From assembly GCF_016862995.1 (NCBI RefSeq), contig NZ_BOOA01000035.1, forward strand, positions 1-64,000: DNA of 64,000 nt, in the 5' to 3' direction. Below, piece by piece: positions 1-64,000 of the stretch. Within the stretch, counting starts at the first letter, position 1. Each line of letters starts with the position of its first letter. The position numbers and the translations under genes are program-made. The notes beneath the pieces are model-generated. The model did not search any database. It was not told the DNA's origin and saw only the letters and a program-made list of their open reading frames with translations. Origin of the DNA: Acrocarpospora phusangensis. Lineage in GTDB: Bacteria; Actinomycetota; Actinomycetes; Streptosporangiales; Streptosporangiaceae.

Positions 1-45
1 AAGCGCGCTGCCAAGCTGCGCTACACCCCGGTGCGAGGGCCTTGA
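1..45 (+). CDS. possible 3' end of an upstream gene (partial)
   Basis: The first 45 bases read as 14 codons ending in TGA (last residues RYTPVRGP) in the frame starting at base 1. The codons have the G/C-rich third positions typical of this genome, so this may be the tail of a plus-strand gene that begins outside the window. Too little is visible to name it, and chance readthrough in GC-rich DNA is possible. Confidence 0.3.
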   Translation, partial: KRAAKLRYTPVRGP

Positions 46-97
46 GTGCCCTGCGCCTCGGCAAGTCTAGCGGACTTTGGGGATGCTTGCGTCACCG

Positions 98-1000
98 TTA
101 ACGGGTGGGTCGGGCGGGGACCAGGGTCAGGAGGGTGGCTTCGGGGGGGCAGGCGAAGCGGACGGGGGCGGTGGGGGAGGTGCCGAGGCCGGCGGAGACG
201 TGGAGGTAGGCGGAGTCGTGGCGGGAGAGGCCGCGGACGCGGGCGCGGTCGATGCCGCAGTTGGTGACGAGGGCGCCGTAGAAGGGGACGCAGAGCTGGC
301 CGCCGTGGGTGTGGCCGGCCAGGAGGAGCTGGTAGCCGTCGGCGGCGAACCTGGTCATGTTGCGGGGTTCGGGGGAGTGCATGACGCCGAGGCGGAGGTC
401 GGCGTCGGCGGGGGCCGGGCCGGCGATGTGGTCGTAACGGTCCAGGTCGATGTGGGAGTCGTTGATGCCGCCGACGTGGAGGTCCAGGTGGCCGACCTTC
501 AGGCGGGCGGTGGCGTTGTTCATGTCCAGCCAGCCGGCCGAGGTCATCGCGGTGCCGAGCTCCTGCCAGGGCAGGTTGGGGATGGCCCGGCGGGAGTCGC
601 CCTTGGACGTACGCCACAGGTAGCGCGCCGGGTTCTTGAAGTGGGGGGAGTACATGTCGTTCGAGCCGTACACGAACAGGCCGGGGAGGTCGAGGAAGGG
701 CTCGACGGCGCGCATGTACGCGGGGATGGCGTCGGGGTGGGCGAGCGTGTCGCCGGTGTTGACGATCAGGTCGGGGTCGAGGGAGGCGAGCGAGCGGACC
801 CAGTTGATCAGGCGGGTGCGGCGCGGGGTCAGGTGCAGGTCGGAGATCTGCAGGATCCTGATCGGTCGTACGCCGGGGGGCAGCACCGGGACGTCGAAGC
901 GCCGGAGGCGGAACCAGTTGCGTTCGACGACACTGGCGTAACCGAGCCCGGCGACGCCCAGGCCGAACAGGGACAGAGGTACCGCGACAGCTTTCCGCAC
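98..1000 (-). CDS. metallophosphoesterase with N-terminal membrane anchor
   Basis: A 300-residue calcineurin-type metallophosphoesterase. The metal-binding motifs are in order: SDLH (about residues 53-56), TGDT (81-84), GSND (111-114, where many relatives have GNH[D/E]) and GHTHGG near residue 230. Residues 4-22 are hydrophobic and could anchor the enzyme to the membrane with the catalytic domain outside. Homologues beside the wblA/ponA region of other actinomycetes (Rv3683 in M. tuberculosis) are annotated as phosphohydrolases; their substrate is not established. The family call is firm, the substrate unknown. Confidence 0.9.
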   Translation of the reverse strand: MRKAVAVPLSLFGLGVAGLGYASVVERNWFRLRRFDVPVLPPGVRPIRILQISDLHLTPRRTRLINWVRSLASLDPDLIVNTGDTLAHPDAIPAYMRAVEPFLDLPGLFVYGSNDMYSPHFKNPARYLWRTSKGDSRRAIPNLPWQELGTAMTSAGWLDMNNATARLKVGHLDLHVGGINDSHIDLDRYDHIAGPAPADADLRLGVMHSPEPRNMTRFAADGYQLLLAGHTHGGQLCVPFYGALVTNCGIDRARVRGLSRHDSAYLHVSAGLGTSPTAPVRFACPPEATLLTLVPARPTR

Positions 1001-1080
1001 CCCTTCATCATGCCCGAATCCGCGCGCGCCTCAGGATTAACTACGCGAGATGCGGCCGTACGACACGGCAAGATAGACGC

Positions 1081-1536
1081 ATGAGTGCGTTGAAGGACAA
1101 GCTGAAGGCCGACCTCGCGGCCTCGATGAAGGCCAGGGACGAAGTCCGGTTGCGGACTGTCCGGATGGCGCTGGCGGCGATCGGTGTCGAGGAGGTGGCG
1201 GGCAAGACGGCCCGTGAGCTCTCCGACGACGAGATCATCAAGGTGCTCACCAAGGAGGCCAAGAAGCGGCGCGAGGCGTCGGAGGCGTTCGCCGGGGCCG
1301 GGCGGGCCGAGCAGGCGCAGGCCGAGCTGGACGAGCAGGCGGTCCTGGAGGAGTACCTGCCGGCGCAGCTGTCGGACGAGGAGCTCAACCGGCTGGTGGA
1401 CGAGGCGATCGCGGAGAGCGGGGCGTCGGGTCCGCAGGCGATGGGCCAGGTCATGAAGGTCGTGAACCCGAAGGTGGCCGGCCGGGCCGAGGGCGGCCGC
1501 GTCGCCGCCGCGGTCCGCGCCCGCCTCGCGGGCTGA
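1081..1536 (+). CDS. GatB/YqeY domain protein
   Basis: A 151-residue protein matching the YqeY family throughout: an N-terminal helical part beginning MSALKDKLKADL, a central region with the family signature ELSDDEIIKVL, and the C-terminal QAMGQVMKVVNPKVAGRAEG segment that resembles the tail domain of GatB and helps tRNA binding in that enzyme. The length is normal for the family. The role in actinobacteria is not well defined; a link to tRNA-dependent amidation is assumed from the shared domain. It is convergent with the PBP gene and separated from it by a terminator hairpin. Confidence 0.92.
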   Translation: MSALKDKLKADLAASMKARDEVRLRTVRMALAAIGVEEVAGKTARELSDDEIIKVLTKEAKKRREASEAFAGAGRAEQAQAELDEQAVLEEYLPAQLSDEELNRLVDEAIAESGASGPQAMGQVMKVVNPKVAGRAEGGRVAAAVRARLAG

Positions 1537-1643
1537 TCCTGCGAGGTCGTCGCCTCTCGCGCCGTGATCCGGCGTCGTTGCTCGCCGACACCAAGATCAG
1601 TCGCGCACCGGGAGGCGGGTGTAGCGGCCTCGCCCCAGATGTG

Positions 1644-1677
1644 CGAAGGGGCCCTCCCGTGACGGGAGGGCCCTTCG
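1644..1677. terminator. bidirectional hairpin between convergent yqeY-like and PBP genes
   Basis: A strong stem of about 15 bp with one bulged G and a TGA loop (arms CGAAGGGGCCCTCCCG and CGGGAGGGCCCTTCG) lies between the ends of two convergent genes. There is no long T run, as is common in actinomycetes. The position fits termination of both transcripts. Confidence 0.8.
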
Positions 1678-1681
1678 TGTG

Positions 1682-4003
1682 TCAGCGGTTGATGGGGACC
1701 ACGACGTCACCGTCGCCGGGGCCGCCGTCGTCGGGACCGCCACCGGGCCCCCCGTCGTCGTCTCCGGGGCCGGGTCCGCGGCCGTCGCCGCCGTCCTCGT
1801 CACCGTCCGGCTTGGGCTTGGGCTTCGGAGCGCAGAAACTAGGCGAACACCCACCGAATTCCGACATGTCCACCGGAGTGAACTCGGTCGGGTCGACCTT
1901 CTTCAGGGCGCCCAGCATGGTGTCCTTCCAGATCCGGCCCGAGATCGTGGCGCCGTACACGTACGCGTACGGCTTCCCGCCGATCGTCACTCCGGTCAGG
2001 TCGTAGCGGAAGGCGCCGCGGGGGTCGCCGATGCTGACCGCCGAGGCCAGGTCGGGGGTGTAACCCGCGAACCAGGCGGCGGTGTAGCCGTCGGTGGTGC
2101 CGGTCTTGCCGGCCGCGTCCCGGCCGATGCCGCCGACCTCCGTCATGGTGCCCTGCGTGAAGACACCGGACAGGATGTGGGTGGCCGCGTCGGCGACCTT
2201 CTCGTCGAGCACCTGCTCGCACTCCGGCTCGTACGGCGTCGCCTTGCCGTCCCGGTCCACGATCTCCGTGATGACCATGGGCGCGCAGTACTTGCCCCGG
2301 GCCGCGAGCGTCGCGTACGCGTTGGACACCGTGACCGGGTCCATCTCGTTGACGCCCAGCGTGAAGGTCGGCACCTCGCGGAGCTTGGTCCCGTCCGCCC
2401 GCTGGATGCCCAGCTTCTGCGCCGTCTTGACGACCTTGCAGAGCCCGACGTGCTCCTCCAGCTTCATGAAGAACGTGTTCACCGAACCCCAGGTCCCGGT
2501 GGTCAGGGTACGGAACCCGCCGCTGCCCTCACTGGAGTTGAAGACCTCGTGCGTCTCGCCCGAACGGTTGCCCTTGCAGTCGCGGAAGGGCGTGTGCGCG
2601 TTGTCGGGGATCGCGTACGTCGACCCGGTGCTGAAGCCGTCGTTCAGCTTCATGCCCTCGTCGAGGGCGGTGACCAGGGTGAACATCTTGAAGGTGGAGC
2701 CCGCCTGGAAGCCTTCGCCGCCGCCGTGCACCCCGTTGGCGGCCAGGTTGTAGCTGATCTCGTTCTTCTTCTTGTTGTCGCCGAACTTGCGGCTGGCGGC
2801 GAGCGCGCGGATCGCGCCTGATCCGGGCTCGACCAGGGCCTGCGCGGCGACCTGCTTGTCGGAGGCGTACACGTACTTCTTGATCGCCTTGTCGGCGGCC
2901 TTCTGCATGTCCCGGTTGAGGGTGGTGCGGATGGTGAGGCCACCGCGCTGGAGGAAGTTGCGGCGGGCTTCCTCGGTCTTGCCGAAGTCCTTGTTGGTGA
3001 GGATCTCCTGCTGGACGTACAGGCAGAAGTAGGGGAACTCGCTGACCTCGCAGCCGCCCGGGATCTTGCGGCCCAGATACCCGAGCTTCTCGGCCTTGGC
3101 CTCGGTGGCCTGCGCCGGAGTGATGATCTTGAGTTGGGCCATCCGGTCGAGCACCACGTTGCGCCTGGTCAGCAGGGCCGCGCGGAACTCCTTGCCCCGG
3201 TCGGGGTCGGTGGCGCTGGGGCTCTGCACGGCGCCGGCCAGGGTGGCGGCCTCGGACAGGTCCAGTTCGGAGGCGTGCTTGCCGAAGAACCGCTTTGAGG
3301 CGGCCTCGATGCCGTACGCGCTGGCGCCGAAGTAGGAGATGTTGAGATACCGGTTGAGGATCTCGTCCTTGGTGTACTTCTCCTCGATGGCCATCGCGTA
3401 GCGGATCTCGTTGAGCTTGCGCGCGTACGTGGCCTCGATGGCCTTGGCCTGTTCTTCCTTGGTCTCGGCCGAGTTGAAGATGACCAGCTTGACGTACTGC
3501 TGGGTGATCGAGGAGCCGCCCTGCACGACGCCGCCGCCGAAGAGGTTGCGGGTGAACGCGCGGAGCGTGCCCTCCACGTCGAGGGCGCCGTGCTCCTTGA
3601 AGCGGAAGTCCTCGATCGCGATGATCGCCTGCTGCATGATCGGTGCGATCTTGCTGAGCGGGACGGACTCGCGGTTCTGGAAGTAGAACTGCGCGATCTG
3701 CTTGCCGGAGGAGTCCAGCAGCCGGGTCTTCTCGGGAAGCGGGGGCTCGTTGAGCTCCTTCGCCTCGATCTCCAGCGCCTGGACGCCGGACTTGGCCGAG
3801 TACCCGGCTCCGCCGACCGCGGGCAACGCTATGGCGGCGACGAGCACCCCACCCGCGCCTGCGGCGGCCAGCAGTCGCACGACGTTCGCGATCTGGGTGC
3901 CGACCCCGCGCGGGCGCGCTCCCGATGCCTGAGCTTTGCCTTGAGCTTGCACAAACCCAAGGGTACGTCGAACCAGGGAGTCAATCGGTACCAAAACCAC
4001 CAC
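1682..4003 (-). CDS. class A penicillin-binding protein (bifunctional transglycosylase/transpeptidase)
   Basis: A 773-residue class A PBP that polymerises and cross-links peptidoglycan outside the membrane. One membrane segment lies at about residues 39-65. The GT51 transglycosylase motifs IAIEDFRFKEHGALDV and GGSSITQQYVK follow. The transpeptidase domain has AGSTFK with catalytic Ser436, a SVN motif and the GKTGTT motif. The C-terminus is a long acidic Gly/Pro/Asp-rich tail instead of a PASTA domain. It is divergent from wblA, the same arrangement as ponA2-whiB4 in mycobacteria. It probably takes part in growth or sporulation-associated wall synthesis. Confidence 0.95.
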   Translation of the reverse strand: MVVLVPIDSLVRRTLGFVQAQGKAQASGARPRGVGTQIANVVRLLAAAGAGGVLVAAIALPAVGGAGYSAKSGVQALEIEAKELNEPPLPEKTRLLDSSGKQIAQFYFQNRESVPLSKIAPIMQQAIIAIEDFRFKEHGALDVEGTLRAFTRNLFGGGVVQGGSSITQQYVKLVIFNSAETKEEQAKAIEATYARKLNEIRYAMAIEEKYTKDEILNRYLNISYFGASAYGIEAASKRFFGKHASELDLSEAATLAGAVQSPSATDPDRGKEFRAALLTRRNVVLDRMAQLKIITPAQATEAKAEKLGYLGRKIPGGCEVSEFPYFCLYVQQEILTNKDFGKTEEARRNFLQRGGLTIRTTLNRDMQKAADKAIKKYVYASDKQVAAQALVEPGSGAIRALAASRKFGDNKKKNEISYNLAANGVHGGGEGFQAGSTFKMFTLVTALDEGMKLNDGFSTGSTYAIPDNAHTPFRDCKGNRSGETHEVFNSSEGSGGFRTLTTGTWGSVNTFFMKLEEHVGLCKVVKTAQKLGIQRADGTKLREVPTFTLGVNEMDPVTVSNAYATLAARGKYCAPMVITEIVDRDGKATPYEPECEQVLDEKVADAATHILSGVFTQGTMTEVGGIGRDAAGKTGTTDGYTAAWFAGYTPDLASAVSIGDPRGAFRYDLTGVTIGGKPYAYVYGATISGRIWKDTMLGALKKVDPTEFTPVDMSEFGGCSPSFCAPKPKPKPDGDEDGGDGRGPGPGDDDGGPGGGPDDGGPGDGDVVVPINR

Positions 4004-4198
4004 CCGGGATTACCCCGGGAGGAGGTGACTAGTCATTCCCGGACATCCCCAGGTCGTAAATTTGGTCCCTGCGGGTCTGTCACTCCGACAGCCTGGTTGC
4101 GTACGTTCTCCTCTGCGGCAACTGAATAAGGAGGCTCGGCGACCGCGCCCGTCGGCCCCAGAAGTCACGACTGACCACCTAAGGGGAGTGGGGTCGAA

Positions 4199-4495
4199 AT
4201 GTGGATCACGGATTGGACCTCCCGTGCCGCCTGTCGAGGTGCGGATCCTGACGCTCTGTTCGTACAGGGCGCCGCACAGAACCGGGCGAAGCTGATCTGT
4301 CGAGGGTGCCCTGTCCGGACCGAATGCCTCGCCGATGCGTTGGACAACCGCATCGAGTTCGGCGTATGGGGCGGAATGACCGAGCGGGAACGGCGTGCGC
4401 TGCTGCGCCGCCGGCCGGACGTCGACTCATGGCGAGACCTGCTGGAGTTGGCCAAAGAAGAGTACGAGCGCACCAACGAGCTGATCGCGGGCTGA
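4199..4495 (+). CDS. wblA: WhiB-family iron-sulfur regulator WblA (WhiB4-like)
   Basis: A 98-residue WhiB protein with the four cluster-ligating cysteines Cys12, Cys34, Cys37 and Cys43 and the GVWGG turn at residues 55-59, followed by a basic stretch ending RRRP. It resembles Streptomyces WblA and mycobacterial WhiB4, which hold a redox/NO-sensitive 4Fe-4S cluster and control development, antibiotic production or oxidative-stress genes. The start is the ATG after AGGGGAG. Context supports the orthology: a divergent PBP and two ArsA-like ATPases downstream, as in SCO3580-SCO3577 and Rv3682-Rv3679. Confidence 0.95.
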   Translation: MWITDWTSRAACRGADPDALFVQGAAQNRAKLICRGCPVRTECLADALDNRIEFGVWGGMTERERRALLRRRPDVDSWRDLLELAKEEYERTNELIAG

Positions 4496-4520
4496 GACGC
4501 TCGGGTGGCGCTCGGCACCG

Positions 4521-5666
4521 TCATCGTGCGGTGAGCAGTTCCCCGATCTGGCGCAGGCCTGCCAGGTCGTGAACATCCTCCGACATCGCGGGCACCTGGG
4601 AAATCGGCACTGTGGGGTGGGCCGAGGTGAAGTGTTCCTGTTCCCGGTGCTCGCGGGCGGCGAGTTGCATCCGCCCGGCGTGCAGGCGAAGCACGGCGGC
4701 GGTCAGCTCGTGTTCGCCACGTGACTCCAGGTCCTCCGCGGCGGCGGTGCTGCGGGCCGCGGACAGGGCCGGGGCCGGGGAGCGGTGTACCCGGTTGACC
4801 ACCAGGCCGGCCAGGGGCATGCGCTCCTCGGCGAGCCGCTCCACGAAGTACGAGGCCTCCCGCATCGCGTCCCGTTCCGGCGCGGCGACGACCACGAACG
4901 CGGTGCCGGGCGCCTGGAGCAGCCGGTAGGTCTGCTCCGCGCGCTGCCGGAAGCCGCCGAACAGGGCGTCCAGGGACGAGACGAAGGTCTGGATGTCCTT
5001 GAGCACCTGGGCGCCGAGCACCTTGGTGAGCGCGCCCGCGACCAGGCCGAACCCGGCGTTGATCAGTTTGAACGCGCTCCTGCCCCCGGCTTTGGCGGGG
5101 GCCATCAGGATGCGGATGAGCCGTCCGTCCAGGAACCGGCCGAGGCGTTCCGGCGCGTCCAGGAAGTCCAGCGCGGACCGGGACGGCGGCGTGTCGACGA
5201 CGATCAGGTCCCAGTCACCGGAGCGGCGCAGCTGCCCCAGCTTCTCCATCGCCATGTACTCCTGGGTGCCGGAGAAACTGGACGACAGCGACTGGTAGAA
5301 GGGGTTCGACAGGATCAGCCGGGCCCGCTCGGGGTCGGCGTGCGCCTCGATGATCTCGTCGAAGGTGCGCTTCATGTCGAGCATCATGGCGTGCAGCTGG
5401 CCGTCCCCGTCGATCTCGGTGATCCGGCGCGGGGTGTTGTCGAGCGAGGTGAGGCCCATCGACTGGGCCAGCCGCCTGGCCGGGTCGACGGTGAGCACGA
5501 CCACGTGGCGGCCGCGTTCCGCGGCGCGCAGGCCGAGCGCGGCGGCCGTGGTGGTCTTGCCGACGCCGCCGGCGCCGCAGCACACCACGATGCGGGTGCT
5601 CGGGTCGTCCAGGATGGCGTCTAGGTCCAGCTGGGGGGCTTTCACGGCTCTCTTCCCGGTCGTCAT
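4521..5666 (-). CDS. ArsA/GET3-family ATPase, second gene of pair
   Basis: A 381-residue P-loop ATPase of the ArsA/GET3 (anion-transporting ATPase-like) family. The deviant Walker A motif GAGGVGKTTTAAALG is near residues 33-47 and a switch region VDTPPSRSALDFLD lies near 160-175. Its start overlaps the stop of the upstream paralogue by 4 bases, so the two are translated together and probably act as a heterodimer. The pair matches Rv3679/Rv3680 and SCO3577/SCO3578. Arsenite transport is unlikely to be the role; chaperoning of membrane or nitrosative-stress targets has been proposed for relatives. Confidence 0.92.
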   Translation of the reverse strand: MTTGKRAVKAPQLDLDAILDDPSTRIVVCCGAGGVGKTTTAAALGLRAAERGRHVVVLTVDPARRLAQSMGLTSLDNTPRRITEIDGDGQLHAMMLDMKRTFDEIIEAHADPERARLILSNPFYQSLSSSFSGTQEYMAMEKLGQLRRSGDWDLIVVDTPPSRSALDFLDAPERLGRFLDGRLIRILMAPAKAGGRSAFKLINAGFGLVAGALTKVLGAQVLKDIQTFVSSLDALFGGFRQRAEQTYRLLQAPGTAFVVVAAPERDAMREASYFVERLAEERMPLAGLVVNRVHRSPAPALSAARSTAAAEDLESRGEHELTAAVLRLHAGRMQLAAREHREQEHFTSAHPTVPISQVPAMSEDVHDLAGLRQIGELLTAR

Positions 5667-6661
5667 GCGGCGCCTTGGCTTCTCATGGCCTCGGCTAGTT
5701 CGTACAGTCCGGCCAGGTCGGCCCCGTCGGCCAGCAGGGGCAGCTCGTAGCGGCGTGCCCCGGTCGTGGCCAGTTCCTCCTGCTCGCGCAGTTCCAGGTC
5801 GGTACGGGTGACGTGCTCGGCCACCTCCTGCGCCAGCGCCTCGGCGATGGCGGCGGCGTCCTTGCCGTCGGTCAGCCCGGCGGCCTTCAGCCCGAGGGCC
5901 AGCTCGGAGTGGTCGACCGGCCCGGCCAGCGCGGGGTCCATGGTGCGGACCATGTTGACGAAGATCCCGCCGACGGGCAGCTTGACGGCGCGCAGCTCGG
6001 CCATGCCGTCCAGGGTCTCCTGGACGGGCATCTCCTCCAGCAGTGTCACGAAGTGCACGGCGGTCTCGGGGGAGCCCATGACGCTGCGGACCATGTCGGC
6101 GTGCGTCTTGACCGGCCCGACCCGGGCGAGCCCCGCCACTTCCTGGGTGACATTGAGAAACCGGGCGATTCGCCCGGTCGGCGGAGCGTCCATGACGACG
6201 GCGTCGTACACACGTCGGCCCGACTTGTCCTTGCGCCTGACCGCCTCGCTGGTCTTCCCGGTGACCAGGACGTCGCGCATGCCGGGGGCGATGGTGGTGG
6301 CGAAGTCGACCACGCCCATCTTGGTGAGCGTCTTGCCCATGCGCTTGAGGCCGTAGAACATGTCGAGGTAGTCCAGCATGGCCTCTTCCGGATCGATGGC
6401 CAGGGCGAACACGTCACCGCCGCCGGGCGCGACGGCGATCTTCCGTTCCTCGTACGGCAACGGCGGCAGGTCGAACACCTGAGCGATGCCCTGGCGGCCC
6501 TCCACCTCGACCAGGAGCACCTTCCGGCCGCCGGCGGCGAGCGCCAGGGCCAGGGCGGCGGCGACGGTGGTCTTCCCCGTGCCGCCCTTGCCGGTGACGA
6601 CGTGGAGGCGGACCCCATCCCAGTCGGTGTCACGAGAACTCACACCTCGAAGGCTACCCAA
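5663..6661 (-). CDS. ArsA/GET3-family ATPase, first gene of pair
   Basis: A 332-residue ATPase with Walker A GKGGTGKTTVAAALA near residues 24-38 and a VMDAPPTGRIARFLN switch near residue 160. It begins the two-gene operon with the downstream paralogue (4-base overlap). No good ribosome site precedes the ATG at 6661; a GTG at 6643 is an alternative start. Like its partner it belongs to the family conserved next to wblA/whiB4 in actinobacteria. Confidence 0.92.
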   Translation of the reverse strand: MGSLRGVSSRDTDWDGVRLHVVTGKGGTGKTTVAAALALALAAGGRKVLLVEVEGRQGIAQVFDLPPLPYEERKIAVAPGGGDVFALAIDPEEAMLDYLDMFYGLKRMGKTLTKMGVVDFATTIAPGMRDVLVTGKTSEAVRRKDKSGRRVYDAVVMDAPPTGRIARFLNVTQEVAGLARVGPVKTHADMVRSVMGSPETAVHFVTLLEEMPVQETLDGMAELRAVKLPVGGIFVNMVRTMDPALAGPVDHSELALGLKAAGLTDGKDAAAIAEALAQEVAEHVTRTDLELREQEELATTGARRYELPLLADGADLAGLYELAEAMRSQGAA

Positions 6662-6761
6662 CGGTTAATTTCCGAGACGTCGCAGGGAGCGGGTGGCAGG
6701 GGTCACAGATCGTCTCCGGTCCCGGCAAAGGATCGGCTCGCGCCTCGATAGCCTTGGCCGC

Positions 6762-6917
6762 ATGACCAAGTGGGAGTACGTGACCGTGCCGCTGCTGACG
6801 CACGCGACAAAGCAAATTCTGGACAACTGGGGCGAGGACGGCTGGGAACTGGTGGCCGTCGTTCCGGGGCCGAACCCCGAGCAGCTCGTCGCGTACATGA
6901 AGCGGGCGAAGTCGTGA
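6762..6917 (+). CDS. small DUF4177-type protein
   Basis: A 51-residue protein beginning MTKWEYVTVPLL with the pattern WGEDGWELVAVVPGP typical of DUF4177 proteins, whose function is unknown. The ATG at 6762 is preferred over an in-frame upstream start at 6693 because similarity begins there. Its stop overlaps the GTG of the ridA-like gene by 4 bases, indicating translational coupling. Confidence 0.8.
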   Translation: MTKWEYVTVPLLTHATKQILDNWGEDGWELVAVVPGPNPEQLVAYMKRAKS

Positions 6918-7372
6918 CGCCGGAGGAGCGGCTGGCCGAGCTGGGGCTGAAGCTGCCCGAGGTGGTGCCGCCGCTGGCCGCGTACGTGCCGGCGGTCCGG
7001 TCGGGTGACTACGTCTACACCTCGGGGCAGCTGCCCATCGCGGCCGGGGAGCTGGTCGCCACCGGCAAGGTCGGCGCCGAGGTCACCGAGGAGCAGGCCA
7101 AGGAGGCGGCCCGGCTCTGCGCGCTCAACGCGCTGGCCGCGGTGGCGTCGCTCACCGGCGGCCTGTCGTCGATCGTGCGGATCGTGAAGGTGGTCGGCTT
7201 CGTCGCCAGCGCGCCGGACTTCACCGGCCAGCCGGCCGTGATCAACGGCGCGAGCGACCTGCTCGGCGAGGTCCTGGGCGAGGCCGGCACGCACGCCCGC
7301 AGCGCCGTCGGGGTGGCGGTCCTGCCCAGGAACGCGCCGGTCGAAGTGGAGCTCATCGCCGAGGTGCGTTGA
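6914..7372 (+). CDS. RidA-family (YjgF/YER057c) enamine/imine deaminase-like protein
   Basis: A 152-residue protein starting at GTG with the RidA pattern: YVPAVRSGDYVYTSGQLP near the N-terminus, SLTGGLSSIVRIVKV in the middle and a C-terminal RSAVGVAVLPRNAPVEVE strand. RidA proteins hydrolyse reactive enamine intermediates from PLP enzymes. The internal GDYVYTSGQ segment suits the LPS-like/UK114 subgroup found next to Crp in actinobacteria. The substrate cannot be told from sequence. Confidence 0.9.
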   Translation: MTPEERLAELGLKLPEVVPPLAAYVPAVRSGDYVYTSGQLPIAAGELVATGKVGAEVTEEQAKEAARLCALNALAAVASLTGGLSSIVRIVKVVGFVASAPDFTGQPAVINGASDLLGEVLGEAGTHARSAVGVAVLPRNAPVEVELIAEVR

Positions 7373-7429
7373 TCTGCTGGTACGGCGTCCGCGACACTGC
7401 TGAAACAGAGCGATGTTCTAGGAGGGCCG

Positions 7430-8230
7430 ATGGGGATTCCGCTGCCGGGTGAGTTCGGGCAACGCGCGCGGGACATCCTCGCCGGCCGGCTGGCCCCGGT
7501 CGCCGCCAGGGACGCCGCGACCGTGGTCGTGCTCCGGGACGACCCGCTGGAGGTCTACCTGCTCCGCCGCAAGGCCACCATGGCCTTCGCGGCGGGGGCG
7601 TACGTGTTTCCCGGGGGTTCCGTGGACCCCCGGGACGCGGACCACGCGGTGGCCTGGGCGGGGCCGTCCCCGGCCGAATGGGGCGAACTGCTGCGCGCCG
7701 ACGAGGGGACCGCGCGGGGGCTGGTGTGCGCGGCCGTACGGGAGACGTTCGAGGAGTCCGGGGTGCTGCTGGCCGGTCCGGCGGAGGACACGCTGGTGGC
7801 CGACACCACCGGCTGGGAGGCCGAGCGGGAGGCGCTGATCGCGCGCACGCTGTCGTTCGTGGACTTCCTGAACGGCAACGGGCTGGTGCTGCGGTCGGAT
7901 CTGCTCAAGCCGTGGGCGCACTGGATCACGCCGGAGGTGGAGTTCCGGCGGTACGACACCCGGTTCTTCGTGGCGGCGTTGCCGTACGGGCAGCGGACCA
8001 GGGACGTCGGCGGGGAGGCGGACTCGGTGGCGTGGATGCGCCCCCAGCAAGCCATAGATCTCGCCAGATCCGGGGAAATATCGGTGCTCCCGCCGACATT
8101 TCATACGTTGAGCGAGATGGCGGCGTTTGACAGGATCGCGAGCGTGTTCGGGACGGATCGGGAGATCGTCACGTTCATGCCCCAGGTGGTGGAGGTCGAC
8201 GGCGAGATGCGGCTGGATGTGTCCCGATGA
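7430..8230 (+). CDS. NUDIX hydrolase
   Basis: A 266-residue NUDIX-fold protein preceded by a clear AGGAGG. The N-terminal half has VFPGGSVDPRD and the helix RETFEESGVLL, a NUDIX box with a long insertion between the glycines and the REXXEE helix. This matches the larger NUDIX proteins that often precede MBL-fold enzymes in actinomycetes. It overlaps the next gene by 4 bases. The pyrophosphate substrate is unknown. Confidence 0.88.
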   Translation: MGIPLPGEFGQRARDILAGRLAPVAARDAATVVVLRDDPLEVYLLRRKATMAFAAGAYVFPGGSVDPRDADHAVAWAGPSPAEWGELLRADEGTARGLVCAAVRETFEESGVLLAGPAEDTLVADTTGWEAEREALIARTLSFVDFLNGNGLVLRSDLLKPWAHWITPEVEFRRYDTRFFVAALPYGQRTRDVGGEADSVAWMRPQQAIDLARSGEISVLPPTFHTLSEMAAFDRIASVFGTDREIVTFMPQVVEVDGEMRLDVSR

Positions 8231-9009
8231 GCGGCCTGTTCCTCCCGATCGACGGCTCGGGTACGGCCAGCGCCACCAACGTGCTGGCCCCCAACGCGTC
8301 CCCCATGACCCTGGACGGCACCAACACCTGGGTGCTCGGCCAGGGCGAATCGGTGCTGGTCGTCGACCCCGGCCCGGACGACGACGCCCATCTGCGCCGG
8401 GTCGTCGAGCGCCTCGGCGACCGCCGGGTGGCGACGATCCTGCTCACCCACGGACATCCCGACCACAGCGCCGGAGCAGCGACCTTCAGCCACCTGGTCA
8501 ACGCCCCCGTACGCGCGCTGGATCCGAAGTTCCGCCTGGGCGAGGAGGGCCTGGGCGACGGCGACGTGATCAAGGCCGACGACCTGGAACTCCGGGTGAT
8601 CGGCACCCCGGGGCACTCGTCCGACTCGCTCTGCTTCTGGCTGTCCGCCGACGCCGCCCTGCTCACCGGGGACACCATCCTCGGCCGGGGCACGACCGTC
8701 ATCGCCCCGGACGGCGACCTCGCCGACTACCTCCGCAGCCTGGACAAACTCCGCGCGATGGCCGAAATCGCCGAAGCCCGGGCGCTGCTGCCCGGCCACG
8801 GCCCGATGCTCGCCGACCCGATCGGCAAGCTGGACGAGTACCTCACGCACCGCCGCCGCCGTCTGGACCAGATCCGCGAGGCCATCCGCGCGGGCGCCCG
8901 AGACGTGCCGGAGATCGTGGCCATGGTCTACGCGGACGTGGACCGCAAGCTCTGGCCGGCCGCCGAGATGTCGGTGGCCGCCCAGCTCAACTACCTGAAA
9001 AGCCTCTAA
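8227..9009 (+). CDS. MBL-fold metallohydrolase
   Basis: A 260-residue metallo-beta-lactamase-fold hydrolase with the metal motif THGHPDHSAG, a later GDTILGRG and LLPGHGP, and a C-terminal helical region with HRRRRLDQI as in LACTB2-like enzymes. Start overlaps the NUDIX stop (ATGA). LACTB2-like members include nucleases and lipid-ester hydrolases, so the substrate is open. It converges with crp with a 4-base overlap of their stops. Confidence 0.9.
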   Translation: MSGLFLPIDGSGTASATNVLAPNASPMTLDGTNTWVLGQGESVLVVDPGPDDDAHLRRVVERLGDRRVATILLTHGHPDHSAGAATFSHLVNAPVRALDPKFRLGEEGLGDGDVIKADDLELRVIGTPGHSSDSLCFWLSADAALLTGDTILGRGTTVIAPDGDLADYLRSLDKLRAMAEIAEARALLPGHGPMLADPIGKLDEYLTHRRRRLDQIREAIRAGARDVPEIVAMVYADVDRKLWPAAEMSVAAQLNYLKSL

Positions 9010-9686
9010 CGCGAGCGGTTGTAGAGCCGCTCCATATCCATGATCACGACGGCCTTGGCCTCGATCCGCAGCCAGCCGCGCCCCGCGAAGTCCGCCAGCG
9101 CCTTGTTGACGGTCTCCCGGGAGGCGCCCACCAGCTGGGCCAGCTCCTCCTGGGTGAGGTCGTGGTGCACGCGCACGCCGTCGTCGACCTTCTGCCCGAA
9201 CCGGTCGGCCAGGTCGAGCAGGGCCTTGGCCACCCGTCCAGGCACGTCGGTGAAGACCAGGTCGGCCAGGACGTCGTTGGTCCGGCGGAGCCGCTGGGCC
9301 AGGGCGCGCAGCAGGTGCAGCGCCACCTCGGGGCGGCCGGTCAGCCAGGGCCGCAGGTCGTCGTGGCCGAGGCCGGCCAGCTTGACGTCGGTGAGCGCGA
9401 TGGCGGAAGCCGTACGAGGGCGGGGGTCGAACAGGGAGAGTTCGCCGAACATCTCGCTGGGGCCGAGCACGCTGAGCAGGTTCTCCCGGCCGTCCGGCGC
9501 GGTCCTGGCCAGCTTGATCTTGCCCTCGAGCACCACGTAGAGCGTGGAGCCGGTCTCGTTCTCGCTGAACAGCGTCTGGCCCTTGGTGAGGGACATCTCG
9601 GTGATACTCGTCCGCAGGGCCGCGGCGCTCTCCCGGTCCAGCGCGGCGAAAAGGGGCGCCCTGCTCAGTACGTCTTCGGTGCTCAC
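9006..9686 (-). CDS. crp: Crp/Fnr-family transcriptional regulator (cAMP receptor-like)
   Basis: A 226-residue regulator: N-terminal cyclic-nucleotide-binding fold (LYVVLEGKIKLARTAPDG, FGELSLFDPRPRTASA) and C-terminal winged HTH (LTQEELAQLVGASRETVNKAL). It is the likely orthologue of Rv3676 and Streptomyces Crp, which sit beside nth. The start is placed at the GTG at 9686, 7 bases after GGGAGG, since homologues begin there; an ATG at 9764 would add an unconserved 26-residue leader. In Streptomyces Crp controls germination and antibiotic clusters. Confidence 0.93.
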   Translation of the reverse strand: MSTEDVLSRAPLFAALDRESAAALRTSITEMSLTKGQTLFSENETGSTLYVVLEGKIKLARTAPDGRENLLSVLGPSEMFGELSLFDPRPRTASAIALTDVKLAGLGHDDLRPWLTGRPEVALHLLRALAQRLRRTNDVLADLVFTDVPGRVAKALLDLADRFGQKVDDGVRVHHDLTQEELAQLVGASRETVNKALADFAGRGWLRIEAKAVVIMDMERLYNRSR

Positions 9687-9796
9687 GGTGCCTCCCTTGC
9701 CATGGTCGCACTCGTCGGGTCCGCGGCGATCCCAGGGGTCCCAGGGGATCTCCGTGCTAGCCATTGTGACCTACGGCATCCGCGTAGGCTTACGGG

Positions 9797-10501
9797 GTGC
9801 CCCAGAAGGAGTCCCGGCTAGCCCTCGTACGCCGCGCCCGGCGGATCAACCGCATCCTCGCGGAAACCTATCCTGACGCCCACTGCGAACTCGACTTCGC
9901 CAACCCGCTTGAACTGCTGGTGGCGACGATCCTCTCGGCGCAGTGTACGGACAAAAGGGTCAATATGGTTACTCCGGTACTTTTTGCCAAGTATCGGACA
10001 GCTGCTGACTACGCCGCCGCGGACCGCGAGGAGCTGGAAGAGATCATCAAGTCCACCGGCTTCTTCCGCGCCAAGACCAACAGCATCATGGGCATGGCCC
10101 AGACCCTCTGCGACCGGTACGGCGGGGAGGTCCCCGGCAAGCTCAAGGACCTGGTCACCCTGCCCGGCGTCGGCCGCAAGACCGCCAACGTGGTCCTCGG
10201 CAACGCCTTCGGCGTGCCCGGCCTGACCGTGGACACCCACTTCCAGCGGCTCACCCGCCGCTTCGGCTGGCTCGACGAGACCGACCCCGTCAAGATCGAA
10301 CACGAGGTCGGCACCCTGATCCCGAAAGCCCAGTGGACGGTCTTCTCGCACCGGATCATCTGGCACGGCCGCCGCATCTGCAACGCCCGCAAGCCCGCCT
10401 GCGGCGCCTGCCCGCTGACCGCCCTCTGCCCGTCGTACGGCACCGGCCCGACCGACCCGGACGAGGCTCGCAAACTCGTCAAGACCGGGCCGTTCTCCTG
10501 A
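9797..10501 (+). CDS. nth: endonuclease III
   Basis: A 234-residue base-excision repair glycosylase/AP lyase for oxidised pyrimidines. It shows [11 protein letters not shown], the helix-hairpin-helix [14 protein letters not shown] with the catalytic Lys, the catalytic Asp in TVDTHFQRL, and the C-terminal 4Fe-4S loop [17 protein letters not shown]. Start is GTG at 9797, divergent from crp with about 110 bases between them. Length and motifs are complete. Confidence 0.97.
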
Positions 10502-10548
10502 CGGGAAGCTCCGGGGACGCCCGAGGGTTGAACACCGGGGGAGGTGCC

Positions 10549-11187
10549 ATGAACGACATGCCGGAATGGCTCACGGGGCTCGCCGCGCGGCCCGCGCCGG
10601 TGCCGATGGGCTTACGGCCACCGGCCGAGGGCGGACGGCCCGCGGCCGTGCTGATGCTCTTCGGAAACGGGCCCTACGGGCCGGACGTGCTGCTCATTCA
10701 GCGCAGCTCCAACGGCCGCAACCACGCCGGCCAGCCCGCCTTCCCCGGCGGCGGCGTCGAACCCCAGGACGCCGGGCCCGTCGAGGCCGCCCTGCGCGAG
10801 GCCGCCGAGGAGACCGGCCTCGACCCGGCCGGCGTCACCGTGGTCGGCACCATGCCCGAGCTGTACGTCTGGCGCAGCGACTACCGGGTGACCCCCGTGC
10901 TGGGCTGGTGGCACACCCCGTGCGCCGTGCACGCCGCCTCCCCCGACGAGGTCGCCGCCGTCGAACGGGTGCCCGTGGCCGAACTCGTGGACCCCGCCAA
11001 CCGTCTCAAACTCCGCCATCCCAGCGGCTTCGCCGGGCCCGCCTTCCGGGTGCGCGGCCTGCTCGTCTGGGGCTTCACGGCCGGCGTCCTGGACGGCCTG
11101 CTCACCGCCGCAGGATTCGAGCTCCCCTGGGACCGGTCACGGGTCGAGGACCTGCCGCCGGACATCGTCGGCATGGCCGCCCGCTAG
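10549..11187 (+). CDS. NUDIX hydrolase (CoA pyrophosphatase-like)
   Basis: A 212-residue NUDIX protein with the box GGGVEPQD followed by AALREAAEETGLDP. The leading HAGQPAFPGGG is typical of CoA/NADH pyrophosphatase-like members, and Rv3672c occupies the same place between nth and marP. The ATG follows GGGGGAGGTG. Its last 51 bases overlap the 3' end of the opposite-strand HEAT-repeat gene. Confidence 0.9.
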   Translation: MNDMPEWLTGLAARPAPVPMGLRPPAEGGRPAAVLMLFGNGPYGPDVLLIQRSSNGRNHAGQPAFPGGGVEPQDAGPVEAALREAAEETGLDPAGVTVVGTMPELYVWRSDYRVTPVLGWWHTPCAVHAASPDEVAAVERVPVAELVDPANRLKLRHPSGFAGPAFRVRGLLVWGFTAGVLDGLLTAAGFELPWDRSRVEDLPPDIVGMAAR

Positions 11188-11682
11188 CGCGATGCCCAGG
11201 GACGCCCAGTCGGCCACGTCCTCGTCGGGGTCCGCGGCCAGCCGGCGCAGGGCGGCCAGGCCGGTGGGGTCGGCGGGGCGGCCCAGGATGTTGGGCAACG
11301 CGTAGGCGGCGCCGTACCGGACGGTGACCTCGGGGTGGGTGGAGAGCTCGATCACCGAGGGGAGGGCGCGCGGGTCGCGCAGGTGGCCGAAGGCGATCAG
11401 CACCGAGTAGAGGACCGAGGTGTCGTCCTCGCTGGCCGCCAGGTAGCGCAGCACCGGGATGGTCTTGTCGGTGTACGGGCGGTCGCATCCGAGTTCGCCG
11501 AGGATGTCCACTCCGAGCACCCGCTCGGCGGCTGTAGCGCCCGCACAGAGCCGTCTGGCGGCGGTGAAGGTCTCCAGGTCGCCGCGCTCCTGCAGGGCGG
11601 CGATGGCCCGCCAGCGGCTCGGGCCGTCCGGATCCCGGTCGGCCAGCGCGGCCCTGATCAGATCATCAACTGATGCCCCCAT
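11137..11682 (-). CDS. HEAT-repeat-like protein
   Basis: A 181-residue all-helical protein with degenerate HEAT/PBS-lyase-type repeats, for example LIAFGHLRDPRALPSVIEL and ALPNILGRP. Such proteins are usually scaffolds for protein interaction. The gene is convergent with the NUDIX gene and the last 51 bases of the two overlap in antisense. No function can be assigned from context. Confidence 0.75.
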   Translation of the reverse strand: MGASVDDLIRAALADRDPDGPSRWRAIAALQERGDLETFTAARRLCAGATAAERVLGVDILGELGCDRPYTDKTIPVLRYLAASEDDTSVLYSVLIAFGHLRDPRALPSVIELSTHPEVTVRYGAAYALPNILGRPADPTGLAALRRLAADPDEDVADWASLGIALAGGHADDVRRQVLDP

Positions 11683-11793
11683 GACGTCACGATATAGGCG
11701 AGACCTCGGAGAACCCGTGCACGCGCGCGTGTGGCGCTGGATACCGTAAAGGGTGGGGCACCGGGCTCAGGTCGATAGGGGTGTAATTCAGGC

Positions 11794-12984
11794 GTGCAAG
11801 GCGACGTGCTCGATCTCATCCTGATCGGCCTGGTGCTGGCGTTCGCCGTGTCCGGCTATCGGCAGGGCTTCATCATCGGAGTGTTCAGCTTCGTGGGCTT
11901 CTGCGGGGGCGCGCTCGTCGGGATCTTCATCGCGCCGCCCATCGCCGGGGCCCTGGTCGGCGGCGACACCGAGAAGGCGCTGCTGGCGATCGTGATCGTC
12001 TTCCTCTGCGCGACCGTCGGGCAGTTCGCCTCCTCCACCATCGGCGCCGTGGTCCGCAGCCACGTGACCTGGGAGTCGGCCAGGACGGTGGACTCCTTCG
12101 GCGGCTCCCTCGCCAGCGGCCTCACCGTGCTCGTGTTCGCCTGGCTGATCGGCTCGCTGATGATCTCCACGAGCCTGGCGTTACCACGGCAGCAGATCAA
12201 CGACTCGCTGCTGCTCAAGTCCGTGGACTCGGCCATGCCCCAGGCCGCCAAGGACCTGACCCGGCGGTTCCGGGACTTCGTGGACGCCTCGGACTTCCCC
12301 GAGGTGTTCAGCGCCATCGGCGGCAGCCGTTTCGTGGACGTGCCCGCCCCCGACGAGAGCATCATCAAGGACCCGCGCATCGCCCGCGCCCGCCGCGCGA
12401 TCGTCAAGGTCCAGGGCACCGCCCCCGAATGCAAGAAGCGCATCGAGGGCACCGGCTTCGTCTACTCCCCGCACCGCATCATGACCAACGCCCACGTCGT
12501 CCAGGGCGTCACCCAGGAGTTGCGGGTCACCGACTACACCGGGGCCGTCCACGACGCCCGCGTGGTGCTCTTCAACCCCGACCGCGACATCGCCATCCTC
12601 TACGTCGCCTCCCTCGACGTGGCCGCCCTGCGCTTCGACTCCACCGCCGAGTCCAAGGACGACGCGATCATCGCCGGCTTCCCGAAGGGCCACGGCTTCA
12701 CCATCAAACCCGCCCGGATCCGGGTGAAGCAGCACGCCGAGTCCTCCGACATCTACAACGACCACAAGGTCGACCGCGAGGTGTACGCCATCCGCGGCAT
12801 CGTCCAGCCCGGCAACTCCGGCGGCCCCCTCCTCACCCCGGAAGGGCGCGTCTACGGCGTCATCTTCGCCGCCGCCACCGACCAGGAGGACACGGGCTAC
12901 GCGCTGACCGCCGACGAAGTCCGTACGGACGCGGAGGACGGCAGCGCCGCCATCGCCCGCGTCAACACCCAGACCTGCGACTAG
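11794..12984 (+). CDS. marP: MarP-like membrane serine protease
   Basis: A 396-residue protein with a CvpA-like N-terminal membrane domain (four hydrophobic segments within residues 1-130) and a C-terminal chymotrypsin-like protease with His234 (TNAHVV), Asp265 (RDIAIL) and Ser342 (GNSGGP). This is the layout of M. tuberculosis MarP (Rv3671c), a periplasmic protease needed for acid and oxidative resistance that activates RipA. Start is GTG at 11794. Gene order nth-NUDIX-marP-ephE agrees. Confidence 0.94.
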   Translation: MQGDVLDLILIGLVLAFAVSGYRQGFIIGVFSFVGFCGGALVGIFIAPPIAGALVGGDTEKALLAIVIVFLCATVGQFASSTIGAVVRSHVTWESARTVDSFGGSLASGLTVLVFAWLIGSLMISTSLALPRQQINDSLLLKSVDSAMPQAAKDLTRRFRDFVDASDFPEVFSAIGGSRFVDVPAPDESIIKDPRIARARRAIVKVQGTAPECKKRIEGTGFVYSPHRIMTNAHVVQGVTQELRVTDYTGAVHDARVVLFNPDRDIAILYVASLDVAALRFDSTAESKDDAIIAGFPKGHGFTIKPARIRVKQHAESSDIYNDHKVDREVYAIRGIVQPGNSGGPLLTPEGRVYGVIFAAATDQEDTGYALTADEVRTDAEDGSAAIARVNTQTCD

Positions 12985-13000
12985 CTCAGGGGCGACCAGG

Positions 13001-13438
13001 TCAGGGGCGGGGCAGGCAGGCGCGGAGGGCTTCGATGGTGGCGGCCGTGGTGGCGGCCTCGGTGTCGATGCCGTAGGCGGGGCGGGAGCCGTACGAGCGG
13101 ATTCTGGCGCGGCCGCGTTCGAGCAGGGCGGTGGCGCCGCGGGGGTTGTCGCGTTGCAGGTGGGTCAGGCCGACGCAGATCTGCGCGAGGCCCTGCCAGA
13201 GTTCGCGTTCGGCCTGGGGGCAGCATTTCCAGCGGCCCTCGAAGACCTCGTGGGCGTGGAAGGGGCGGCCGGCGTCAAGGAGTAGGGCGGCCTCGGCGAT
13301 GGCCTCGGCGGCGCTGGGGGCGTAGTCGTCGGGCACGCGCGGCACGCCCTGGGCGCCGCGGGGCAGGGGACGGCCGAATTCGTCCCGCGGGCGCGCGTTT
13401 CTGGCTCGGCCGGACTCGTCGCGGTCCCGCGGGCTCAT
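13001..13438 (-). CDS. DUF309 domain protein
   Basis: A 145-residue protein with the DUF309 signature FHAHEVFEGRWK followed by ELWQGLAQICVGLTHLQRDN. DUF309 proteins are small helical proteins of unknown function. The ATG at 13438 overlaps the TGA of the upstream hydrolase gene, so the two form an operon. The N-terminal 40 residues are Arg-rich and poorly conserved-looking. Confidence 0.85.
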   Translation of the reverse strand: MSPRDRDESGRARNARPRDEFGRPLPRGAQGVPRVPDDYAPSAAEAIAEAALLLDAGRPFHAHEVFEGRWKCCPQAERELWQGLAQICVGLTHLQRDNPRGATALLERGRARIRSYGSRPAYGIDTEAATTAATIEALRACLPRP

Positions 13439-14361
13439 CGGTCGGGTTCCGGGTCGGTGAGCCAGGAGATCAGCTCGGCGTCGAACTGCTCGGGACGCTC
13501 CTCGTGCGGGAAGTGGCCGACGCCGTCGAGCAGCCGCCAGCGGTAGGGCGCGGCCACGAAGCGGCTGGAGCCCTGGGCGGTCCTGGGCAGGATGCACGGG
13601 TCGAGGGCGCCGTGGAGCTGGAGCGTGGGGGCCTCGATCTCGGTACGCATCTGGCGGGCGAACCGCAGCCCGTCCGGGCGGAGCTGGGACCTGCCGAACC
13701 AGCGGTGGTACTCCAGGGCGGAGTGCGCGGTGCCCGGGATCTGGAACGCGTCCCGATACGTCCGGGCGACCTCCTCGGCCGGCCAGTCCGGGCCCGACCA
13801 CTCGTCCAGCAGACGCCCCACGAGCGAGCCGTCGTGCGCGACCAGGCGGCGCTCCGGCAGCACCGGCAGCTGGAACCCGAAGCTGTAGCCGCTGGCCCGC
13901 AACTGGCCGAACGGATCGGTCAGCAGGGCCGAGCGCAGCCGGAGCGGATGCGGGGCGGCGACGGCCACCAGGCGGCGGACCACTTTGGGGTCGAACACCC
14001 CCATCGTCCAGGCGAGCAGGCCGCCCCAGTCGTGGCCCACGACGATCGCGCCGGTCTCGCCGAGCGCGCGGATCAGGCCGGCGGCGTCGTTGGCCAGGGT
14101 CGGCAGGTCGTAGCCGCGCGGGGGCTTGTCGCTCGCGCCGTACCCCCGCAGGTCCACGGCGACCGCGCGGTAACCGGCCTGCGGCAGGGACTCCAGCTGG
14201 TTCCGCCAGGTCCACCAGAACTGCGGGAAGCCGTGCAGCAGCAGCACCAGCGGTCCCTCGCCCGCCTCCACCACGTGGAAGCGGGTACCGCCGGCGTGCA
14301 CGGCACGGTGGGTCCACGGGCCCTCGACCCGGACCACCGACTCATCTCTGGACGTGTTCAC
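13435..14361 (-). CDS. alpha/beta-hydrolase (EphE-like epoxide hydrolase family)
   Basis: An alpha/beta hydrolase of about 308 residues with the oxyanion motif LLHGFPQFWWTW, the nucleophile elbow GHDWGG (Asp nucleophile, as in epoxide hydrolases and haloalkane dehalogenases) and the C-terminal VGHFPHEE histidine. Rv3670/ephE occupies the same site beside marP. The GTG at 14361 avoids overlap with the upstream gene; an ATG at 14400 would overlap it by 29 bases. Epoxide hydrolysis is inferred, substrate unknown. Confidence 0.88.
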   Translation of the reverse strand: MNTSRDESVVRVEGPWTHRAVHAGGTRFHVVEAGEGPLVLLLHGFPQFWWTWRNQLESLPQAGYRAVAVDLRGYGASDKPPRGYDLPTLANDAAGLIRALGETGAIVVGHDWGGLLAWTMGVFDPKVVRRLVAVAAPHPLRLRSALLTDPFGQLRASGYSFGFQLPVLPERRLVAHDGSLVGRLLDEWSGPDWPAEEVARTYRDAFQIPGTAHSALEYHRWFGRSQLRPDGLRFARQMRTEIEAPTLQLHGALDPCILPRTAQGSSRFVAAPYRWRLLDGVGHFPHEERPEQFDAELISWLTDPEPDR

Positions 14362-14371
14362 CTCGGGGTGC

Positions 14372-14815
14372 TCAGGGCACGGTCTCGCGGACCGGCTCAC
14401 GGTGCGAGCCGATCTGGCCCGCGGTGGGCCCGTCCAGGCTCGCCTGCTCGGACCCCTTCAACGTCTGGAACGACCGCCGCGTACGGCGGAAGCCGGCCAG
14501 CCCCTTTAAACGCCGATATCCGACGTATCCCAGCAACGCCGCCACCAGCAGGTAGAACACCGTGACGATCAGGAACGCCAGCCACTGCGCCAGCCCGACC
14601 GCGTCCACCAGCACGTACGCGATGGTGAAGGACGCCAGGATGAGGCACAGGTGCAGGATGAACGCGGCCGCGGCGAACAGCCCCGACGCGGTCCCGATCC
14701 GGCGCGCGTCGAACTTGAGCTCGGACTTGGCCAGTTCGATCTCTGACCGGACGAGGGTCGATATGTGGTTGCTCGCCTGGGCGACCAGCGCGCCGAGCGA
14801 TTCGTCCTCGGGCAT
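14372..14815 (-). CDS. phage-holin-3 superfamily (holin-X/DUF1469) membrane protein
   Basis: A 147-residue protein with an amphipathic N-terminal region, two adjacent membrane helices (about residues 43-75 and 78-100) and a basic cytoplasmic tail. The opening LGALVAQASNHISTLVRSEIELAKSEL is characteristic of the holin-X family, common on actinomycete chromosomes and not known to act in lysis. Rv3669, at the equivalent position, is a comparable membrane protein. Confidence 0.85.
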   Translation of the reverse strand: MPEDESLGALVAQASNHISTLVRSEIELAKSELKFDARRIGTASGLFAAAAFILHLCLILASFTIAYVLVDAVGLAQWLAFLIVTVFYLLVAALLGYVGYRRLKGLAGFRRTRRSFQTLKGSEQASLDGPTAGQIGSHREPVRETVP

Positions 14816-14837
14816 CGGGATCTCCTATCTGCGACTA

Positions 14838-16025
14838 TCAAACATCATCTCGCGCCCTTACGCGCACCCGGATCCGCAGCAACGCCGCCGCCACCCCGGA
14901 CGCGATCACGCTGGCGATCAGCACGGCCGTGGTGACGCGGTCGTCACCCGGGAACGCCTTGTCACCGATGAGCAGCGAAACGGTGAATCCGATCCCGGCC
15001 AGCACGGAGACGGCCGCGATGTCGCGCCAGCTCAGTTCCGCACTGAGTCCGGCGAATCCCAGTTTGACCGACAGCCAGGCGCCGCAGAACACCCCCAGGA
15101 ACTTGCCCAGCACCAGCGCGATCATGACGGCGATCGCGATCCGGTCCACGAAGACGTCGCCGAGGGCCCGTACGGTGAGCGGCACCCCGGCGGCGAAGAA
15201 GGCGAAGACCGGCACGCAGAACCCGGCGGAGATGGGACGCAGGTGGAAGTCCGCGCGTTCCGCCGGAGAAGGATCGCCCCTGACGCTGGTGAGAAGGCCG
15301 CAGAGCACGCCCGCCACGGTGGGATGAACGCCGCTCTCGTGCACGAACAGCCACGCGGCCACACCGAGCACCACGAAGACGAACGGTTTCCGGACGTCGG
15401 CGCGCATGAGCAGCCAGTAGACGAGCAGGATGACGGCCGCGGCCAGCAGCGGGGCGTAGTTCAGCTGCTCGGTGTAGAAGACGGCGATCACGATGATCGC
15501 GCCCAGGTCGTCCACCACGGCCAGGGTGAGCAGGAAAGCGCGCAACGCGTCCGGGAGCGTGGAGGCGGTCACGGCGAGGACCGCCAGCGCGAACGCGATG
15601 TCGGTCGCCGTGGGGATCGCCCAGCCCTTGCCGACGCCGTCGGAGCCCCAGGCCACCGCGACGAAGATCAGCGCGGGGACCGCCATGCCGGTGACGGCGC
15701 TCACCACCGGGAGCAGGGCGTGTTTTAACCGCGAGAGCTGGCCGTATGCCAGTTCCCGCCTGACCTCCAGTCCGGCGACGAAGAAGAAGACGGCGAGCAG
15801 GCCGTCGGCGGACCAGTCGTACAAGCTCATTCCGAATGGGCCCGGTACGGCGTCCCGGATCGCCAGGTACCCATTGGTCCAAGCGGAATTCGCCCAGATC
15901 AGGGCGAAACCCGTGGCCAGCAGCATGATGACGCCGCCGACCGTCTCAGCGCGCAACGCCTCGGCGATCTGGCGTGCGTACCGTACGGCCGGCCGCAACG
16001 GCCAGTACTCCGCGGCGCGCGGCAT
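14838..16025 (-). CDS. nhaA: Na+/H+ antiporter NhaA
   Basis: A 395-residue NhaA-type antiporter with about 12 membrane segments. It contains FFFVAGLEVRREL, the segment PTATDIAFALAVLAV and the VVDDLGAIIVIAVFYT helix with the paired Asp residues that bind Na+ and protons, plus the IGFTVSLLIGDKAF end segment. The ATG at 16025 follows a run of G (GGGGGG) suitable as ribosome site; a longer reading to 16112 would pass through a palindromic leader and is not favoured. Confidence 0.95.
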   Translation of the reverse strand: MPRAAEYWPLRPAVRYARQIAEALRAETVGGVIMLLATGFALIWANSAWTNGYLAIRDAVPGPFGMSLYDWSADGLLAVFFFVAGLEVRRELAYGQLSRLKHALLPVVSAVTGMAVPALIFVAVAWGSDGVGKGWAIPTATDIAFALAVLAVTASTLPDALRAFLLTLAVVDDLGAIIVIAVFYTEQLNYAPLLAAAVILLVYWLLMRADVRKPFVFVVLGVAAWLFVHESGVHPTVAGVLCGLLTSVRGDPSPAERADFHLRPISAGFCVPVFAFFAAGVPLTVRALGDVFVDRIAIAVMIALVLGKFLGVFCGAWLSVKLGFAGLSAELSWRDIAAVSVLAGIGFTVSLLIGDKAFPGDDRVTTAVLIASVIASGVAAALLRIRVRVRARDDV

Positions 16026-16053
16026 GTCCCCCCTTGGTCGCTTAGTGTGAACG

Positions 16054-16077
16054 ATATGTACCTGACTGTACACATAT
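16054..16077. promoter_or_regulatory. inverted repeat in nhaA leader
   Basis: A 24-base imperfect palindrome has outer arms ATATGT and ACATAT and two inner GTAC words, 28 bases before the nhaA ATG. It could be an operator or part of the nhaA leader. The AT-rich composition stands out from the flanks. No regulator is identified. Confidence 0.4.
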
Positions 16078-16087
16078 GTCCAGAACG

Positions 16088-16124
16088 GATGAGGCGCGGG
16101 TGCCGGAAGCACCCGCGCCTCATC
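16088..16124 (-). terminator. acs terminator hairpin
   Basis: A perfect 16-bp stem (arms GATGAGGCGCGGGTGC and GCACCCGCGCCTCATC) with a 5-base loop lies 19 bases past the acs stop codon and before nhaA, which runs in the same direction. There is no T run, but the stem strength and position fit termination of acs. Confidence 0.85.
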
Positions 16125-16142
16125 TCCGCGCGACCTGGGGCT

Positions 16143-18125
16143 TTAGTCCTCGCTCGCCGCCGAGGGCAGCTTCTCGGCGATCAGGTTCATCACCGAGCTG
16201 TCGGCCAGCGTGGTGACGTCACCGATGCTGCGGTTCTCCGCCACGTCACGCAGCAGCCGGCGCATGATCTTCCCGGAGCGGGTCTTGGGGAGCTCGGGCA
16301 CGATCAGGATCTGGCGGGGCTTCGCGATCGGGCCGAGCGTCTTGGCCACGTGGTCGCGCAGCTCCTTGGCGATGTCCGCGCCCTCGTCGGCCGCGCCGCG
16401 CAGGATCACGAACGACACGATCGCCTGCGTGGTCACCGGGTCGGTCGCGCCGACCACCGCCGCCTCGGCCACCTTCGGGTGGCTGACCAGGGCGCTCTCG
16501 ACCTCGGTGGTGGAGATGTTGTGCCCGGAGACGAGCATGACGTCGTCCACCCGGCCGAGCAGCCACAGGTCGCCGTCCTCGTCCTTCTTCGCGCCGTCAC
16601 CGGGGAAGTAGAACCCGTCGAACCGGGACCAGTAGGTGTCGATGTAGCGCTGGTCGTCGCCCCAGATCGTGCGGAGCATGGACGGCCAGGGCTCCCGTAC
16701 CACCAGGAAACCGCCGCCGCCGTTGGGCACCGACTGGGCCTGGTCGTCGATCACGTCCGCCACGATGCCCGGCAGCGGCTGCATGGCCGCACCCGGCTTC
16801 GCCGCGGTGATCCCCGGCAGCGGGCTGATCATGATCGCGCCCGTCTCCGTCTGCCACCAGGTGTCCACCACCGGCGTACGGCCGGCGCCGATGTGCTGCC
16901 GGTACCAGACATAGGCCTCCGGGTTGATCGGCTCGCCGACCGACCCGAGCACCCGCAGGGACGACATGTCGAACTTGGCGGGGATGTCGTCCCCCCACTT
17001 CATGAAGGTACGGATCGCGGTGGGCGCGGTGTAGAGAATCGTGACCTTGTACTTCTGGACGATCTCCCAGAAGCGGCCGCGGTGCGGGGTGTCCGGAGTG
17101 CCCTCGTAGATGACGCTGGTGGCGCCGTTGGCGAGCGGGCCGTACACGATGTAGGAGTGCCCGGTCACCCAGCCGATGTCGGCCGTGCACCAGTAGATGT
17201 CGGTCTCCGGCTTGAGGTCGAAGACGGCGTGGTGCGTCCAGGAGGCCTGGGTGAGGTATCCGCCGGTCGTGTGGAGGATGCCCTTCGGCTTCCCGGTCGT
17301 CCCGCTCGTGTACAGGATGTACAGCGGGTCCTCGGCGTCGTGCGGCTCCGGCGTGTGCTGGTCGCTCTGCCGCTCGACCACGTCGTGCCACCAGACGTCC
17401 CGCTCGTTCTGCTCCACGTCCTGGCCGGTCCGCCGGACCACCAGCACGTGCTCGACGCTCTCGCAGTCCTTGACCGCCTCGTCCACCGTCGGCTTCAGCG
17501 CGCTCGGCGCGCCCCGCCGGTAACCGCCGTCCGCCGTGATCACCAGTTTGGCGTCCGCGTCGTCGATCCGGCTGCGCAGCGCGGTCGCCGAGAACCCGCC
17601 GAACACCACCGAGTGGATCGCGCCGATCCGCGCGCAGGCCAGCAGCGACACCGGCAGCTCGGGGATCATGGGCATGTAGATGGCGACCCTGTCGCCCTTC
17701 CCCACCCCCAGCTCGGTCAGCGCGTTCGCCGCCTTGGAGACCTCTTTCTGCAGGTCAGCATAGGTGATCGTACGGCTGTCGCCCGGCTCGCCCTCCCAGT
17801 GGTAGGCGACCTTGTCCCCGTTCCCGGCCTCCACGTGCCGGTCCACGCAGTTGTAGGCGACGTTCAGCTTGCCGTTCACGAACCACTTGGCGAAGGGCGG
17901 CTGCCAGTCCAGCGTCGTGTCCCAGCGCTGCGCCCAGGTCAGCCGCTCCGCGGCCCGCTCCCAGAAGCCGAGCCGGTCCCGCGCCGCCTCCTCGTACGCC
18001 TCCGCCGTGACGTTCGCGGCCGCGGCCAGGTCGGCTGGTGGCTCGAACCGCCGGTCCTCGCGCAGCAGATTCGACAGCGTCTCCTGGGTCTCACGCTCGG
18101 GGGCCACTGGGCACTCCTTCACCAT
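16143..18125 (-). CDS. acs: acetyl-CoA synthetase
   Basis: A 660-residue AMP-forming acetyl-CoA ligase of normal length. Motifs include [19 protein letters not shown] (AMP-binding), the [10 protein letters not shown] segment, the [14 protein letters not shown] hinge region and the C-terminal [12 protein letters not shown] with the lysine that is acetylated by Pat-type enzymes in relatives. It converts acetate, ATP and CoA into acetyl-CoA. Position next to nhaA and the ephE/marP block matches Rv3667 in order. Confidence 0.97.
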
Positions 18126-18309
18126 TGTGTTGCTTATCTGGATCTATCGGTGTGAGGTCCCACTTCACCAGCCCGGCTGGGTCAGCGACAAGCCTCCGCA
18201 CATCGTGGTGTTTATGACATGTGACCGTGCCCGTTGTCGTCAAACAGGGATGCGCTCAACGGTGGCAGGTCATCGTTGAATGGCTCGTACGCGTCGGTAG
18301 GGTCGGGGC

Positions 18310-19077
18310 GTGACTGATCCACTGGCGGCGATCGCCGAAATGGTGCCGGAAGCCGTAGAAGAGGCACGTTCCGCCGTCGACCGGCTGTACCGGCATCGGG
18401 TGCTGCGGCGACGCGGGCCCGAGGTGTCGGCGGAGTCGGCTCTGCGCGGGGCGCGGGCGTCGGCGGCGCTGGACGGGGTCGAGGTGCCGCTGGGGTCGTT
18501 GCGGCAGGGGGAGGTCGCCGATGCGGTGGCGCAGGGGGCGCTGAGGGTGTCGGCGGAGCTGGGGCGTCTGGGGGGATTGTGGCGGAGTGCGCCGCGGCAG
18601 GCGCTGGCGCGGTTGCACGCGGTGGCGGCGGCCGGGGTGAGCGCTGAGCCTGGGCGTCCGAGGGGTGTGGACACGTCAGCCGATCCGCTCGGGCTGGGGG
18701 CGGCGCCGGGAGCCGAGGAGGTGTCGGTGCGGCTGGGGGCGCTGGCCGAACTGCTGGCTTCGTCGAAGGCGCCGGCGGTGGTGCTCGGGGCGATCGTTCA
18801 CGCGGAGCTGGTGGTGCTGCGGCCGTTCGGGACGATGGACGGGGTGGTGGCGCGGGCGGCGGAACGCTTGACGCTGATCGAGCACGGGCTGGATCCGAAG
18901 AGCCTTGTGGTGGTGGAGATGGGGCATCTGGAGTTGGGCGAGGGGTACGCGGAGGGGCTTCGGGGGTATCTGCGGGGGACGCGGGAGGGTGTGGGGGGAT
19001 GGGTGTCGCATTGCGCGCAGGCGATCGTGCTCGGGGCGCGCGAGACCACCGCGATCTGTGAGGCGCTGTCCCGCTGA
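18310..19077 (+). CDS. Fic-like protein with degenerate active-site motif
   Basis: A 255-residue protein related to the Fic/DOC fold. The Fic core would normally read HPFx[D/E]GNGRxxR; here the corresponding stretch is VLRPFGTMDGVVARAA, with Arg in place of the catalytic His and the GNGR loop lost. It is therefore unlikely to transfer AMP from ATP and may be a structural or regulatory remnant. It is divergent from acs, with GTG as start. Some annotations call this family oxidoreductase, with no support in the sequence. Confidence 0.7.
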   Translation: MTDPLAAIAEMVPEAVEEARSAVDRLYRHRVLRRRGPEVSAESALRGARASAALDGVEVPLGSLRQGEVADAVAQGALRVSAELGRLGGLWRSAPRQALARLHAVAAAGVSAEPGRPRGVDTSADPLGLGAAPGAEEVSVRLGALAELLASSKAPAVVLGAIVHAELVVLRPFGTMDGVVARAAERLTLIEHGLDPKSLVVVEMGHLELGEGYAEGLRGYLRGTREGVGGWVSHCAQAIVLGARETTAICEALSR

Positions 19078-19194
19078 GTTACAGGTCGAGTGGATCAACC
19101 AGGGACGTGGTGGCGGTGGCGGTCGGCGTCGTGGCGAAGGCGCCGAGTTTGCTTCGGATGTCGTGGTTGCCGGGGTTCTCCCGCCCACCCACCC

Positions 19195-19237
19195 TTGCGG
19201 GCTTCGCCCGGGCCCGGCTCTTGCGGGCTTCGCCCGG
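19195..19237. repeat. two 17-base direct repeats forming hairpins
   Basis: TTGCGGGCTTCGCCCGG occurs at 19195-19211 and 19221-19237. Each copy folds into a CGGGC/GCCCG hairpin with a TTC loop. They lie 120-160 bases downstream of the Fic-like gene and could act in termination or simply be repeats typical of GC-rich spacers. Confidence 0.6.
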
Positions 19238-19497
19238 CCCCTGGCTTGGGCTTCAGGGGCCTGACGGGCTGTCTGGGTGTTCATTGAAGCGCTGTCCCGG
19301 TGATCTCCCCCGGTCGGAGAGGGGGCGCCTGGGCGTGGGGGCGCTGTCCGGGTGACGTCCGGATGGCCATCGCCGGTGCTCTTGGGCGCTGTGCGGGGGG
19401 ATCCGCCGGAGTGAATGTTCCGCAGTGGTGAGGAACCTGTGGCCTGTGAGGGCCGCTGCCGCTAGGCTCCGGGGGAGAGATTCGGACAAAAGCTGAC

Positions 19498-19519
19498 GGC
19501 GTCCCTGGAATGGGACGCC
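19498..19519. terminator. 8-bp hairpin in spacer
   Basis: A perfect 8-bp stem (GGCGTCCC, GGGACGCC) with a 6-base loop. There is no T run. It might end transcription from the Fic-like gene, but the distance of 420 bases makes this uncertain. Confidence 0.3.
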
Positions 19520-19750
19520 GCCGCCAGTACGTCAAACCGGGTTACCAAGCGTGCACCTTTATCTGTCTAGCGGGGCAAGCCCGTGTCGACACGCCTCCCG
19601 CGGCTGGTCGCGCGTGGGTACCCGGAAGCCGTACCCGGACACCTAGTCCGTGTCACCTTTCTACGTCGGATCCCTGCACTTGGGAACCCCTTGGAGCAAG
19701 ACCTTTACCGGACCGGGGAGCAAGGTTGCTGACACAGCTGATCTGTTTTG

Positions 19751-19780
19751 TTACACATTGCGGCAATGGATCGGTATAGT
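19751..19780 (+). promoter_or_regulatory. sigma-70-type promoter
   Basis: TTACAC (19751-19756) and TATAGT (19775-19780) are separated by 18 bases inside the lowest-GC stretch of this region. Transcription would begin near 19787 and run toward the 6C RNA and the ssd/cpaE-like gene. It may serve a long leader transcript or an unrecognised RNA. Confidence 0.5.
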
Positions 19781-20004
19781 GAGCAATGATCACGGACTGT
19801 GATTGATTGGCGCAATCGAACTTCTGACAACCGAGCAAGCTCCCGCGAAAAAATCTGGCGCAAATTGCAGATTGCTCCTCGACGAAACTCGCGTGGATCG
19901 GGCAGCATACGGTGGTATCTCCCAGTGTGGGAGTGACTGCGTACAGGGTGGCTATCCAAGTCCCTTGCCATGCCCTGGTTAACTGATGAAAGCTTTCTTC
20001 TGAA

Positions 20005-20086
20005 ACGGGACCGGCTCTACCCCCCCGGAGCCGGACCGGTCGGCGACCCCCGCTCTCCCCCCCGGCGGGGGTCGCCTTTTTTCTTG
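20005..20086 (+). ncRNA. 6C small RNA
   Basis: Two adjacent hairpins each carry a run of seven C in the loop. Hairpin 1 has arms CCGGCTC (20011-20017) and GAGCCGG (20028-20034). Hairpin 2 has perfect 12-bp arms GGCGACCCCCGC (20042-20053) and GCGGGGGTCGCC (20065-20076) and is followed by TTTTTTCTT, so it is also a Rho-independent terminator. This is the defining structure of the actinobacterial 6C RNA (B11 in M. tuberculosis), which acts on GC-rich mRNAs through its C loops. Its site before the ssd/cpaE-like gene matches the mycobacterial location beside Rv3660c. The 5' end is estimated. Confidence 0.9.
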
Positions 20087-20214
20087 ACGCGACCCCAACA
20101 CCCTCGGTCGGATCTCCCGGTTGCAGCGAGATGAAATTGTTATCTTTGGTGTGTCCAGTTTGTGGGTCTAGGTCGGGGTTGAGCGGCTGCGGTGCAGTGA
20201 GCGCGGCGCGTAGG

Positions 20215-20370
20215 ACAACGACCGGGGGGATGGCCTGCCGGGCAATGGGCGGGGGATAGCCCGTAGGGCAAATGGTCGGGGCGGCCGGTAGGGCAATGGG
20301 TGGCCCGCAGGGCCAGAGGCCTGGACTGGCCGCAGGGCCAGAGGCCTGGGCGGCCCGCAGGGCAATGAAG
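20215..20370. repeat. imperfect G-rich repeats
   Basis: The 20-mer CCGCAGGGCCAGAGGCCTGG occurs at 20305-20324 and 20330-20349. A shorter word, AGGGCAATG with small variations, recurs four times between 20238 and 20365. Many copies fold locally (GGCC/GGCC). No protein is encoded. The repeats lie between the 6C RNA and the DnaA-box-like sites. Confidence 0.65.
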
Positions 20371-20399
20371 GGTGGGCGGGTGGGAGAACCACCCCAAGG

Positions 20400-20426
20400 T
20401 TTTCCACAGAACCCGAGTTATCCACA
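20400..20426 (+). promoter_or_regulatory. two DnaA-box-like 9-mers upstream of the ssd/cpaE-like gene
   Basis: TTTTCCACA (20400-20408) and TTATCCACA (20418-20426) lie 9 bases apart, about 76 bases before the ssd-like ATG. The second is a perfect match to the bacterial DnaA-box consensus. They could couple expression of this septum-site-type protein to replication. Binding is inferred only. Confidence 0.45.
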
Positions 20427-20501
20427 ACCCGCCCCCCAAGCCCCCACCACCCCAAGAAATTCTCGCAAGGTGGTCTCCCTCACTCCGGACGGAGACCCCC
20501 C

Positions 20502-21557
20502 ATGCAACGCCCACTGGCCATCACCGACGACCAAGACCTACTCGACGACCTCCTGCGCATAGCCGCCGCAGCCGGCGTCGAACTGGACGTGACCCATGTC
20601 GCCTCCCGCGCAAGACCCCAATGGCGTACCGCCCCCCTCATCGTCGTAGGCACCGACCTGGCCGACGACCTAGCAGCCACCGCCCCACCCCCACGCCAGA
20701 ACGTCCTCCTGGTAACCCGCACCCCCGACGACCCCACCAGCTGGCGCAAATGCGTAGCCGTAGGCGCCCAAACCGTCCTGGAACTCCCCGCAGAAGAACG
20801 CCTCCTGGTCGCAGAATTCGCAGACGCTACCGAACCCTCCACCCGCTCCGGAACCGTCATCTGCGTAACCGGCGGCCGCGGCGGCGCAGGAGCCACCGTG
20901 CTCTCCGCCTCCTTGGCGCTCTCCGCCTCCCGCACCGGCCTCCGCACCCTCCTGGTAGACGCCGACCCCCTCGGCGGCGGCATCGACGTCGTCCTGGGCG
21001 AGGAGGACGCGATCGGCGCCCGCTGGCCCGACATCGTCGGCCGCGAGGGCCGGGTCAGCTACGCCGCCCTCCAACGCGCCCTCCCCACCTTCGGCGAACT
21101 CACCGTGCTCTCCTGGCACCGCGGCGAACCCATGCGCATCCCCCGCGAAGCCATGCGCGCCGTCCTGGACGCAGCCCGGCGCGGCTGCGACCTGGTCGTC
21201 GTCGACCTCCCCCGCCACGTGGACGAGGCCATCGCCGAAGCACTGGCCCGCGCCACGGCCACCCTCGTCCTCATCCATGCCGACGTCAGGGGCGTACTGG
21301 CCGCCGCCCAGACCCTGGCCACCCTCCGCCCCCACACCGGCGACCTGAGAGCCGTCATCCGCCCAGGCACCCTCGACCCCGACATCGTGGCCACCTCCCT
21401 CGGCATCACCGGCGGCCTCGTCTGCCCCCAGCAGCGCGGCCTGACCCAGGCCCTCGACCGCGGCCTCGCCCCACCTCTGGGCCGCACCCCCCTCGGCAAG
21501 TTCTGCACCACCCTCCTCGACACCCTGGGAGCCACCCGTGACCCAGACGGCCGATGA
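20502..21557 (+). CDS. CpaE/Ssd-like septum-site/secretion ParA-family protein
   Basis: A 351-residue protein with an N-terminal receiver-like part and a C-terminal MinD/ParA-type ATPase fold. The P-loop is degenerate: GGRGGAGATVLSASLA lacks the signature and catalytic lysines of MinD, while the switch VDADPLGGGIDVVLG is kept. This matches Rv3660c (Ssd) of M. tuberculosis and CpaE-type proteins that place pilus secretion machinery and affect septation. The 3' end overlaps the CpaF-type ATPase gene by 20 bases, so the two are one operon of the Tad/Flp pilus system. Confidence 0.85.
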   Translation: MQRPLAITDDQDLLDDLLRIAAAAGVELDVTHVASRARPQWRTAPLIVVGTDLADDLAATAPPPRQNVLLVTRTPDDPTSWRKCVAVGAQTVLELPAEERLLVAEFADATEPSTRSGTVICVTGGRGGAGATVLSASLALSASRTGLRTLLVDADPLGGGIDVVLGEEDAIGARWPDIVGREGRVSYAALQRALPTFGELTVLSWHRGEPMRIPREAMRAVLDAARRGCDLVVVDLPRHVDEAIAEALARATATLVLIHADVRGVLAAAQTLATLRPHTGDLRAVIRPGTLDPDIVATSLGITGGLVCPQQRGLTQALDRGLAPPLGRTPLGKFCTTLLDTLGATRDPDGR

Positions 21558-22392
21558 GCCCACCGGCGTACCCAAGGCCGCTCCCGAACTGGTGGAAGCC
21601 GTCCGCGTACGCCTTGCCAGAACGGGCGCCCAGCCGACCCCGGCCCGGGTCGCGGCCGCGTTGCGCGCCGAACGCGCCATGCTCGGCGACGCCGAAGTCC
21701 TCGCCATCGCCCGTACGCTGCGCGCCGACCTCATCGGCGCCGGCCCCCTGGAAGCCCTCCTGGCCGCACCCGGCGTCACCGACGTCCTCGTCAACGGCCC
21801 CCACGACGTCTGGATCGACGACGGCACCGGCCTCCGCCGGACGACCGTCACCTTCCCCTCAGACGACGACGTCCGCCGTCTGGCCCAGCGCCTCGCCGCC
21901 GCCGCCGGCCGCCGCCTCGACGACGCCTCCCCCTACGTGGACGCCCGTCTCCCCGGCGGCGTACGGCTCCATGCCGTCCTCCCCCCGATCGCCGCCGAAG
22001 CCACCTGCCTCTCCCTCCGCCTCCCACCCCGCCACACTTTTACCCTGGAACAACTCGTCCCCGGCCCTGCCGCCACCATCCTCCGAGCGATCATGGCCGC
22101 CCGCCTCGCCTTCCTGATCACAGGCGGCACCGGAACCGGCAAAACCACCCTGCTCTCCGCGATGCTCTCCCTGGCCACCCCCGGCGAACGCCTCCTCCTG
22201 GTGGAAGACTCCGCCGAACTCCGCCCCCACCACCCTCACGTGGTCCGCCTCGAAGCCCGCCCGCCCAACCTCGAAGGCATCGGCGGCGTCACCCTTCGAG
22301 ACCTCGTCCGCCAAGCCCTCCGCATGCGCCCCGACCGCCTGGTCGTCGGCGAAGTACGAGGCCCAGAGGTAGTTGAGCCGATAAGCAAATAA
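21538..22392 (+). CDS. TadA/CpaF secretion ATPase, 5' fragment truncated by the prophage
   Basis: The first 284 codons of a type II/IV secretion (Tad pilus) ATPase. Visible are the N-terminal domain, Walker [10 protein letters not shown] (residues 196-204), the Asp box [10 protein letters not shown], and Walker [11 protein letters not shown]. Homologues go on with about 100 more residues after GEVRGxEV; here the similarity stops at that point and four unrelated codons (PISK) lead to a stop. The prophage boundary falls there. The product lacks the C-terminal part of the ATPase and is probably inactive in the lysogen. The missing 3' part should lie at attR, outside the window. Confidence 0.88.
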
Positions 22393-22410
22393 ACACCTAT
22401 ACTTCTGGTC
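22362..22410. other. attL junction of the prophage
   Basis: CpaF coding similarity ends at about 22375 within GAGGTAGTTGAG, and phage-type AT-richer sequence begins and leads directly to the integrase gene at 22411. The exact crossover dinucleotide cannot be fixed without attR or the uninterrupted host gene. Confidence 0.65.
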
Positions 22411-23871
22411 ATGGTCTCCTCAGCCTTAGGTCGCGCGATCGTCAAGGCCGCCTGCATCTACTGCCGGCTCTCCTACGCCCCCGACGGATCGGTGGAGAAG
22501 GTTGAGCGGCAAGAAACTGATGGTCGCGCGGTGGCGGAACGGCTCGGCTGGCCGGTGTGCTGTGTCTTCAGCGACAACAACAAGTCCGCTTGGCAGCGCA
22601 CCCGCAAGCGCGCCGACTGGGACCGGATGCTTACGACCCTCACGCCGGATGCGTCACACTCCCATGACGCGATCATCGTCTATCACGGGGACCGGCTCAT
22701 TCGGCAGCCGTGGGATCTGGAGTTGTTGCTGCAACTCGCAGATGACCAGCACCTCCACCTGGCCAGCGCGTCCGGGGTCCGCGACCTGATGAGCGAAGAC
22801 GATCGTTTCATCCTGCGCATCGAGGCCGCCCAGGCATGCAAGGCCAGCGCCGACACGTCGCGCCGGGTCAAGCGCGGATGGAAGGCCAACGCCGAGCAGG
22901 GCAAGCCGATCGGGGGCGGGAAGAGAGCCTTCGGCTGGGGCGTCCCGACCGGCAGGACTGGGCGGACCGGGATGCCCATCTACGACATGACGCAACCGGT
23001 CCCCAGCGAGCGGGCTGTTCTACGAGAAGCCGTCGAACGACTGATGGCCGGCCAGTCGCAGGGCGGCGTCGTGGCGTGGATGTCCAGCGTCTCGACCACC
23101 ACGGGCGGAAAGCCGTGGACGTGGCGAGCGCTCCAGCACCTCCTTGAGGCGCCCCGGATCGCGGGTATGGTCCGCGCCGACGGCGTCCTGTACAAGGCCT
23201 CCTGGACGGGTGTGGTCACCCCAGAGGAGTGGGAGGACCTCAAGTTCGTGCTCAAGGAGCGGAGTGCCGGCTACGACTACCACGGCCGGGAGCGACGCTA
23301 CCTGCTGTCCGGGATCGCCGAATGCTGCAACTGCGAGACTCACATGCGGACCAAGCCGGTCGGCGGGCGAAATCGCAAGAACACACGCCTGTACCACTGC
23401 TGGAATCCGGCGTGCGCGAAGAAGGTGTCCAGGAACGTCGCGCACCTGGACGCCTACGTGAAATGGCGGGTGCTGACGGTCTTGGGCGACCCTGGGATCC
23501 TGGACGGAATCCTGGTCAAGGATCCCGGGGTGGCGGCGGAGATAGTCACCCTGGAGCGGCGCCGAGACGAGTTGAAGCTGGCGTTCGCGAAGCTCGCCGA
23601 CCATCCCGACCTGGACCCGATGGTCCTCGCCGGGCAGCTCACCAGGATCGGCTCCCGCATCCAGGAGGCGCGAGCTCGGCAGACCTCCAGCGAGCGGGAA
23701 CGGCTGCTGGCCCGGATGCACGGGATCGACGACGAGGGCTGGGAGGACACCCCCCTGGATGTGCGCTCCGCAACGGTGCGGGCGCTGTTCCGCGTGGTCG
23801 TCCTCCCAGCGACGTGGAGGGGTCCCGGGTTCGACCCGGACAGCGTCCAGTTGATCCGCGTAACCACGTAA
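22411..23871 (+). CDS. int: large serine recombinase (phage integrase)
   Basis: A 486-residue large serine integrase. The catalytic domain has YCRLS with nucleophile Ser21, the [14 protein letters not shown] region and an [20 protein letters not shown] helix that links to the recombinase domain. The DNA-binding part includes a zinc-ribbon (CCNC, then CWNPAC) and a coiled coil rich in Arg/Glu near residues 385-430. It joins attP with attB in the host cpaF gene. Start ATG at 22411 lies 20 bases past the predicted att core, the usual placement. Confidence 0.95.
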
Positions 23872-23935
23872 CAGCAGCTCAGAACAACGTATAGCAATAT
23901 GGCCATAGGCTTCGGACCGCCTGTAGCCGAATACG

Positions 23936-24376
23936 GTGCCGGGCGTGACCGTCGACCGAACCGCGTACGAGCCCATGTACCGGCAGGTCGCGCGCATCCT
24001 TCAAGAGCGGATCGACGAGGGCGCCTACCTGCCGGGGGAACTGCTGCCGTCGGAGCGGGAATTGGCGATCGGCATGGGCGCGAGCAAGGACACCATCCGG
24101 GATGGGTTGAAGGTCTTGCGCGCCCGCGGCCGGGTGGTCACTGTCAAGGGCGTGGGCACCAAGGTCGCTGCCCGGCATGAGGTTCAAGAGCATCAGATCC
24201 CGCCGGGAGCGAAGGTGACGGCGCGCATGCCGAGCCGGGCCGAACGCCGGCGGTTCAACATCCCCGAAGGCATACCGGTCCTGGTTGTCGAGAGCGCCGG
24301 GGAGCAGGTCGTGCTACCTGCTGATCGCGCGGTCCTGCGCGGTTCGGAGGAGTCAGAGACGAGGCGGGAATCGTAG
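23936..24376 (+). CDS. GntR-family regulator (short)
   Basis: A 146-residue regulator with a GntR winged HTH: YRQVARILQERIDEGAYLPG, LLPSERELAIGMGASKDTIR, then a short wing (VKGVGTKV). The C-terminal 70 residues are too short for a full UTRA domain and resemble the truncated sensors of phage and plasmid KorSA-type repressors. Starts are GTG at 23936 or 23945. Its place next to the integrase suggests control of integration or lysogeny. Confidence 0.82.
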   Translation: MPGVTVDRTAYEPMYRQVARILQERIDEGAYLPGELLPSERELAIGMGASKDTIRDGLKVLRARGRVVTVKGVGTKVAARHEVQEHQIPPGAKVTARMPSRAERRRFNIPEGIPVLVVESAGEQVVLPADRAVLRGSEESETRRES

Positions 24377-24919
24377 CCGTTCCACGCGCCTACGCCCCCG
24401 CCTTGAGCGGGTGACCCCGGGCAATTCACCTGTCCGGGGCCACCCGCGGGCCGCACCGCGTGCCGGAGGCGACCCCGGGCGGAGCGCCCGGCGACGCGGT
24501 GCGGCGGCCCGAGCGACCCTCGCCGATCACGTCAAAACGCGCGATCTCGGACATCGTAGATGTGGGCGGGACGGATGTCACCATCCTCTCTTCGGCACTT
24601 CTCACCACAATCCACCCTTACTTCTCGGTGAGAACTCCCTGGCTGTTCTCGGGCGCAGCGGACATGGATTTAGGACATCCGGTAGAAAATATGTTCGTCT
24701 CCGACTACATGTAGTAATCCCAGATGGGCGTACTGGTGAGTAGGAAGGAACCCATGCCTGCAACGGTCCACTAGGTGCCGACAAAAGATGCTTTCGCGTC
24801 ACGCTCGGACGACCTAAAGTGGTCCTTTGCGATGGCGACCCCGGGAAAAATCGTCCGATCGCACCGAAGGGACTGTCCTCTGTGGGGGAGGGACGATCTC
24901 GAAGAGAGCAAGGCGCCGA
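24377..24919. other. 540-base spacer without a clear gene
   Basis: The left part has a stem that could end gntR transcription. The middle (24590-24760) is AT-richer. A seven-codon frame at 24754-24774 follows GGAAGGAA but is too short to judge. No larger reading frame shows the codon usage of its neighbours. Confidence 0.5.
24411..24443 (+). terminator. hairpin downstream of the gntR-like gene
   Basis: Arms GTGACCCCGG (24411-24420) and CCGGGGCCAC (24434-24443) pair with one mismatch around a 13-base loop, 35 bases after the GntR stop codon. It is a plausible terminator without a T run. Confidence 0.45.
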
Positions 24920-25357
24920 ATGAAGCTGAGCAAGACGAACCCGTTGTCCGGGAAGACCCTCACTCTCATCTGGTGTGCGGCAGCAGTTCTGTGGGGAGCT
25001 GCCGTCATCGAACTCCTGGTCGGAGTGCCTAGCCGGGACATTCTGATCGTGGCCACGGCCGGGGCTCTGGCCTTGACCGTAATCGCGGGGGTTGCTGGGG
25101 TCGCGCTGTACGCGATCACCGCCTTCAGGCAGGCACAGTGCGATAACAGGGAGTACGTGAAAGGCGTCAGCGCCGACGCGGTGGCCGAGGTCAAGGAGGC
25201 CATCAAACACAACGCCCTGGAGGAGATGGTGGAACGGCTCGCCAGGGGAAACGCGCTGGCACACATCGATGCCACCAGGGCGTACGCGACCATGGAAGAC
25301 CAGGCACAGGAATGGCCCGACACAGGGCCCTTCTCCACCCGGCGCTTCACGGGATGA
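24920..25357 (+). CDS. small two-helix membrane protein
   Basis: A 145-residue protein with two membrane helices (about residues 14-35 and 42-69) and a soluble C-terminal region with acidic and amphipathic helices. The start MKLSKTNPL at 24920 is preferred because an upstream extension to 24827 is not protein-like. It sits between integrase and repressor and faces the repressor gene; prophages often carry superinfection-exclusion membrane proteins here, but no family is recognised. Confidence 0.6.
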   Translation: MKLSKTNPLSGKTLTLIWCAAAVLWGAAVIELLVGVPSRDILIVATAGALALTVIAGVAGVALYAITAFRQAQCDNREYVKGVSADAVAEVKEAIKHNALEEMVERLARGNALAHIDATRAYATMEDQAQEWPDTGPFSTRRFTG

Positions 25358-25385
25358 ACGACGTGGGGGAGACGGCGCAGGAGAT

Positions 25386-25853
25386 CTACCTCTTGCGCCG
25401 CTTCTCCTCAAGCACCGTCTCAAAGACGTTTCGGCGCATATTCGCGTAGATCACGAGGAGCCGGTTGCGAGTCTCCTCGGAGGTGTCGAGCTCAAGGATC
25501 TCTCGGGCGACCGGGTCGTTGACGATCTCGTCGCTCAGGTTGAGATCCTCGGGCCGGGCCAATCCGCGTTCGATCAGGAGGTCTCCGAGGGTGCGGGGTC
25601 CGGTCTGGTTCGCAACGGCCGGCTCGCCGCCCTCCTGGATCGCCGCGATGCTTCCGGGGGCCCACTGGAGCACCTCCTCCAGTTGGGCGTAGACCACGTC
25701 GCTGGCACCGACGAGTCCCGCGCGAATGTTCCGGAGGTGAGCTACGGAGATCCCGGCGCGCTTGGCGATCGTCTCCCAGCGCAAGCGTAGTTCGATTGCC
25801 CGCTTGGCCATCGCGTCCCCGAGCCGGGTGCGCGCAGGCGTCTCTCGCGCCAT
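25386..25853 (-). CDS. XRE-type repressor (candidate immunity repressor)
   Basis: A 155-residue DNA-binding protein with an HTH (ETIAKRAGISVAHLRNIRAG, about residues 27-46) followed by an acidic C-terminal region that may dimerise. Start ATG at 25853 has GGAGG before it and lies 28 bases from an operator-like repeat, while a longer reading to 25928 would run through that operator. It is divergent from a Cro-like gene, the classic layout of a phage lysogeny switch. Confidence 0.82.
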   Translation of the reverse strand: MARETPARTRLGDAMAKRAIELRLRWETIAKRAGISVAHLRNIRAGLVGASDVVYAQLEEVLQWAPGSIAAIQEGGEPAVANQTGPRTLGDLLIERGLARPEDLNLSDEIVNDPVAREILELDTSEETRNRLLVIYANMRRNVFETVLEEKRRKR

Positions 25854-25880
25854 CGGCTGGCCCTCCGGGAACATCGGCGG

Positions 25881-25993
25881 TTGCGCTATTGAGCGCACTG
25901 TATCGCACACTGCCTGCTCAGCAGCCATTCGGATGCCCCTCGCATAAGACTGTCAGGAAGAATCTAAAGCGCCATATTGCGCTACCCAGCGCT
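25881..25993. promoter_or_regulatory. operator cluster of the lysogeny switch
   Basis: Three GCGCT/AGCGC sites occur between the divergent regulators. O1 is TTGCGCTATTGAGCGC at 25881-25896. O2 is AGCGC at 25968-25972 and GCGCT at 25979-25983 around CATATT. O3 is the 6-base palindrome AGCGCT at 25988-25993. A half site TAGCG follows at 26001. They are likely binding sites for the repressor and the Cro-like protein. Confidence 0.7.
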
Positions 25994-26013
25994 ACTGCTC
26001 TAGCGTGTGGTCT

Positions 26014-26292
26014 ATGGCCGCAACGCGACGAACCAGGAGCCGGAGCCTCGCCCTCAACTTCGATGGCAGCCGCGCCCGCGAGACGCGGGAACGGCAGGGC
26101 TTGACGATCGCCAACCTTGCTGACCGGTGTGAACAGGCTGGGCAGCGCATCCACCACACCACCATCTATCGATGGGAAAACGGCACTTTCTGGCCCACTG
26201 CGCCGCGCCTGAAGGCTCTGGCCGAGGCGCTGGGAGTTTCGATCGACGACCTCTTGATCCCGTCGGGGGAGACCAGGGCGGAGTCTGCCTGA
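26014..26292 (+). CDS. XRE-family Cro-like regulator
   Basis: A 92-residue protein with an XRE HTH: RETRERQGLTIANLADRCEQ, THTTIYRWENGTF-like recognition helix (HHTTIYRWENGTFWP) and a LKALAEALGVSIDDLL end helix. It is divergent from the repressor and leads the early operon. ATG at 26014 is favoured; a GTG at 26005 is also possible. Confidence 0.85.
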   Translation: MAATRRTRSRSLALNFDGSRARETRERQGLTIANLADRCEQAGQRIHHTTIYRWENGTFWPTAPRLKALAEALGVSIDDLLIPSGETRAESA

Positions 26293-26303
26293 TGCGCGGA
26301 GCA

Positions 26304-26340
26304 GCGCTCAATAGCGCAACAGATACAGGTTTCTATCTGT
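26304..26340. promoter_or_regulatory. second operator copy and hairpin before the early operon
   Basis: GCGCTCAATAGCGCAA at 26304-26319 is the exact reverse complement of operator O1 at 25881-25896. It is followed by an inverted repeat with arms ACAGATA (26319-26325) and TATCTGT (26334-26340). The exact 16-base identity across 400 bases argues for a repressor site that also controls the early genes. Confidence 0.7.
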
Positions 26341-26350
26341 GGAGATCACA

Positions 26351-26527
26351 GTGAGACCGCCGCGCCTCTGCATGACCACCGAAGAGATCTGCCGCGCGGG
26401 CCGGGAGGACGGTGCCGCCGACGCTCCGCTCACCGATGAGGAGCGGATCCGCCTGGTGGCACTACTCGGCCCTTACATCAGGGCCTCGCTCGCCAAACGA
26501 GCTGTCCAGCGCAGCAACGCCGCCTGA
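26351..26527 (+). CDS. small phage protein
   Basis: A 58-residue protein starting at GTG 6 bases after GGAG; a start at 26339 is also open. It has a helical core EERIRLVALLGPYI and no recognised domain. Its place as first gene after the operator suggests an early function. Confidence 0.6.
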   Translation: MRPPRLCMTTEEICRAGREDGAADAPLTDEERIRLVALLGPYIRASLAKRAVQRSNAA

Positions 26528-26611
26528 ACTACGGCGGGCCCGCCGGTCGCACCCGGACGAGCCCGCAAATCCCCAGCTCAACCAATCCGTTCAACCAGAG
26601 AGGAGCCGGGA

Positions 26612-27115
26612 GTGACATCGTCTCACACCCCCGCCCCGACCCCGGGAATCACGTTCGCCGTCCGCATCAAGGACGGGGCGACCATCGTGGCCGACCACAC
26701 CGAGCCGACCGCCGACCTGGCCGTGGCCCGCACCCGGCTGTCCGCCCTCCGGCGCGCCTACCCCGAGTCGCTCCTGCTGGTACGCCCGCACGACGGCAGC
26801 GACGCGGACTGGCGGGTGGCCGACGACGACGAGCTGAAGCGAATCTCGTACGGCCGCGCCGCCTCCGTGATCGGACACCTCGTCGCGAACCGCGACCTGC
26901 CCCTGCTCGACTGGGCGATCTCCGATCTGATCGGTGACGACCAGGTCGGCGTGTCCGTCCACGTCGTGCGTACGGAGATGGTGGAGGCCGTCGCGGGAGT
27001 CCTCGGCTGCGAGACCGTGACGGAGTCCCGGCTCATGACCGCGACCGCCACCTACCGGGGTGTTCAGGTCTCGATCCGCTGCTACCTGCCCGCCGAGAGC
27101 AAGGCGGCGGCGTAA
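26612..27115 (+). CDS. hypothetical early protein
   Basis: A 167-residue soluble protein with GTG start after GAGGAG. The pattern (TFAVRIKDGATIVADHTE, then alternating strands and helices) gives no recognised family. Its stop codon overlaps the next ATG (TAATG), which begins a long chain of coupled genes. Confidence 0.65.
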   Translation: MTSSHTPAPTPGITFAVRIKDGATIVADHTEPTADLAVARTRLSALRRAYPESLLLVRPHDGSDADWRVADDDELKRISYGRAASVIGHLVANRDLPLLDWAISDLIGDDQVGVSVHVVRTEMVEAVAGVLGCETVTESRLMTATATYRGVQVSIRCYLPAESKAAA

Positions 27116-28008
27116 TGGCCGAGACCATGACCAGCCCGACCGAACTCCGCGAACGCCTCACCCTCCTCACCGCCTTGACGGCGGACCTCGCCCCGGACGC
27201 GCACCGCCCGCTCATCCACTCCCTGAACATGCTCGTCGACATCGCCGCCCAGCTGCCTGTCGCCGCCCTCGACCTCAGCGATTACACCGCCACCCGCGCC
27301 GACGCGATGATCTACGTCCAATCGATGGAGACCGCCCGGCTGGCCGGGGAGCCGTTCCAGGAGTATGGCGGCGAGCTGCAGGGGCGTCTCGCGCTGCTGG
27401 CCGGGATCCTCGGCCGGGCGCTGGACACCGCCGAGCCGCCCCAGGAGGACGCCCCCGCCAGCGGTCCGTGCATCGGATGCGGCACCCGCGACGGGGTTGC
27501 CCAGCACCTCAACGAGCCAGACCAGCCGGACAAGGTCGTGTGGCGATGCGACGACTGCGACCCCTGCACGTGCCGCAAGGGCGACCAGCACCTGTGTCCC
27601 GTGCACACCTACCCGGTCGAGGACGTGCCCGAACGGTGGCCGATGAGCACCCAGACATCCATGCCCGCAGCGCTCGCCGTGAGGGTCGCCACCCTGCTGG
27701 ACGGCGCCAAGGTCAAGGACTGCGAGCCCGTCATCACCGTGCCCGAGTCCAGGCCCCACGCCCTCGTCACCTGCCTCCTCGACGAGTTCTGGCACGCCAT
27801 GCCGTACACCACCCAGGACCAGCTCACCCACCAGGCGCTCCAGCATTGGGGGCTGGCGCTCCACGCCGCCGGTCTCGGCGTGGACGTCTGGTCGGGGAAC
27901 GGCCGGGGCTACGAGGCTCTGATCGTCGCCGACTGCGAGGACATCGAGGCCGAGGGGGCTTGGGCCGCGAAGGTCCTGTTCGAGCAGAACCCGGGCGGTG
28001 GCCGATGA
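27115..28008 (+). CDS. Cys-rich hypothetical protein
   Basis: A 297-residue protein. The middle has a zinc-finger-like cluster (CIGCGTRD, WRCDDCDPCTC, HLCPVH; about residues 119-162) between two helical parts. It is coupled to genes on both sides by 1- and 4-base overlaps. Function unknown; nucleic-acid or protein binding is likely from the finger. Confidence 0.7.
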   Translation: MAETMTSPTELRERLTLLTALTADLAPDAHRPLIHSLNMLVDIAAQLPVAALDLSDYTATRADAMIYVQSMETARLAGEPFQEYGGELQGRLALLAGILGRALDTAEPPQEDAPASGPCIGCGTRDGVAQHLNEPDQPDKVVWRCDDCDPCTCRKGDQHLCPVHTYPVEDVPERWPMSTQTSMPAALAVRVATLLDGAKVKDCEPVITVPESRPHALVTCLLDEFWHAMPYTTQDQLTHQALQHWGLALHAAGLGVDVWSGNGRGYEALIVADCEDIEAEGAWAAKVLFEQNPGGGR

Positions 28009-28454
28009 CCGCCCTCCCTGATCTCGCCGCCGTTGAGCATCCCGCCCCACGGGCTCCGGCGGCGACCCCCGGCCCGGAGGCTGGCGCTTCAGTCTCCGTG
28101 CCGGGGCTTCCCGGGGAGACTTCCCCCTCCCCGGGCCACCCCTCGGTTGAAGAGGTTCTCGGATCCCTCGCGGTCGCGTGGCTCAACGAACTGTGGACGG
28201 TCGAGTTCGACGTCGCCCTGATCGCCCTGTCTCACCGCTCCTACAGCGGGGACCCCGAGGCGATGTGGGCGGACTTCGAGGAGTTCGCCAGCGCCGTCTA
28301 CCTCCGCAACGGGGTGGACAACGGCACCGTCCACTGGTCCCAGGTGGACGACGAGCTGGCCTGTTCGGAGCCGTCGGCGGCGGCGTTCAACATCGCCTGC
28401 GATCGGGTGTCTGAGGCGGCCCGCGTCCTGCTGTGCGGGAGGCGGACGCGATGA
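28005..28454 (+). CDS. hypothetical early protein
   Basis: A 149-residue protein with a Pro/Ala-rich first 45 residues and an acidic helical remainder (VAWLNELWTVEFDVALIALS). It overlaps its neighbours by four bases at each end. No family recognised. Confidence 0.65.
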   Translation: MTALPDLAAVEHPAPRAPAATPGPEAGASVSVPGLPGETSPSPGHPSVEEVLGSLAVAWLNELWTVEFDVALIALSHRSYSGDPEAMWADFEEFASAVYLRNGVDNGTVHWSQVDDELACSEPSAAAFNIACDRVSEAARVLLCGRRTR

Positions 28455-29476
28455 GCGACACCGTGACCATGAGCAAGGAAGAGTACGACCGGCTGGTCCA
28501 ACAGCTGCGCGACCTGCGTGCGCCGTTCGCGCCGGACCAGATCGGCAAGCTTCCGCGCGTCACCTGTAGCGCCTGCTCCAACTTCAGGACCAAGTGCGAC
28601 AAACACCAGAAGCAGCGCTGCAAGGACTGCCAGGCGTGGGTGTCCACCCAGCACATCCACATCGACTACGTTGGCCACGCCGACGTCACCGAACGCTTCC
28701 TGGAGATCGACCCGTTCTGGAACTGGGAGCCGTTCGCCCTCGACGAGGACGGGCTGCCCAAGCTGGACGTGGACGACCTCGGCAACCCGGTCGGCCTGTG
28801 GATTCGCCTCACCATCCTCGGCGTCACCCGCCCCGGATACGGTTCCTGCCCTGCCAACCAGTCCGACGCAATCAAAGTCCTGATCGGCGACGCACTCCGC
28901 AACGCCGGCCAGCGCTTCGGCGTCGCACTCGCGCAGTGGCAGAAGGGCGACCGGGACAACCCGGCCGCCGAGAACCCCGTCGCCGACGCCGGCCGCCGCG
29001 CCGCACCGGCCCGCCAGCAGGCCGCCGACGCGGCCGTGGTTGTCGATGAGACGTGGGTGGCCGGGTTCGAGGCGCGGTTGGCGAACGCCACCCTCGACAA
29101 CGTCGGCGGGTTCCGCCAGGACGTGATCGACGGCATGCGCTCGCAGCGGATCAACTCCGAGACCGCCAACCGGCTGCTCGCCACGGTGAAGACCCGCGCC
29201 GACGAGCTGGAGAAGGCGTCCAGGGTCCTCCCGAACGGCCTGCCCGGCAACAAGGACGGGTCCGTGTCCCGCTCCCAGCTCACGGAAGAGCAACTGGCCG
29301 CGAACGGGCTCATGACAAAGGACCAGGTCAAGGCACACAACAAGCTGGAACGCGACACGATCGCCAGCCCGCGCAAGGCGGAGCGGCTGGACGCCGTACC
29401 CGAGGGCGAGCCCTGGACGGCGGAGAAGGATCAGGCGTGGCTGGGCTCGGACAAGTCGGGTGGTGATCCGGCATGA
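28451..29476 (+). CDS. Rad52/Erf-like single-strand annealing protein
   Basis: A 341-residue protein. A Cys cluster (CSACSNFRTKC, RCKDCQ) lies near the N-terminus. The core HIDYVGHADVTERFLEIDP, LWIRLTILGVTRPGYGS and IGDALRNAGQRFGVALAQW is the pattern of actinophage Rad52/Erf-type annealases that pair complementary strands during phage recombination. The C-terminal third is charged and probably disordered. Start ATG at 28451 overlaps the preceding stop. The family call rests on pattern memory, not a search. Confidence 0.7.
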   Translation: MSDTVTMSKEEYDRLVQQLRDLRAPFAPDQIGKLPRVTCSACSNFRTKCDKHQKQRCKDCQAWVSTQHIHIDYVGHADVTERFLEIDPFWNWEPFALDEDGLPKLDVDDLGNPVGLWIRLTILGVTRPGYGSCPANQSDAIKVLIGDALRNAGQRFGVALAQWQKGDRDNPAAENPVADAGRRAAPARQQAADAAVVVDETWVAGFEARLANATLDNVGGFRQDVIDGMRSQRINSETANRLLATVKTRADELEKASRVLPNGLPGNKDGSVSRSQLTEEQLAANGLMTKDQVKAHNKLERDTIASPRKAERLDAVPEGEPWTAEKDQAWLGSDKSGGDPA

Positions 29477-29907
29477 GCGAGGCCGCCTACTCGGTGAATC
29501 AGTCCGGGTTCCAGTTCCGGAACCCGGGCGAGGTGCTCAGCCCGTTCGAAACCAACGCCTACCTGCAGTTGCTGACCAACGCGATCGGCCGCGCCCAGCT
29601 CGAACTTCGCAGGGCCAGGAGAGGCGAGGCAGACGCCGAAGAGAAGTACCACCGCGCGAAGGCTCCCTACAACGACAACGCCCCCGAGGTGGGAACCCGG
29701 GCGGGCCAGGTCTCGCAGAAGGCCCGCGACGCCTGGTTCGCTGACCGCCTTCCGGATGAGTTCCTGGCTCTGCGTCGGGCTACGGCTGCGCGTCAGGCCG
29801 CCTGGGATTTCGTGGACGCGCTCAAGGTGCAGTCGATGCTCATGGGCGGCCTCAACAAGACCGCGCTGGTCATCGAGACCATCACCACACGAGGTGGTGG
29901 CGCATGA
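29473..29907 (+). CDS. coiled-coil hypothetical protein
   Basis: A 144-residue helical protein with a heptad-like region (LLTNAIGRAQLELRRARRG). It sits between the annealase-like and HNH genes with 4-base overlaps, so it may help recombination. No domain recognised. Confidence 0.65.
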   Translation: MSEAAYSVNQSGFQFRNPGEVLSPFETNAYLQLLTNAIGRAQLELRRARRGEADAEEKYHRAKAPYNDNAPEVGTRAGQVSQKARDAWFADRLPDEFLALRRATAARQAAWDFVDALKVQSMLMGGLNKTALVIETITTRGGGA

Positions 29908-30419
29908 AAACCCGCGTCAGGCCCTGCTGCCCTAAGGAGACGTTCGCCACCGAAGAGGAGGCGCGCCGCCGGCTGGACCGCGTCCGGTCTCTCGGCCTGT
30001 CCAACCCTTCCCCGACCGGCGTGAAGCATTGCCGCAACGGGTGGCACCTGACCTACCCGGCCACGGACACCGGGCCTTCCGATAAGACCCGGGCTCAGGT
30101 GGAGGGGCGCGACGGTTACCGCTGCGTCCGCTGCGGCGGCCCTTGGGTCAAGGGAGAGGACTCGATCCAGCATCGGATCCCGCGCGGCCGGGGCGGCACG
30201 AACGCTCTGGAGAACCTCCTGCTCTTGTGCGGGGACGGGGTCACGAAGTGCCACGGCGACGTGGAGCACAACCGCGGCGAGGCATACCGAGCGGGCTATC
30301 TCGTACTGACGGGACTCGACCCGGCCGCACAGCCGGTGCTCGTCCATGGACGCGACTGGATGCTGCCCACCCGGGACGGGTCGTGGGCGACCGCCACCGA
30401 ACCTGGGGAGGCGGCATGA
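29904..30419 (+). CDS. HNH endonuclease
   Basis: A 171-residue protein with a C-terminal HNH nuclease: RDGYRCVRCGG, then IQHRIPRGRGGTNALENLLL and CHGDVEHNRGEAY, giving the ordered His, Asn and His and zinc-binding Cys pairs. The N-terminal 50 residues (HCRNGWHLTYP) may bind DNA. It may be a recombination nuclease working with the annealase. Confidence 0.85.
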   Translation: MKTRVRPCCPKETFATEEEARRRLDRVRSLGLSNPSPTGVKHCRNGWHLTYPATDTGPSDKTRAQVEGRDGYRCVRCGGPWVKGEDSIQHRIPRGRGGTNALENLLLLCGDGVTKCHGDVEHNRGEAYRAGYLVLTGLDPAAQPVLVHGRDWMLPTRDGSWATATEPGEAA

Positions 30420-30844
30420 CCACCGGTATGCACCTGGTCACCGGACCTCACAGGCCGGCCGCTGAGCGCCGCTGGCGCGCCGAGGGCGCGAGCATCGAAG
30501 AGGCGGCCGAGCGGATCGGCGTACACCGCAGAACCGCGGAACGCTATGAGCAGCGGATTCGGCAGGAGCAGGGCGTCCCTGGTCCCCGCCGCCCGGATCG
30601 GTGGATGGACCCGCTCATCCTCGACCACCTGCGTACCCACCCCGGCATCCGGGTCAGCGCGTACGACCTGGCCCGGGTGATCGGCGGGTCGATCTCGTAC
30701 TGGTCCACCGCGTGTGCGGCGATGGGGCGGCTGGTCGCCAGCGGGCAGGTCGAGGTGGTCATCGAGCCCTGCGACCAGTACGACCGCCGACCTGTTCGCC
30801 GCTACTTCCTGTGCGCCCGGTCGGCTGATCGGAGGGCGGCATGA
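30416..30844 (+). CDS. HTH-containing protein
   Basis: A 142-residue protein with a helix-turn-helix near residues 25-45 (SIEEAAERIGVHRRTAERYEQ) and a second winged-helix-like half (LDHLRTHPGIRVSAYDLARVI). It is likely a DNA-binding regulator of the phage. Confidence 0.75.
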   Translation: MTTGMHLVTGPHRPAAERRWRAEGASIEEAAERIGVHRRTAERYEQRIRQEQGVPGPRRPDRWMDPLILDHLRTHPGIRVSAYDLARVIGGSISYWSTACAAMGRLVASGQVEVVIEPCDQYDRRPVRRYFLCARSADRRAA

Positions 30845-31299
30845 CAATCGCCCTGGTGGTAGCCAAACTGCTCGACCGCACCACGCACCTCGACATTCCG
30901 ACCAGCGCGGTTGCGTCAGCCGCTGGGACCTCTCCCTCGGCCGTGAGGAAGTGGCGCACGGCCGCCGCGGCCCCCTCATACCTGCACGTGTGTGCCTGGG
31001 CGGATCTCGTGCGCCTTCGGGTCGCCGTAGTTGACGGGGCGGATGTGGCCTCTGAGGGCCTCGCTGTCCTGACGGACCTGGCCGCCCTGCGGAGGCGTCG
31101 CGGCCTTTCACAGCGCGACTTGGCAGCTAAGCGCCGGGTGCCGCAGTCCGCGATCGCACTTCTGGAGCGCCGCCCCGTAGTCGCCCGTGGAGTGGGCGTC
31201 CTCACGCTTGATCGGCATGTGTCGGCCATGGGGTACCGCCTGACGCTTCTGTGGGAATCCGCCGACACCGCCAACCCGGCCGATCGGAGGGTCGCATGA
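30841..31299 (+). CDS. double-HTH regulator, copy 1
   Basis: A 152-residue protein with one HTH near residues 20-40 (TSAVASAAGTSPSAVRKWRT) and an XRE-type HTH near residues 90-110 (GLSQRDLAAKRRVPQSAIAL). It is a paralogue of the protein at 34511-35017: both share WRT, C.WADLV.LR.AVV, LER and A.G.RLT.L in the same order. Role in phage regulation is inferred. Confidence 0.75.
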   Translation: MTIALVVAKLLDRTTHLDIPTSAVASAAGTSPSAVRKWRTAAAAPSYLHVCAWADLVRLRVAVVDGADVASEGLAVLTDLAALRRRRGLSQRDLAAKRRVPQSAIALLERRPVVARGVGVLTLDRHVSAMGYRLTLLWESADTANPADRRVA

Positions 31300-31961
31300 A
31301 CCTGAACACGCCCGTGCGGCACGGATACACGTTGGACGACCTCGACCGGTTCGCCCGCAGCGCAGTCAGCCGGGAGATCACGCGTGGCTCTTGGCGCGGC
31401 ACCCAGATCGGCGAGCGCTACGAAATCGCATGGTCGGCAATCGCCTGGCACGTGTCCGCAGCCGAAGAGGCGCCGACAGCGTCAGAACTCGCGGTGGTCG
31501 GGATGCGAGCCCTGAACGACACCCTCTCCCAGCACCGCAAGCACCACGGGACGAGGGACAACGCCCGGGCCTTCGCCGCTTACTGGCTCGACCTCGGGGC
31601 GCCCTCAGGTTCCCCCGAGGGTGCGACGGTGGAGGCTCTCGCGCTCGCCCAGATCTGGCCCCGCCTGACCCCTCGCGAGAAGGACGTCCTCGTCGCCCTG
31701 GCCACGTATGACGACCACCGCGCGGCGGCCGCGGTCGTCGGGCTGTCCACGCGCGCCTTCGCTTGCCAGCTCAGCTTGGCCCGCAAGCGGTTCCTCGCCT
31801 TGTGGCACGAGGGCGAGATCCCATCCCGGCCCTGGGGCAACGACCGCCGGCGCAAGGCGGGAGCACGCCACCAGGCCATGGCCACCCGGTTGCGCGCTCG
31901 CCCCAGCCGCAAGGCTGGCCGTTCCGGATCGCCCTCCCCATTACCGCGGGAGGCGGCGTGA
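31296..31961 (+). CDS. sigma-factor-like protein (region 4-type HTH)
   Basis: A 221-residue protein. Residues about 128-174 read LTPREKDVLVALATYDDHRA then VGLSTRAFACQLSLARKRFL, the pattern of sigma-70 region 4 with its HTH. A clear region 2 is not seen in the N-terminal 100 residues. It may redirect host RNA polymerase or be a one-domain activator. The tail is highly basic. Confidence 0.65.
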   Translation: MNLNTPVRHGYTLDDLDRFARSAVSREITRGSWRGTQIGERYEIAWSAIAWHVSAAEEAPTASELAVVGMRALNDTLSQHRKHHGTRDNARAFAAYWLDLGAPSGSPEGATVEALALAQIWPRLTPREKDVLVALATYDDHRAAAAVVGLSTRAFACQLSLARKRFLALWHEGEIPSRPWGNDRRRKAGARHQAMATRLRARPSRKAGRSGSPSPLPREAA

Positions 31962-32203
31962 AGACCGAGACCTACCGGGGCGTGAAGCTCAAGGTCAAGA
32001 AGGGTCGGGAGTGGGGTTACCTCACCTACTTCGTGAACGGCGTCTCCTGGGGCGACCACCTCGGCCGCGACGAGGAGAAGGCGCTGGCCTCGATGCACGG
32101 CTACGTCGACATGGCCATCGAGAGGCCGGCCGACTTTGAGCCGTACTGGCAGCCCGGCTACCGCAAGCCCAAGCCGCGCCCTGAGTCCGAGGAGTCGTGG
32201 TGA
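31958..32203 (+). CDS. small basic hypothetical protein
   Basis: An 81-residue protein starting at GTG, with GVKLKVKKGREWGYLTYFVNGVSWG, a compact beta-type sequence resembling other actinophage orphan proteins. No function known. Four-base overlap with the gene before it. Confidence 0.65.
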   Translation: MKTETYRGVKLKVKKGREWGYLTYFVNGVSWGDHLGRDEEKALASMHGYVDMAIERPADFEPYWQPGYRKPKPRPESEESW

Positions 32204-32466
32204 TGGACATGCGCTTCTGCCCCTGGGAGGGGCAAACCCTCCCAGCCGACCACGACTGCATCGCCGGCCCCGCACCTTCGATGGCGCTGACCCTCGAAGA
32301 GGTGGAGGCCGCCTACGGCGACTTCCTGGAGGAGTCGTCCCTTCTCGGCGAGCACGGCCGCACGGTCGTCAACGCCGTCCCCGGACTGATCGCCCGCCTC
32401 CGCCGCGCTGAGCGCGAGCTGGAGGGCTGGCGGTCTACCTATCCCTCGACTGGAGGCCCCCAGTGA
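32203..32466 (+). CDS. small hypothetical protein
   Basis: An 87-residue protein with a short Cys/Trp N-terminus and a helical half (TVVNAVPGLIARLRRAERELEGWR) that is similar to the C-terminal half of the next protein (VPRLIAELRAARADLGRWQSL). Start ATG at 32203 overlaps the stop before it. Confidence 0.6.
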   Translation: MDMRFCPWEGQTLPADHDCIAGPAPSMALTLEEVEAAYGDFLEESSLLGEHGRTVVNAVPGLIARLRRAERELEGWRSTYPSTGGPQ

Positions 32467-32888
32467 GCGACGAGCGCGATTACTGGCAGGAGTACAAGGA
32501 CGAGCAGCTCATGGGCCCGCCCCGTGAGGAGCCGGACTGGGACGACGACTACCCCGTTGACCTGGACGAGGTCCAGACCAGGCACGAGGCGGCGATGCGC
32601 ACGGAGAGCACCGCGATCGGCGAGGACGCCCAGTTCGTCATGTGGGAGGCCGTCCCTCGCCTGATCGCCGAACTTCGCGCCGCCCGCGCCGACCTGGGCC
32701 GCTGGCAGAGCCTCGCCCGACGCTACGAGTACGCGATCACCGCCGACGGCAGTGTGCCGCCGCAGGATGCCCCGCTGGTCGCCCCCGAGGCCACCGACCC
32801 GGTCGTCAATGACCCGTCACTCGGCAAGGCGTGGCAACGCGCCGTCCTCCTGCCCGAATGGACCGAGCTCGGGCTTCCCCCGTTCTGA
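32463..32888 (+). CDS. hypothetical protein, helical
   Basis: A 141-residue acidic protein. The segment AVPRLIAELRAARADLGRW resembles that of its upstream neighbour, suggesting a local duplication. GTG start with 4-base overlap. Function unknown. Confidence 0.6.
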   Translation: MSDERDYWQEYKDEQLMGPPREEPDWDDDYPVDLDEVQTRHEAAMRTESTAIGEDAQFVMWEAVPRLIAELRAARADLGRWQSLARRYEYAITADGSVPPQDAPLVAPEATDPVVNDPSLGKAWQRAVLLPEWTELGLPPF

Positions 32889-32901
32889 TCTGGAGTTTCC
32901 G

Positions 32902-33177
32902 ATGACCGAGACCGACACCCAGACCTTCCCCGCAGTGCCGCCGCCGGTGGTCACGCCTCCGCACGTGAAGCGCCGTTTCGCCGAGGTCGCCGCCCTGGAA
33001 ATTGCGGCCGCCAAGGCTCGCTACGAGGCCGAGGTGGGCTGGTGGCAGGCCGTTGCTGAACGTGTCGAGCGGGACGTGCCGGACCCGGCCGCCTACCACA
33101 TCGGCCGCCCGCCCTACGGCGACCCGAGCATCCCGCCCTTCCTCGACTCGCACGAATCCGGGAGGACGACGCCGTGA
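32902..33177 (+). CDS. small hypothetical protein
   Basis: A 91-residue protein with a Pro-rich start and a helix (EVAALEIAAAKARYEAEV). Start ATG at 32902 after GGAG. It is followed by the GTG of a small disrupted frame. No family recognised. Confidence 0.6.
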   Translation: MTETDTQTFPAVPPPVVTPPHVKRRFAEVAALEIAAAKARYEAEVGWWQAVAERVERDVPDPAAYHIGRPPYGDPSIPPFLDSHESGRTTP

Positions 33178-33319
33178 AGGACAACCACACCGTCACGATC
33201 GACATCGACCCCGGCCACGCCGGCGTTACGACAAGACGGCCGCCGCGGACGCGGTCCCGAAGCAGCCGGTGTACGACCGCAAGACCCTGCTCGCCAAGGG
33301 CGGTGAGCGCCGTGGGTAG
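33174..33319 (+). pseudogene. short gene with apparent frameshift
   Basis: GTG at 33174 opens VKDNHTVTIDIDPGHAG in one frame. From about 33225 the codon usage typical of this phage continues in another frame (RRYDKTAAADAVPKQP, then VYDRKTLLAKGGERRG and a TAG at 33317). A one-base insertion or deletion near 33220-33230 would join the two into a protein of about 48 residues. It could be a real mutation, a sequencing error or programmed frameshifting. Confidence 0.5.
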
Positions 33320-33926
33320 CCGGACCCTCGCCGAGATGGCCGAGCGGTTCGCCAAGGAAACCGCCGAACACGAGCTGACGATCCTTCACAACGACGGGAT
33401 CTACCGCCATCTGCGGTGCAAGAACCCCCGCCACGGCATGTACTGGTTCGACTTGGTCACCTGGCCAGGCAGCCTCGCCATCCGAGGCGACGTGGACGGC
33501 TACATATTCACGCGGACCACGGACATGTTCGAGTTCTTCCGCAGCGACGGGGCGCGGGTCAACCCGCACTACTGGTCGGAGAAGACCGAGGGCGGGAGGC
33601 GTGCCTGCCGGTCCTACTCGGAGGACTACGCGAAGGCGCGCGTCCTGGGCGAGATCCGCGACCTGGAGGAGCGCCCGCCCGGCCTGTTCCTGGCCCTCCA
33701 GCGTGACCTGTTCGACCACCTGCACTTCGAAGATGAGGCCCACGAGGCGCTCGAACGCTTCGACTACCAGGGCGTCCGCTTCTACGACGTGTGGGAGTGG
33801 GACCTGCACGACTACGACTGGTCGTTCCTGTGGGCCTGCCACGCGATCGTCTGGGGCATCGCCCAGTACGACGCCAGCAAGGCCGCCGCTGGAGCCGAGC
33901 GGGAGGCGGTGACCTCCCATGCCTGA
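33312..33926 (+). CDS. conserved phage protein of unknown function
   Basis: A 204-residue protein starting at GTG (33312, or 33303) with many aromatic residues, e.g. FYDVWEWDLHDYDWSFLWAC. It overlaps the end of the small disrupted frame and the next gene. Related proteins seem common in actinophages, with no known function. Confidence 0.7.
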   Translation: MGSRTLAEMAERFAKETAEHELTILHNDGIYRHLRCKNPRHGMYWFDLVTWPGSLAIRGDVDGYIFTRTTDMFEFFRSDGARVNPHYWSEKTEGGRRACRSYSEDYAKARVLGEIRDLEERPPGLFLALQRDLFDHLHFEDEAHEALERFDYQGVRFYDVWEWDLHDYDWSFLWACHAIVWGIAQYDASKAAAGAEREAVTSHA

Positions 33927-34518
33927 GCAGACGACCGCACTGACATGCGATCACAGCTTCCCGATCCAGCCGCCGCACGGAAGCCTGGCCCACCCCGGCC
34001 CGTGCCGGTACTGCGGACTGTCTCACCTGATCGCGGACATGATCGGGGACTTCCGGGACGCCGGTCAGGCCCTGAACGACCAGGCCATGGACGACCACCG
34101 CGACCACGCTGGCGAACTCGCGGCGTGCGACGAGCAGCCGTGTGCGACCATCCTCGCCCTGTTCCGCGGCTACGGTTCTGCCCCCGCGCTGGGCCAGCGC
34201 ATCGCCGCCCTCGTCGGCTGGCTCGACAAGTCCAACCCCCGCACCGACCACGAGATCGCCATGCGAATCCTCAAGGTGGTCGAGGAGGCGGGCGAAGCCT
34301 CGTCGGCGTACATCGGCATGACCGGCCAGAATCCCCGCAAGGGGGTCACCCACACGGCGGCCGACGTGCGAGCCGAGTTGCTCGACGTTGTGGTGACCGC
34401 ACTCGTGGCCATGGCCAGTCTGATGGGGCCTGGCGAGGAGCACGGCATTGACCGTGCGCTGGCGGGTCACCTCGCCTACCTCTGCGAGCGGGTCGGAGCG
34501 GCGGTGACCCATGGCTGA
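33919..34518 (+). CDS. MazG-like nucleotide pyrophosphohydrolase family protein
   Basis: A 199-residue protein whose C-terminal half has the MazG-like helices: RILKVVEEAGEASSAYIGM and RAELLDVVVTALVAMASL, giving the EExxE and ExxD metal ligands of the all-alpha NTP pyrophosphatase fold. The N-terminus has CxxC (CRYCG). Phage MazG proteins may change nucleotide pools or (p)ppGpp signalling. Confidence 0.8.
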   Translation: MPEQTTALTCDHSFPIQPPHGSLAHPGPCRYCGLSHLIADMIGDFRDAGQALNDQAMDDHRDHAGELAACDEQPCATILALFRGYGSAPALGQRIAALVGWLDKSNPRTDHEIAMRILKVVEEAGEASSAYIGMTGQNPRKGVTHTAADVRAELLDVVVTALVAMASLMGPGEEHGIDRALAGHLAYLCERVGAAVTHG

Positions 34519-35017
34519 GCAGATGACCGACACGCAGAAGCGCCGTCGCGGACGGGGCCGGGCTCCCATCCCCTTGGGCCGGCGCGTGCACCACGTGGTG
34601 GTGACACTGGATCGTCGTACGGCCGAATTGGGCATGCCCAGCATCCAGGTTGCGCCCCTCCTCGGGGTGGCCCCGACCACGCTGAGCTCGTGGCGGACCG
34701 GCACCCACTCCCCGCCCTACCTGGAGACGTGCACGTGGGCCGACCTGGTCGGCTTGCGCCTCGCCGTCGTGCTCGGTGCCGAGGTTCTCGCCGAAGGCCC
34801 TGAGGTGGTTGCCCGTCTCCGGGAGCTGCGGCAGAAACTGGGCCTACCCACTGCCGAGGTGGCCGCCCGCCGTCGCATCGCACCGACGAAGGTGACCCAC
34901 CTGGAGCGGACGGCCACGACGATTCCCCCGCAGTTGATCACCATCGACGCCCAGATCACCGCTCTCGGTCTCAGGCTTACCGTGCTCAACGGCCGTGACA
35001 AGAGGGAGGCGTCGTGA
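34511..35017 (+). CDS. double-HTH regulator, copy 2
   Basis: A 168-residue paralogue of the protein at 30841-31299, with the same two HTH units (QVAPLLGVAPTTLSSWRTG; LPTAEVAARRRIAPTKVTHL) and the shared CTWADLVGLRLAVV core. An extra basic N-terminal tail (QKRRRGRGRAP) is present. Two copies in one early operon suggest subfunctions or heterodimers. Confidence 0.75.
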   Translation: MAEQMTDTQKRRRGRGRAPIPLGRRVHHVVVTLDRRTAELGMPSIQVAPLLGVAPTTLSSWRTGTHSPPYLETCTWADLVGLRLAVVLGAEVLAEGPEVVARLRELRQKLGLPTAEVAARRRIAPTKVTHLERTATTIPPQLITIDAQITALGLRLTVLNGRDKREAS

Positions 35018-35409
35018 CGCTCCCCACCTACGAAGAGGCGTACGCGAAGGCTCTCGACCGGCCCGCGTTTTCCAACGGTACCGAGAGCGAATGCTGGTTC
35101 GAGTCCAACTGCTACCGGTGCGTCCACGACGCACCATTCCAGCGCGGCACCGCCACCGAAGGGTGCCCGCTCATCATGGTCGCCTACATGGAGCGGACCC
35201 CAGCCGAGTGGATGGAGAAGAACCGCTCCCGGCTCGGCGACCAGTACACGTGCATCTACTTCCGGGACGAGGACGACCCCGGCCCGGACGAGCCGACCCC
35301 CATCCCCGACCCGCCCGGCCAGGACGCGTTGTTCCCCCGTGAGTCGTTCGAGCGGCCATGCCGGATGTTCGCCGACACGCGGCCGGTCGATGCCGAGGTG
35401 GTCGCATGA
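35014..35409 (+). CDS. Cys-rich protein with a possible clamp-binding motif
   Basis: A 131-residue protein with Cys pairs (CWFESNCYRCVHD, then EGC and YTC), perhaps metal-binding. Near residue 102 it has QDALF, a match to the QxxLF pentapeptide that binds bacterial DnaN clamps; this phage has its own clamp gene 3 kb downstream. GTG start, 4-base overlap at each end. Confidence 0.65.
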   Translation: MTLPTYEEAYAKALDRPAFSNGTESECWFESNCYRCVHDAPFQRGTATEGCPLIMVAYMERTPAEWMEKNRSRLGDQYTCIYFRDEDDPGPDEPTPIPDPPGQDALFPRESFERPCRMFADTRPVDAEVVA

Positions 35410-35696
35410 TCCGCCTCCGCACCTACGCCTTGGAGTGGGGTCCGCTCCCGGTGGTCGCGCTGATCGCCGGGTTCGCGATGGGACGCTCCGAAACCCCCGT
35501 GCTCGTCCTCGGCGGCTTCTACACCGCGCTCGCGGTCATGCAGTACGCCGTGGTCCGCGCGGCCTGGGAGCGGGACTGTCTCGCCGAAGAGGTGAGGGCC
35601 CTGCGCGGGATCAGCGACAGCCACGAGCCGACTCCCGAGGAGACCGCACGGCTGTATGCGGACATCGAGGCCCTGGAGCGGGGTGAACGGCCGTGA
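35406..35696 (+). CDS. small membrane protein
   Basis: A 96-residue protein with two membrane helices (about residues 9-25 and 30-48) and a charged C-terminal helix (WERDCLAEEVRALRGI). Function unknown; 4-base overlaps on both sides. Confidence 0.65.
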   Translation: MIRLRTYALEWGPLPVVALIAGFAMGRSETPVLVLGGFYTALAVMQYAVVRAAWERDCLAEEVRALRGISDSHEPTPEETARLYADIEALERGERP

Positions 35697-35929
35697 CGAT
35701 CCCCGCCTGGATTGTGTGGGCCGGAGCGTACTTCGCCGTGGTCGGCCTCGTCGCCCACCTCGTGCTGGGCGGATTGGGCTGGCTGGCCCGCGCTGACTCC
35801 CGGATCGACCGCCGCGAGCAGCGGCACGCCGCCGCCCGCCACTCCAAAAAGCCATCCGCTCCTGCCGACACTCCGCTCGACCAAGCCGATGGCCTGATCT
35901 CCGACACCACGAGAGGAGTAACCCGGTGA
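35693..35929 (+). CDS. small single-span membrane protein
   Basis: A 78-residue protein with one N-terminal membrane helix (residues 5-31) and a polar tail. GTG start overlapping the previous gene. It ends at the GTG of the C5 methyltransferase (4-base overlap). Function unknown. Confidence 0.6.
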   Translation: MTIPAWIVWAGAYFAVVGLVAHLVLGGLGWLARADSRIDRREQRHAAARHSKKPSAPADTPLDQADGLISDTTRGVTR

Positions 35930-37626
35930 GCCCATACCGCCACGACGGCAACATGATCGAGGTCTCCGACTGGTTCTGTGGTGCAGGCGGGTCCTCGCAG
36001 GGCGCCGAGCAGGTGCCCAACGTGAAGGTCACGCTGGCCGCCAACCACTGGCAGCTGGCCCTCGACACCCATCAGACGAACTTCCCCGACGTACGCCACG
36101 AGCAGGGGAAGATCCAGGAATCGCCCGTCCACGACTGGCCCGTCTCGCACATCCACTGGGCGTCGCCCGAGTGCACCAAGTGGTCGATCGCCAACGGCGA
36201 GAAGAGGACCTTCCACCGCTCGCGCCAGGACGAACTGTTCTCCCGGGAGAAGACCGACAAGGAGATCACGGCGGAGGAGTCCCGGGCCCTCATGGAACAG
36301 GTGCCCACTTACCTCGAAGGCGTCGCCTCCCGCGGGCGGCTGGTCCTGGCCGGCGTTGTCGAGAACGTCACCGACGAACGGGAGTGGGACGGCTTCGACG
36401 ACTGGCTGCGCCGCTTCCACCGCCTGGGGTACAAGACGCGCGTCATCGCCCTGAACTCCATGCACGCCCAGCCGGTGCGCACGCTGGCTGCCCCGCAGAG
36501 CCGGGACCGGCTGTATGTCGGTTACTGGCACCGCTCCCTCGGCCGCGACCCCGACTGGGACAAGTGGCTCCGGCCGCTCACCTGGTGCCCGGCATGCGAC
36601 GAGGTGGTTCACGCCGTCCTGTCGTTCAAGAAGTCTTACCGGGACATGGGCCGGTACCGCTCCCAGTACCTCTACCGGTGCCCTCGCATGTCGTGCCGGA
36701 ACACCGTGGTGGAGCCGCCGGTCCTCCCGGCGTTGGAGGCGATCGACCTTTCCCTGCCGACCAGGCGGATCGGCGACGGCAAGCCCGGCAAGAACTTCCG
36801 CCCGTACGCGCCGAACACGGTCGCCAGGATCGAGGCCGGGGTCAAGAAGTTCTGGGTGCCGCTTCTCGTCCCGGCGGGCGGCACGTGGAACACGACCGCC
36901 TACCCGGTGACCCAGCCGCTGAGGACTCGCACGGCCAGGGAGAACGACGCCCTGGCGGTGCCGCCCCTTCTGGTTCCCGTGGAGGGGCGGGACGGCAAGG
37001 CCGCGTTCCCGGCGACCGAGCCGGGGCGGACGCAGACCGCGCGCAACGAGACCGGTGTGGCCTTCCCGCCGTTCCTGACCCTGCTGCGGTCCGGCCGGCC
37101 GCGTAACACCGACCCGGCCGTGGATCCGCTGGCGACGATCGTGGCGGACGGCTCCAACCACGCCCTGGTGGAACCGCCGCCGTTCCTGATCCCGATGCGC
37201 GGCGGAGGCGACAAGGAGCGTGCCCGGCCGATCGACGGCCCTCTGCACACGGTCACCGCGGGCGGCAACCACCACTACCTCGCCCAGGCGCCGGAAGCCC
37301 TGCTGGTCCCGTACTACAGCAACGGTGTGGCCAAGCCGGCGTCCCAGCCGATGGGCACGGTCACGACCCTGGACCGGTTCGGGCTGGCGTCCGCCGACCT
37401 GCCCGAGATCGACATCAACGAAGTGCGGTTCCGGATGCTGGAACCGAGCGAGATCGCCCGGGGCATGGCGTTTGCCGCCGGATACGTGGTGCTGGGAGAC
37501 AAGCGCGACCAGGTGACCCAGCTCGGCAACGCCGTCACCCCTCCCGCCGCCGAGGTGCTCGTCTCTGCTCTGGTGGAGGCCATCACGGGCGAGGAGCTGG
37601 AGCGCTTCCCGGGGGTGGCAGCGTGA
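35926..37626 (+). CDS. DNA (cytosine-5) methyltransferase
   Basis: A 566-residue C5 methylase. Motif I is SDWFCGAGGSSQG, motif IV is ASPECTKWS (SPEC instead of PPCQ, with the catalytic Cys), motif VI is VVENVTD, motif VIII QSRDRLYVGY and motif X QLGNAVTPPAAEVL. The target-recognition part carries a zinc-ribbon (WCPACDEV, RCPRMSCRN) and then about five imperfect repeats of 40-50 residues with the theme LLVP-x-P-TxTA. No partner restriction enzyme is nearby, so it probably protects phage DNA from host restriction or regulates genes. Confidence 0.92.
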   Translation: MSPYRHDGNMIEVSDWFCGAGGSSQGAEQVPNVKVTLAANHWQLALDTHQTNFPDVRHEQGKIQESPVHDWPVSHIHWASPECTKWSIANGEKRTFHRSRQDELFSREKTDKEITAEESRALMEQVPTYLEGVASRGRLVLAGVVENVTDEREWDGFDDWLRRFHRLGYKTRVIALNSMHAQPVRTLAAPQSRDRLYVGYWHRSLGRDPDWDKWLRPLTWCPACDEVVHAVLSFKKSYRDMGRYRSQYLYRCPRMSCRNTVVEPPVLPALEAIDLSLPTRRIGDGKPGKNFRPYAPNTVARIEAGVKKFWVPLLVPAGGTWNTTAYPVTQPLRTRTARENDALAVPPLLVPVEGRDGKAAFPATEPGRTQTARNETGVAFPPFLTLLRSGRPRNTDPAVDPLATIVADGSNHALVEPPPFLIPMRGGGDKERARPIDGPLHTVTAGGNHHYLAQAPEALLVPYYSNGVAKPASQPMGTVTTLDRFGLASADLPEIDINEVRFRMLEPSEIARGMAFAAGYVVLGDKRDQVTQLGNAVTPPAAEVLVSALVEAITGEELERFPGVAA

Positions 37627-38009
37627 CGGTATCCCAGCTGCTCCGCCACGCCCCCGAGTGGCTCAGCCGCGGCGCCTGCGGCGGCCAGTCCAAGCTGATG
37701 TACGACGAGTCCCGGCCGGAGATGGCCCGCGCCGTCTGCTACGGCTGCCCCGTCCTGGACGACTGCCGGGCCTGGGTCACCGCTCTGTCCCCGGACCAGG
37801 ACCCGGGTGGCGTCATCGCCGCAACGACCGAGAAGGAACGCGCCGGACTGGCCGGTACGAAGGTCTGCTCGTCGTGCGGCGTGGAGCAGGTCGTCACCGA
37901 GTACGCCGTGCGAAACAGCAGGACGGGACTCCGCAGGGCGACCTGTAAGGGTTGTGTTCACGCCCAGAAGTGCGCCCGCCAGACAACCCAGAGGCGGGTG
38001 GCCGCATGA
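37623..38009 (+). CDS. phage WhiB-like protein with C-terminal zinc ribbon
   Basis: A 128-residue protein. Cys19, Cys39, Cys42 and Cys48 match the four iron-sulfur ligands of WhiB proteins (GACGG, CYGCPVLDDC), but the GVWGG turn is replaced by GVIAATT. After it there is a second metal site with Cys82, Cys85, Cys108 and Cys111 (CSSCG and CKGC). Phage WhiB proteins such as TM4 gp49 interfere with host WhiB2 and septation. The fused zinc ribbon is unusual. Confidence 0.85.
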   Translation: MTVSQLLRHAPEWLSRGACGGQSKLMYDESRPEMARAVCYGCPVLDDCRAWVTALSPDQDPGGVIAATTEKERAGLAGTKVCSSCGVEQVVTEYAVRNSRTGLRRATCKGCVHAQKCARQTTQRRVAA

Positions 38010-38203
38010 CGACGATCACCCTGCCGAACGGCTGGATCCGCCCCTGGTACCCGTCCGGGCTGACCGGCCACGCCGACCCGGAATGCCCCGACCTCCTGGC
38101 CTGGGAAGGCCCCGAGCCCGCCGAAGGCCCTGGCTGGCTCAACCCGAACGTAGAGACCGACTCCGCCCGCAACTGCCGTTGCGTTGAGAGGGCTGCCCAA
38201 TGA
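38006..38203 (+). CDS. small hypothetical protein
   Basis: A 65-residue Trp/Pro-rich protein (LPNGWIRPWYPSG) with Cys at residue 28 and a CRC near the end. Overlaps both neighbours by four bases. Function unknown. Confidence 0.6.
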   Translation: MTTITLPNGWIRPWYPSGLTGHADPECPDLLAWEGPEPAEGPGWLNPNVETDSARNCRCVERAAQ

Positions 38204-39297
38204 AACTCACCATCGACCCGAAGGTCTTCGCGGAAGCGGTCACGTGGGCCGCCCGCAACCTCCCTGGACGTCCCGCCGTGCCGGTCCTGTCCGGGCTGCT
38301 GCTCGTCGCCGAAACCGACCAGCTGACCGTATCCGCGTTCGACTACGACGTGTCCGTCCAGGCGACAGTGGCCGCCGAAGTCGCCACCCCCGGCCGTGTC
38401 GTCATCCCCGGCAGGGTACTCGCCGAGATCGTCAAAAGCCTGCCGGGCGAGTCGTGGGCCGAGCTCGTCCTGGACGGATACGAGGTGGCTCTCACCTGCG
38501 GGCGCGTCGCGTTCACCCTGATGACGCTCCCCGAATCCGACTATCCGACCATCCCCGCACCGCCCGCACCGTTGGGCGCTGTAGATGGGCCGGCCTTCCG
38601 GGTCGCGATCGAACAGACCGCCATCGCCGCATCAGAGGACGACACCGTGCCGGGCCTCACCGCCGTCCGCATCGACGCGGAGGGCGACCGCCTCACGCTG
38701 GCCGCTACCGACCGCTACCGGATCGCAGTCCGCGACCTGCCCTGGAGCCTGCGCGGCATGCCTCCCGGCGGCGTACTCGTCCACCACGATGTGGTGCTCG
38801 ACCTGGCCAAGGGCGGCATCTCCGGTGAGGTCGCGCTCGGATGGGACGACAAGCTGATCGGCTTCTGCGCCGACGGCCGGGTCGTGACCGCCCGCCTGAT
38901 CGACGACAAGTACATCAACTACCGGGCGCGCATCGGGTGGGACCACCTTCCCATCGCCGCCACCGTCAACCGGGCCGCCCTGACCACCGCGATCAAGCGG
39001 GTGTCCCTGCTGGCCGACAAGGGCATGTCCGTCCGCCTGCATTTCACCTCCGACGGTGTCCTCGTCCAGGCAGGCACTGGGGACCTCGGGCGCGGGACCG
39101 AGACAGTCCCGTGCACGCTCGACGGCGCTGACGCCCGCGAGATCGGCTTCAGCCCGGCCTTCCTGCTGGACGCCGTCGGCGGAGTCCAGCAGGAGAACGT
39201 GGTCCTCCACATGGACCCGGACCACCTCCAGGTCCTGGTTCGGGGCCAGGACAGCGACTCCTACCAGTGCCTGGTGCTGGCCTTGAGGCTCGCATGA
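38200..39297 (+). CDS. dnaN: phage DNA polymerase III beta sliding clamp
   Basis: A 365-residue protein with the three repeated clamp domains: MKLTIDPKVFAEAVTWAARNLP, PAFRVAIEQTAIAASEDD followed by LAATDRYRIAVRDLPW, and TVNRAALTTAIKRVSLLAD. The end LVLALRLA replaces the usual MP[M/V]R(L) tail. A clamp gives polymerases processivity, and a phage-coded copy may recruit host PolIII or clamp-binding phage proteins. Start and stop are coupled to neighbours. Confidence 0.92.
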   Translation: MKLTIDPKVFAEAVTWAARNLPGRPAVPVLSGLLLVAETDQLTVSAFDYDVSVQATVAAEVATPGRVVIPGRVLAEIVKSLPGESWAELVLDGYEVALTCGRVAFTLMTLPESDYPTIPAPPAPLGAVDGPAFRVAIEQTAIAASEDDTVPGLTAVRIDAEGDRLTLAATDRYRIAVRDLPWSLRGMPPGGVLVHHDVVLDLAKGGISGEVALGWDDKLIGFCADGRVVTARLIDDKYINYRARIGWDHLPIAATVNRAALTTAIKRVSLLADKGMSVRLHFTSDGVLVQAGTGDLGRGTETVPCTLDGADAREIGFSPAFLLDAVGGVQQENVVLHMDPDHLQVLVRGQDSDSYQCLVLALRLA

Positions 39298-40121
39298 AAC
39301 CGCCCATGCCGTACTACGGCTCCAAGCAGACGCTGGGTGACCAGATCGCCGCCCTGCTGCCTCCTCATGAGCACTATGTGGAGCCCTACGCCGGGAGTCT
39401 GGCGGTGCTCCTGGCGAAGAGTCCTAGCCGGATGGAGACGGTCAACGACATCGACGAGGACTTGATGGTCTTCTGGCGCGTCCTCCGTGAGCGGAGCGGC
39501 GAGCTGGAGCAGATCTGTGCCCTCACGCCGCACTCCCGAGCCGAATATCGGACGGCGAAGTACGCCGATCTGTCTGCCATGGACGACCTGGAGCGTGCCC
39601 GAATGGTGTGGATCATCCTCACCCAAGGCCGCGCAGGGACCATGAAGTCCACTGGCTGGCGACACTTCCAGGACCCGGCTGGTTCCAGTAGCGGCATGCC
39701 CCGCTACTTGGCCGGGTACGTGGGGCGTCTCGCACCGGCCGCCGAACGCCTGGCCCAGGTCAGCCTGGAATGTAGGCCCGCCCTGGAGCTGGTCGCCGCC
39801 TACGGTCGCCACGAGGACGTGCTGCTCTACGTGGATCCGCCCTACCTGGGCAGCACCCGCGCCCGAAACTACCGGCACGAGATGGGTTCAGAAGCGGCGC
39901 ACCGTGAGCTGGCCACCGCACTCGACGCCTGCCGCTCCGCCGTCGTGCTGTCCGGCTATCACAGCGACCTTTACGACGAACTGTTTGAGGGCTGGCACCG
40001 GACCGAGCTCGACGCCCATACGGGCCAGTCGAACGGCTACCAGAAACGCACCGAGGTCCTGTGGTCCAACCGGCCATTCCCGCAGCGCGAGGCACTTTTC
40101 GACGAGGTGGCCTATGTCTAG
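39294..40121 (+). CDS. Dam-type DNA adenine methylase
   Basis: A 275-residue N6-adenine methyltransferase of the D12 class: MPYYGSKQTLGDQI start, HYVEPYAGSLAVLL (motif I), NDIDEDLMVFWRVL, and the catalytic VDPPYLGS. Likely target GATC-like, but that cannot be told. It overlaps the SNF2-like helicase gene by 8 bases. Confidence 0.92.
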   Translation: MKPPMPYYGSKQTLGDQIAALLPPHEHYVEPYAGSLAVLLAKSPSRMETVNDIDEDLMVFWRVLRERSGELEQICALTPHSRAEYRTAKYADLSAMDDLERARMVWIILTQGRAGTMKSTGWRHFQDPAGSSSGMPRYLAGYVGRLAPAAERLAQVSLECRPALELVAAYGRHEDVLLYVDPPYLGSTRARNYRHEMGSEAAHRELATALDACRSAVVLSGYHSDLYDELFEGWHRTELDAHTGQSNGYQKRTEVLWSNRPFPQREALFDEVAYV

Positions 40122-41427
40122 CTACGCCGCGTTCCTGGAGCGCAAGCGGAACCGCGTGACGCCCATCGGGCGCATCGTCGCTCCCGACGACATCCACCCG
40201 TCCCTGCACGACTGGCAGCGCCAAGAGGTCGCGTGGGCCGTCCACCGCGGCCGGGCTGCCCTGTGGTGGGACACCGGGACCGGGAAGACCCGCGCCGAAC
40301 TGGAGTGGGCCCGCCTGTCCGGGGATCGTTCGCTCATCGTCGCGCCGCTCGCGGTCTGCCACCAGACCGTGGAGGAGGCCGCGTCCATCGGAATCGCCGC
40401 CGCCTATGCCCGATCCGACGAGCAGGCCCACGGTTCGGGGGTGTGGGTCACCAACTACGAGATGGTCGACCGGTTCGACCCGGCCGGCCTCGACGCCGTC
40501 GCCCTGGACGAGGCCTCGATCCTGAAAAACAGCGACGGGGCAACCCGTAACCGGCTGATCCGCCATTTCGCCGACGTGCCGCGACGCCTGGCCGCCACAG
40601 CCACGCCCGCGCCGAACGAACCGACCGAACTCACCAGCCAGGCCGAATTCCTGGGAGTGATGAGCAGGGCCGAGATGCTCGCCACCTACTTCGTCCACGA
40701 CAGCGACGGATGGCGCCTGAAAGGGCACGCCCGCCAGCCGATGTTCCGGTGGATGGCCTCGTGGGCGTCCGCGCTCCGCCGGCCGTCCGACATCGGGTAC
40801 GCGGACGACGGCTACGTCCTGCCGCCGCTCACAATCCACACACACCTGGTGGAGACCGAGGGGGTGCAGACGGAGGGAACCCTGTTCCCCGTCCATTCGG
40901 CTGCCGCCTTGGGTGGTGTCCGCGGTCGGGCGCAGGTCCGCAAGGCCACCGTCGCCGACCGCGTGGCGAAAGCAGTCGAGCTGGTGAAGGCCGAGCCGGG
41001 CGAGCCGTGGCTGCTGTGGGCCGGACGCAACGACGAGGCCCAGATGCTCGCCGCGGCGCTGCCGGGGGCGGTGAACGTGGAGGGCTCGTGGAAGCCAGAG
41101 GCGAAGGCTGAAGCGCTGCTCGGGTTCGCCCGGGGTGTGATCCAAATTCTGGTCACCAAGCCGTCTATTGCCGGGTTCGGCATGAACTGGCAGCACTGCG
41201 CGCGTACCGCCTTCGTCGGGCTCTCCGACTCATGGGAGGCGTACTACCAGTGCATCCGCCGCTGCTGGCGGTACGGCCAGACCCGTCCGGTGGACGCCCA
41301 CATCGTCCTCACCGACGTGGAGGCGCCGATCGCCGCCAACGTCGCTCGCAAGGAGGCGGAGGCCTCCGCCCTGGTGGCCGAACTGGTCGCCTCCATGAAC
41401 GAAACCAGGAGAGGACGGGCCGCGTGA
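40114..41427 (+). CDS. SNF2-like DNA helicase/translocase
   Basis: A 437-residue superfamily 2 helicase. Motif I is WWDTGTGKTRAELEW, motif II DEAS, motif III ATATPAPNEP, motif V TKPSIAGFGMNWQHC and motif VI QCIRRCWRYGQTRPV. It is short compared to cellular SNF2 proteins and has no extra domains. Phage SNF2-like proteins may serve replication, recombination or removal of bound proteins. It sits between two methyltransferase genes, with which it overlaps by 8 and 4 bases. Confidence 0.92.
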   Translation: MSSYAAFLERKRNRVTPIGRIVAPDDIHPSLHDWQRQEVAWAVHRGRAALWWDTGTGKTRAELEWARLSGDRSLIVAPLAVCHQTVEEAASIGIAAAYARSDEQAHGSGVWVTNYEMVDRFDPAGLDAVALDEASILKNSDGATRNRLIRHFADVPRRLAATATPAPNEPTELTSQAEFLGVMSRAEMLATYFVHDSDGWRLKGHARQPMFRWMASWASALRRPSDIGYADDGYVLPPLTIHTHLVETEGVQTEGTLFPVHSAAALGGVRGRAQVRKATVADRVAKAVELVKAEPGEPWLLWAGRNDEAQMLAAALPGAVNVEGSWKPEAKAEALLGFARGVIQILVTKPSIAGFGMNWQHCARTAFVGLSDSWEAYYQCIRRCWRYGQTRPVDAHIVLTDVEAPIAANVARKEAEASALVAELVASMNETRRGRAA

Positions 41428-42386
41428 GCGTGACCGAAGACGAGACGTTCATCCAGGACGTGGCCAGCGGCGACGGCTGGACCCTCTACCTGGACGATTC
41501 CTGCGAACGCCTCGGCAAGCTGGCCGACGAGTCGGTGGACCTGTCGGTGTACAGCCCGCCTTTCGCCGACCTGTACGTCTACTCCGACTCGGTGCGTGAC
41601 CTCGGCAACTGCCGGTCCCCGGAGGAGTTCTTCGAGCACTACGACTTCGTGGTGCGGGAACTGCTGCGTGTCACCAAGCCGGGCCGGCTGTGCGCTGTCC
41701 ACGTCGCCGACCTGCCCTTGACCAAGGCCCGCCACGGCTACATCGGCACCTACGACTTCCCCGGCGACGTCATCCGCGCCCACGAAGCCGCGGGATGGAT
41801 CTACAACCGGCGCTGGACCATCAACAAGAACCCGCAGTACCAGGCTCAGCGGGCGAAGGCACACCAGCTGATGTTCGTCACGCTGCGGTCCGACTCCTCC
41901 CGCACCGCCCCGGCCCTGCCCGACTACCTGCTGCTGTTCCGGAAGCCCGGCGACAACACCACGCCGATCAGCACCGACGTCACCAACGACGAGTGGATCG
42001 AATGGGCCGCCCCCGTCGCCCGGCTCACGGATGAGGTCACCGAGCTGGCGATCGCACCGGCCTGGCTGGACATCGAGGAGACCAACACCCTGAACGCGGC
42101 CGTGGCCCGCGAGGAGGCCGACGGACGGCACACCTGCCCTCTCCAGCTTGACCTGATCGAGCGCTGCGTCCGCCTGTGGTCCAACCGCGGCGAGGTGGTG
42201 CTCTCACCGTTCGCGGGCATCGGCTCCGAGGGGTACGTCTCGCTCCTGCAGGGGCGCCGGTTCGTCGGGTGCGAGCTCAAGCCCAGCTATTGGCGGACCG
42301 CCGTCGACAACCTCCGAGCCGCCGAGCGGCGCGCTTCGATGCCGTCCCTGTTCGACGACCTGGAGCTCACCGGGGAGTCGGCGTGA
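41424..42386 (+). CDS. DNA N4-cytosine/N6-adenine methyltransferase
   Basis: A 320-residue methylase of the beta class order: catalytic SPPF (YSPPFADLYVYSDS, about residue 40) first, and the SAM-binding LSPFAGIGSEGYVSL after about residue 260. SPPF is seen in phage relatives of the SPPY family. It ends with MPSLFDDLEL, which resembles a clamp-binding pentapeptide. It is the third methyltransferase of the phage. Confidence 0.9.
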   Translation: MSVTEDETFIQDVASGDGWTLYLDDSCERLGKLADESVDLSVYSPPFADLYVYSDSVRDLGNCRSPEEFFEHYDFVVRELLRVTKPGRLCAVHVADLPLTKARHGYIGTYDFPGDVIRAHEAAGWIYNRRWTINKNPQYQAQRAKAHQLMFVTLRSDSSRTAPALPDYLLLFRKPGDNTTPISTDVTNDEWIEWAAPVARLTDEVTELAIAPAWLDIEETNTLNAAVAREEADGRHTCPLQLDLIERCVRLWSNRGEVVLSPFAGIGSEGYVSLLQGRRFVGCELKPSYWRTAVDNLRAAERRASMPSLFDDLELTGESA

Positions 42387-42985
42387 AGGGCCAGGACGGG
42401 GCACCGACCCTGTTCGACGCCGACGACGAGGTCGCCGAACTGCGCGCCGAGCTCGACATCGCCCATCGCGAGAACTCCCGCCTCCGTGACCTGTGGTACC
42501 GCCAGCTCCACGGGCGCGACCGCTGGGCTGACGCGGTGCGCGCCGCCGCCGCGCGTGACGCGCGCAACCAGGCGTACGGCCTGGTTGCCGCAGCGATCCC
42601 CGAGACGCTGGAGCCGCTCCGCCACCTGGCCCGCGCGATCCTCGCCCTACCCGCACACCCGGCACCGTCCGACCTCGAACGGTTGCGGGCATTGGCGGCG
42701 GATGTCGACTGCCACGATCCCCGCCGCGGGGATGAGGTCAGCGCCATAGCGACCATCCAGGCGAGGGCCGACGCGGAGATCGACAGCTGGCGCCGTCGCG
42801 CGCAGGAGTACTGGGATCAGGCCCAGCGCACACACAGGCAAGCCCTCGACTCCGACGAGGCTTACACCTTCCTCGTTGGTGCGGGATGGGAACCGCCCTC
42901 GTGGCTGGCCAAGGAGCGTCGCGCACGGATCAAGAAGGTCCATGCAGACATTCCGGCCGACTCGGGGGTGCACATCCATGGCTGA
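42383..42985 (+). CDS. coiled-coil protein with N-terminal LF motif
   Basis: A 200-residue helical protein. Residues 7-11 read APTLF and the next residues are acidic, as in clamp-binding peptides. Coiled-coil pattern near residues 18-35 (EVAELRAELDIAHRENSRLR). No domain recognised. 4-base overlap with the methylase. Confidence 0.65.
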   Translation: MKGQDGAPTLFDADDEVAELRAELDIAHRENSRLRDLWYRQLHGRDRWADAVRAAAARDARNQAYGLVAAAIPETLEPLRHLARAILALPAHPAPSDLERLRALAADVDCHDPRRGDEVSAIATIQARADAEIDSWRRRAQEYWDQAQRTHRQALDSDEAYTFLVGAGWEPPSWLAKERRARIKKVHADIPADSGVHIHG

Positions 42986-43577
42986 CGTTCGCCCCCCGAT
43001 CCCGCTTCGGCTCACCGACCGCCCCCAGGTGGGCGGCCTGGTCTGCCCATGGGTGAACGTCCGCCTCGCCGACGGCACCACCGACTTCCGCCAGACCTAC
43101 GGCCAGCACTGGCGCCGCGCCTGGCTGGAGCAGCTCTGCCAGGTCGACGGCCAGCGCATCGCCGGAACCCTGGTGTTCTTGGGCGGCCCGAACCAGTTGG
43201 CCGAGGACGGCTACTTCGACGAGCCGCCCCTCCACCCGGAGTGCGCGGCCTACGTGACCCGGGCCTGCCCGATGGTCGCCGGCCGGATGACCCACTACCG
43301 GTCCGGGCCCGCTCTCACCGAGGGCGCCCGGGGTGCGGTGTGCCCGGACCCGGGCTGCGACTGCGGCGGCTGGCAGCCGACCAAGCAGATCCTGCACGGG
43401 GACGGCTCCTGCAGCGTCCTCGGGGACGACCAGCGGGCCGACCCTACCGGGGAGCCCGCCCACGCCTGGTTCGCGGTCTGGGCCCGCTCCTACGCCCTCG
43501 CGCAAGGCACTGACGGTCGGCTGCTGGGCGGCATCCCTCACGACGTCGTAAGGGTCCGGGAGGTGAGCCGGCCGTGA
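42978..43577 (+). CDS. hypothetical actinophage protein
   Basis: A 199-residue protein with a possible metal site (CPDPGCDCGG) and aromatic core QTYGQHWRRAWLEQLC. Similar orphan proteins are frequent in actinophages and are sometimes misnamed from weak matches. Function unknown. Confidence 0.65.
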   Translation: MADVRPPIPLRLTDRPQVGGLVCPWVNVRLADGTTDFRQTYGQHWRRAWLEQLCQVDGQRIAGTLVFLGGPNQLAEDGYFDEPPLHPECAAYVTRACPMVAGRMTHYRSGPALTEGARGAVCPDPGCDCGGWQPTKQILHGDGSCSVLGDDQRADPTGEPAHAWFAVWARSYALAQGTDGRLLGGIPHDVVRVREVSRP

Positions 43578-43771
43578 AGTCGAGAACCGCGACCAAGAAC
43601 CGCTCCTGCGTCGGCAAGCGCGCCTACCCGACCCGGGCCAAGGCTGAAGCCGCCCTTCAGAAGCTGGTCGCCGCGGGCACCTCTGCTGAGCGGCTGAAGG
43701 TGTACGCCTGTCGCCACTGCTCTGCCGGATTCCACATCGGCCACCTGGGACGTGACCGGAGGCGGCAGTGA
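43574..43771 (+). CDS. small zinc-finger-like basic protein
   Basis: A 65-residue Arg/Lys-rich protein with Cys12 and a C-terminal CRHCSAGFHIGH that can bind one zinc. DNA binding is likely. It is the last gene before the DnaA-box-like sites. Confidence 0.7.
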   Translation: MKSRTATKNRSCVGKRAYPTRAKAEAALQKLVAAGTSAERLKVYACRHCSAGFHIGHLGRDRRRQ

Positions 43772-43807
43772 TCCACAGAGTTATCCACAGATCCCGGGTT
43801 ATCCACA
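43769..43807 (+). promoter_or_regulatory. three DnaA-box-like 9-mers
   Basis: TGATCCACA (43769-43777), TTATCCACA (43781-43789) and TTATCCACA (43799-43807) lie in tandem in a gap between phage genes. The last two are perfect consensus DnaA boxes. They precede the replication genes and may bring host DnaA to the phage origin or regulate the replication operon. Confidence 0.65.
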
Positions 43808-43903
43808 GACCTGGTCGAGCTGAGGCGCAAGCACGCTGGCTGGTTCAGAGTGCTCCCAAGCCGGCGATTCGCCCGGCCCGTAGCCCACGGACGGGAGCCC
43901 GCG

Positions 43904-45301
43904 ATGGCCGTTAGCAAGAGCCTGCGCATGCAGATCCTGCGCAGGGACAACTACACCTGCCAGGCCTGCGGCGCGAAGGCGCCCAACGTCGAACTTGAGG
44001 TCGACCACGTGCTGGCGGAGGCTCTCGGGGGCACGGACGAGGCGTCCAACCTGCAGACACTCTGCGACCCCTGCAACTCGGGCAAGGCCGCTACACCGCC
44101 GGACGCGGCCACCGTGGCGAAGGTCGCCGGCGATGCGGCTCGGTGGGCCCAGGCGATCGAAGCCGCAGCGGAGAGGATGCTGGCTGCGCGGGAAAGTCAG
44201 GCTGCGGAGCATGCCCAGTTTGATCAGTGGTGGAACGCGTGGACCCTCGCCGAGGGTGGTGCCGGTGGGCGCGCCGTGCATAGGGACCCAGGATGGCAGC
44301 AGTCCATCAGCAGGTTCCTCGCGATGGGGCTGCCGCTCCCGATCCTCAAGGACTGCCTGGATATCGCCATGTCCAGGAAGAAGATCAGGGCGGCAGACGT
44401 CTGGCGCTACTTCTGTGGGATCGCCTGGGGCAAGGTTCGCGAGCTTCAGGCCGCCGCCGCTGAGGCCATCCGCCCGGAGCAAGACCCCAGCGACGAGGAC
44501 TACGAGCCGAACTTTGACCACCGTCTGATTCCCGGCCGGGTCAGCCTCGCCAACGAGTTGCTCTCCTGGTTCCAGGCGGACGCCGTCGAGGTGCTCATCT
44601 CCGAGGCTCGCGAATGGTACGACGACGAGCTGTTCGCGGACTTCGATCCGCCACCTTCGGACGACCAGATCACCATCCACGCCGGACTGGATGCGATGAG
44701 CACCTCTCGGTGGGCAGTCCTTTCCCTCACGCGCGCCGTATCCGACCTTCTCGAAAGCTTCTCCGATCAGGAGATCGACACAGCTAGGAACCAGGCTGTG
44801 GCCGTCCTTGGTGACGAGATCATGTCGCGGCCTGCCCAACTTCGTGACGCCCAGTACTACGGGCAACTCGCGCACTGGCTCGCCGTTGGCCACGCTCGCA
44901 GCCTCATGGACGGGCTTTCCCTTGAGGCTCGGGCGGAGTGGCTGGGGTATGTCGCGGCGTGCCGGGAACCGGACCCCTGGGGAGACTCGGCTCCGCTTTC
45001 CGAAGACCTGCAGATCAAGTACGTCGGCGTGAACATTCGCCTGGCCAGGTCCGGCTACAGACACCCCCGGATGTGTGAGTCCCGCGGGGAGCACATCGAA
45101 GCATGTCCCCGTGTGGCGAGCTTCCGTGCCTACATCGTCGAACTCGACTGTTGCTCGGTTGGGGACGAGCCCGGACACGAAGGCCATCGAGTGTGCGAGC
45201 AGCACCTGGAGCAGCTCGTGGACGGCACCTACACGAACACCAAAGGCACGCGCTTCACGGTGCGCGACTACCGGCCGATAGAAGGAGCCGACACCACGTG
45301 A
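43904..45301 (+). CDS. HNH-domain protein at head of the replication module
   Basis: A 465-residue protein. Its N-terminus is an HNH nuclease fold: RRDNYTCQACGAKAPNVELEVDHVLAEALGG and CDPCN. The remaining 390 residues are mostly helical (e.g. LKDCLDIAMSRKKIRAADVWRYFCGIAWGKV) with a Cys/His group near the end. Start ATG 43904 follows GGGAG. The long C-terminal part is not recognised; it could help replication or packaging. Confidence 0.75.
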   Translation: MAVSKSLRMQILRRDNYTCQACGAKAPNVELEVDHVLAEALGGTDEASNLQTLCDPCNSGKAATPPDAATVAKVAGDAARWAQAIEAAAERMLAARESQAAEHAQFDQWWNAWTLAEGGAGGRAVHRDPGWQQSISRFLAMGLPLPILKDCLDIAMSRKKIRAADVWRYFCGIAWGKVRELQAAAAEAIRPEQDPSDEDYEPNFDHRLIPGRVSLANELLSWFQADAVEVLISEAREWYDDELFADFDPPPSDDQITIHAGLDAMSTSRWAVLSLTRAVSDLLESFSDQEIDTARNQAVAVLGDEIMSRPAQLRDAQYYGQLAHWLAVGHARSLMDGLSLEARAEWLGYVAACREPDPWGDSAPLSEDLQIKYVGVNIRLARSGYRHPRMCESRGEHIEACPRVASFRAYIVELDCCSVGDEPGHEGHRVCEQHLEQLVDGTYTNTKGTRFTVRDYRPIEGADTT

Positions 45302-46284
45302 ACGCCCCGCTCCTCAGCGACGGGACCTATCGCGCTCATTGGCTGCGGGAGGTTCTCAGAAGCACGCAGATTACCGATTCGGTGCGCGTGCTTCTAATGA
45401 CCCTCGCTCTCTACATGGACGCGTCAGGGCGCGTTTCAGTGCCGCGCGAAGAGGTGGCGGGAGTCCTTGGCCGGAATCCGCGAAAGGTTGGGGAGAAGAT
45501 CCGGGCCACGATTGATTCCGGATTCCTCGTGCAGTTGGCGCGCGGGCAGAAACATCAGACAGCGGTGTTCCAGGCGGCCATTCTCGGGCGGGTTCTCAGT
45601 CGGACCCCCGGGGAACCGACTGAGAACGGGATGGCTGCCGACCTCAGCAGGCTCCCCGGGGACCCTGCTGAGACCGAGGGCGAAGTAGAAGTCAGTGGGT
45701 CCCCCGGGGGCCCGGCTGAGAATTCTCAGGGGGCCGATATCTACGACCCTGAGAATTCGGCTCAGGGTACTAGAAATCGGCCCCCTGAGCCTCAGGGGGC
45801 CGATTTCAGGGAGACCCCCGGGGGTCCGCCTGAGAATTCTCAGCAGGCCCCCCGGGGGACCTCCCAGTTCTTTAGTAGTGGTGATGTAAGTGAGGAAGTT
45901 GATCTCTCTGATTCTTCCTCTGGTCAACTCTTCGACTTGCGCGCCGCTGCGCGGCGGCGCGAGCAAGAAGAAGATCCCGAGTCAAAGCCGTCACGTCGCA
46001 AGCCAGAACGGCCCATCCCCGCCGACTTCGCCGTAACCCCGGCGATGCGGAAGTGGGCCGCAGACAAGGGCTACGACGTCGACCTCGACCGGGAGACCTT
46101 CCGGTTCATCAACCACGCCCACCAGAACGACCGCCGCTGCCGCGACTGGCTCGCCGCTTGGCGCAACTGGATCGACAAGGCACAAGAGCAACAGGCCAGG
46201 GCCACACGTCGCCCCGTCGCCGCCTTCCCTGCTCGTGGCACCTACGACAAATCCAAGGTCTTCGGGAACAGGAACCGCACATGA
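45298..46284 (+). CDS. lambda-O-like replication initiator with embedded origin
   Basis: A 328-residue protein. Residues 1-98 are a winged-helix DNA-binding domain (VLLMTLALYMDASGRVSVPREEVAGVLGRNPRKVGEKIRA; parts shown). Residues about 99-215 are a low-complexity Pro/Gly/Glu linker with a 16-residue repeat (SRTPGEPTEN, SRLPGDPAET, SGSPGGPAEN). The C-terminal part (VTPAMRKWAADKGYDVD; INHAHQNDRRCRDWLAAW) resembles the DnaT/helicase-loader-binding domain. The linker DNA is full of inverted repeats and is followed by an AT-richer run, as in lambda O. Loader and DnaB-like genes come next. Confidence 0.8.
   Translation: MNAPLLSDGTYRAHWLREVLRSTQITDSVRVLLMTLALYMDASGRVSVPREEVAGVLGRNPRKVGEKIRATIDSGFLVQLARGQKHQTAVFQAAILGRVLSRTPGEPTENGMAADLSRLPGDPAETEGEVEVSGSPGGPAENSQGADIYDPENSAQGTRNRPPEPQGADFRETPGGPPENSQQAPRGTSQFFSSGDVSEEVDLSDSSSGQLFDLRAAARRREQEEDPESKPSRRKPERPIPADFAVTPAMRKWAADKGYDVDLDRETFRFINHAHQNDRRCRDWLAAWRNWIDKAQEQQARATRRPVAAFPARGTYDKSKVFGNRNRT
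45592..45867. repeat. inverted-repeat cluster (putative phage origin) inside the initiator gene
   Basis: Five units have a 12-base C/G centre (CCCC-GGGG core) with arms CTCAGnnGG and CCnnCTGAG. IR1 is 45592-45627 with 12-bp perfect arms and IR2 45643-45672 with 9-bp perfect arms; IR3 45691-45720, IR4 45805-45834 and IR5 45839-45868 are degenerate. Centres of IR1, IR2 and IR3 are exactly 48 bases apart. Between IR3 and IR4 lie a palindrome with 17-bp arms (45773-45789 and 45791-45807), arms ACCCTGAG/CTCAGGGT (45746-45768), and two copies of the palindrome CTGAGAATTCTCAG (45716-45729, 45830-45843). Confidence 0.85.
45861..45940. other. AT-richer tract next to the repeat cluster (putative unwinding element)
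   Basis: About 45% GC over 80 bases in a phage that is otherwise near 68%. It follows the inverted repeats directly and encodes a Ser/Asp-rich linker (SSGDVSEEVDLSDSSS). The pattern resembles the AT-rich part of the lambda origin, where strands open. Confidence 0.6.
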
Positions 46285-46844
46285 TCACGCCCCTTGACGA
46301 CTGGCAGGACCAACGCCGTCTGCGCCGCCTCGCCGAATTCCAGGCCCGGCGCCCGCTGCTGCTCCGGCACAAGGGCCCACTCCGCGACGAGATCGCCGAG
46401 TGGGGCAGCCGCCTGTTCGACGGCACCGCCCGCACAATGGTGCTCGTCGGCGGCACCGGCACCACCAAGACCTGGAGCTTGTGGGAGGTCCTGGAGCGCG
46501 CGGTGGCCGCCGGGTACGCGGACACGATCGTGTTCGCCACGGCCGCCGACTGGCAGGAGGCGGTGGGGCCGCCCGTCGACCGGCAGGCGCTCCGCGTGAT
46601 GCGCCGGGCCGGCGTGCTGGTGCTGGACGACTTCGGGTCCACGCGGATCAACGAGTGGGCGGTGGACTGCCTGTCCCCGGTCGTTGACGAGCGCTGGTCG
46701 TGGGGTCGGCCGACCGGCATCACCTCCAACTTGGAGGACTTCGACGAGGCCCTGGGCGAGCGCGCGGAACGCATCACCTCCCGGCTGGGGCACGAGGCCA
46801 CCGTCGTGGTTCTGGACGGGGCGGACCGGAGGGCGGCCGGATGA
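46281..46844 (+). CDS. DnaC/IstB-like helicase loader ATPase
   Basis: A 187-residue AAA+ type ATPase with Walker A GGTGTTKTWSLWEV (about residues 57-70) and Walker B VLVLDDFGS, then a sensor-like PTGITSN and an arginine ERITSRLG near the end. The order matches DnaC/IstB loaders that place DnaB at origins. It follows the initiator and overlaps the DnaB-like gene by four bases. Confidence 0.85.
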   Translation: MITPLDDWQDQRRLRRLAEFQARRPLLLRHKGPLRDEIAEWGSRLFDGTARTMVLVGGTGTTKTWSLWEVLERAVAAGYADTIVFATAADWQEAVGPPVDRQALRVMRRAGVLVLDDFGSTRINEWAVDCLSPVVDERWSWGRPTGITSNLEDFDEALGERAERITSRLGHEATVVVLDGADRRAAG

Positions 46845-48283
46845 CCGAGGCTTCGACGGGCGTCGAGGGGTTCTTCGAGGGGTGGACGGCAGGTCCGGGC
46901 GTGCTCGCGGCGGAGATGGCGATCGCAGGGGCCGTGATCCAGTCGCAGGCTTGCCTGGAGGAGGCGGTCACCCTACTCCGCCCCGATGACTTCTACAGCC
47001 GAGCGGGGCTGGTGTTCGCCGCCGCGAAGGCAGTGCTGGACGACGGCCGGAAGGTCGAGCCGACGGCCGTGCTGATTGAACTCCAGGACCGTGGGGAACT
47101 CGCCCGGGTCGGCGGCGGCGCCTACCTGCATGACCTGATGCCGCACGCGGCGCTGCCCGACTCCATCGGCTGGTGTGCTCGCGAGGTGAGGGAGGATGCG
47201 GATCGGCGGAACACCCGGGCGGCTCTGGGGTGGGGTACACAGCAGACCGAGGAAGATCGGTGGGATGGCGACGCCACGCTGGATCTGATCCGTAAGCGCC
47301 TGGACGAAGTGGCCGCCGGCCGGGTGGGCGACCTGCCTCCGAGCGTCGCCGACGACATGGTGTCCCTGCTGGAGGATTTGGAGAATCCGCCGGAGGCGGT
47401 CCCGGGCGTGGTTCCGCCGTACCTGGATCTTGCGGCCTTGCTGACGGCGCTGCGGCCCGGCGAGGTGGTCGTCGTGGGGGCGAGGCCAGCGATCGGGAAA
47501 TCGACAGTGGCCACCGACCTCCTCCGGTCCGCCGCGCTGCGGCAGGCTAAGCGCTCGGTGATGTTCACGTTGGAGATGTCTCGCCGCGACGTGCTCACTC
47601 GCATGGTGTCCGCCGAGTCCCAGGTCCCGCTCAAGTCGATCCGGGACATGCAGGTATCGGCGAACGACCTGGACCGGGTGGCGGAGGCGGGGTCGAGGAT
47701 CGCGGCGGCCCCGCTAGTGATCGACGACACGCCGGGGTGCTCCATCGAGCGGATACGTACCGTGCTGCGGACCCTGTCCCGGTCGGGACCGCTGGGCTTG
47801 GTGGTGGTCGACTATCTGCAGTTGATGACACCGCCGAAAGCGGAGAGCCGGCAGCAGGAGGTGTCGGGTCTCTCCCGGGAGTTCAAGCTGCTGGCGAAGC
47901 AGTTTCAGGTGCCCTTGGTGCTGCTGTCCCAGCTCAACCGCGACCCCGAGAAGCGCTCCGACCGGCGCCCGGTCATCGCGGATCTGCGAGAGTCGGGGGC
48001 GATCGAGCAGGACGCCGACATCGTGATCCTTCTCCACAGGGACGATGCCTACGACGTCGAATGCCCCCGCGCTGGCACGGCCGACCTGATCGTGGCGAAG
48101 AACCGGAACGGCCCCATCACGACGATCACCGTGGTCAACCAGCTCCACTACGGCAAGTTCGCCGACTTCGCGAAGGTCGAAGAGCCGCGGGGGCGCCCCG
48201 ATCTGCGCGCCGTGCGCACCGATCCGCCGAAGTCTTCACAGCCCGCTCCTTACCGACCCTGGGAGGCCAACGTTGGCCAGTGA
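46841..48283 (+). CDS. DnaB-like replicative helicase
   Basis: A 480-residue helicase. The N-terminal domain (EMAIAGAVIQSQACLEEAVTLL) and the RecA-like core are both present: Walker A GARPAIGKSTVATDLL (near residue 212), EMSRRDVLTRMVS, Walker B LVVVDYLQLM, and LRESGAIEQDADIVILLHRD. It unwinds DNA at the phage fork. Length is typical. Confidence 0.95.
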   Translation: MTEASTGVEGFFEGWTAGPGVLAAEMAIAGAVIQSQACLEEAVTLLRPDDFYSRAGLVFAAAKAVLDDGRKVEPTAVLIELQDRGELARVGGGAYLHDLMPHAALPDSIGWCAREVREDADRRNTRAALGWGTQQTEEDRWDGDATLDLIRKRLDEVAAGRVGDLPPSVADDMVSLLEDLENPPEAVPGVVPPYLDLAALLTALRPGEVVVVGARPAIGKSTVATDLLRSAALRQAKRSVMFTLEMSRRDVLTRMVSAESQVPLKSIRDMQVSANDLDRVAEAGSRIAAAPLVIDDTPGCSIERIRTVLRTLSRSGPLGLVVVDYLQLMTPPKAESRQQEVSGLSREFKLLAKQFQVPLVLLSQLNRDPEKRSDRRPVIADLRESGAIEQDADIVILLHRDDAYDVECPRAGTADLIVAKNRNGPITTITVVNQLHYGKFADFAKVEEPRGRPDLRAVRTDPPKSSQPAPYRPWEANVGQ

Positions 48284-48683
48284 CCGAGACCTGCAGAACG
48301 CCCTCGCCCGTCGGGACATCGGCGCCGTGGTGGAGGGTGTCGCCGGCCGTCTCGCCCTGCCGGACGACGTCCAGGCCGACGCAGCCATGAGCGTCCTGAT
48401 GCGGCAGGTCCCCGCCTGGGTGGACACCAGGACCCGCGAGTGGATTGCCGCGTTCCTCCGCGAACACGCGGCGACGGCCGGGCTGCTGGCGATCCGGTGG
48501 ATGACGGTGGTGGAGGTGGCCAAGGCGCTGCGCGTCAGCAAGATGACCATCTACCGCCTCGTGCATACGGGCGCCCTGGCGTCCATCAAGGTGGGCGAGA
48601 CGATCCGCATCCCGGAGTCCACGGTGGCCGCCTACATCCGTGCCCAGCTCGCTGAAGCCGCGGAGGTGGGGCGAAGTGCCTGA
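48273..48683 (+). CDS. excisionase-family HTH protein
   Basis: A 136-residue protein. The C-terminal part is an excisionase/MerR-like winged helix: MTVVEVAKALRVSKMTIYRL and GALASIKVGETIRIP. The TTG at 48273, 6 bases after GGGAGG, is the probable start and overlaps the helicase gene by 11 bases. It could be the recombination directionality factor for the serine integrase or a regulator. Confidence 0.78.
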   Translation: MASDRDLQNALARRDIGAVVEGVAGRLALPDDVQADAAMSVLMRQVPAWVDTRTREWIAAFLREHAATAGLLAIRWMTVVEVAKALRVSKMTIYRLVHTGALASIKVGETIRIPESTVAAYIRAQLAEAAEVGRSA

Positions 48684-49413
48684 CACCGCAGCCGTACGGT
48701 GCGAGCTGACTGAGCGCATCACGTCGGAGTGCGCGCACTGCCGCCCTGCTCCGGAGCCCGAACCGGAACCGGCGCCCCCGAGCAGGTGGTTCGCGGCCTG
48801 CCTCCCCGGCCGCTGCTCCGAGTGCGGCGATCACTTTGACGAGGGCGACCCTGGCAAGGCGGATGCCTGGTGGGAGTATTCGTCGCGTTTCTGGGTGGTC
48901 GCTCCGCCCGGCCTGATCAGACCTGAGGAGGTTCCGCCCGGATGGGGGCTGATGGAGCCGCGATCCTCGGGGCGTCGCATGCGGGTAGTGGTACAGCCGG
49001 AGACCAGGACGCCGAATCTGTCGCTGGCGCTGATGACCGCGCTCGTGTCCCGTACGGACAACATCCGGCTCCGCGAGATCGACCAGATCCGGCAGAGCCA
49101 GCGCGACGAGATCTACCGGGCGGTCGAGGAGGATCGCAAGGCCCGAGGCAAGACCGCGCTCAGCCATGGCCTCCAGGAGAACCTGAGGCTACTGGAGCTG
49201 CTGGAGAAGGCACTCGGCTGCAAGATCAGCGGATGGGCGGGCCTCGACCTGGCCCGGATGAGCGCCGAGGAGATCGGCGAGGCGCTCAGCGAGTACACCC
49301 GTGACCATGTCGCTCTTCAGCGCCGCGCAGGCGAGGTCGCCTTTGCCGAGCAGAGGCTTCGCCGATCGGCAGAGCTCGCCATTGAACGGTTGAGCGGGGC
49401 GGTCGATGCCTGA
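48676..49413 (+). CDS. hypothetical protein with zinc-finger-like region
   Basis: A 245-residue protein. A CSECGDHFDEGD finger-like piece lies near residue 47, with CAHC before it. The C-terminal half is helical and charged (AEEIGEALSEYTRDHVALQRR). GTG start, overlapped at both ends. Function unknown. Confidence 0.68.
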   Translation: MPDTAAVRCELTERITSECAHCRPAPEPEPEPAPPSRWFAACLPGRCSECGDHFDEGDPGKADAWWEYSSRFWVVAPPGLIRPEEVPPGWGLMEPRSSGRRMRVVVQPETRTPNLSLALMTALVSRTDNIRLREIDQIRQSQRDEIYRAVEEDRKARGKTALSHGLQENLRLLELLEKALGCKISGWAGLDLARMSAEEIGEALSEYTRDHVALQRRAGEVAFAEQRLRRSAELAIERLSGAVDA

Positions 49414-49831
49414 CACCCTCCGCGTCCTTGTGACCGGCTCCCGCACCTGGAAAGACGTCCTGATGCTGGCGGCCGTCCTGCTGGACACCTGGCACGATGC
49501 CGTGATGCTCGGCGTGAACATCCTCTGGGTGCACGGCGACTGCGAGCAGGGCGCCGACTCGATCGCGGACGCACTCCTGTGCAGCTGGGGGTTCAAGCCG
49601 GAACGCCACCCCGCGGATCGGCACCGGTGGGGCCGTAGCGCCTTCACCAAACGGGACGAGGAGATGGTGGACGCCGGGGCGCACCTCTGCCTGGCGTTCA
49701 TCGACCTGTGCGTGAAGTCGACGTGCCAACGGAAACGCCCGCACGGCTCCCACGGCACGTCCTACACCGCGGGCCTGGCCGAGCGGGCGGGCATCCCCAC
49801 GCAGCGGTTCGGGGTGATGGCCAATGCCTGA
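49406..49831 (+). CDS. SLOG/DUF2493-family protein
   Basis: A 141-residue Rossmann-like protein beginning RVLVTGSRTWKD, with WVHGDCEQGADSIADALLCSWG and AFIDLCVKSTCQ following, as in DUF2493/YspA SLOG proteins that are thought to bind nucleotide-type ligands. Common in actinophages. ATG overlaps the gene before it. Confidence 0.82.
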   Translation: MPDTLRVLVTGSRTWKDVLMLAAVLLDTWHDAVMLGVNILWVHGDCEQGADSIADALLCSWGFKPERHPADRHRWGRSAFTKRDEEMVDAGAHLCLAFIDLCVKSTCQRKRPHGSHGTSYTAGLAERAGIPTQRFGVMANA

Positions 49832-50246
49832 GACCGACGCAATGCTTCCGGCTGCAGAGCTGAGGGCCGTCCGGGCTGAGGCCGAAGTCGCGCGCCTCCG
49901 CGCCGGCGAAGCCTCCAAGCCCGTGGCCGAAGGCGTACGGCTCGACCCTGCCGCGTGGATCCGCCGCTGGAATGATGCCTCACCCGAGAAGCGTCTCGCG
50001 TGGGCGAACCGCATCCTCGACCTGCTGGCAGAGGAGAGCAGGTGCTTCCTACTCGACCACGATGGCGCTGTGGAACGGGTGTCCGAGATGGAGCTGACGT
50101 TGAGCCGAGTCATGGACCTCGTCGACCAGTTGAACGTCCGAGCCGCTGAGGCGCAGGCTGCGGGCGCATCCGGCGAGGAGAAGCGGTGGCGCTCCCTCGC
50201 GGACATGGTGAGCACGGCGCTCGACCCGGGGGCAGAGCAGACGTGA
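49824..50246 (+). CDS. coiled-coil hypothetical protein
   Basis: A 140-residue helical protein (AAELRAVRAEAEVARLRAG, EMELTLSRVMDLVDQLNV). No domain known. Four-base overlaps at both ends. Confidence 0.6.
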   Translation: MPETDAMLPAAELRAVRAEAEVARLRAGEASKPVAEGVRLDPAAWIRRWNDASPEKRLAWANRILDLLAEESRCFLLDHDGAVERVSEMELTLSRVMDLVDQLNVRAAEAQAAGASGEEKRWRSLADMVSTALDPGAEQT

Positions 50247-50494
50247 GCGACCAGATCCTTGCCGACCTCAAGTCTTGGCTTCAGGCACTAAAGGACTCCG
50301 AACGGACCGTCGTCTGCGCGTCTGCCGACGAGTCAGCGATCCGCGAGGCGCTGGGGCGACTCTGGCTGGGTGGCCTCTACAAGGTCCTGGTCAACGATGC
50401 ACTCTGTCCGCCGGGAACCGCCTATGTGATTGACGAGCGGGCCATGGAGGCATACGCCAACAAGGCGGGCCAACTCTGGCGGTGGCAGGCGTGA
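50243..50494 (+). CDS. small hypothetical protein
   Basis: An 83-residue protein starting at GTG, with a helix and short strands (KVLVNDALCPPGTAYVIDE). Function unknown; overlaps both neighbours. Confidence 0.58.
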   Translation: MSDQILADLKSWLQALKDSERTVVCASADESAIREALGRLWLGGLYKVLVNDALCPPGTAYVIDERAMEAYANKAGQLWRWQA

Positions 50495-50721
50495 AGGTCC
50501 GCTTCCGCACCTACTGCTACCCCTGCCGCCGGATGGCGCCGCGCCACCGACGCCCGCACCGCTGGGAGTGGGAGTACTGGATCTCCTGCGAGGGCGTTCG
50601 GCTGGTTCAGCGCCAAGGGTTCGGAAGTTTCGACCGTGCGTGGATGTCGGCGGAGCGGTCGTGGTTCAAACTGGCTGCGCTCTCGTGCGTAGCCCCGGAG
50701 TCGACAAGGATGGATCCATGA
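50491..50721 (+). CDS. small basic hypothetical protein
   Basis: A 76-residue Arg/Trp-rich protein with a Cys pair (YCYPCRR). Possibly nucleic-acid-binding. GTG start with 4-base overlap. Confidence 0.55.
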   Translation: MKVRFRTYCYPCRRMAPRHRRPHRWEWEYWISCEGVRLVQRQGFGSFDRAWMSAERSWFKLAALSCVAPESTRMDP

Positions 50722-51026
50722 GCACCCCGATCAAGGTTGACGCCGCCAGCTACGCACCTCTGATCAGTGGCTTGAAGGCCCTGGCGAGTCAGCTCATCGC
50801 AGCCGCAGACACCGTCGACCTCGAATCCGCTCGGGCCGTGGTCGCTTCGGCCGGCCCGCCCGAGGATCCGGAGGTCGGGCAGCACCTGAAGTTCCTCGAC
50901 GCAACGATCGCCTACGTGGCGGTCCTGCGAGACCTGGACGGTACCGCAAGGAGCCAGTCCTTCACCCACACCGAGGGCGGCGCGATGGGCATCTACAGAG
51001 ACACGCCGGCGGACATTGAACCGTGA
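50718..51026 (+). CDS. small hypothetical protein, last of the early/middle operon
   Basis: A 102-residue protein with a helical pattern (LISGLKALASQLIAAADTVD). It ends the coupled gene chain; the following 157 bases have lower GC and precede the moron gene. Function unknown. Confidence 0.58.
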   Translation: MSTPIKVDAASYAPLISGLKALASQLIAAADTVDLESARAVVASAGPPEDPEVGQHLKFLDATIAYVAVLRDLDGTARSQSFTHTEGGAMGIYRDTPADIEP

Positions 51027-51183
51027 AGTAGTGCCAGGAAGTAGCAGTTCGCACCCGTACTGGCTGGTAATTACATGGAGGCTGGCCCCCTATGGGATCT
51101 TGTCCTACATTCGGGACGGGTTTGTTCCGGACAAGTGGGCTTCGGGTCGTGCACAAAGGCAAACAACCAGGCAACATGGTTGA

Positions 51184-51942
51184 ATGGATTGGCGACAATT
51201 CTCTGTAGCGATACTTGGCCAGGTCTTTTCGTGGCCATGCGCTGTCCTGGTAGCTTTTCTGATCTTCCGGAAACCCATCGCTGGTCTTCTCGGAAAGCTG
51301 AGTAGCGTCGAAGGGTTCGGCCAAAAGATCACTTTCGGGCAGATCCTCAGCCAGGTCGAAGAAGATGTCGAGACGCTCGTGGCTCGCACGGGTGCATCAT
51401 CAGCCGAACCCTCAATCCCAGACCTTGGCGCGGCACGCTGGAGTGGGACGTCGTTCGCGCCGACGAGAGTCTCGGGAACGATTCAGCGGCGACCGCTGAA
51501 GTCATCCCCGGGGGAACTGCTAAAGGCTCATGGACCCGCAGGAGCCGTGATCACGTCTTGGAAAGCTGTGGAGGATGCGCTGCGGCGACTCGCCAGTGTA
51601 GATCAAGTATCAAGCCGTTTGGCCTCCTACTCGCGCGAGTCGGACCTCATAGCTTCGACCCCCACAGCGAAGTTGGTTCGCGTTCTCGTTACTGCAGATA
51701 TCGTGCCCGCGTCGCTAGAGCGTGTCTTCCAAGACCTTCGGAGGTTACGCAACGATGTTGCCCATGGCGGGCACTCCCCAGTTGAGGGAGAGGCAATCGC
51801 GTATGCCCAGGCGGCCCTCGATGTATCGGATGCCCTGGATTCCATCGCCACTGTGGTTAGGCAGGATGTTCTGAACCGGCAGATGGAGGAGACTTTCGGC
51901 ACAGAGCCGTCGCCTCTGCCGTATCCGGACATAGAACCGTGA
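51184..51942 (+). CDS. membrane-anchored HEPN-type protein (moron)
   Basis: A 252-residue protein. Residues about 8-28 form a membrane helix. The C-terminal region (about 110-225) is helical with RRLRNDVAHG: Arg189-Asn190 and His194 make the RNxxxH motif of HEPN ribonucleases, as in DUF4145-like proteins. HEPN domains are frequent in toxins and phage defence. The gene has visibly lower GC than its neighbours and stands alone between two operons, as morons do. A role in superinfection exclusion or abortive infection is inference. Confidence 0.7.
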   Translation: MDWRQFSVAILGQVFSWPCAVLVAFLIFRKPIAGLLGKLSSVEGFGQKITFGQILSQVEEDVETLVARTGASSAEPSIPDLGAARWSGTSFAPTRVSGTIQRRPLKSSPGELLKAHGPAGAVITSWKAVEDALRRLASVDQVSSRLASYSRESDLIASTPTAKLVRVLVTADIVPASLERVFQDLRRLRNDVAHGGHSPVEGEAIAYAQAALDVSDALDSIATVVRQDVLNRQMEETFGTEPSPLPYPDIEP

Positions 51943-52036
51943 ATGAGTGTCAGTAGCCCGCAGGTTACGGTCGTTAGGCCGCACCCTCGCCGGGGTCCGC
52001 GACAACCAGTCGTCCATGTGGACCCGCCGCTGAGAA

Positions 52037-52074
52037 GACTGGGCGGCCCCGAGGGGAATCGGAGCCGCCCAGTC
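52037..52074. terminator. hairpin between convergent moron genes
   Basis: Perfect 11-bp arms GACTGGGCGGC (52037-52047) and GCCGCCCAGTC (52064-52074) around a 16-base loop. It lies between the ends of two convergent genes and can stop both. No T run. Confidence 0.65.
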
Positions 52075-52168
52075 CCGAGCTCCGTACAGCGGGATACGCG
52101 ACCCGAGCTTTCCACACCTGGAGAGTCCCACTGACTCGCTTTCCGCCGTACGGGCATCCAAGGACCGA

Positions 52169-52378
52169 CTAGTCCATGAGGTAGTGCAGCCCTGCCGCCA
52201 CCGCGGCCAGGGCTGTCAGGCCGGCTATCGCGGCGAGCGGGACCGAGACTCCGCCCAGCACGCTCAGTCCAGCGATGGACAACCCCGAGACCACGCTTGA
52301 AAACAGGATCAACACGGCGCGACGGGACAGGAGCGGTCCCGGTTGGTGATGGCCGACGTCGTCCGTGGGTAGAGTCAC
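52169..52378 (-). CDS. small two-helix membrane protein (minus strand)
   Basis: A 69-residue protein with two membrane helices (about residues 19-37 and 44-66) starting at GTG at 52378, 7 bases after AAGGAG. It runs opposite to nearly all phage genes and has its own promoter, so it is probably expressed in the lysogen. Function unknown; exclusion or toxin/immunity roles are possible. Confidence 0.65.
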   Translation of the reverse strand: MTLPTDDVGHHQPGPLLSRRAVLILFSSVVSGLSIAGLSVLGGVSVPLAAIAGLTALAAVAAGLHYLMD

Positions 52379-52779
52379 GGCGACTCCTTTCTTGGCAACG
52401 AGCAGGGGATCATTGGGCGGCCTCCCTGCACGGAGGCTGCCCTCTGTGTTCGGCGGCACGACGCTATCCCCCGCCGCACAAGTGTCAATTCCCGCGCAGC
52501 TAGGCAAAACCCCAGTAAGCGGGCGACACGATATCCACCACCCACCAGGCCCTCACGTCGGGATGAGCCAGGAAACCCGCAGCGTACGTCCAGGGACGGG
52601 CTCGTCGTGATTGCGCAGGAAGATGCCCCACGGCGTGCCCTCCCGCCGATCAAGTTCGTCGCGCGAACGTAGAACAGCGAACGCTTGCGCCCCGCCCTTC
52701 TCCCGTCGATCTCACCCTGTGAAGGCACCCCGGACGGGGACCGCCTCCATACCGGGTCGGACGACCAGGGAGACGACGG
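52379..52779. other. 400-base spacer before the late operon
   Basis: It contains the promoter of the minus-strand membrane-protein gene on its left and the leader of the small-terminase-like gene on its right. No reading frame here has good codon usage. A packaging (pac/cos) site could be here or in the terminase gene, but no sign is visible. Confidence 0.5.
52461..52488 (-). promoter_or_regulatory. sigma-70 promoter of the minus-strand moron
   Basis: On the minus strand TTGACA (52483-52488) and TAGCGT (52461-52466) are 16 bases apart. The -35 is a perfect consensus. It points to the small membrane-protein gene about 80 bases away. Confidence 0.6.
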
Positions 52780-53310
52780 ATGTCGAGGACCTACCGCGCA
52801 AGCCGCCGCATGAACGGCGAGCAGCGCGCTGAACGCGCCGCACAGGCGTACGAACTGCGGCTGCAAGGTTTGACGATCGCGGTCATCGCCCGCGAGCTGG
52901 ACCTGGCCGGCTCGACTGTGCACGAACTGCTCACTGAGTACTCCGCCGCCAGGCTGGACCCGCTCACGGACGAGTACCGCCGGATCGAGCTGGACCGCCT
53001 CGACGACTACACGGCCAAGGCCTACGAGGTGCTCGTCGCAGAGCACGTGCTCGTCCAGCACGGCAAGGTCATCTACGACCCGGAAACCGAGGCCCCGATG
53101 CGGGACCTCGCCCCGAAACTGGCCGCGATCGACCGGCTCGTCAGGATCTCCGAACGCCGCTCCCGCCTCCTCGGCCTGGATGCCGTCATCAAGGCCGACG
53201 TCACGGTCACCCCCGTCGACCCGACCGACCTCGCCCTGATGCAGCTCGTCACGGAAGCAAGAGCGAAGACCGCCGTGGAGGAAGCCCGACTGAAGGGCGA
53301 AGGCGCATGA
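52780..53310 (+). CDS. small terminase subunit-like protein
   Basis: A 176-residue protein with an N-terminal HTH (LRLQGLTIAVIARELDLAGS, recognition helix STVHELLTEY) followed by a helical region, as in phage small terminases. It is the first gene of the late operon, though the large subunit lies 4 kb downstream. Alternatively a simple HTH regulator. Confidence 0.65.
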   Translation: MSRTYRASRRMNGEQRAERAAQAYELRLQGLTIAVIARELDLAGSTVHELLTEYSAARLDPLTDEYRRIELDRLDDYTAKAYEVLVAEHVLVQHGKVIYDPETEAPMRDLAPKLAAIDRLVRISERRSRLLGLDAVIKADVTVTPVDPTDLALMQLVTEARAKTAVEEARLKGEGA

Positions 53311-53552
53311 GGGACGACGACGTGGTCACCGTGGTTCAGGACAGATTCCGCCTGCACGCTGCGGCCGTTGAGCCGCAGCCCATCACCAGCGTGATGCGCC
53401 TCCAAGTCCTGGCCCTGCCGGATGGCCGGTTCGTGCTCGTCGTCACGGGCGGCGCACTCTCCACTGACGACCACGACACGCTCGCGGGCCTCGCGGAAAC
53501 CCTCGGAGCTGCCGAGCTGGTCGTGCTGACGCAGCCGATCGAGGTGGGCTGA
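53307..53552 (+). CDS. small hypothetical protein
   Basis: An 81-residue beta-rich protein (MRLQVLALPDGRFVLVVTGG). It overlaps the gene before it by four bases. No family recognised. Confidence 0.58.
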   Translation: MRDDDVVTVVQDRFRLHAAAVEPQPITSVMRLQVLALPDGRFVLVVTGGALSTDDHDTLAGLAETLGAAELVVLTQPIEVG

Positions 53553-53553
53553 C

Positions 53554-53934
53554 GTGCCCACCCCGGTGATCCCCACGCGGGTGAAGATCGGCTACGCCCG
53601 GTACGGGGTCGTGGTCTCCAACGACGCGATTCACAAAGCCGACAGCGAGAACCACACCAACTACGCCGGCTTCTCCAACGGCTCCACGCAGAAGATCGTG
53701 CTGCGTGAGGACAACCCGCCCGACTACCAGGCGGAAACCCTCCTCCACGAGATCCTCCACCAGTGCTTGCGCGTCGCCGGCGTGGACGCGGACGTGGACG
53801 CCAAGGCGGGCCTCGCGGATGTTGAGGAGCGCGCCGTCAGGGCGATAGCCCCGAACCTGCTCGCCGCGCTCCGCGAGAACCCCGACCTGGTCGCCTACCT
53901 GCTCCACGACGGCCAGCCGGAGGGGCCCCGATGA
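53554..53934 (+). CDS. HExxH metallopeptidase-like protein
   Basis: A 126-residue protein with His65-Glu66-x-x-His69 in LLHEILHQCL, the zinc site of many small metallopeptidases. A third ligand may be in the acidic helix after it. Such proteins occur beside actinophage terminase genes; targets are unknown. Confidence 0.72.
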   Translation: MPTPVIPTRVKIGYARYGVVVSNDAIHKADSENHTNYAGFSNGSTQKIVLREDNPPDYQAETLLHEILHQCLRVAGVDADVDAKAGLADVEERAVRAIAPNLLAALRENPDLVAYLLHDGQPEGPR

Positions 53935-53937
53935 AGG

Positions 53938-54135
53938 TCACCGCCGGCGCGCTCGCCTCCGTCCGGCGGCAGACATCGCCGCCATCTTCTTCGCGCCGTA
54001 CTTCTTCCGGCCGATCGCCGCGGCGAGCGCCTTCGGATTCCGGGCGCCGCGCGCCTTCAGCGAGCGGGACAACGCTGCGAACCGCTTCCCGCTACCCAGC
54101 TTCGGCTTCCTGGCTCGCCCCTTACGTCGGGCCAT
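53938..54135 (-). CDS. short, very basic protein on the opposite strand
   Basis: A 65-residue Arg/Lys/Ala-rich protein (ARRKGRARKPKLGSGKRFAA, then NPKALAAAIGRKKYG) resembling short actinophage proteins. The minus-strand ATG at 54135 has a strong TAGGAGGTGG before it, which supports this frame over the competing plus-strand reading 53931-54185. It may bind DNA. A minus-strand gene within the late operon is unusual. Confidence 0.65.
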   Translation of the reverse strand: MARRKGRARKPKLGSGKRFAALSRSLKARGARNPKALAAAIGRKKYGAKKMAAMSAAGRRRARRR

Positions 54136-54181
54136 CACAACCACCTCCTACCAGGGAGATCGACGACATGGAGTCTTCGCG

Positions 54182-54964
54182 ATGAGCATCGACCTGGTCA
54201 CTAGGAAGGCGTGGGGAGCCCGCGCACCACGCGGCGCCTACTCCCGCTTGACCTCCACGCGCGGCGTCAAGGTGCACTACACGGGCGGGCGCATCGACCC
54301 GAGGATGCTGGACGACCACAGCCGCTGTGTCGCCGCGGTGCAGGCCATCCAGGATCACCACCAGTTCGGCAACGGGTGGATCGACACGGGGTACAGCGCG
54401 CTCACCTGCTGGCACCGCAAGGTGTTCGTCGCCCGAGGCCCTCACGTCGTCCCGGCCGCTAACGGCGCCGGGCTCAACAGCGGCCACTACGCCGTATGCG
54501 CCCTCGCCGGAAACTCCGGCCTGGTGGAACCGACCGACGACCTCCTGCTGGGCATCCTCGACGCGATCGAATGGCTGCGCGCCGAGGGCGGCGCGGGACG
54601 GGAGGTCAAAGGCCACCGGGACGGGTACTCCACCGACTGCCCCGGAAAGCCGCTCTACGCGTGGGTCAAGGCCGGCGCTCCGAGGCCGGGAATCGTTCCG
54701 CCGCCGGCGAGCCCCCCGTCGAACGCGCCCAGCTGGCCGGGTCGGCTGTTGGAGTTCCCGCCCATCACCCGCGGCTCGGACGTCATGCAGTGGCAGCGCC
54801 AGATGCGCGATGCCCACGGGTTCGAACTCGCCGCCGATGGCGCGTACGGGCAGCGCTCCCGTGATGTCTGCAAGACCTTCCAGAGGAGGGCCGACCTCGA
54901 CGACGACGGGATCGTCGGCCGCCTCACCTGGCGGGCCGCGTTCGCCGACCAGGACGAGACATGA
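54182..54964 (+). CDS. endolysin: amidase/PGRP domain plus peptidoglycan-binding domain
   Basis: A 260-residue lysin. An N-acetylmuramoyl-L-alanine amidase (amidase_2/PGRP) domain has VHYTGG, WIDTGYSAL, VKGHRDGYSTDCPG with the zinc His and Cys ligands. After a Pro-rich linker, a PG-binding domain (ITRGSDVMQWQRQM, AYGQRSRDVCKTFQ) forms the C-terminus. It cuts the cell wall at the end of infection. It lies upstream of terminase, as in some mycobacteriophages. Confidence 0.93.
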   Translation: MSIDLVTRKAWGARAPRGAYSRLTSTRGVKVHYTGGRIDPRMLDDHSRCVAAVQAIQDHHQFGNGWIDTGYSALTCWHRKVFVARGPHVVPAANGAGLNSGHYAVCALAGNSGLVEPTDDLLLGILDAIEWLRAEGGAGREVKGHRDGYSTDCPGKPLYAWVKAGAPRPGIVPPPASPPSNAPSWPGRLLEFPPITRGSDVMQWQRQMRDAHGFELAADGAYGQRSRDVCKTFQRRADLDDDGIVGRLTWRAAFADQDET

Positions 54965-55509
54965 CGCCCACAGAGCAGCGGAACGCCCGCGCCGCGGCCG
55001 TCACAGCGGCCGTCCAGTTGCACGCCGCGCTCGGCCTGCCGCCCCTGCAGACCGGCGTCTGCGCGTGCGGAGCGATCCGCCTCGCAGAACGGCGCGTCCG
55101 CCACACCGCCGACGTACTCGCCGCCTTCATCGTCGGCACCACCGTCATCCGCCTCAAGCCGGTCGTGATCGTCGAAGAGGCGACATCGACATCCATCAAC
55201 CCTCCAGAGGGAGCCACCACCATGCAGATGAACACGGGACAGAAGTTCTTCGTCGAGGTCGACACCGAGGACGCCTCGGGCTTCGACACGCACGAGACGA
55301 TCGAGTGGGGCATCAGCGACGAGGCCGTCGCCACCTTGCAGATCTCCGAGGACACCCAGTCGGCATGGGTGGTGTCCGGTGCGCCCGGCTCCGCGGTGCT
55401 CACCGCCTCGATCCCGAACCTCAACCTGTCCGCCACCCTCGCGGTCGACGTGGTCCCGGCCGGAACAGCCACGATCGAGATCGCCGCCTCCGAGCCGGTC
55501 AACGAGTAG
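54961..55509 (+). CDS. Ig-like domain protein
   Basis: A 182-residue frame. The last 95 residues form a bacterial Ig-like (Big_2-type) fold: EWGISDEAVATLQIS, AWVVSGAPGSAVLTASIP, LSATLAVDVVP. The first 85 residues are unrelated. An internal ATG at 55221 preceded by GAGGGAG could start the Ig-like part as a separate protein. Likely a virion decoration. Confidence 0.72.
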   Translation: MTPTEQRNARAAAVTAAVQLHAALGLPPLQTGVCACGAIRLAERRVRHTADVLAAFIVGTTVIRLKPVVIVEEATSTSINPPEGATTMQMNTGQKFFVEVDTEDASGFDTHETIEWGISDEAVATLQISEDTQSAWVVSGAPGSAVLTASIPNLNLSATLAVDVVPAGTATIEIAASEPVNE

Positions 55510-55546
55510 TTCGGCCGCCAACCCCCTCCCGCAGAAGGAATGCGCC

Positions 55547-55774
55547 ATGAGTGTCCGAGCCAAGTTCCGGTGCCGGTCAGTGGAGACCTACGGGCCCAAC
55601 GCCCAGCAGCGCACCTACCGATTCGGGGCGGTAGCCGACGACGGCATCCCCGAGAACCAGCGCTACGCCAGGTACACCCCCATCGGCGAGTTGAGCATCT
55701 CGGTGGACAACCCGGACGTCGTCTTCGAGCCCGGCAAGTGCTACTACCTCGACTTCACCCCGGCCGAGGACTGA
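55547..55774 (+). CDS. small hypothetical protein
   Basis: A 75-residue protein after GAAGGA, containing KCYYLDFTPAED at its end. Proteins of this type (CYYVDFTPA) occur in actinophage head regions. Function unknown. Confidence 0.62.
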   Translation: MSVRAKFRCRSVETYGPNAQQRTYRFGAVADDGIPENQRYARYTPIGELSISVDNPDVVFEPGKCYYLDFTPAED

Positions 55775-55835
55775 CCCCCCACAAACTCGGCCGCCACTTG
55801 GAAGTGCGGCCCCTACCCTCCAACGGAGGTTGCAC

Positions 55836-55985
55836 GTGAAGATCTTCGGTCGCGAGCCCGACGGTCTTCTGCGGGCTTGCCACAAAAACGTCGGATTCAC
55901 CTGGGAAAATGAACTGACATTCGAAACCCGGGCGAGTGCTGTAACACTCCCCGGGCGCGGCGATCACCTGACTGGAGGTGCTCGC
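55836..55985 (+). pseudogene. 5' remnant of the holin-like gene before the homing endonuclease
   Basis: GTG AAG at 55836 opens VKIFGREP, nearly the same as MKIFGREP of the intact gene at 56534 (identical residues 2-8, different codons), then similarity fades. The likely reading is that an endonuclease element entered near codon 8 and brought its own recoded start for the gene. No protein from this stretch is expected. Confidence 0.5.
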
Positions 55986-56537
55986 GTGAGCGAGCGTACC
56001 TGTGAGTACTGCCAAGAGTCATTCGTTCCAAGTCGGCCTACCCGGCGTTTCTGCAGCGTGGCCTGTTCCACCAAGAGCCACCGCAGGAGCAATGAGTACG
56101 CACACCTCGTAGCGCAGGGCAAGAAGGAGTGCGCCACATGCGGGGAGACGAAGCCTCTCGACGAGTTCCACCGGCGGACGTCCGCCGGGCGGGACGGATG
56201 GGCATCCCAGTGCAAGCCCTGCACATCGGTCCGCTGCGCCGCTCGCAACGCCACCGAGGCGGTGCGTCAGCGGAGCCGTGAACGGAAGTTGGTCAAGCGA
56301 TACGGCATCTCGCTGGCTGATTACGACCAGATGCTTGCCGATCAGGATTTCGCCTGCGCCATCTGCGACCGCGCACACAACGACGAGCAGGGCCCGCTGT
56401 ACGTCGACCACTGCCACGCGACCGGCCGGGTTCGGGGGCTTCTCTGCCGCCCTTGCAATACAGCCATCGGTCACTTCGAAGACAACCGCCAACGGCTGAT
56501 CCAGGCTGCGGCCTACCTCGAAAGGAACAGCACATGA
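55986..56537 (+). CDS. Endonuclease VII-type HNH homing endonuclease
   Basis: A 183-residue protein. An N-terminal zinc finger (CEYCQESF, CSVAC), a second (CATCGE, CKPC) and a C-terminal recombination endonuclease VII domain (YGISLADYDQMLADQDFACA; VDHCHATGRVRGLLCRPCN). GTG start at 55986. Its stop overlaps the ATG of the holin-like gene. It is probably a free-standing homing nuclease. Confidence 0.88.
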   Translation: MSERTCEYCQESFVPSRPTRRFCSVACSTKSHRRSNEYAHLVAQGKKECATCGETKPLDEFHRRTSAGRDGWASQCKPCTSVRCAARNATEAVRQRSRERKLVKRYGISLADYDQMLADQDFACAICDRAHNDEQGPLYVDHCHATGRVRGLLCRPCNTAIGHFEDNRQRLIQAAAYLERNST

Positions 56538-56914
56538 AGATATTCGGAAGAGAACCGGCCGCGTGGCTGCACGCGCTCCAGGCCGTACTCGCCTTCGCCA
56601 CCACGCTCCCGCTCGTCCAGGCGTGGGGGCTCAGCGAGGAAGCCGCCGCGGTCGTGATGACCATCGCGGGTGGCGTCGTCGCCGCGTGGGTCGCCATCGC
56701 AACCCGGCCGTTCGTCGTCAGCGCCCTCACCGGGGGAGTGCAGACGATCCTCACCGGGATGATCGCCTTCGGCCTGCCGCTCTCGCAGGAGTCGGCGGGC
56801 GCCGCGGTGGCCGCCCTCAATGTCGTCCTCATGCTGCTGATGCCGCTCGGCTTGACGCCGACAGCCGACCCTGCCCCCGACTTCGTGCGAGCCCGACGCC
56901 AGATCGTGCGCTGA
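56534..56914 (+). CDS. holin-like membrane protein
   Basis: A 126-residue protein with three to four membrane helices (about residues 15-30, 36-56, 60-82 and 86-106) and a basic tail. It follows the endolysin region and is likely a holin. Its first codons (ATA, GGA, AGA, GAA) are rare in this phage, unlike the rest. Confidence 0.72.
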   Translation: MKIFGREPAAWLHALQAVLAFATTLPLVQAWGLSEEAAAVVMTIAGGVVAAWVAIATRPFVVSALTGGVQTILTGMIAFGLPLSQESAGAAVAALNVVLMLLMPLGLTPTADPAPDFVRARRQIVR

Positions 56915-56950
56915 CCGCACCCGTCGAAAGCGGAGAGGAGGCGAGACCCC

Positions 56951-58570
56951 GTGACCATCACCGACACCTACCTGGCCGACGTGGACGCGTCCACGTTCGA
57001 CCTGGAGGCGTACGTGCTGGAACGCGTGGACCCTCGCCTCCTCGAATCGGCAGAGGGCCGTCGGGCGCTCACCCGCCTCGACCCGCTCCTGTTCGCGGTC
57101 CTCTACACGCCGCACCTGATCAAGCACGACGGCAAGGTCTCGTTCGCCGACCTGCACCTGTGGCTGTGCCGCCACGCACGCCGGTGGCTACGCAAGCCAG
57201 GCCCGCGTGAAGAGCGGCATGCCATGGTCGCGCCGAGAGAGTCGGGGAAGTCCAGCTGGGCGTTCAAGATTCTCCCGCTCTGGGCCGCCGCGCACGGGCA
57301 CCTGCGCTTCGTCGCGGCATTCTCCTCGTCAGCCACCCAGGCGGAAGGCCATGTCAGCGCGGTCCGCAACGAGATGGACACCAACCAGCTGCTCCGCCAA
57401 GACTTCCCGGACTTGTGCGCTCCCGCGCGGCGGCCGAACGGCTCGCCCGTGGCCGACTCGCGGCAGATGCTCTACACCCGGTCCGGGTTCTCCTTCGCCG
57501 CGCGCGGCCTCGACTCCGAGGTGCTGGGCCTGGTCAACGCCGATAACCTCCGACCGGACCTGATCATTCTCGATGATGTCGAGCCGGACGAGTCGAACTA
57601 CACCCCGTACCAGGCGAAGAAGCGCCTGACGACGATCGTCGACACGGTGCTCCCGATGGCCGAGACGGCACACGTCGCCCTGGTGGGCACGGTCACTATG
57701 CCGGGTTCGATCGTGCACCAACTCGTCAAGACGGTCACCACCACCGAGAAGCCGGCCGACTGGATCGAGGAGGAACGCTTCCAGGTCCACTACTTCGAGC
57801 CGATCGTGAAGACGGAGGACGGTGAGGAGCGGAGCATCTGGCCGGCGAAGTGGCCGCTCGACTACCTGCGCTCGATCGAGCGCACCAGGTCCTACAAGAA
57901 GAACTTCCTGAACCAGCCGGTCGCGGTCGACGGCGACTACTGGACCCAGGAGGACTTCCGGTACGGCGACGTCCAGGCGGCCCGCGTGCTGCTCCAGATC
58001 GACCCTGCGGTGTCGACGTCCCGCACCTCGGACTTCTACGGGCTGGCCGTGGTCGCCTACGAGCGATCGAGCGGCGTGCGCCCGCCCGAGGCCGGGCATG
58101 GGATCGCCGCCGCCGTGGCCGCATTCGATGAGTATCGGGGCACGAAACCGATGCCCCGATGCGTGGTCCGCTACGCCCGCGCCCTACGCATGACGCCGGA
58201 GCGGCTTCGGGAGAAGGTCCTGGAGATCCTCACAGTCTTCCCGGAGATCGGCGCGGTCCGGATCGAGGTCAACCAGGGCGGCGACACCTGGCGGAGCGTG
58301 CTTCACGACCTGCCGGTGCGGCTGCTCGTCCACACCGAGTCGGCGCCGAAGCACGTACGGGCGACCTGGCTGCTGAACGACTACCAGCGCGGGCGCGTGC
58401 TCCACGCCGAGAAGCTTCCCGAGGCCGAAGAGCAGATGTGCGCCTACCCGCACGTCCTCCACGACGACCTGATCGACGCCGTCGGTGCCGGGGTCCGCTA
58501 CTTCCTGGCCAGGCCCAAGCCGCGGCGGGCCAGCGCCACCACGACCAGCTACACGAGAGGTGCCGCATGA
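56951..58570 (+). CDS. terL: terminase large subunit
   Basis: A 539-residue packaging motor. The ATPase has Walker A APRESGKSSW (about residue 94) and Walker B LIILDDVEPDES (about 204); the nuclease domain has LLQIDPAVSTSRTSDFYGLA and HDDLIDAVGAG as acidic metal ligands. Start GTG at 56951 after GGAGAGGAGG. Confidence 0.92.
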   Translation: MTITDTYLADVDASTFDLEAYVLERVDPRLLESAEGRRALTRLDPLLFAVLYTPHLIKHDGKVSFADLHLWLCRHARRWLRKPGPREERHAMVAPRESGKSSWAFKILPLWAAAHGHLRFVAAFSSSATQAEGHVSAVRNEMDTNQLLRQDFPDLCAPARRPNGSPVADSRQMLYTRSGFSFAARGLDSEVLGLVNADNLRPDLIILDDVEPDESNYTPYQAKKRLTTIVDTVLPMAETAHVALVGTVTMPGSIVHQLVKTVTTTEKPADWIEEERFQVHYFEPIVKTEDGEERSIWPAKWPLDYLRSIERTRSYKKNFLNQPVAVDGDYWTQEDFRYGDVQAARVLLQIDPAVSTSRTSDFYGLAVVAYERSSGVRPPEAGHGIAAAVAAFDEYRGTKPMPRCVVRYARALRMTPERLREKVLEILTVFPEIGAVRIEVNQGGDTWRSVLHDLPVRLLVHTESAPKHVRATWLLNDYQRGRVLHAEKLPEAEEQMCAYPHVLHDDLIDAVGAGVRYFLARPKPRRASATTTSYTRGAA

Positions 58571-58851
58571 TCCGCCGCTACATGACCCGACCTGCCGAGG
58601 TCGAGGTCATCACATGGATGGGCGACAACCTCGATGACGTCGTCGAGTTCCTCAGATTCGCGTCGCTCGGCCCTGAATACGCAGGTGTCCGGGTGACCGA
58701 GAACCGCGTGAAGATGCTCCTGCTCAACACCCCCGACAACCCGGTCACGCCCGTTCAGGTGAGGCCGGGCTGGAAGCTGGTGCGACTGGAGGGCACGGTC
58801 ACGGCCTGGGCGCCGGAGACGTTCGCGGTCCTGTTCGAGCGGGTGGGCTGA
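58567..58851 (+). CDS. small hypothetical protein
   Basis: A 94-residue protein with a RRYMTRPAEVEVITWMGDNL beginning; its PAxVEAxxW style is seen in many phage proteins near head genes. Function unknown; 4-base overlap with terL. Confidence 0.65.
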   Translation: MIRRYMTRPAEVEVITWMGDNLDDVVEFLRFASLGPEYAGVRVTENRVKMLLLNTPDNPVTPVQVRPGWKLVRLEGTVTAWAPETFAVLFERVG

Positions 58852-59885
58852 TGTACGCCTGGGTCACCAACCACGGCAAGCACGGCGGCGCGGCCAAGGC
58901 GTGGATGCACCGCAGCTTCTACCTGCACGGCCTGCCGCGCTCGGTCCTTTGGTGCCGGATCTTCGGTCACCGCCCGGTGGTGGACGGGTACGGCCCGGTC
59001 CGGCCTGGCTTGCACGCGGCGCGGTGGGTGTGCTGCGACCGGTGCGGCGTGCGCCCCGACCCCCAGGGCAACCTCGACGAGTCGGTGTGGAGCCTCGGGC
59101 AGCGGTATGACGGGCCGTTCGTGGAGCCATCCGGGCAGCTCGACCGGGCCACGGTCGAGCGCGTGGCCGAACTGATCTGTACTGGCGAGAGGAAGCCCGG
59201 ACCTTGGCCGAAGAAGCCGACCGGCGACGTGTCGGCTGAGCTGGTGGTCGGCCGTACCTTCAGGGCGTTCAGCGTAGAACTGAAGATCGGCAATGCGGGT
59301 TCCGAGAATAAGGTCGCCGCCCACCTGCAGATCTGGCCATTCGGGGCGCTCTACCTCTCCTTCGGAAGCTTCGGGACCTGGCTCCAGCGACGACTGAACC
59401 CAGTCGGATACGACTCCCGGGGGATCGAACTCTCAGCTGGAGAGTGGCGGATCAGCTGGAAGTTGTGGGCCAAACGAAACGAGTGGTCCCGGGACGACCC
59501 GAAGTGGATGCAGGGCAGCATCAGCCTCGACCTGATCGAGCACATCTACGGGCCGAAACGCTACAACTACGAGAACGTCGGCGAGCCCCAACAGATCACG
59601 GTCCGCATGCCCCACGGCGATGACCACGAGGCGACCGTCCAACTTCAGCGGCAGACTCTCGGCCGCCGTCGAGGCCGCAAGCGGTACGCGTGGGTGGTGG
59701 ACTGGACGGCCGAGGGGGGTATCCCTACCCGGCCAGGGGAGGATCGCGGCGGGGTGTGGAGCTCGGCTGTCGAGGTCCCGGACGCGGCAGTCGAGGACGG
59801 CGGGTGGCCGATGGTCGCCGCCGCCTGCATCGCGTCGGCACTGACGGCCGACCGGGTGCGGCGTGGATATCGGGTGGCCACGTGA
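58851..59885 (+). CDS. hypothetical protein between terminase and portal
   Basis: A 344-residue protein. Cys at WCRIFGHRP and CCDRCGVRP could bind metal. The middle is beta-rich. No family recognised. Its place between terL and portal is unusual for a structural gene. Confidence 0.65.
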   Translation: MYAWVTNHGKHGGAAKAWMHRSFYLHGLPRSVLWCRIFGHRPVVDGYGPVRPGLHAARWVCCDRCGVRPDPQGNLDESVWSLGQRYDGPFVEPSGQLDRATVERVAELICTGERKPGPWPKKPTGDVSAELVVGRTFRAFSVELKIGNAGSENKVAAHLQIWPFGALYLSFGSFGTWLQRRLNPVGYDSRGIELSAGEWRISWKLWAKRNEWSRDDPKWMQGSISLDLIEHIYGPKRYNYENVGEPQQITVRMPHGDDHEATVQLQRQTLGRRRGRKRYAWVVDWTAEGGIPTRPGEDRGGVWSSAVEVPDAAVEDGGWPMVAAACIASALTADRVRRGYRVAT

Positions 59886-61336
59886 TCGAGGATCTGATCC
59901 CCGCACTCGCTGAACTCCGCGCGGCTCGTCCGGCGTACGAGGAAGCCGAGATGTACCGGGAGGGCGAAGCCCCCGAGAAGTTCGCCTCGCCCGCGATTCA
60001 GCGGGCGCTCCGGGGCGGCACCAAGGACTTCGCCGTGAATCTGGCCGCGCGCCCGGTTGACGCCGTCCTCGACCGGCTGGAGATCACAGGCGTCGTCTGC
60101 ACCCCCGACCAGCACACCGCGCTGTTCGAGACGGCGGTCTGGGAGGCCAACGAGCTCGACATCGAGTACCCGGAAGTGCACGACAAGACGCTGACATTCG
60201 GCGACGGCTACCTGTTCGTCTGGCCCTCGGAGAGCAGCCGCGACGAGGAAGCGGACGGCGAACAGGTCGCGAGAATCGACGGCGTCGACATCTTCTTCAA
60301 CTCCCCGCTGACCTGCCGGGCGATCTACGACGACGAGAACCCGCGCCTGATACGGCTGGTCATCAAGGCATGGTGCCGGGGGGACGGCAAGGAGACGGAG
60401 ACCCGGGTCAACCTCTACTACGCCGATCACTGCGAGAAATGGGTGACCAGGCCGGACTCCCGGGGCAAGGACGAGGACCGACTGACGGCCGCCGACTTCG
60501 AGCCGTACACCGACGAGCACACCGACGAGCAAGGCCACATCGACAACCCGTACGGCCGCCCGCCGTTCTTCCACTTCCGGACCCGCCGCCCCTACGGTCG
60601 GCCCGTCCACAAGGGCGCGTACGGGTCGCAGGACGCCATCACCAAACTGATCACGAACCAGATGGCGGCCTCGGATTTCGCCGCGTTCCCTCAGCGGTAC
60701 GGCCTTCTCGATCCGACGGCCGGTTCGGACGACGACATCGACTGGGGCGACGAAGACGAGACCGAGCCGGAGGACCGCGACTCCCAGCTCGTCGCGTCCC
60801 CGGGCAGCATGTGGAACCTGCGGCACTACAAGGAGGTCGGCCAGTTCGCCCCCGCCGACCCCGACGCGTTCCTGAAGCCGCAGGGCCAGTTCATGCGGTT
60901 CATGGCCGCGACCACCACCACGCCGAGCCGGTGGTTCGACCCGTCCGGCGATGTCCCGTCCGGCGAGAGCCTGAGGGCGGACGACGCGCCGCTCAGCAAG
61001 AAGGCCAAGTTCATCGCACGCACCTTCGGGGCGACCTGGAAGGACGCCTTCGAGTTTGCGCTGCGCATCCTCGGCGCGACAGCCAAGGTCGCTGTCCAGT
61101 GGGCGCCCCCACAGGCCACCGACGACCTGGAGTTCTGGCAGGCCGTCCAAGCCCGTCAGGACGCCGGCGTGCCGGTCCGGCAGACACTCCTGGAGGCGGG
61201 CTACACGGACGCCGAGGTCACCGCGTGGGGCTACACCGAGGACCAGCCGAACGGACCCGACTGGAGCAGGCCGTCCCGAGAAGAACCGCCCATTCCCGTC
61301 CCGGTGCCACCCGCTCCGCCCGGGGATGACACGTGA
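59882..61336 (+). CDS. phage portal protein
   Basis: A 484-residue portal of the SPP1 gp6 type: DGYLFVWPSESS, KGAYGSQDAITKLITNQMAASD, FMAATTTTPSRWFD and a long C-terminal helix region. It forms the ring through which DNA enters the head. Start GTG at 59882 overlaps the gene before it. Confidence 0.9.
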   Translation: MIEDLIPALAELRAARPAYEEAEMYREGEAPEKFASPAIQRALRGGTKDFAVNLAARPVDAVLDRLEITGVVCTPDQHTALFETAVWEANELDIEYPEVHDKTLTFGDGYLFVWPSESSRDEEADGEQVARIDGVDIFFNSPLTCRAIYDDENPRLIRLVIKAWCRGDGKETETRVNLYYADHCEKWVTRPDSRGKDEDRLTAADFEPYTDEHTDEQGHIDNPYGRPPFFHFRTRRPYGRPVHKGAYGSQDAITKLITNQMAASDFAAFPQRYGLLDPTAGSDDDIDWGDEDETEPEDRDSQLVASPGSMWNLRHYKEVGQFAPADPDAFLKPQGQFMRFMAATTTTPSRWFDPSGDVPSGESLRADDAPLSKKAKFIARTFGATWKDAFEFALRILGATAKVAVQWAPPQATDDLEFWQAVQARQDAGVPVRQTLLEAGYTDAEVTAWGYTEDQPNGPDWSRPSREEPPIPVPVPPAPPGDDT

Positions 61337-62181
61337 CGCCCGACGAGGCCGAGCGCGAGATCACAGACCTGGAGGACTCGACGGCCGCCCGGGTACGCCG
61401 GATCGTGGCCGACGCCCTCGCCGGCGGGGTGGACGCAAGCCGCCTCAGGTCGTTGGCCCGGAGGCTGGCCGACATCCTGAGGGGCGTGGTCGTGGGTGCG
61501 GCCCAGCTCGGGGCCCGGATCGCCCAAGCCCTGGCCGGGCTGCGCCCGCGACGCGTCGTCATCCCGCCCGCCGTGCTGCCGCCCGTGACGCCCCCCATCG
61601 AGCGGGTCGTCGCCCGCGCGGTGGCCGACCTCGAACATCGCCCCCGGCGGCAGGTCGCCGAACGCGCTGCCGACCAGCTCGCTGACGTCGGGCAGGGCCT
61701 CGTCACGCGCGCGGTCGCCGCAGGCACGGAGGTCGTGGCCCGGCGGCGACCGGACGCCGAGGTGATGTGGATAGCCGAGCGGGACGCCTGCCTGACCTGC
61801 CAGCGGCTGTCCGGCCACATCATGCCGCCCGGCCGCCGGTTCCCGGCCAGCGTGACCTACGGCGACAAGCCGCTGAAGTGGGACAAGTTCGACGGCCACC
61901 CGCCCCGGCACCCTCACTGCCGGTGCCGGATCCGCGTCGTCATCGGCGACATGAGCGCAGCTTCGGCGGCCCTGCAGCGGGAGGCCCGGCGGAGTGTGGT
62001 CCGCGGCTTCAGCATGCCGGGCGAATCGGGTGCGGCCCGGGTGCGCGCTGCTGACCGGCTGCTCCGCCGCGGCGCTGGCCTCCCCCGGTCGGTCGAGGAG
62101 TACGGCCGCGCGGCTGTTGCGGCGGGCCGGTTCCTGCGCGGCCGCCAAGTACCTGCGGGCGCTGGACGGCGCCCACGATGA
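61333..62181 (+). CDS. MuF-like minor head protein
   Basis: A 282-residue protein with the MuF-type zinc motif ERDACLTCQRLSG and HPPRHPHCRCRIRVV. The N-terminal 130 residues are helical. It is next to the portal, the usual place for SPP1 gp7-like head proteins. Confidence 0.85.
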   Translation: MTPDEAEREITDLEDSTAARVRRIVADALAGGVDASRLRSLARRLADILRGVVVGAAQLGARIAQALAGLRPRRVVIPPAVLPPVTPPIERVVARAVADLEHRPRRQVAERAADQLADVGQGLVTRAVAAGTEVVARRRPDAEVMWIAERDACLTCQRLSGHIMPPGRRFPASVTYGDKPLKWDKFDGHPPRHPHCRCRIRVVIGDMSAASAALQREARRSVVRGFSMPGESGAARVRAADRLLRRGAGLPRSVEEYGRAAVAAGRFLRGRQVPAGAGRRPR

Positions 62182-62192
62182 GAGGAGTCCGG

Positions 62193-62930
62193 ATGGACTG
62201 CACAAACACCCAGCCCAAGACCCTGCCGGTCCACCCGTGGACTGGCCTGCGGGCGCTGGCTGTCATGCCGTCGGGCCGCGTCATGTGGCCGGTCGTGGGC
62301 GGCTCGGGAGACGACGACCCAGAAGGTGATCCGGAGGCCGACCCGGAGAACGACCCCGAGGCCGATCCGGAGGGCGACCCCGAAGCTGATCCGCAAGAGG
62401 ATCCCGACGAGGGGAAGAAGCCGAAGCCCGCGAAGGGCGACACCGTGCCGCGCTCCGAACTGGCCAAGGTGATCGCCGCTCGGGATGAGGCGAAGAAGAA
62501 GCTTCGCGAGAGGGACCGGGAGCTGGAGGACCTGAGGCGGCAGGGGGAGACCGCCGAGGAGACCGCACGCCGTGAAGCGGCCGAGGAGGCCAGGAAGACG
62601 GCCGACGCCCGTTACAAGCCGATCTCGGTACGGGCGGCCCTGCTGGAGGCGGGCGTCCTGCCCTCCCGGGTGAAGGGCGCGCTCAAGCTGGTGGACCTGG
62701 AGCAGGTCGACGTGGATGAGGACGGCGAGGTGTCCGGACTGGACGGTCAGCTGGCCAGCCTGAAGGAGGAGTGGCCGGAGCTGTTTGAGGCGCCCAAGGG
62801 CGACGGGAAGCCGGAGCCGCGCCGCCCGCCGAGTAGGGGCGCCGACGGGGCTGACCGGAAGCCGCCGTCGAAGAAGCCGCCGACCGCCAGCGAGCTCCAG
62901 GCGGCCAAGCTGCTCGGCAAGGCGGTGTAG
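62193..62930 (+). CDS. head scaffolding protein
   Basis: A 245-residue acidic protein. An Asp-Pro-Glu repeat region (about residues 42-74) is followed by a coiled coil (KVIAARDEAKKKLRERDREL) and a helix end common to phage scaffolds before the capsid gene. Start ATG at 62193 after AGAGGAG. Confidence 0.85.
   Translation: MDCTNTQPKTLPVHPWTGLRALAVMPSGRVMWPVVGGSGDDDPEGDPEADPENDPEADPEGDPEADPQEDPDEGKKPKPAKGDTVPRSELAKVIAARDEAKKKLRERDRELEDLRRQGETAEETARREAAEEARKTADARYKPISVRAALLEAGVLPSRVKGALKLVDLEQVDVDEDGEVSGLDGQLASLKEEWPELFEAPKGDGKPEPRRPPSRGADGADRKPPSKKPPTASELQAAKLLGKAV
62315..62413 (+). repeat. tandem DP(E)x coding repeat
   Basis: About eight copies of a 12-base unit encoding Asp-Pro-Glu-Gly/Ala/Asn inside the scaffold gene. 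Such repeats change length by slippage. Confidence 0.65.
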
Positions 62931-62943
62931 GAGGGCCGATCCT

Positions 62944-62959
62944 GCCGCGCTTGCGCGGC
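62944..62959 (+). promoter_or_regulatory. hairpin before the capsid gene
   Basis: GCCGCGC and GCGCGGC arms with a short loop lie between scaffold and capsid genes, with a second weaker stem (CCGCCC, GGGGCGG) at about 62989-63005. They may protect or process the capsid mRNA. Confidence 0.4.
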
Positions 62960-63064
62960 GGGTACCTCGTGTCGATCTCCTTGGTAGACCGCCCTGGACG
63001 GGGCGGCGGTAAACGGACCCGGACGGGCCAGATCCCATCGCTACCGAGGATGAAGGACCCGACC

Positions 63065-64000
63065 GTGGCCCGTAAGAGCGGCTGGCTCGCCCCCATCGGC
63101 TGGATGCCCGAACCGGGCGACCTGATCGGCTACCGCAAGGATGGCCGCCCCATCTACCTGGCTGGTGGTGGCGCGGTCAACAACGTGGACGACTGGATCC
63201 CCGAGGAGTTCTCGGGTGAGGTCATCCAGCGCGTCAACCAGATGTCCGTGGTCGAGCGGTTCGCTCGCCCGTGGGCGATGTCGACCCTCACCCGCAGCGT
63301 CCCCCGGTCGGCGGGCATGGACGTTGAGGGCATCGCCAAGGGCGGCACCTACGGCGAGGACACCAGCAACAACGACGAGGTGATCCTGCGAGCCCGCAAG
63401 ATGGGCAAGGCGCTACGCCTGGACGACGAGGACCTCCAGGACTCGACCCTGGTCGACATCCTGAACACCAAGAAGCGCGACTGGGCGACTAGCTACGCCA
63501 AGTTCTACGACCAGGCATGCCTTGGTACGACCGGCGCGGAGAACGGCACCACGATCCTGTTCACGAGCCTCTACAAGTCGCTCCGGACGACGAACTCCGA
63601 GACCGGGTACACCGCGGACGCCAACTACGTGGCGAGCGCCTCCGGCTCTGCCGTCACCTACGCGAACCTGTCCAACGTGCTGGGGCTCGCCGAGCAGGGC
63701 GACTACTGGGACGACTCCCAGGCCCTGGTGATCGCCCACCCCGGCTACAAGCAGAAGCTGCGCGGCATCGTGGACTCCCAGCAGCGGCCGATCTTCGTGG
63801 AAGGCCAGGGCGGGGACAAGGGCACGCCGTCCACGCTGTTCGGACACGAGATCGCCTGGTCACTGGGGGCGAAGACTCACGCCACCAACACCTCCAACCC
63901 GACCGGCAACCAGCTGCTGATCGTCGGCAACCGCGACTACCTGTACAAGGGCGTCCGGTCCGGCCCCGAGTCCTACGTCGCCGGGGCCGACACCGGCATC
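63065..64000 (+). CDS. major capsid protein (HK97-fold), partial
   Basis: The first 312 codons of a major capsid protein; the frame is open to the window edge. The GTG at 63065 has AAGGA seven bases before it; ATG at 63050 is an alternative. The sequence has the HK97-like pattern: FSGEVIQRVNQMSVVERFAR, then LDDEDLQDSTLVDILNTK and QALVIAHPGYKQKLRG. It follows portal, MuF and scaffold. Confidence 0.88.
   Translation, partial: MARKSGWLAPIGWMPEPGDLIGYRKDGRPIYLAGGGAVNNVDDWIPEEFSGEVIQRVNQMSVVERFARPWAMSTLTRSVPRSAGMDVEGIAKGGTYGEDTSNNDEVILRARKMGKALRLDDEDLQDSTLVDILNTKKRDWATSYAKFYDQACLGTTGAENGTTILFTSLYKSLRTTNSETGYTADANYVASASGSAVTYANLSNVLGLAEQGDYWDDSQALVIAHPGYKQKLRGIVDSQQRPIFVEGQGGDKGTPSTLFGHEIAWSLGAKTHATNTSNPTGNQLLIVGNRDYLYKGVRSGPESYVAGADTGI

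Follow-up and report, generated by a model that had tools for sequence, protein, structure and literature searches.

A probable replication origin within the initiator gene of a temperate actinophage, and the apparent joint inheritance of its repeats with the initiator's N-terminal domain

Origins located inside initiator genes, as well as the exchange of an initiator's N-terminal domain together with its origin, are already known from phages lambda and SPP1 and from plasmids pSK41 and pPR9. In lambda, the iterons are 19-bp inverted repeats, which are bound by O dimers and are positioned inside gene O beside an AT-rich tract (PMC7466680, PMC5043065). In SPP1, oriL lies within gene 38 and includes repeats and an AT-rich DUE, with gp39 as the loader and gp40 as the helicase (PMC6316719). 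The sites of the pSK41 initiator are found in the linker-coding DNA of rep, and the pPR9 initiator represents a natural exchange of the N-domain and ori for the HTH_36 type (PMC5703833). Actinophage origins seem to be poorly mapped: for the RepA-like initiators of mycobacteriophages Miko and Rachaly, the authors suggest an origin either upstream of or within repA, which leaves the two positions open, and their paper reports that the stretch from the tail genes to parS-L lacks repeated motifs (PMC7157519). No description of intragenic origins in actinophages was found in open-licence PMC papers.

The window, i.e. the whole stretch of 64,000 nucleotides analysed here (bases 1-64000 of contig C35 in a draft genome), carries temperate phage genes from about 22 kb onward (20 proteins were scanned). 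Its positions 45592-45945 very likely constitute the replication origin of this temperate tailed phage, situated inside the linker-coding part of the phage's own initiator gene. The lambda-type, intragenic position was proposed in the first-pass annotation of this DNA and is well supported by sequence comparison with relatives; the loader and DnaB-like genes that were said to follow are also present.

45298..46284, + strand: initiator gene, GTG start, 328 aa (wHTH at residues 8-93, disordered linker at 102-237, helical C-domain at 248-304)
45595..45624, no strand: dyad 1, A class (CTCAG-N6-CCCCGGGG-N6-CTGAG), offset 24
45643..45672, no strand: dyad 2, A class, offset 24
45691..45720, no strand: dyad 3, A class, offset 24
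45725..45753, no strand: dyad 4, B class (CTCAGGG...CCCTGAG, asymmetric centre), offset 23
45761..45789, no strand: dyad 5, B class, offset 23
45791..45801, + strand: lone half-site CTCAGGGGGCC
45805..45834, no strand: dyad 6, A class, offset 24
45839..45868, no strand: A-class site, left half good (CTCAGCAGG), right half degenerate
45866..45945, no strand: AT-rich tract, candidate unwinding element (GC 0.46; inner 60-mer 45868-45927, GC 0.40)
46281..46844, + strand: DnaC/IstB-like helicase loader
46841..48283, + strand: DnaB-like replicative helicase

The array spans codons 99-191 of the initiator gene (45592-45868) and comprises six dyads and two lone half-sites. The four full dyads with CCCCGGGG centres are centred at 45609.5, 45657.5, 45705.5 and 45819.5, at spacings of 48, 48 and 114, and are followed at a spacing of 34 by the fifth CCCCGGGG site (centre 45853.5), which has a single good half and does not share the codon phase of the remaining A dyads. 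The inverted repeats with C/G centres that had been noticed in the linker are indeed present in this segment, but the B-class dyads at 45725-45753 and 45761-45789 lack the C/G centre, their centres being unrelated to CCCCGGGG, and this class had not been separated out. To call the palindromes perfect was too strong, as in an ungapped scan the repeat at 45592-45627 is 89% and the palindrome at 45643-45672 is 94% complementary; among exact inverted repeats with short spacers, the longest (45773-45807) has 17-nt arms. Within the 64 kb, strong inverted repeats are packed most densely, at the 300-bp scale, in this array (3 of the 13 found), and all eight matches to CTCAGNNGGNYCCCCGGGG (0 or 1 mismatch) in the 9.1-Mb host genome fall inside it.

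The initiator gene is preceded by AGAAGGAG, as seen by eye, before its GTG start at 45298; its 3' end overlaps the start of the loader gene (46281), and the 3' end of the latter overlaps the start of the DnaB gene (46841). The best PHROG match of the initiator is phrog_1408, replication initiation protein (9.1e-6), over residues 185-304, i.e. the end of the linker and the C-domain. Searches against Pfam gave no significant match for the N-domain, no lambda O model among the matches and no RepA_N domain, and nothing significant was returned by the sequence against solved structures. In the AlphaFold model, built from a 6-sequence alignment (mean pLDDT 56.8, pTM 0.32), a winged-helix N-domain is confidently predicted at residues 8-93 (block pLDDT 84-90 over residues 11-80), and the disordered linker (102-237) coincides with the array and the AT-rich tract. 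Foldseek comparison of the model with the PDB yielded weak winged-helix matches, none at E<=0.001, including MarR, ArsR, 4pql ('N-Terminal domain of DNA binding protein') and 5kbj ('Structure of Rep-DNA complex'), which we take to represent the pSK41 RepA. The BFVD comparison gave 77 matches within the 0.001 threshold; phage HTH proteins, a GpO N-terminal protein, a putative replication protein O (Min27) and a replication initiator protein are among them. As the disordered linker would lead one to expect, whole-chain TM-scores are low. Since the winged helix is a very common fold, these predicted similarities are weak evidence of kinship with lambda O.

By the sequence tests run, the initiator is not a member of the lambda O family, and the designation 'lambda-O-like' is retained for its presumed mode of working and dropped for its sequence, which has no significant Pfam match. 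The layout is that of the lambda origin and of Stx phages P27 and 933W, with an array of dyad iterons in the middle of the initiator gene, an adjoining AT-rich tract and a loader gene, which in lambda (gene P) lies in the same region and in the window lies directly downstream of the initiator. A GpO N-terminal protein occurs among the fold matches. The earlier contrast between palindromes and simple iterons was mistaken, because the 19-bp iterons of lambda, to which O dimers bind, are inverted repeats as well (PMC7466680, PMC5043065). The differences lie elsewhere: no sequence similarity to lambda was detected, the dyads measure 27/28 bp (TCAG-CTGA) as opposed to 19 bp, the half-site sequence is different, and the window has two dyad classes, GC-rich sites and a DnaB gene that follows. 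SPP1 resembles the window in having an origin (in the window, a probable one) in the initiator gene and a phage-encoded loader and DnaB-family helicase, whereas its repeats are described as direct and it has a second origin, oriR; a phage search with the window's initiator gave no SPP1 match. The pSK41 initiator likewise consists of a wHTH N-domain, a central linker and a helical C-domain, with sites (in the window, candidate sites) in linker-coding DNA. However, its C-domain binds the host DnaG primase, whereas a phage loader and DnaB follow in the window, and its Rep boxes hold an A+T-rich tract, whereas the window's sites are GC-rich. At the level of layout and linkage, the pPR9 exchange of N-domain and ori is of the same kind as that among the window's relatives; the arrangement of RepA_N plasmids, with an exchangeable N-domain and linker ori before a C-domain, was found here in an initiator without Pfam RepA_N. 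Miko and Rachaly, compared by their published description alone, are like the window in having an actinophage initiator. The array and tract of the window most likely work like lambda ori.

We infer binding, melting, loading and origin activity of the array as follows. N-terminal winged-helix dimers would bind each dyad via two opposed half-sites, yTCAGGgTGmC, and the filled array of six dyads and two half-sites would bend or wrap the DNA, upon which the adjacent AT-rich tract (45866-45945) would melt. The C-domain and the DnaC-like loader could then place the phage DnaB on the opened strands, so that theta replication starts. The N-domain and its sites would form one heritable specificity cassette, and the C-domain, loader and helicase a second module.

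The 80-base tract that had been placed directly after the repeats, at about 45% GC, agrees with the measured value of 0.46. The 60-mer at 45868 (GC 0.40) is the lowest in the window, whose mean GC is 0.69; the best 80-mer at the tract ties for the window's lowest GC, and at the 100-mer scale the tract ranks fourth. A comparison is provided by L009, part of a 66.8-kb IMG/VR phage contig whose initiator shares 54% identity (best segment, residues 3-305) and whose gene order, judged by eye, is that of the window. Its array is comparable, with A dyads CTCAGCATGACCCCCGGGGGTCATGCTGAG and B dyads CTCAGGGTGAC...GCACCCTGAG; all six A-motif matches of the contig (0-1 mismatch) lie within it, and the lowest-GC 60-mer of the 38 kb read (GC 0.37, at 16852) directly follows it. 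In some relatives the tract is weak: among the 13 loci of the GC test, the lowest 60-mer has a GC of at least 0.50 in seven, and it lies inside the array in four and within the C-domain part in one (L029).

The same binding could alternatively serve transcription, with the initiator occupying operators in its own gene and repressing or shaping expression of the replication operon, while the origin lies elsewhere. The weak resemblance of the wHTH fold to MarR/ArsR-type repressors in the PDB (no match at E<=0.001) is compatible with such a role, and intragenic binding could block transcription. We nevertheless regard it as unlikely, given that the array is internal to the gene and that a sigma-70-type scan of 43400-46400 returned no promoters (other promoter types being outside the scan), that six dyads and two half-sites are followed by the lowest-GC tract in two phages, and that the layout matches known origins. 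A terminator scan of 43400-46400 gave one terminator-like site, as against 1.7 expected.

Besides the replication module, the following features were recognised in the window.

20005-20080: 6C RNA (RF01066, Rfam)
22411-23871: serine integrase-like gene
28433-29476: single-strand annealing protein
38200-39297: sliding-clamp-like processivity factor (phrog_947, 3e-65)
43768-43809: three DnaA-box-like sites (GTGATCCACAGA followed by two copies of GTTATCCACAGA), 1.8 kb upstream of the array
43850-45301: HNH endonuclease gene (phrog_14314, 9e-62), whose stop overlaps the initiator start
54182-54964: endolysin
56534-56914: holin
56951-58570: terminase
59690-61336: portal
62178-62930: scaffold

DNA methyltransferases are also encoded in the prophage part. 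At the gathering threshold, the Rfam scan returned nothing but the 6C RNA, which is found just left of the integrase together with a ParA-like gene (20502-21557) and DnaA-box-like sites at 20400 and 20418. HNH genes also directly precede the initiators of L064, L065 and L068, and one lies two genes before that of L063. The phage encodes the sliding-clamp-like factor besides its own DnaB and loader. Just past the AT-rich tract, a Leu-Phe pair (initiator residues 211-212, 45928-45933) is followed by Asp, Gly, Asn or Thr; the pair recurs in seven of the eight loci inspected by eye, the exception being L036, and could be a recruitment motif for a clamp or helicase.

The DnaA-box-like cluster at 43768-43809 raises the possibility that the origin is a host DnaA-dependent site. 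All three boxes are near the consensus, two of them exact; tandem TTATCCACAG copies lying within 20 bases are found at just two places in the 9.1-Mb genome; the GC skew reverses near 44 kb; and in the L047 module, from another genus, a pair of such boxes immediately precedes the initiator gene. Yet initiator, loader and helicase are all encoded by the phage itself, TTRTCCACA is absent from the 38 kb of the L009 phage, and TTATCCACAG was found in only two of 58 loci (L047 and the window's own L010), many of which are, at about 3 kb, too short for a fair test. On balance, a DnaA-dependent origin appears quite improbable. The second DnaA-box pair of the genome (C4:175153) was considered as the host oriC and could not be confirmed, the sole ORF of at least 330 aa within the surrounding 7 kb being a T2SSF protein. 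The GC skew of the window switches sign twice, near 44 kb and near 52 kb; as the L009 phage shows no clear switch at its array and does not reproduce the one near 44 kb, skew was not relied on as independent evidence.

Protein scans yielded few relatives of the initiator: against genome contigs, none with the single protein and three with an alignment, and against viral contigs, one with the protein and two with the alignment, one of these being the same contig. Whole-genome searches were therefore used, and the N-domain profile matched 14 of 341 genomes of the family, own included. In all, the window's N-domain type is represented by 16 distinct loci (the window, L009, L021-L024, L026-L033, L035 and L036). 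The first-pass annotation had suggested searching initiator genes of other actinophages for the CTCAG...CTGAG unit, and an exact-unit scan of viral contigs gave two stretches, one in the L009 contig and the other, L018, an isolated site with no initiator seen nearby, which was judged a chance match. The linkers of L023 and L024 resemble that of the window, those of L021, L022 and L035 contain TCAGGGTGMC dyads only, and those of L036/L025 carry AAGGGTCCG...CGGACC repeats. The half-site TCAGGGTGAC is present both in L009, of the window-like group, and in L022, of the second group. The L036 N-domain, at 57% identity, is closer than the clade-2 relatives (46-51%), and differs around the predicted recognition helix and carries a different repeat. 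A group in one genus has GTCACCCCCGGGGGTGAC and GTTTCC...GGAAAC palindromes; in L029, L030 and L032, both kinds were observed to share one linker (about nt 300-460), which may reflect two binders or two binding modes.

In the seven TCAG-bearing loci used for geometry, the nearest inward partner of a TCAG half-site, counted without a preset distance, lies 23 (14 cases) or 24 (12 cases) bases away in 26 of the 39 half-sites with a partner, while the outward spacing is looser (10 bases in 15 of 31). The half-site consensus yTCAGGgTGmC was derived from 34 dyads picked by geometry, so that its TCAG core, although not the GGTGmC part, is conserved by choice; two of the 36 geometric dyads had been dropped for low symmetry before the consensus and re-pairing tests. 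A fixed inward spacing combined with variable centres, as read from these sequences, fits recognition by a dimeric protein, although common ancestry of the copies could have preserved the spacing as well. Instead of being protein sites, the palindromes might form hairpins or cruciforms, either in mRNA or in origin DNA that is single-stranded, and some dyads are near-perfect with long arms. However, symmetry is not lost when halves are exchanged between dyads of one locus and class (207 observed versus 204.7 +/- 4.5; 743 of 2000 reach it), G-T mismatches, favoured in RNA stems, are no more frequent (16) than A-C mismatches (23), and the centres of B-class dyads are non-palindromic while the spacing is unchanged. 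The halves thus show no co-variation beyond the shared consensus, which speaks against hairpins, and this unsupported reading was set aside as very improbable.

The linker's inverted-repeat score of 41 was not reached in any of 2000 sequences under each of three synonymous nulls, namely gene-wide permutation (mean 1.07, maximum 23), codons drawn from nine other phage genes (mean 0.31, maximum 12) and permutation within the linker (mean 3.42, maximum 33). Plus-strand half-sites of the array occur in codon frames 1 and 2, four in each, so that one DNA word is preserved across different peptides. The computation shows that the array is under DNA-level selection. Among 11 tested loci with the window's N-domain (the window and ten relatives), ten exceed all 150 synonymous shuffles, and L027 has no linker inverted repeat at the score used. 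This test omitted L026, L029 and L031, which belong to the same genus group as three tested loci and have a weaker repeat-word signal (8-10 of 200), L033, a weak match, and L028, which is outside every analysis and differs from L027, ungapped, at 396 positions. The remaining alternative, that a repetitive, proline-rich linker selected as protein yields palindromic DNA by chance in GC-rich codons, has negligible probability: the linker peptides are repetitive (TPGGPAEN-like) and the repeated words of L035 are partly so explained (15 of 200 shuffles reach the count), but it is contradicted by the failure of all synonymous nulls for the window and for ten of the 11 loci tested, and by the reading of one DNA word in different frames.

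Whether repeat words go with homology in the N-domain or in the C-domain was assessed in 35 initiators (14 with the window's N-domain type, 14 loader-linked, four C-domain-linked and three from cultured phages). Copies or overlapping window loci (L001-L008, L010, L011, L016, L017, L019, L020, L025, L034, L037-L039, L041 and L043) were outside the set, as were L018 (the chance match), L028 and L033. At least three repeat words were shared by 17/27 pairs related in both N- and C-domain (N+C+), 20/86 N+C-, 0/66 N-C+ and 2/416 N-C- pairs. As the first segments reached into the array, the comparison was repeated without the repeat-coded peptide, with segments cut at the array edges (L048 then having no N segment), and gave 17/25, 20/76, 0/61 and 2/433, respectively. 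The pairs are not independent; among the N-only pairs, 66 of 86 share fewer than three words and 46 share none, and eight of the 27 N-and-C pairs share no repeat word. Repeat-word content was reached by at most 5 of 200 synonymous shuffles in 24 of the 35 initiators (by none in 17) and by more than 5 in the other 11, which include L035 (15), L026 (10), L031 (9) and L029 (8) of the window's N-domain type; L042 and L048 have no excess of repeat words over synonymous shuffles.

Of the 341 genomes, 17 (own included) contain relatives of the loader (E<=1e-15), and the initiators upstream of them mostly have other N-domains and other repeats; no match to the loader was found in cultured phages. Within the window's genus, one genome has a 91%-identical loader situated behind an initiator with an HTH_36 N-domain (Pfam 7e-6, above cut-off), whose GGAAC palindromes, of the GGAACTGTRGTTCC type, are unrelated to those of the window. 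By sequence, this seems the cleanest single case of exchange. The comparison suggests that the N-domain and its DNA sites are passed on jointly, as a single exchangeable unit. We consider it reasonably likely that temperate phages of actinobacteria share an undescribed origin system, in which a wHTH/HTH domain and its own iteron array form a plug-in cassette before interchangeable helicase-recruiting C-domains. In open-licence PMC papers, no description was found of the repeat class, the N-domain or its spread among actinophages, nor of an origin with these repeats, as the annotation had supposed.

If such a system exists, the origins of many actinophages, including cultured Gordonia and Mycobacterium phages, would be readable from the initiator gene alone, and cassette exchange would let phages escape origin incompatibility. 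The rule that linker repeats are inherited with the N-domain names candidate origins to within a few hundred bases in the window, its relatives and the cultured phages Birdsong, Dorito and Catfish. These loci also offer a natural collection of data for matching helix residues to the half-sites that they read.

Among cultured phages, the Kithara initiator matched 25 records, of which the 22 non-Kithara ones (15 phage names) share the N-terminal 100 residues. Six of the 22 were taken for the test, including the close relatives Typha and Nadezda; Schmidt was taken as a C-domain relative and is outside this count. GCT(A/T)AGC/GCTAGC sites are present in the linkers of all six Kithara-type initiators (three to six each), and their whole-gene totals were reached by 5, 0, 1, 1, 0 and 1 of 1000 synonymous shuffles (means 0.35-1.41), counts that are not blind, since the motif was chosen after viewing these linkers. 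Kithara itself is weaker, with two linker sites, three in total and 32 of 1000 shuffles. The lowest-GC 40-mer of the gene follows the main GCTWAGC cluster in five of the six genes, the exception being Nadezda. After this cluster, at about nt 397-441, the linkers of L063, L064, L065 and L066 also contain CAGAGACAGAGACA repeats, which are perhaps part of the origin.
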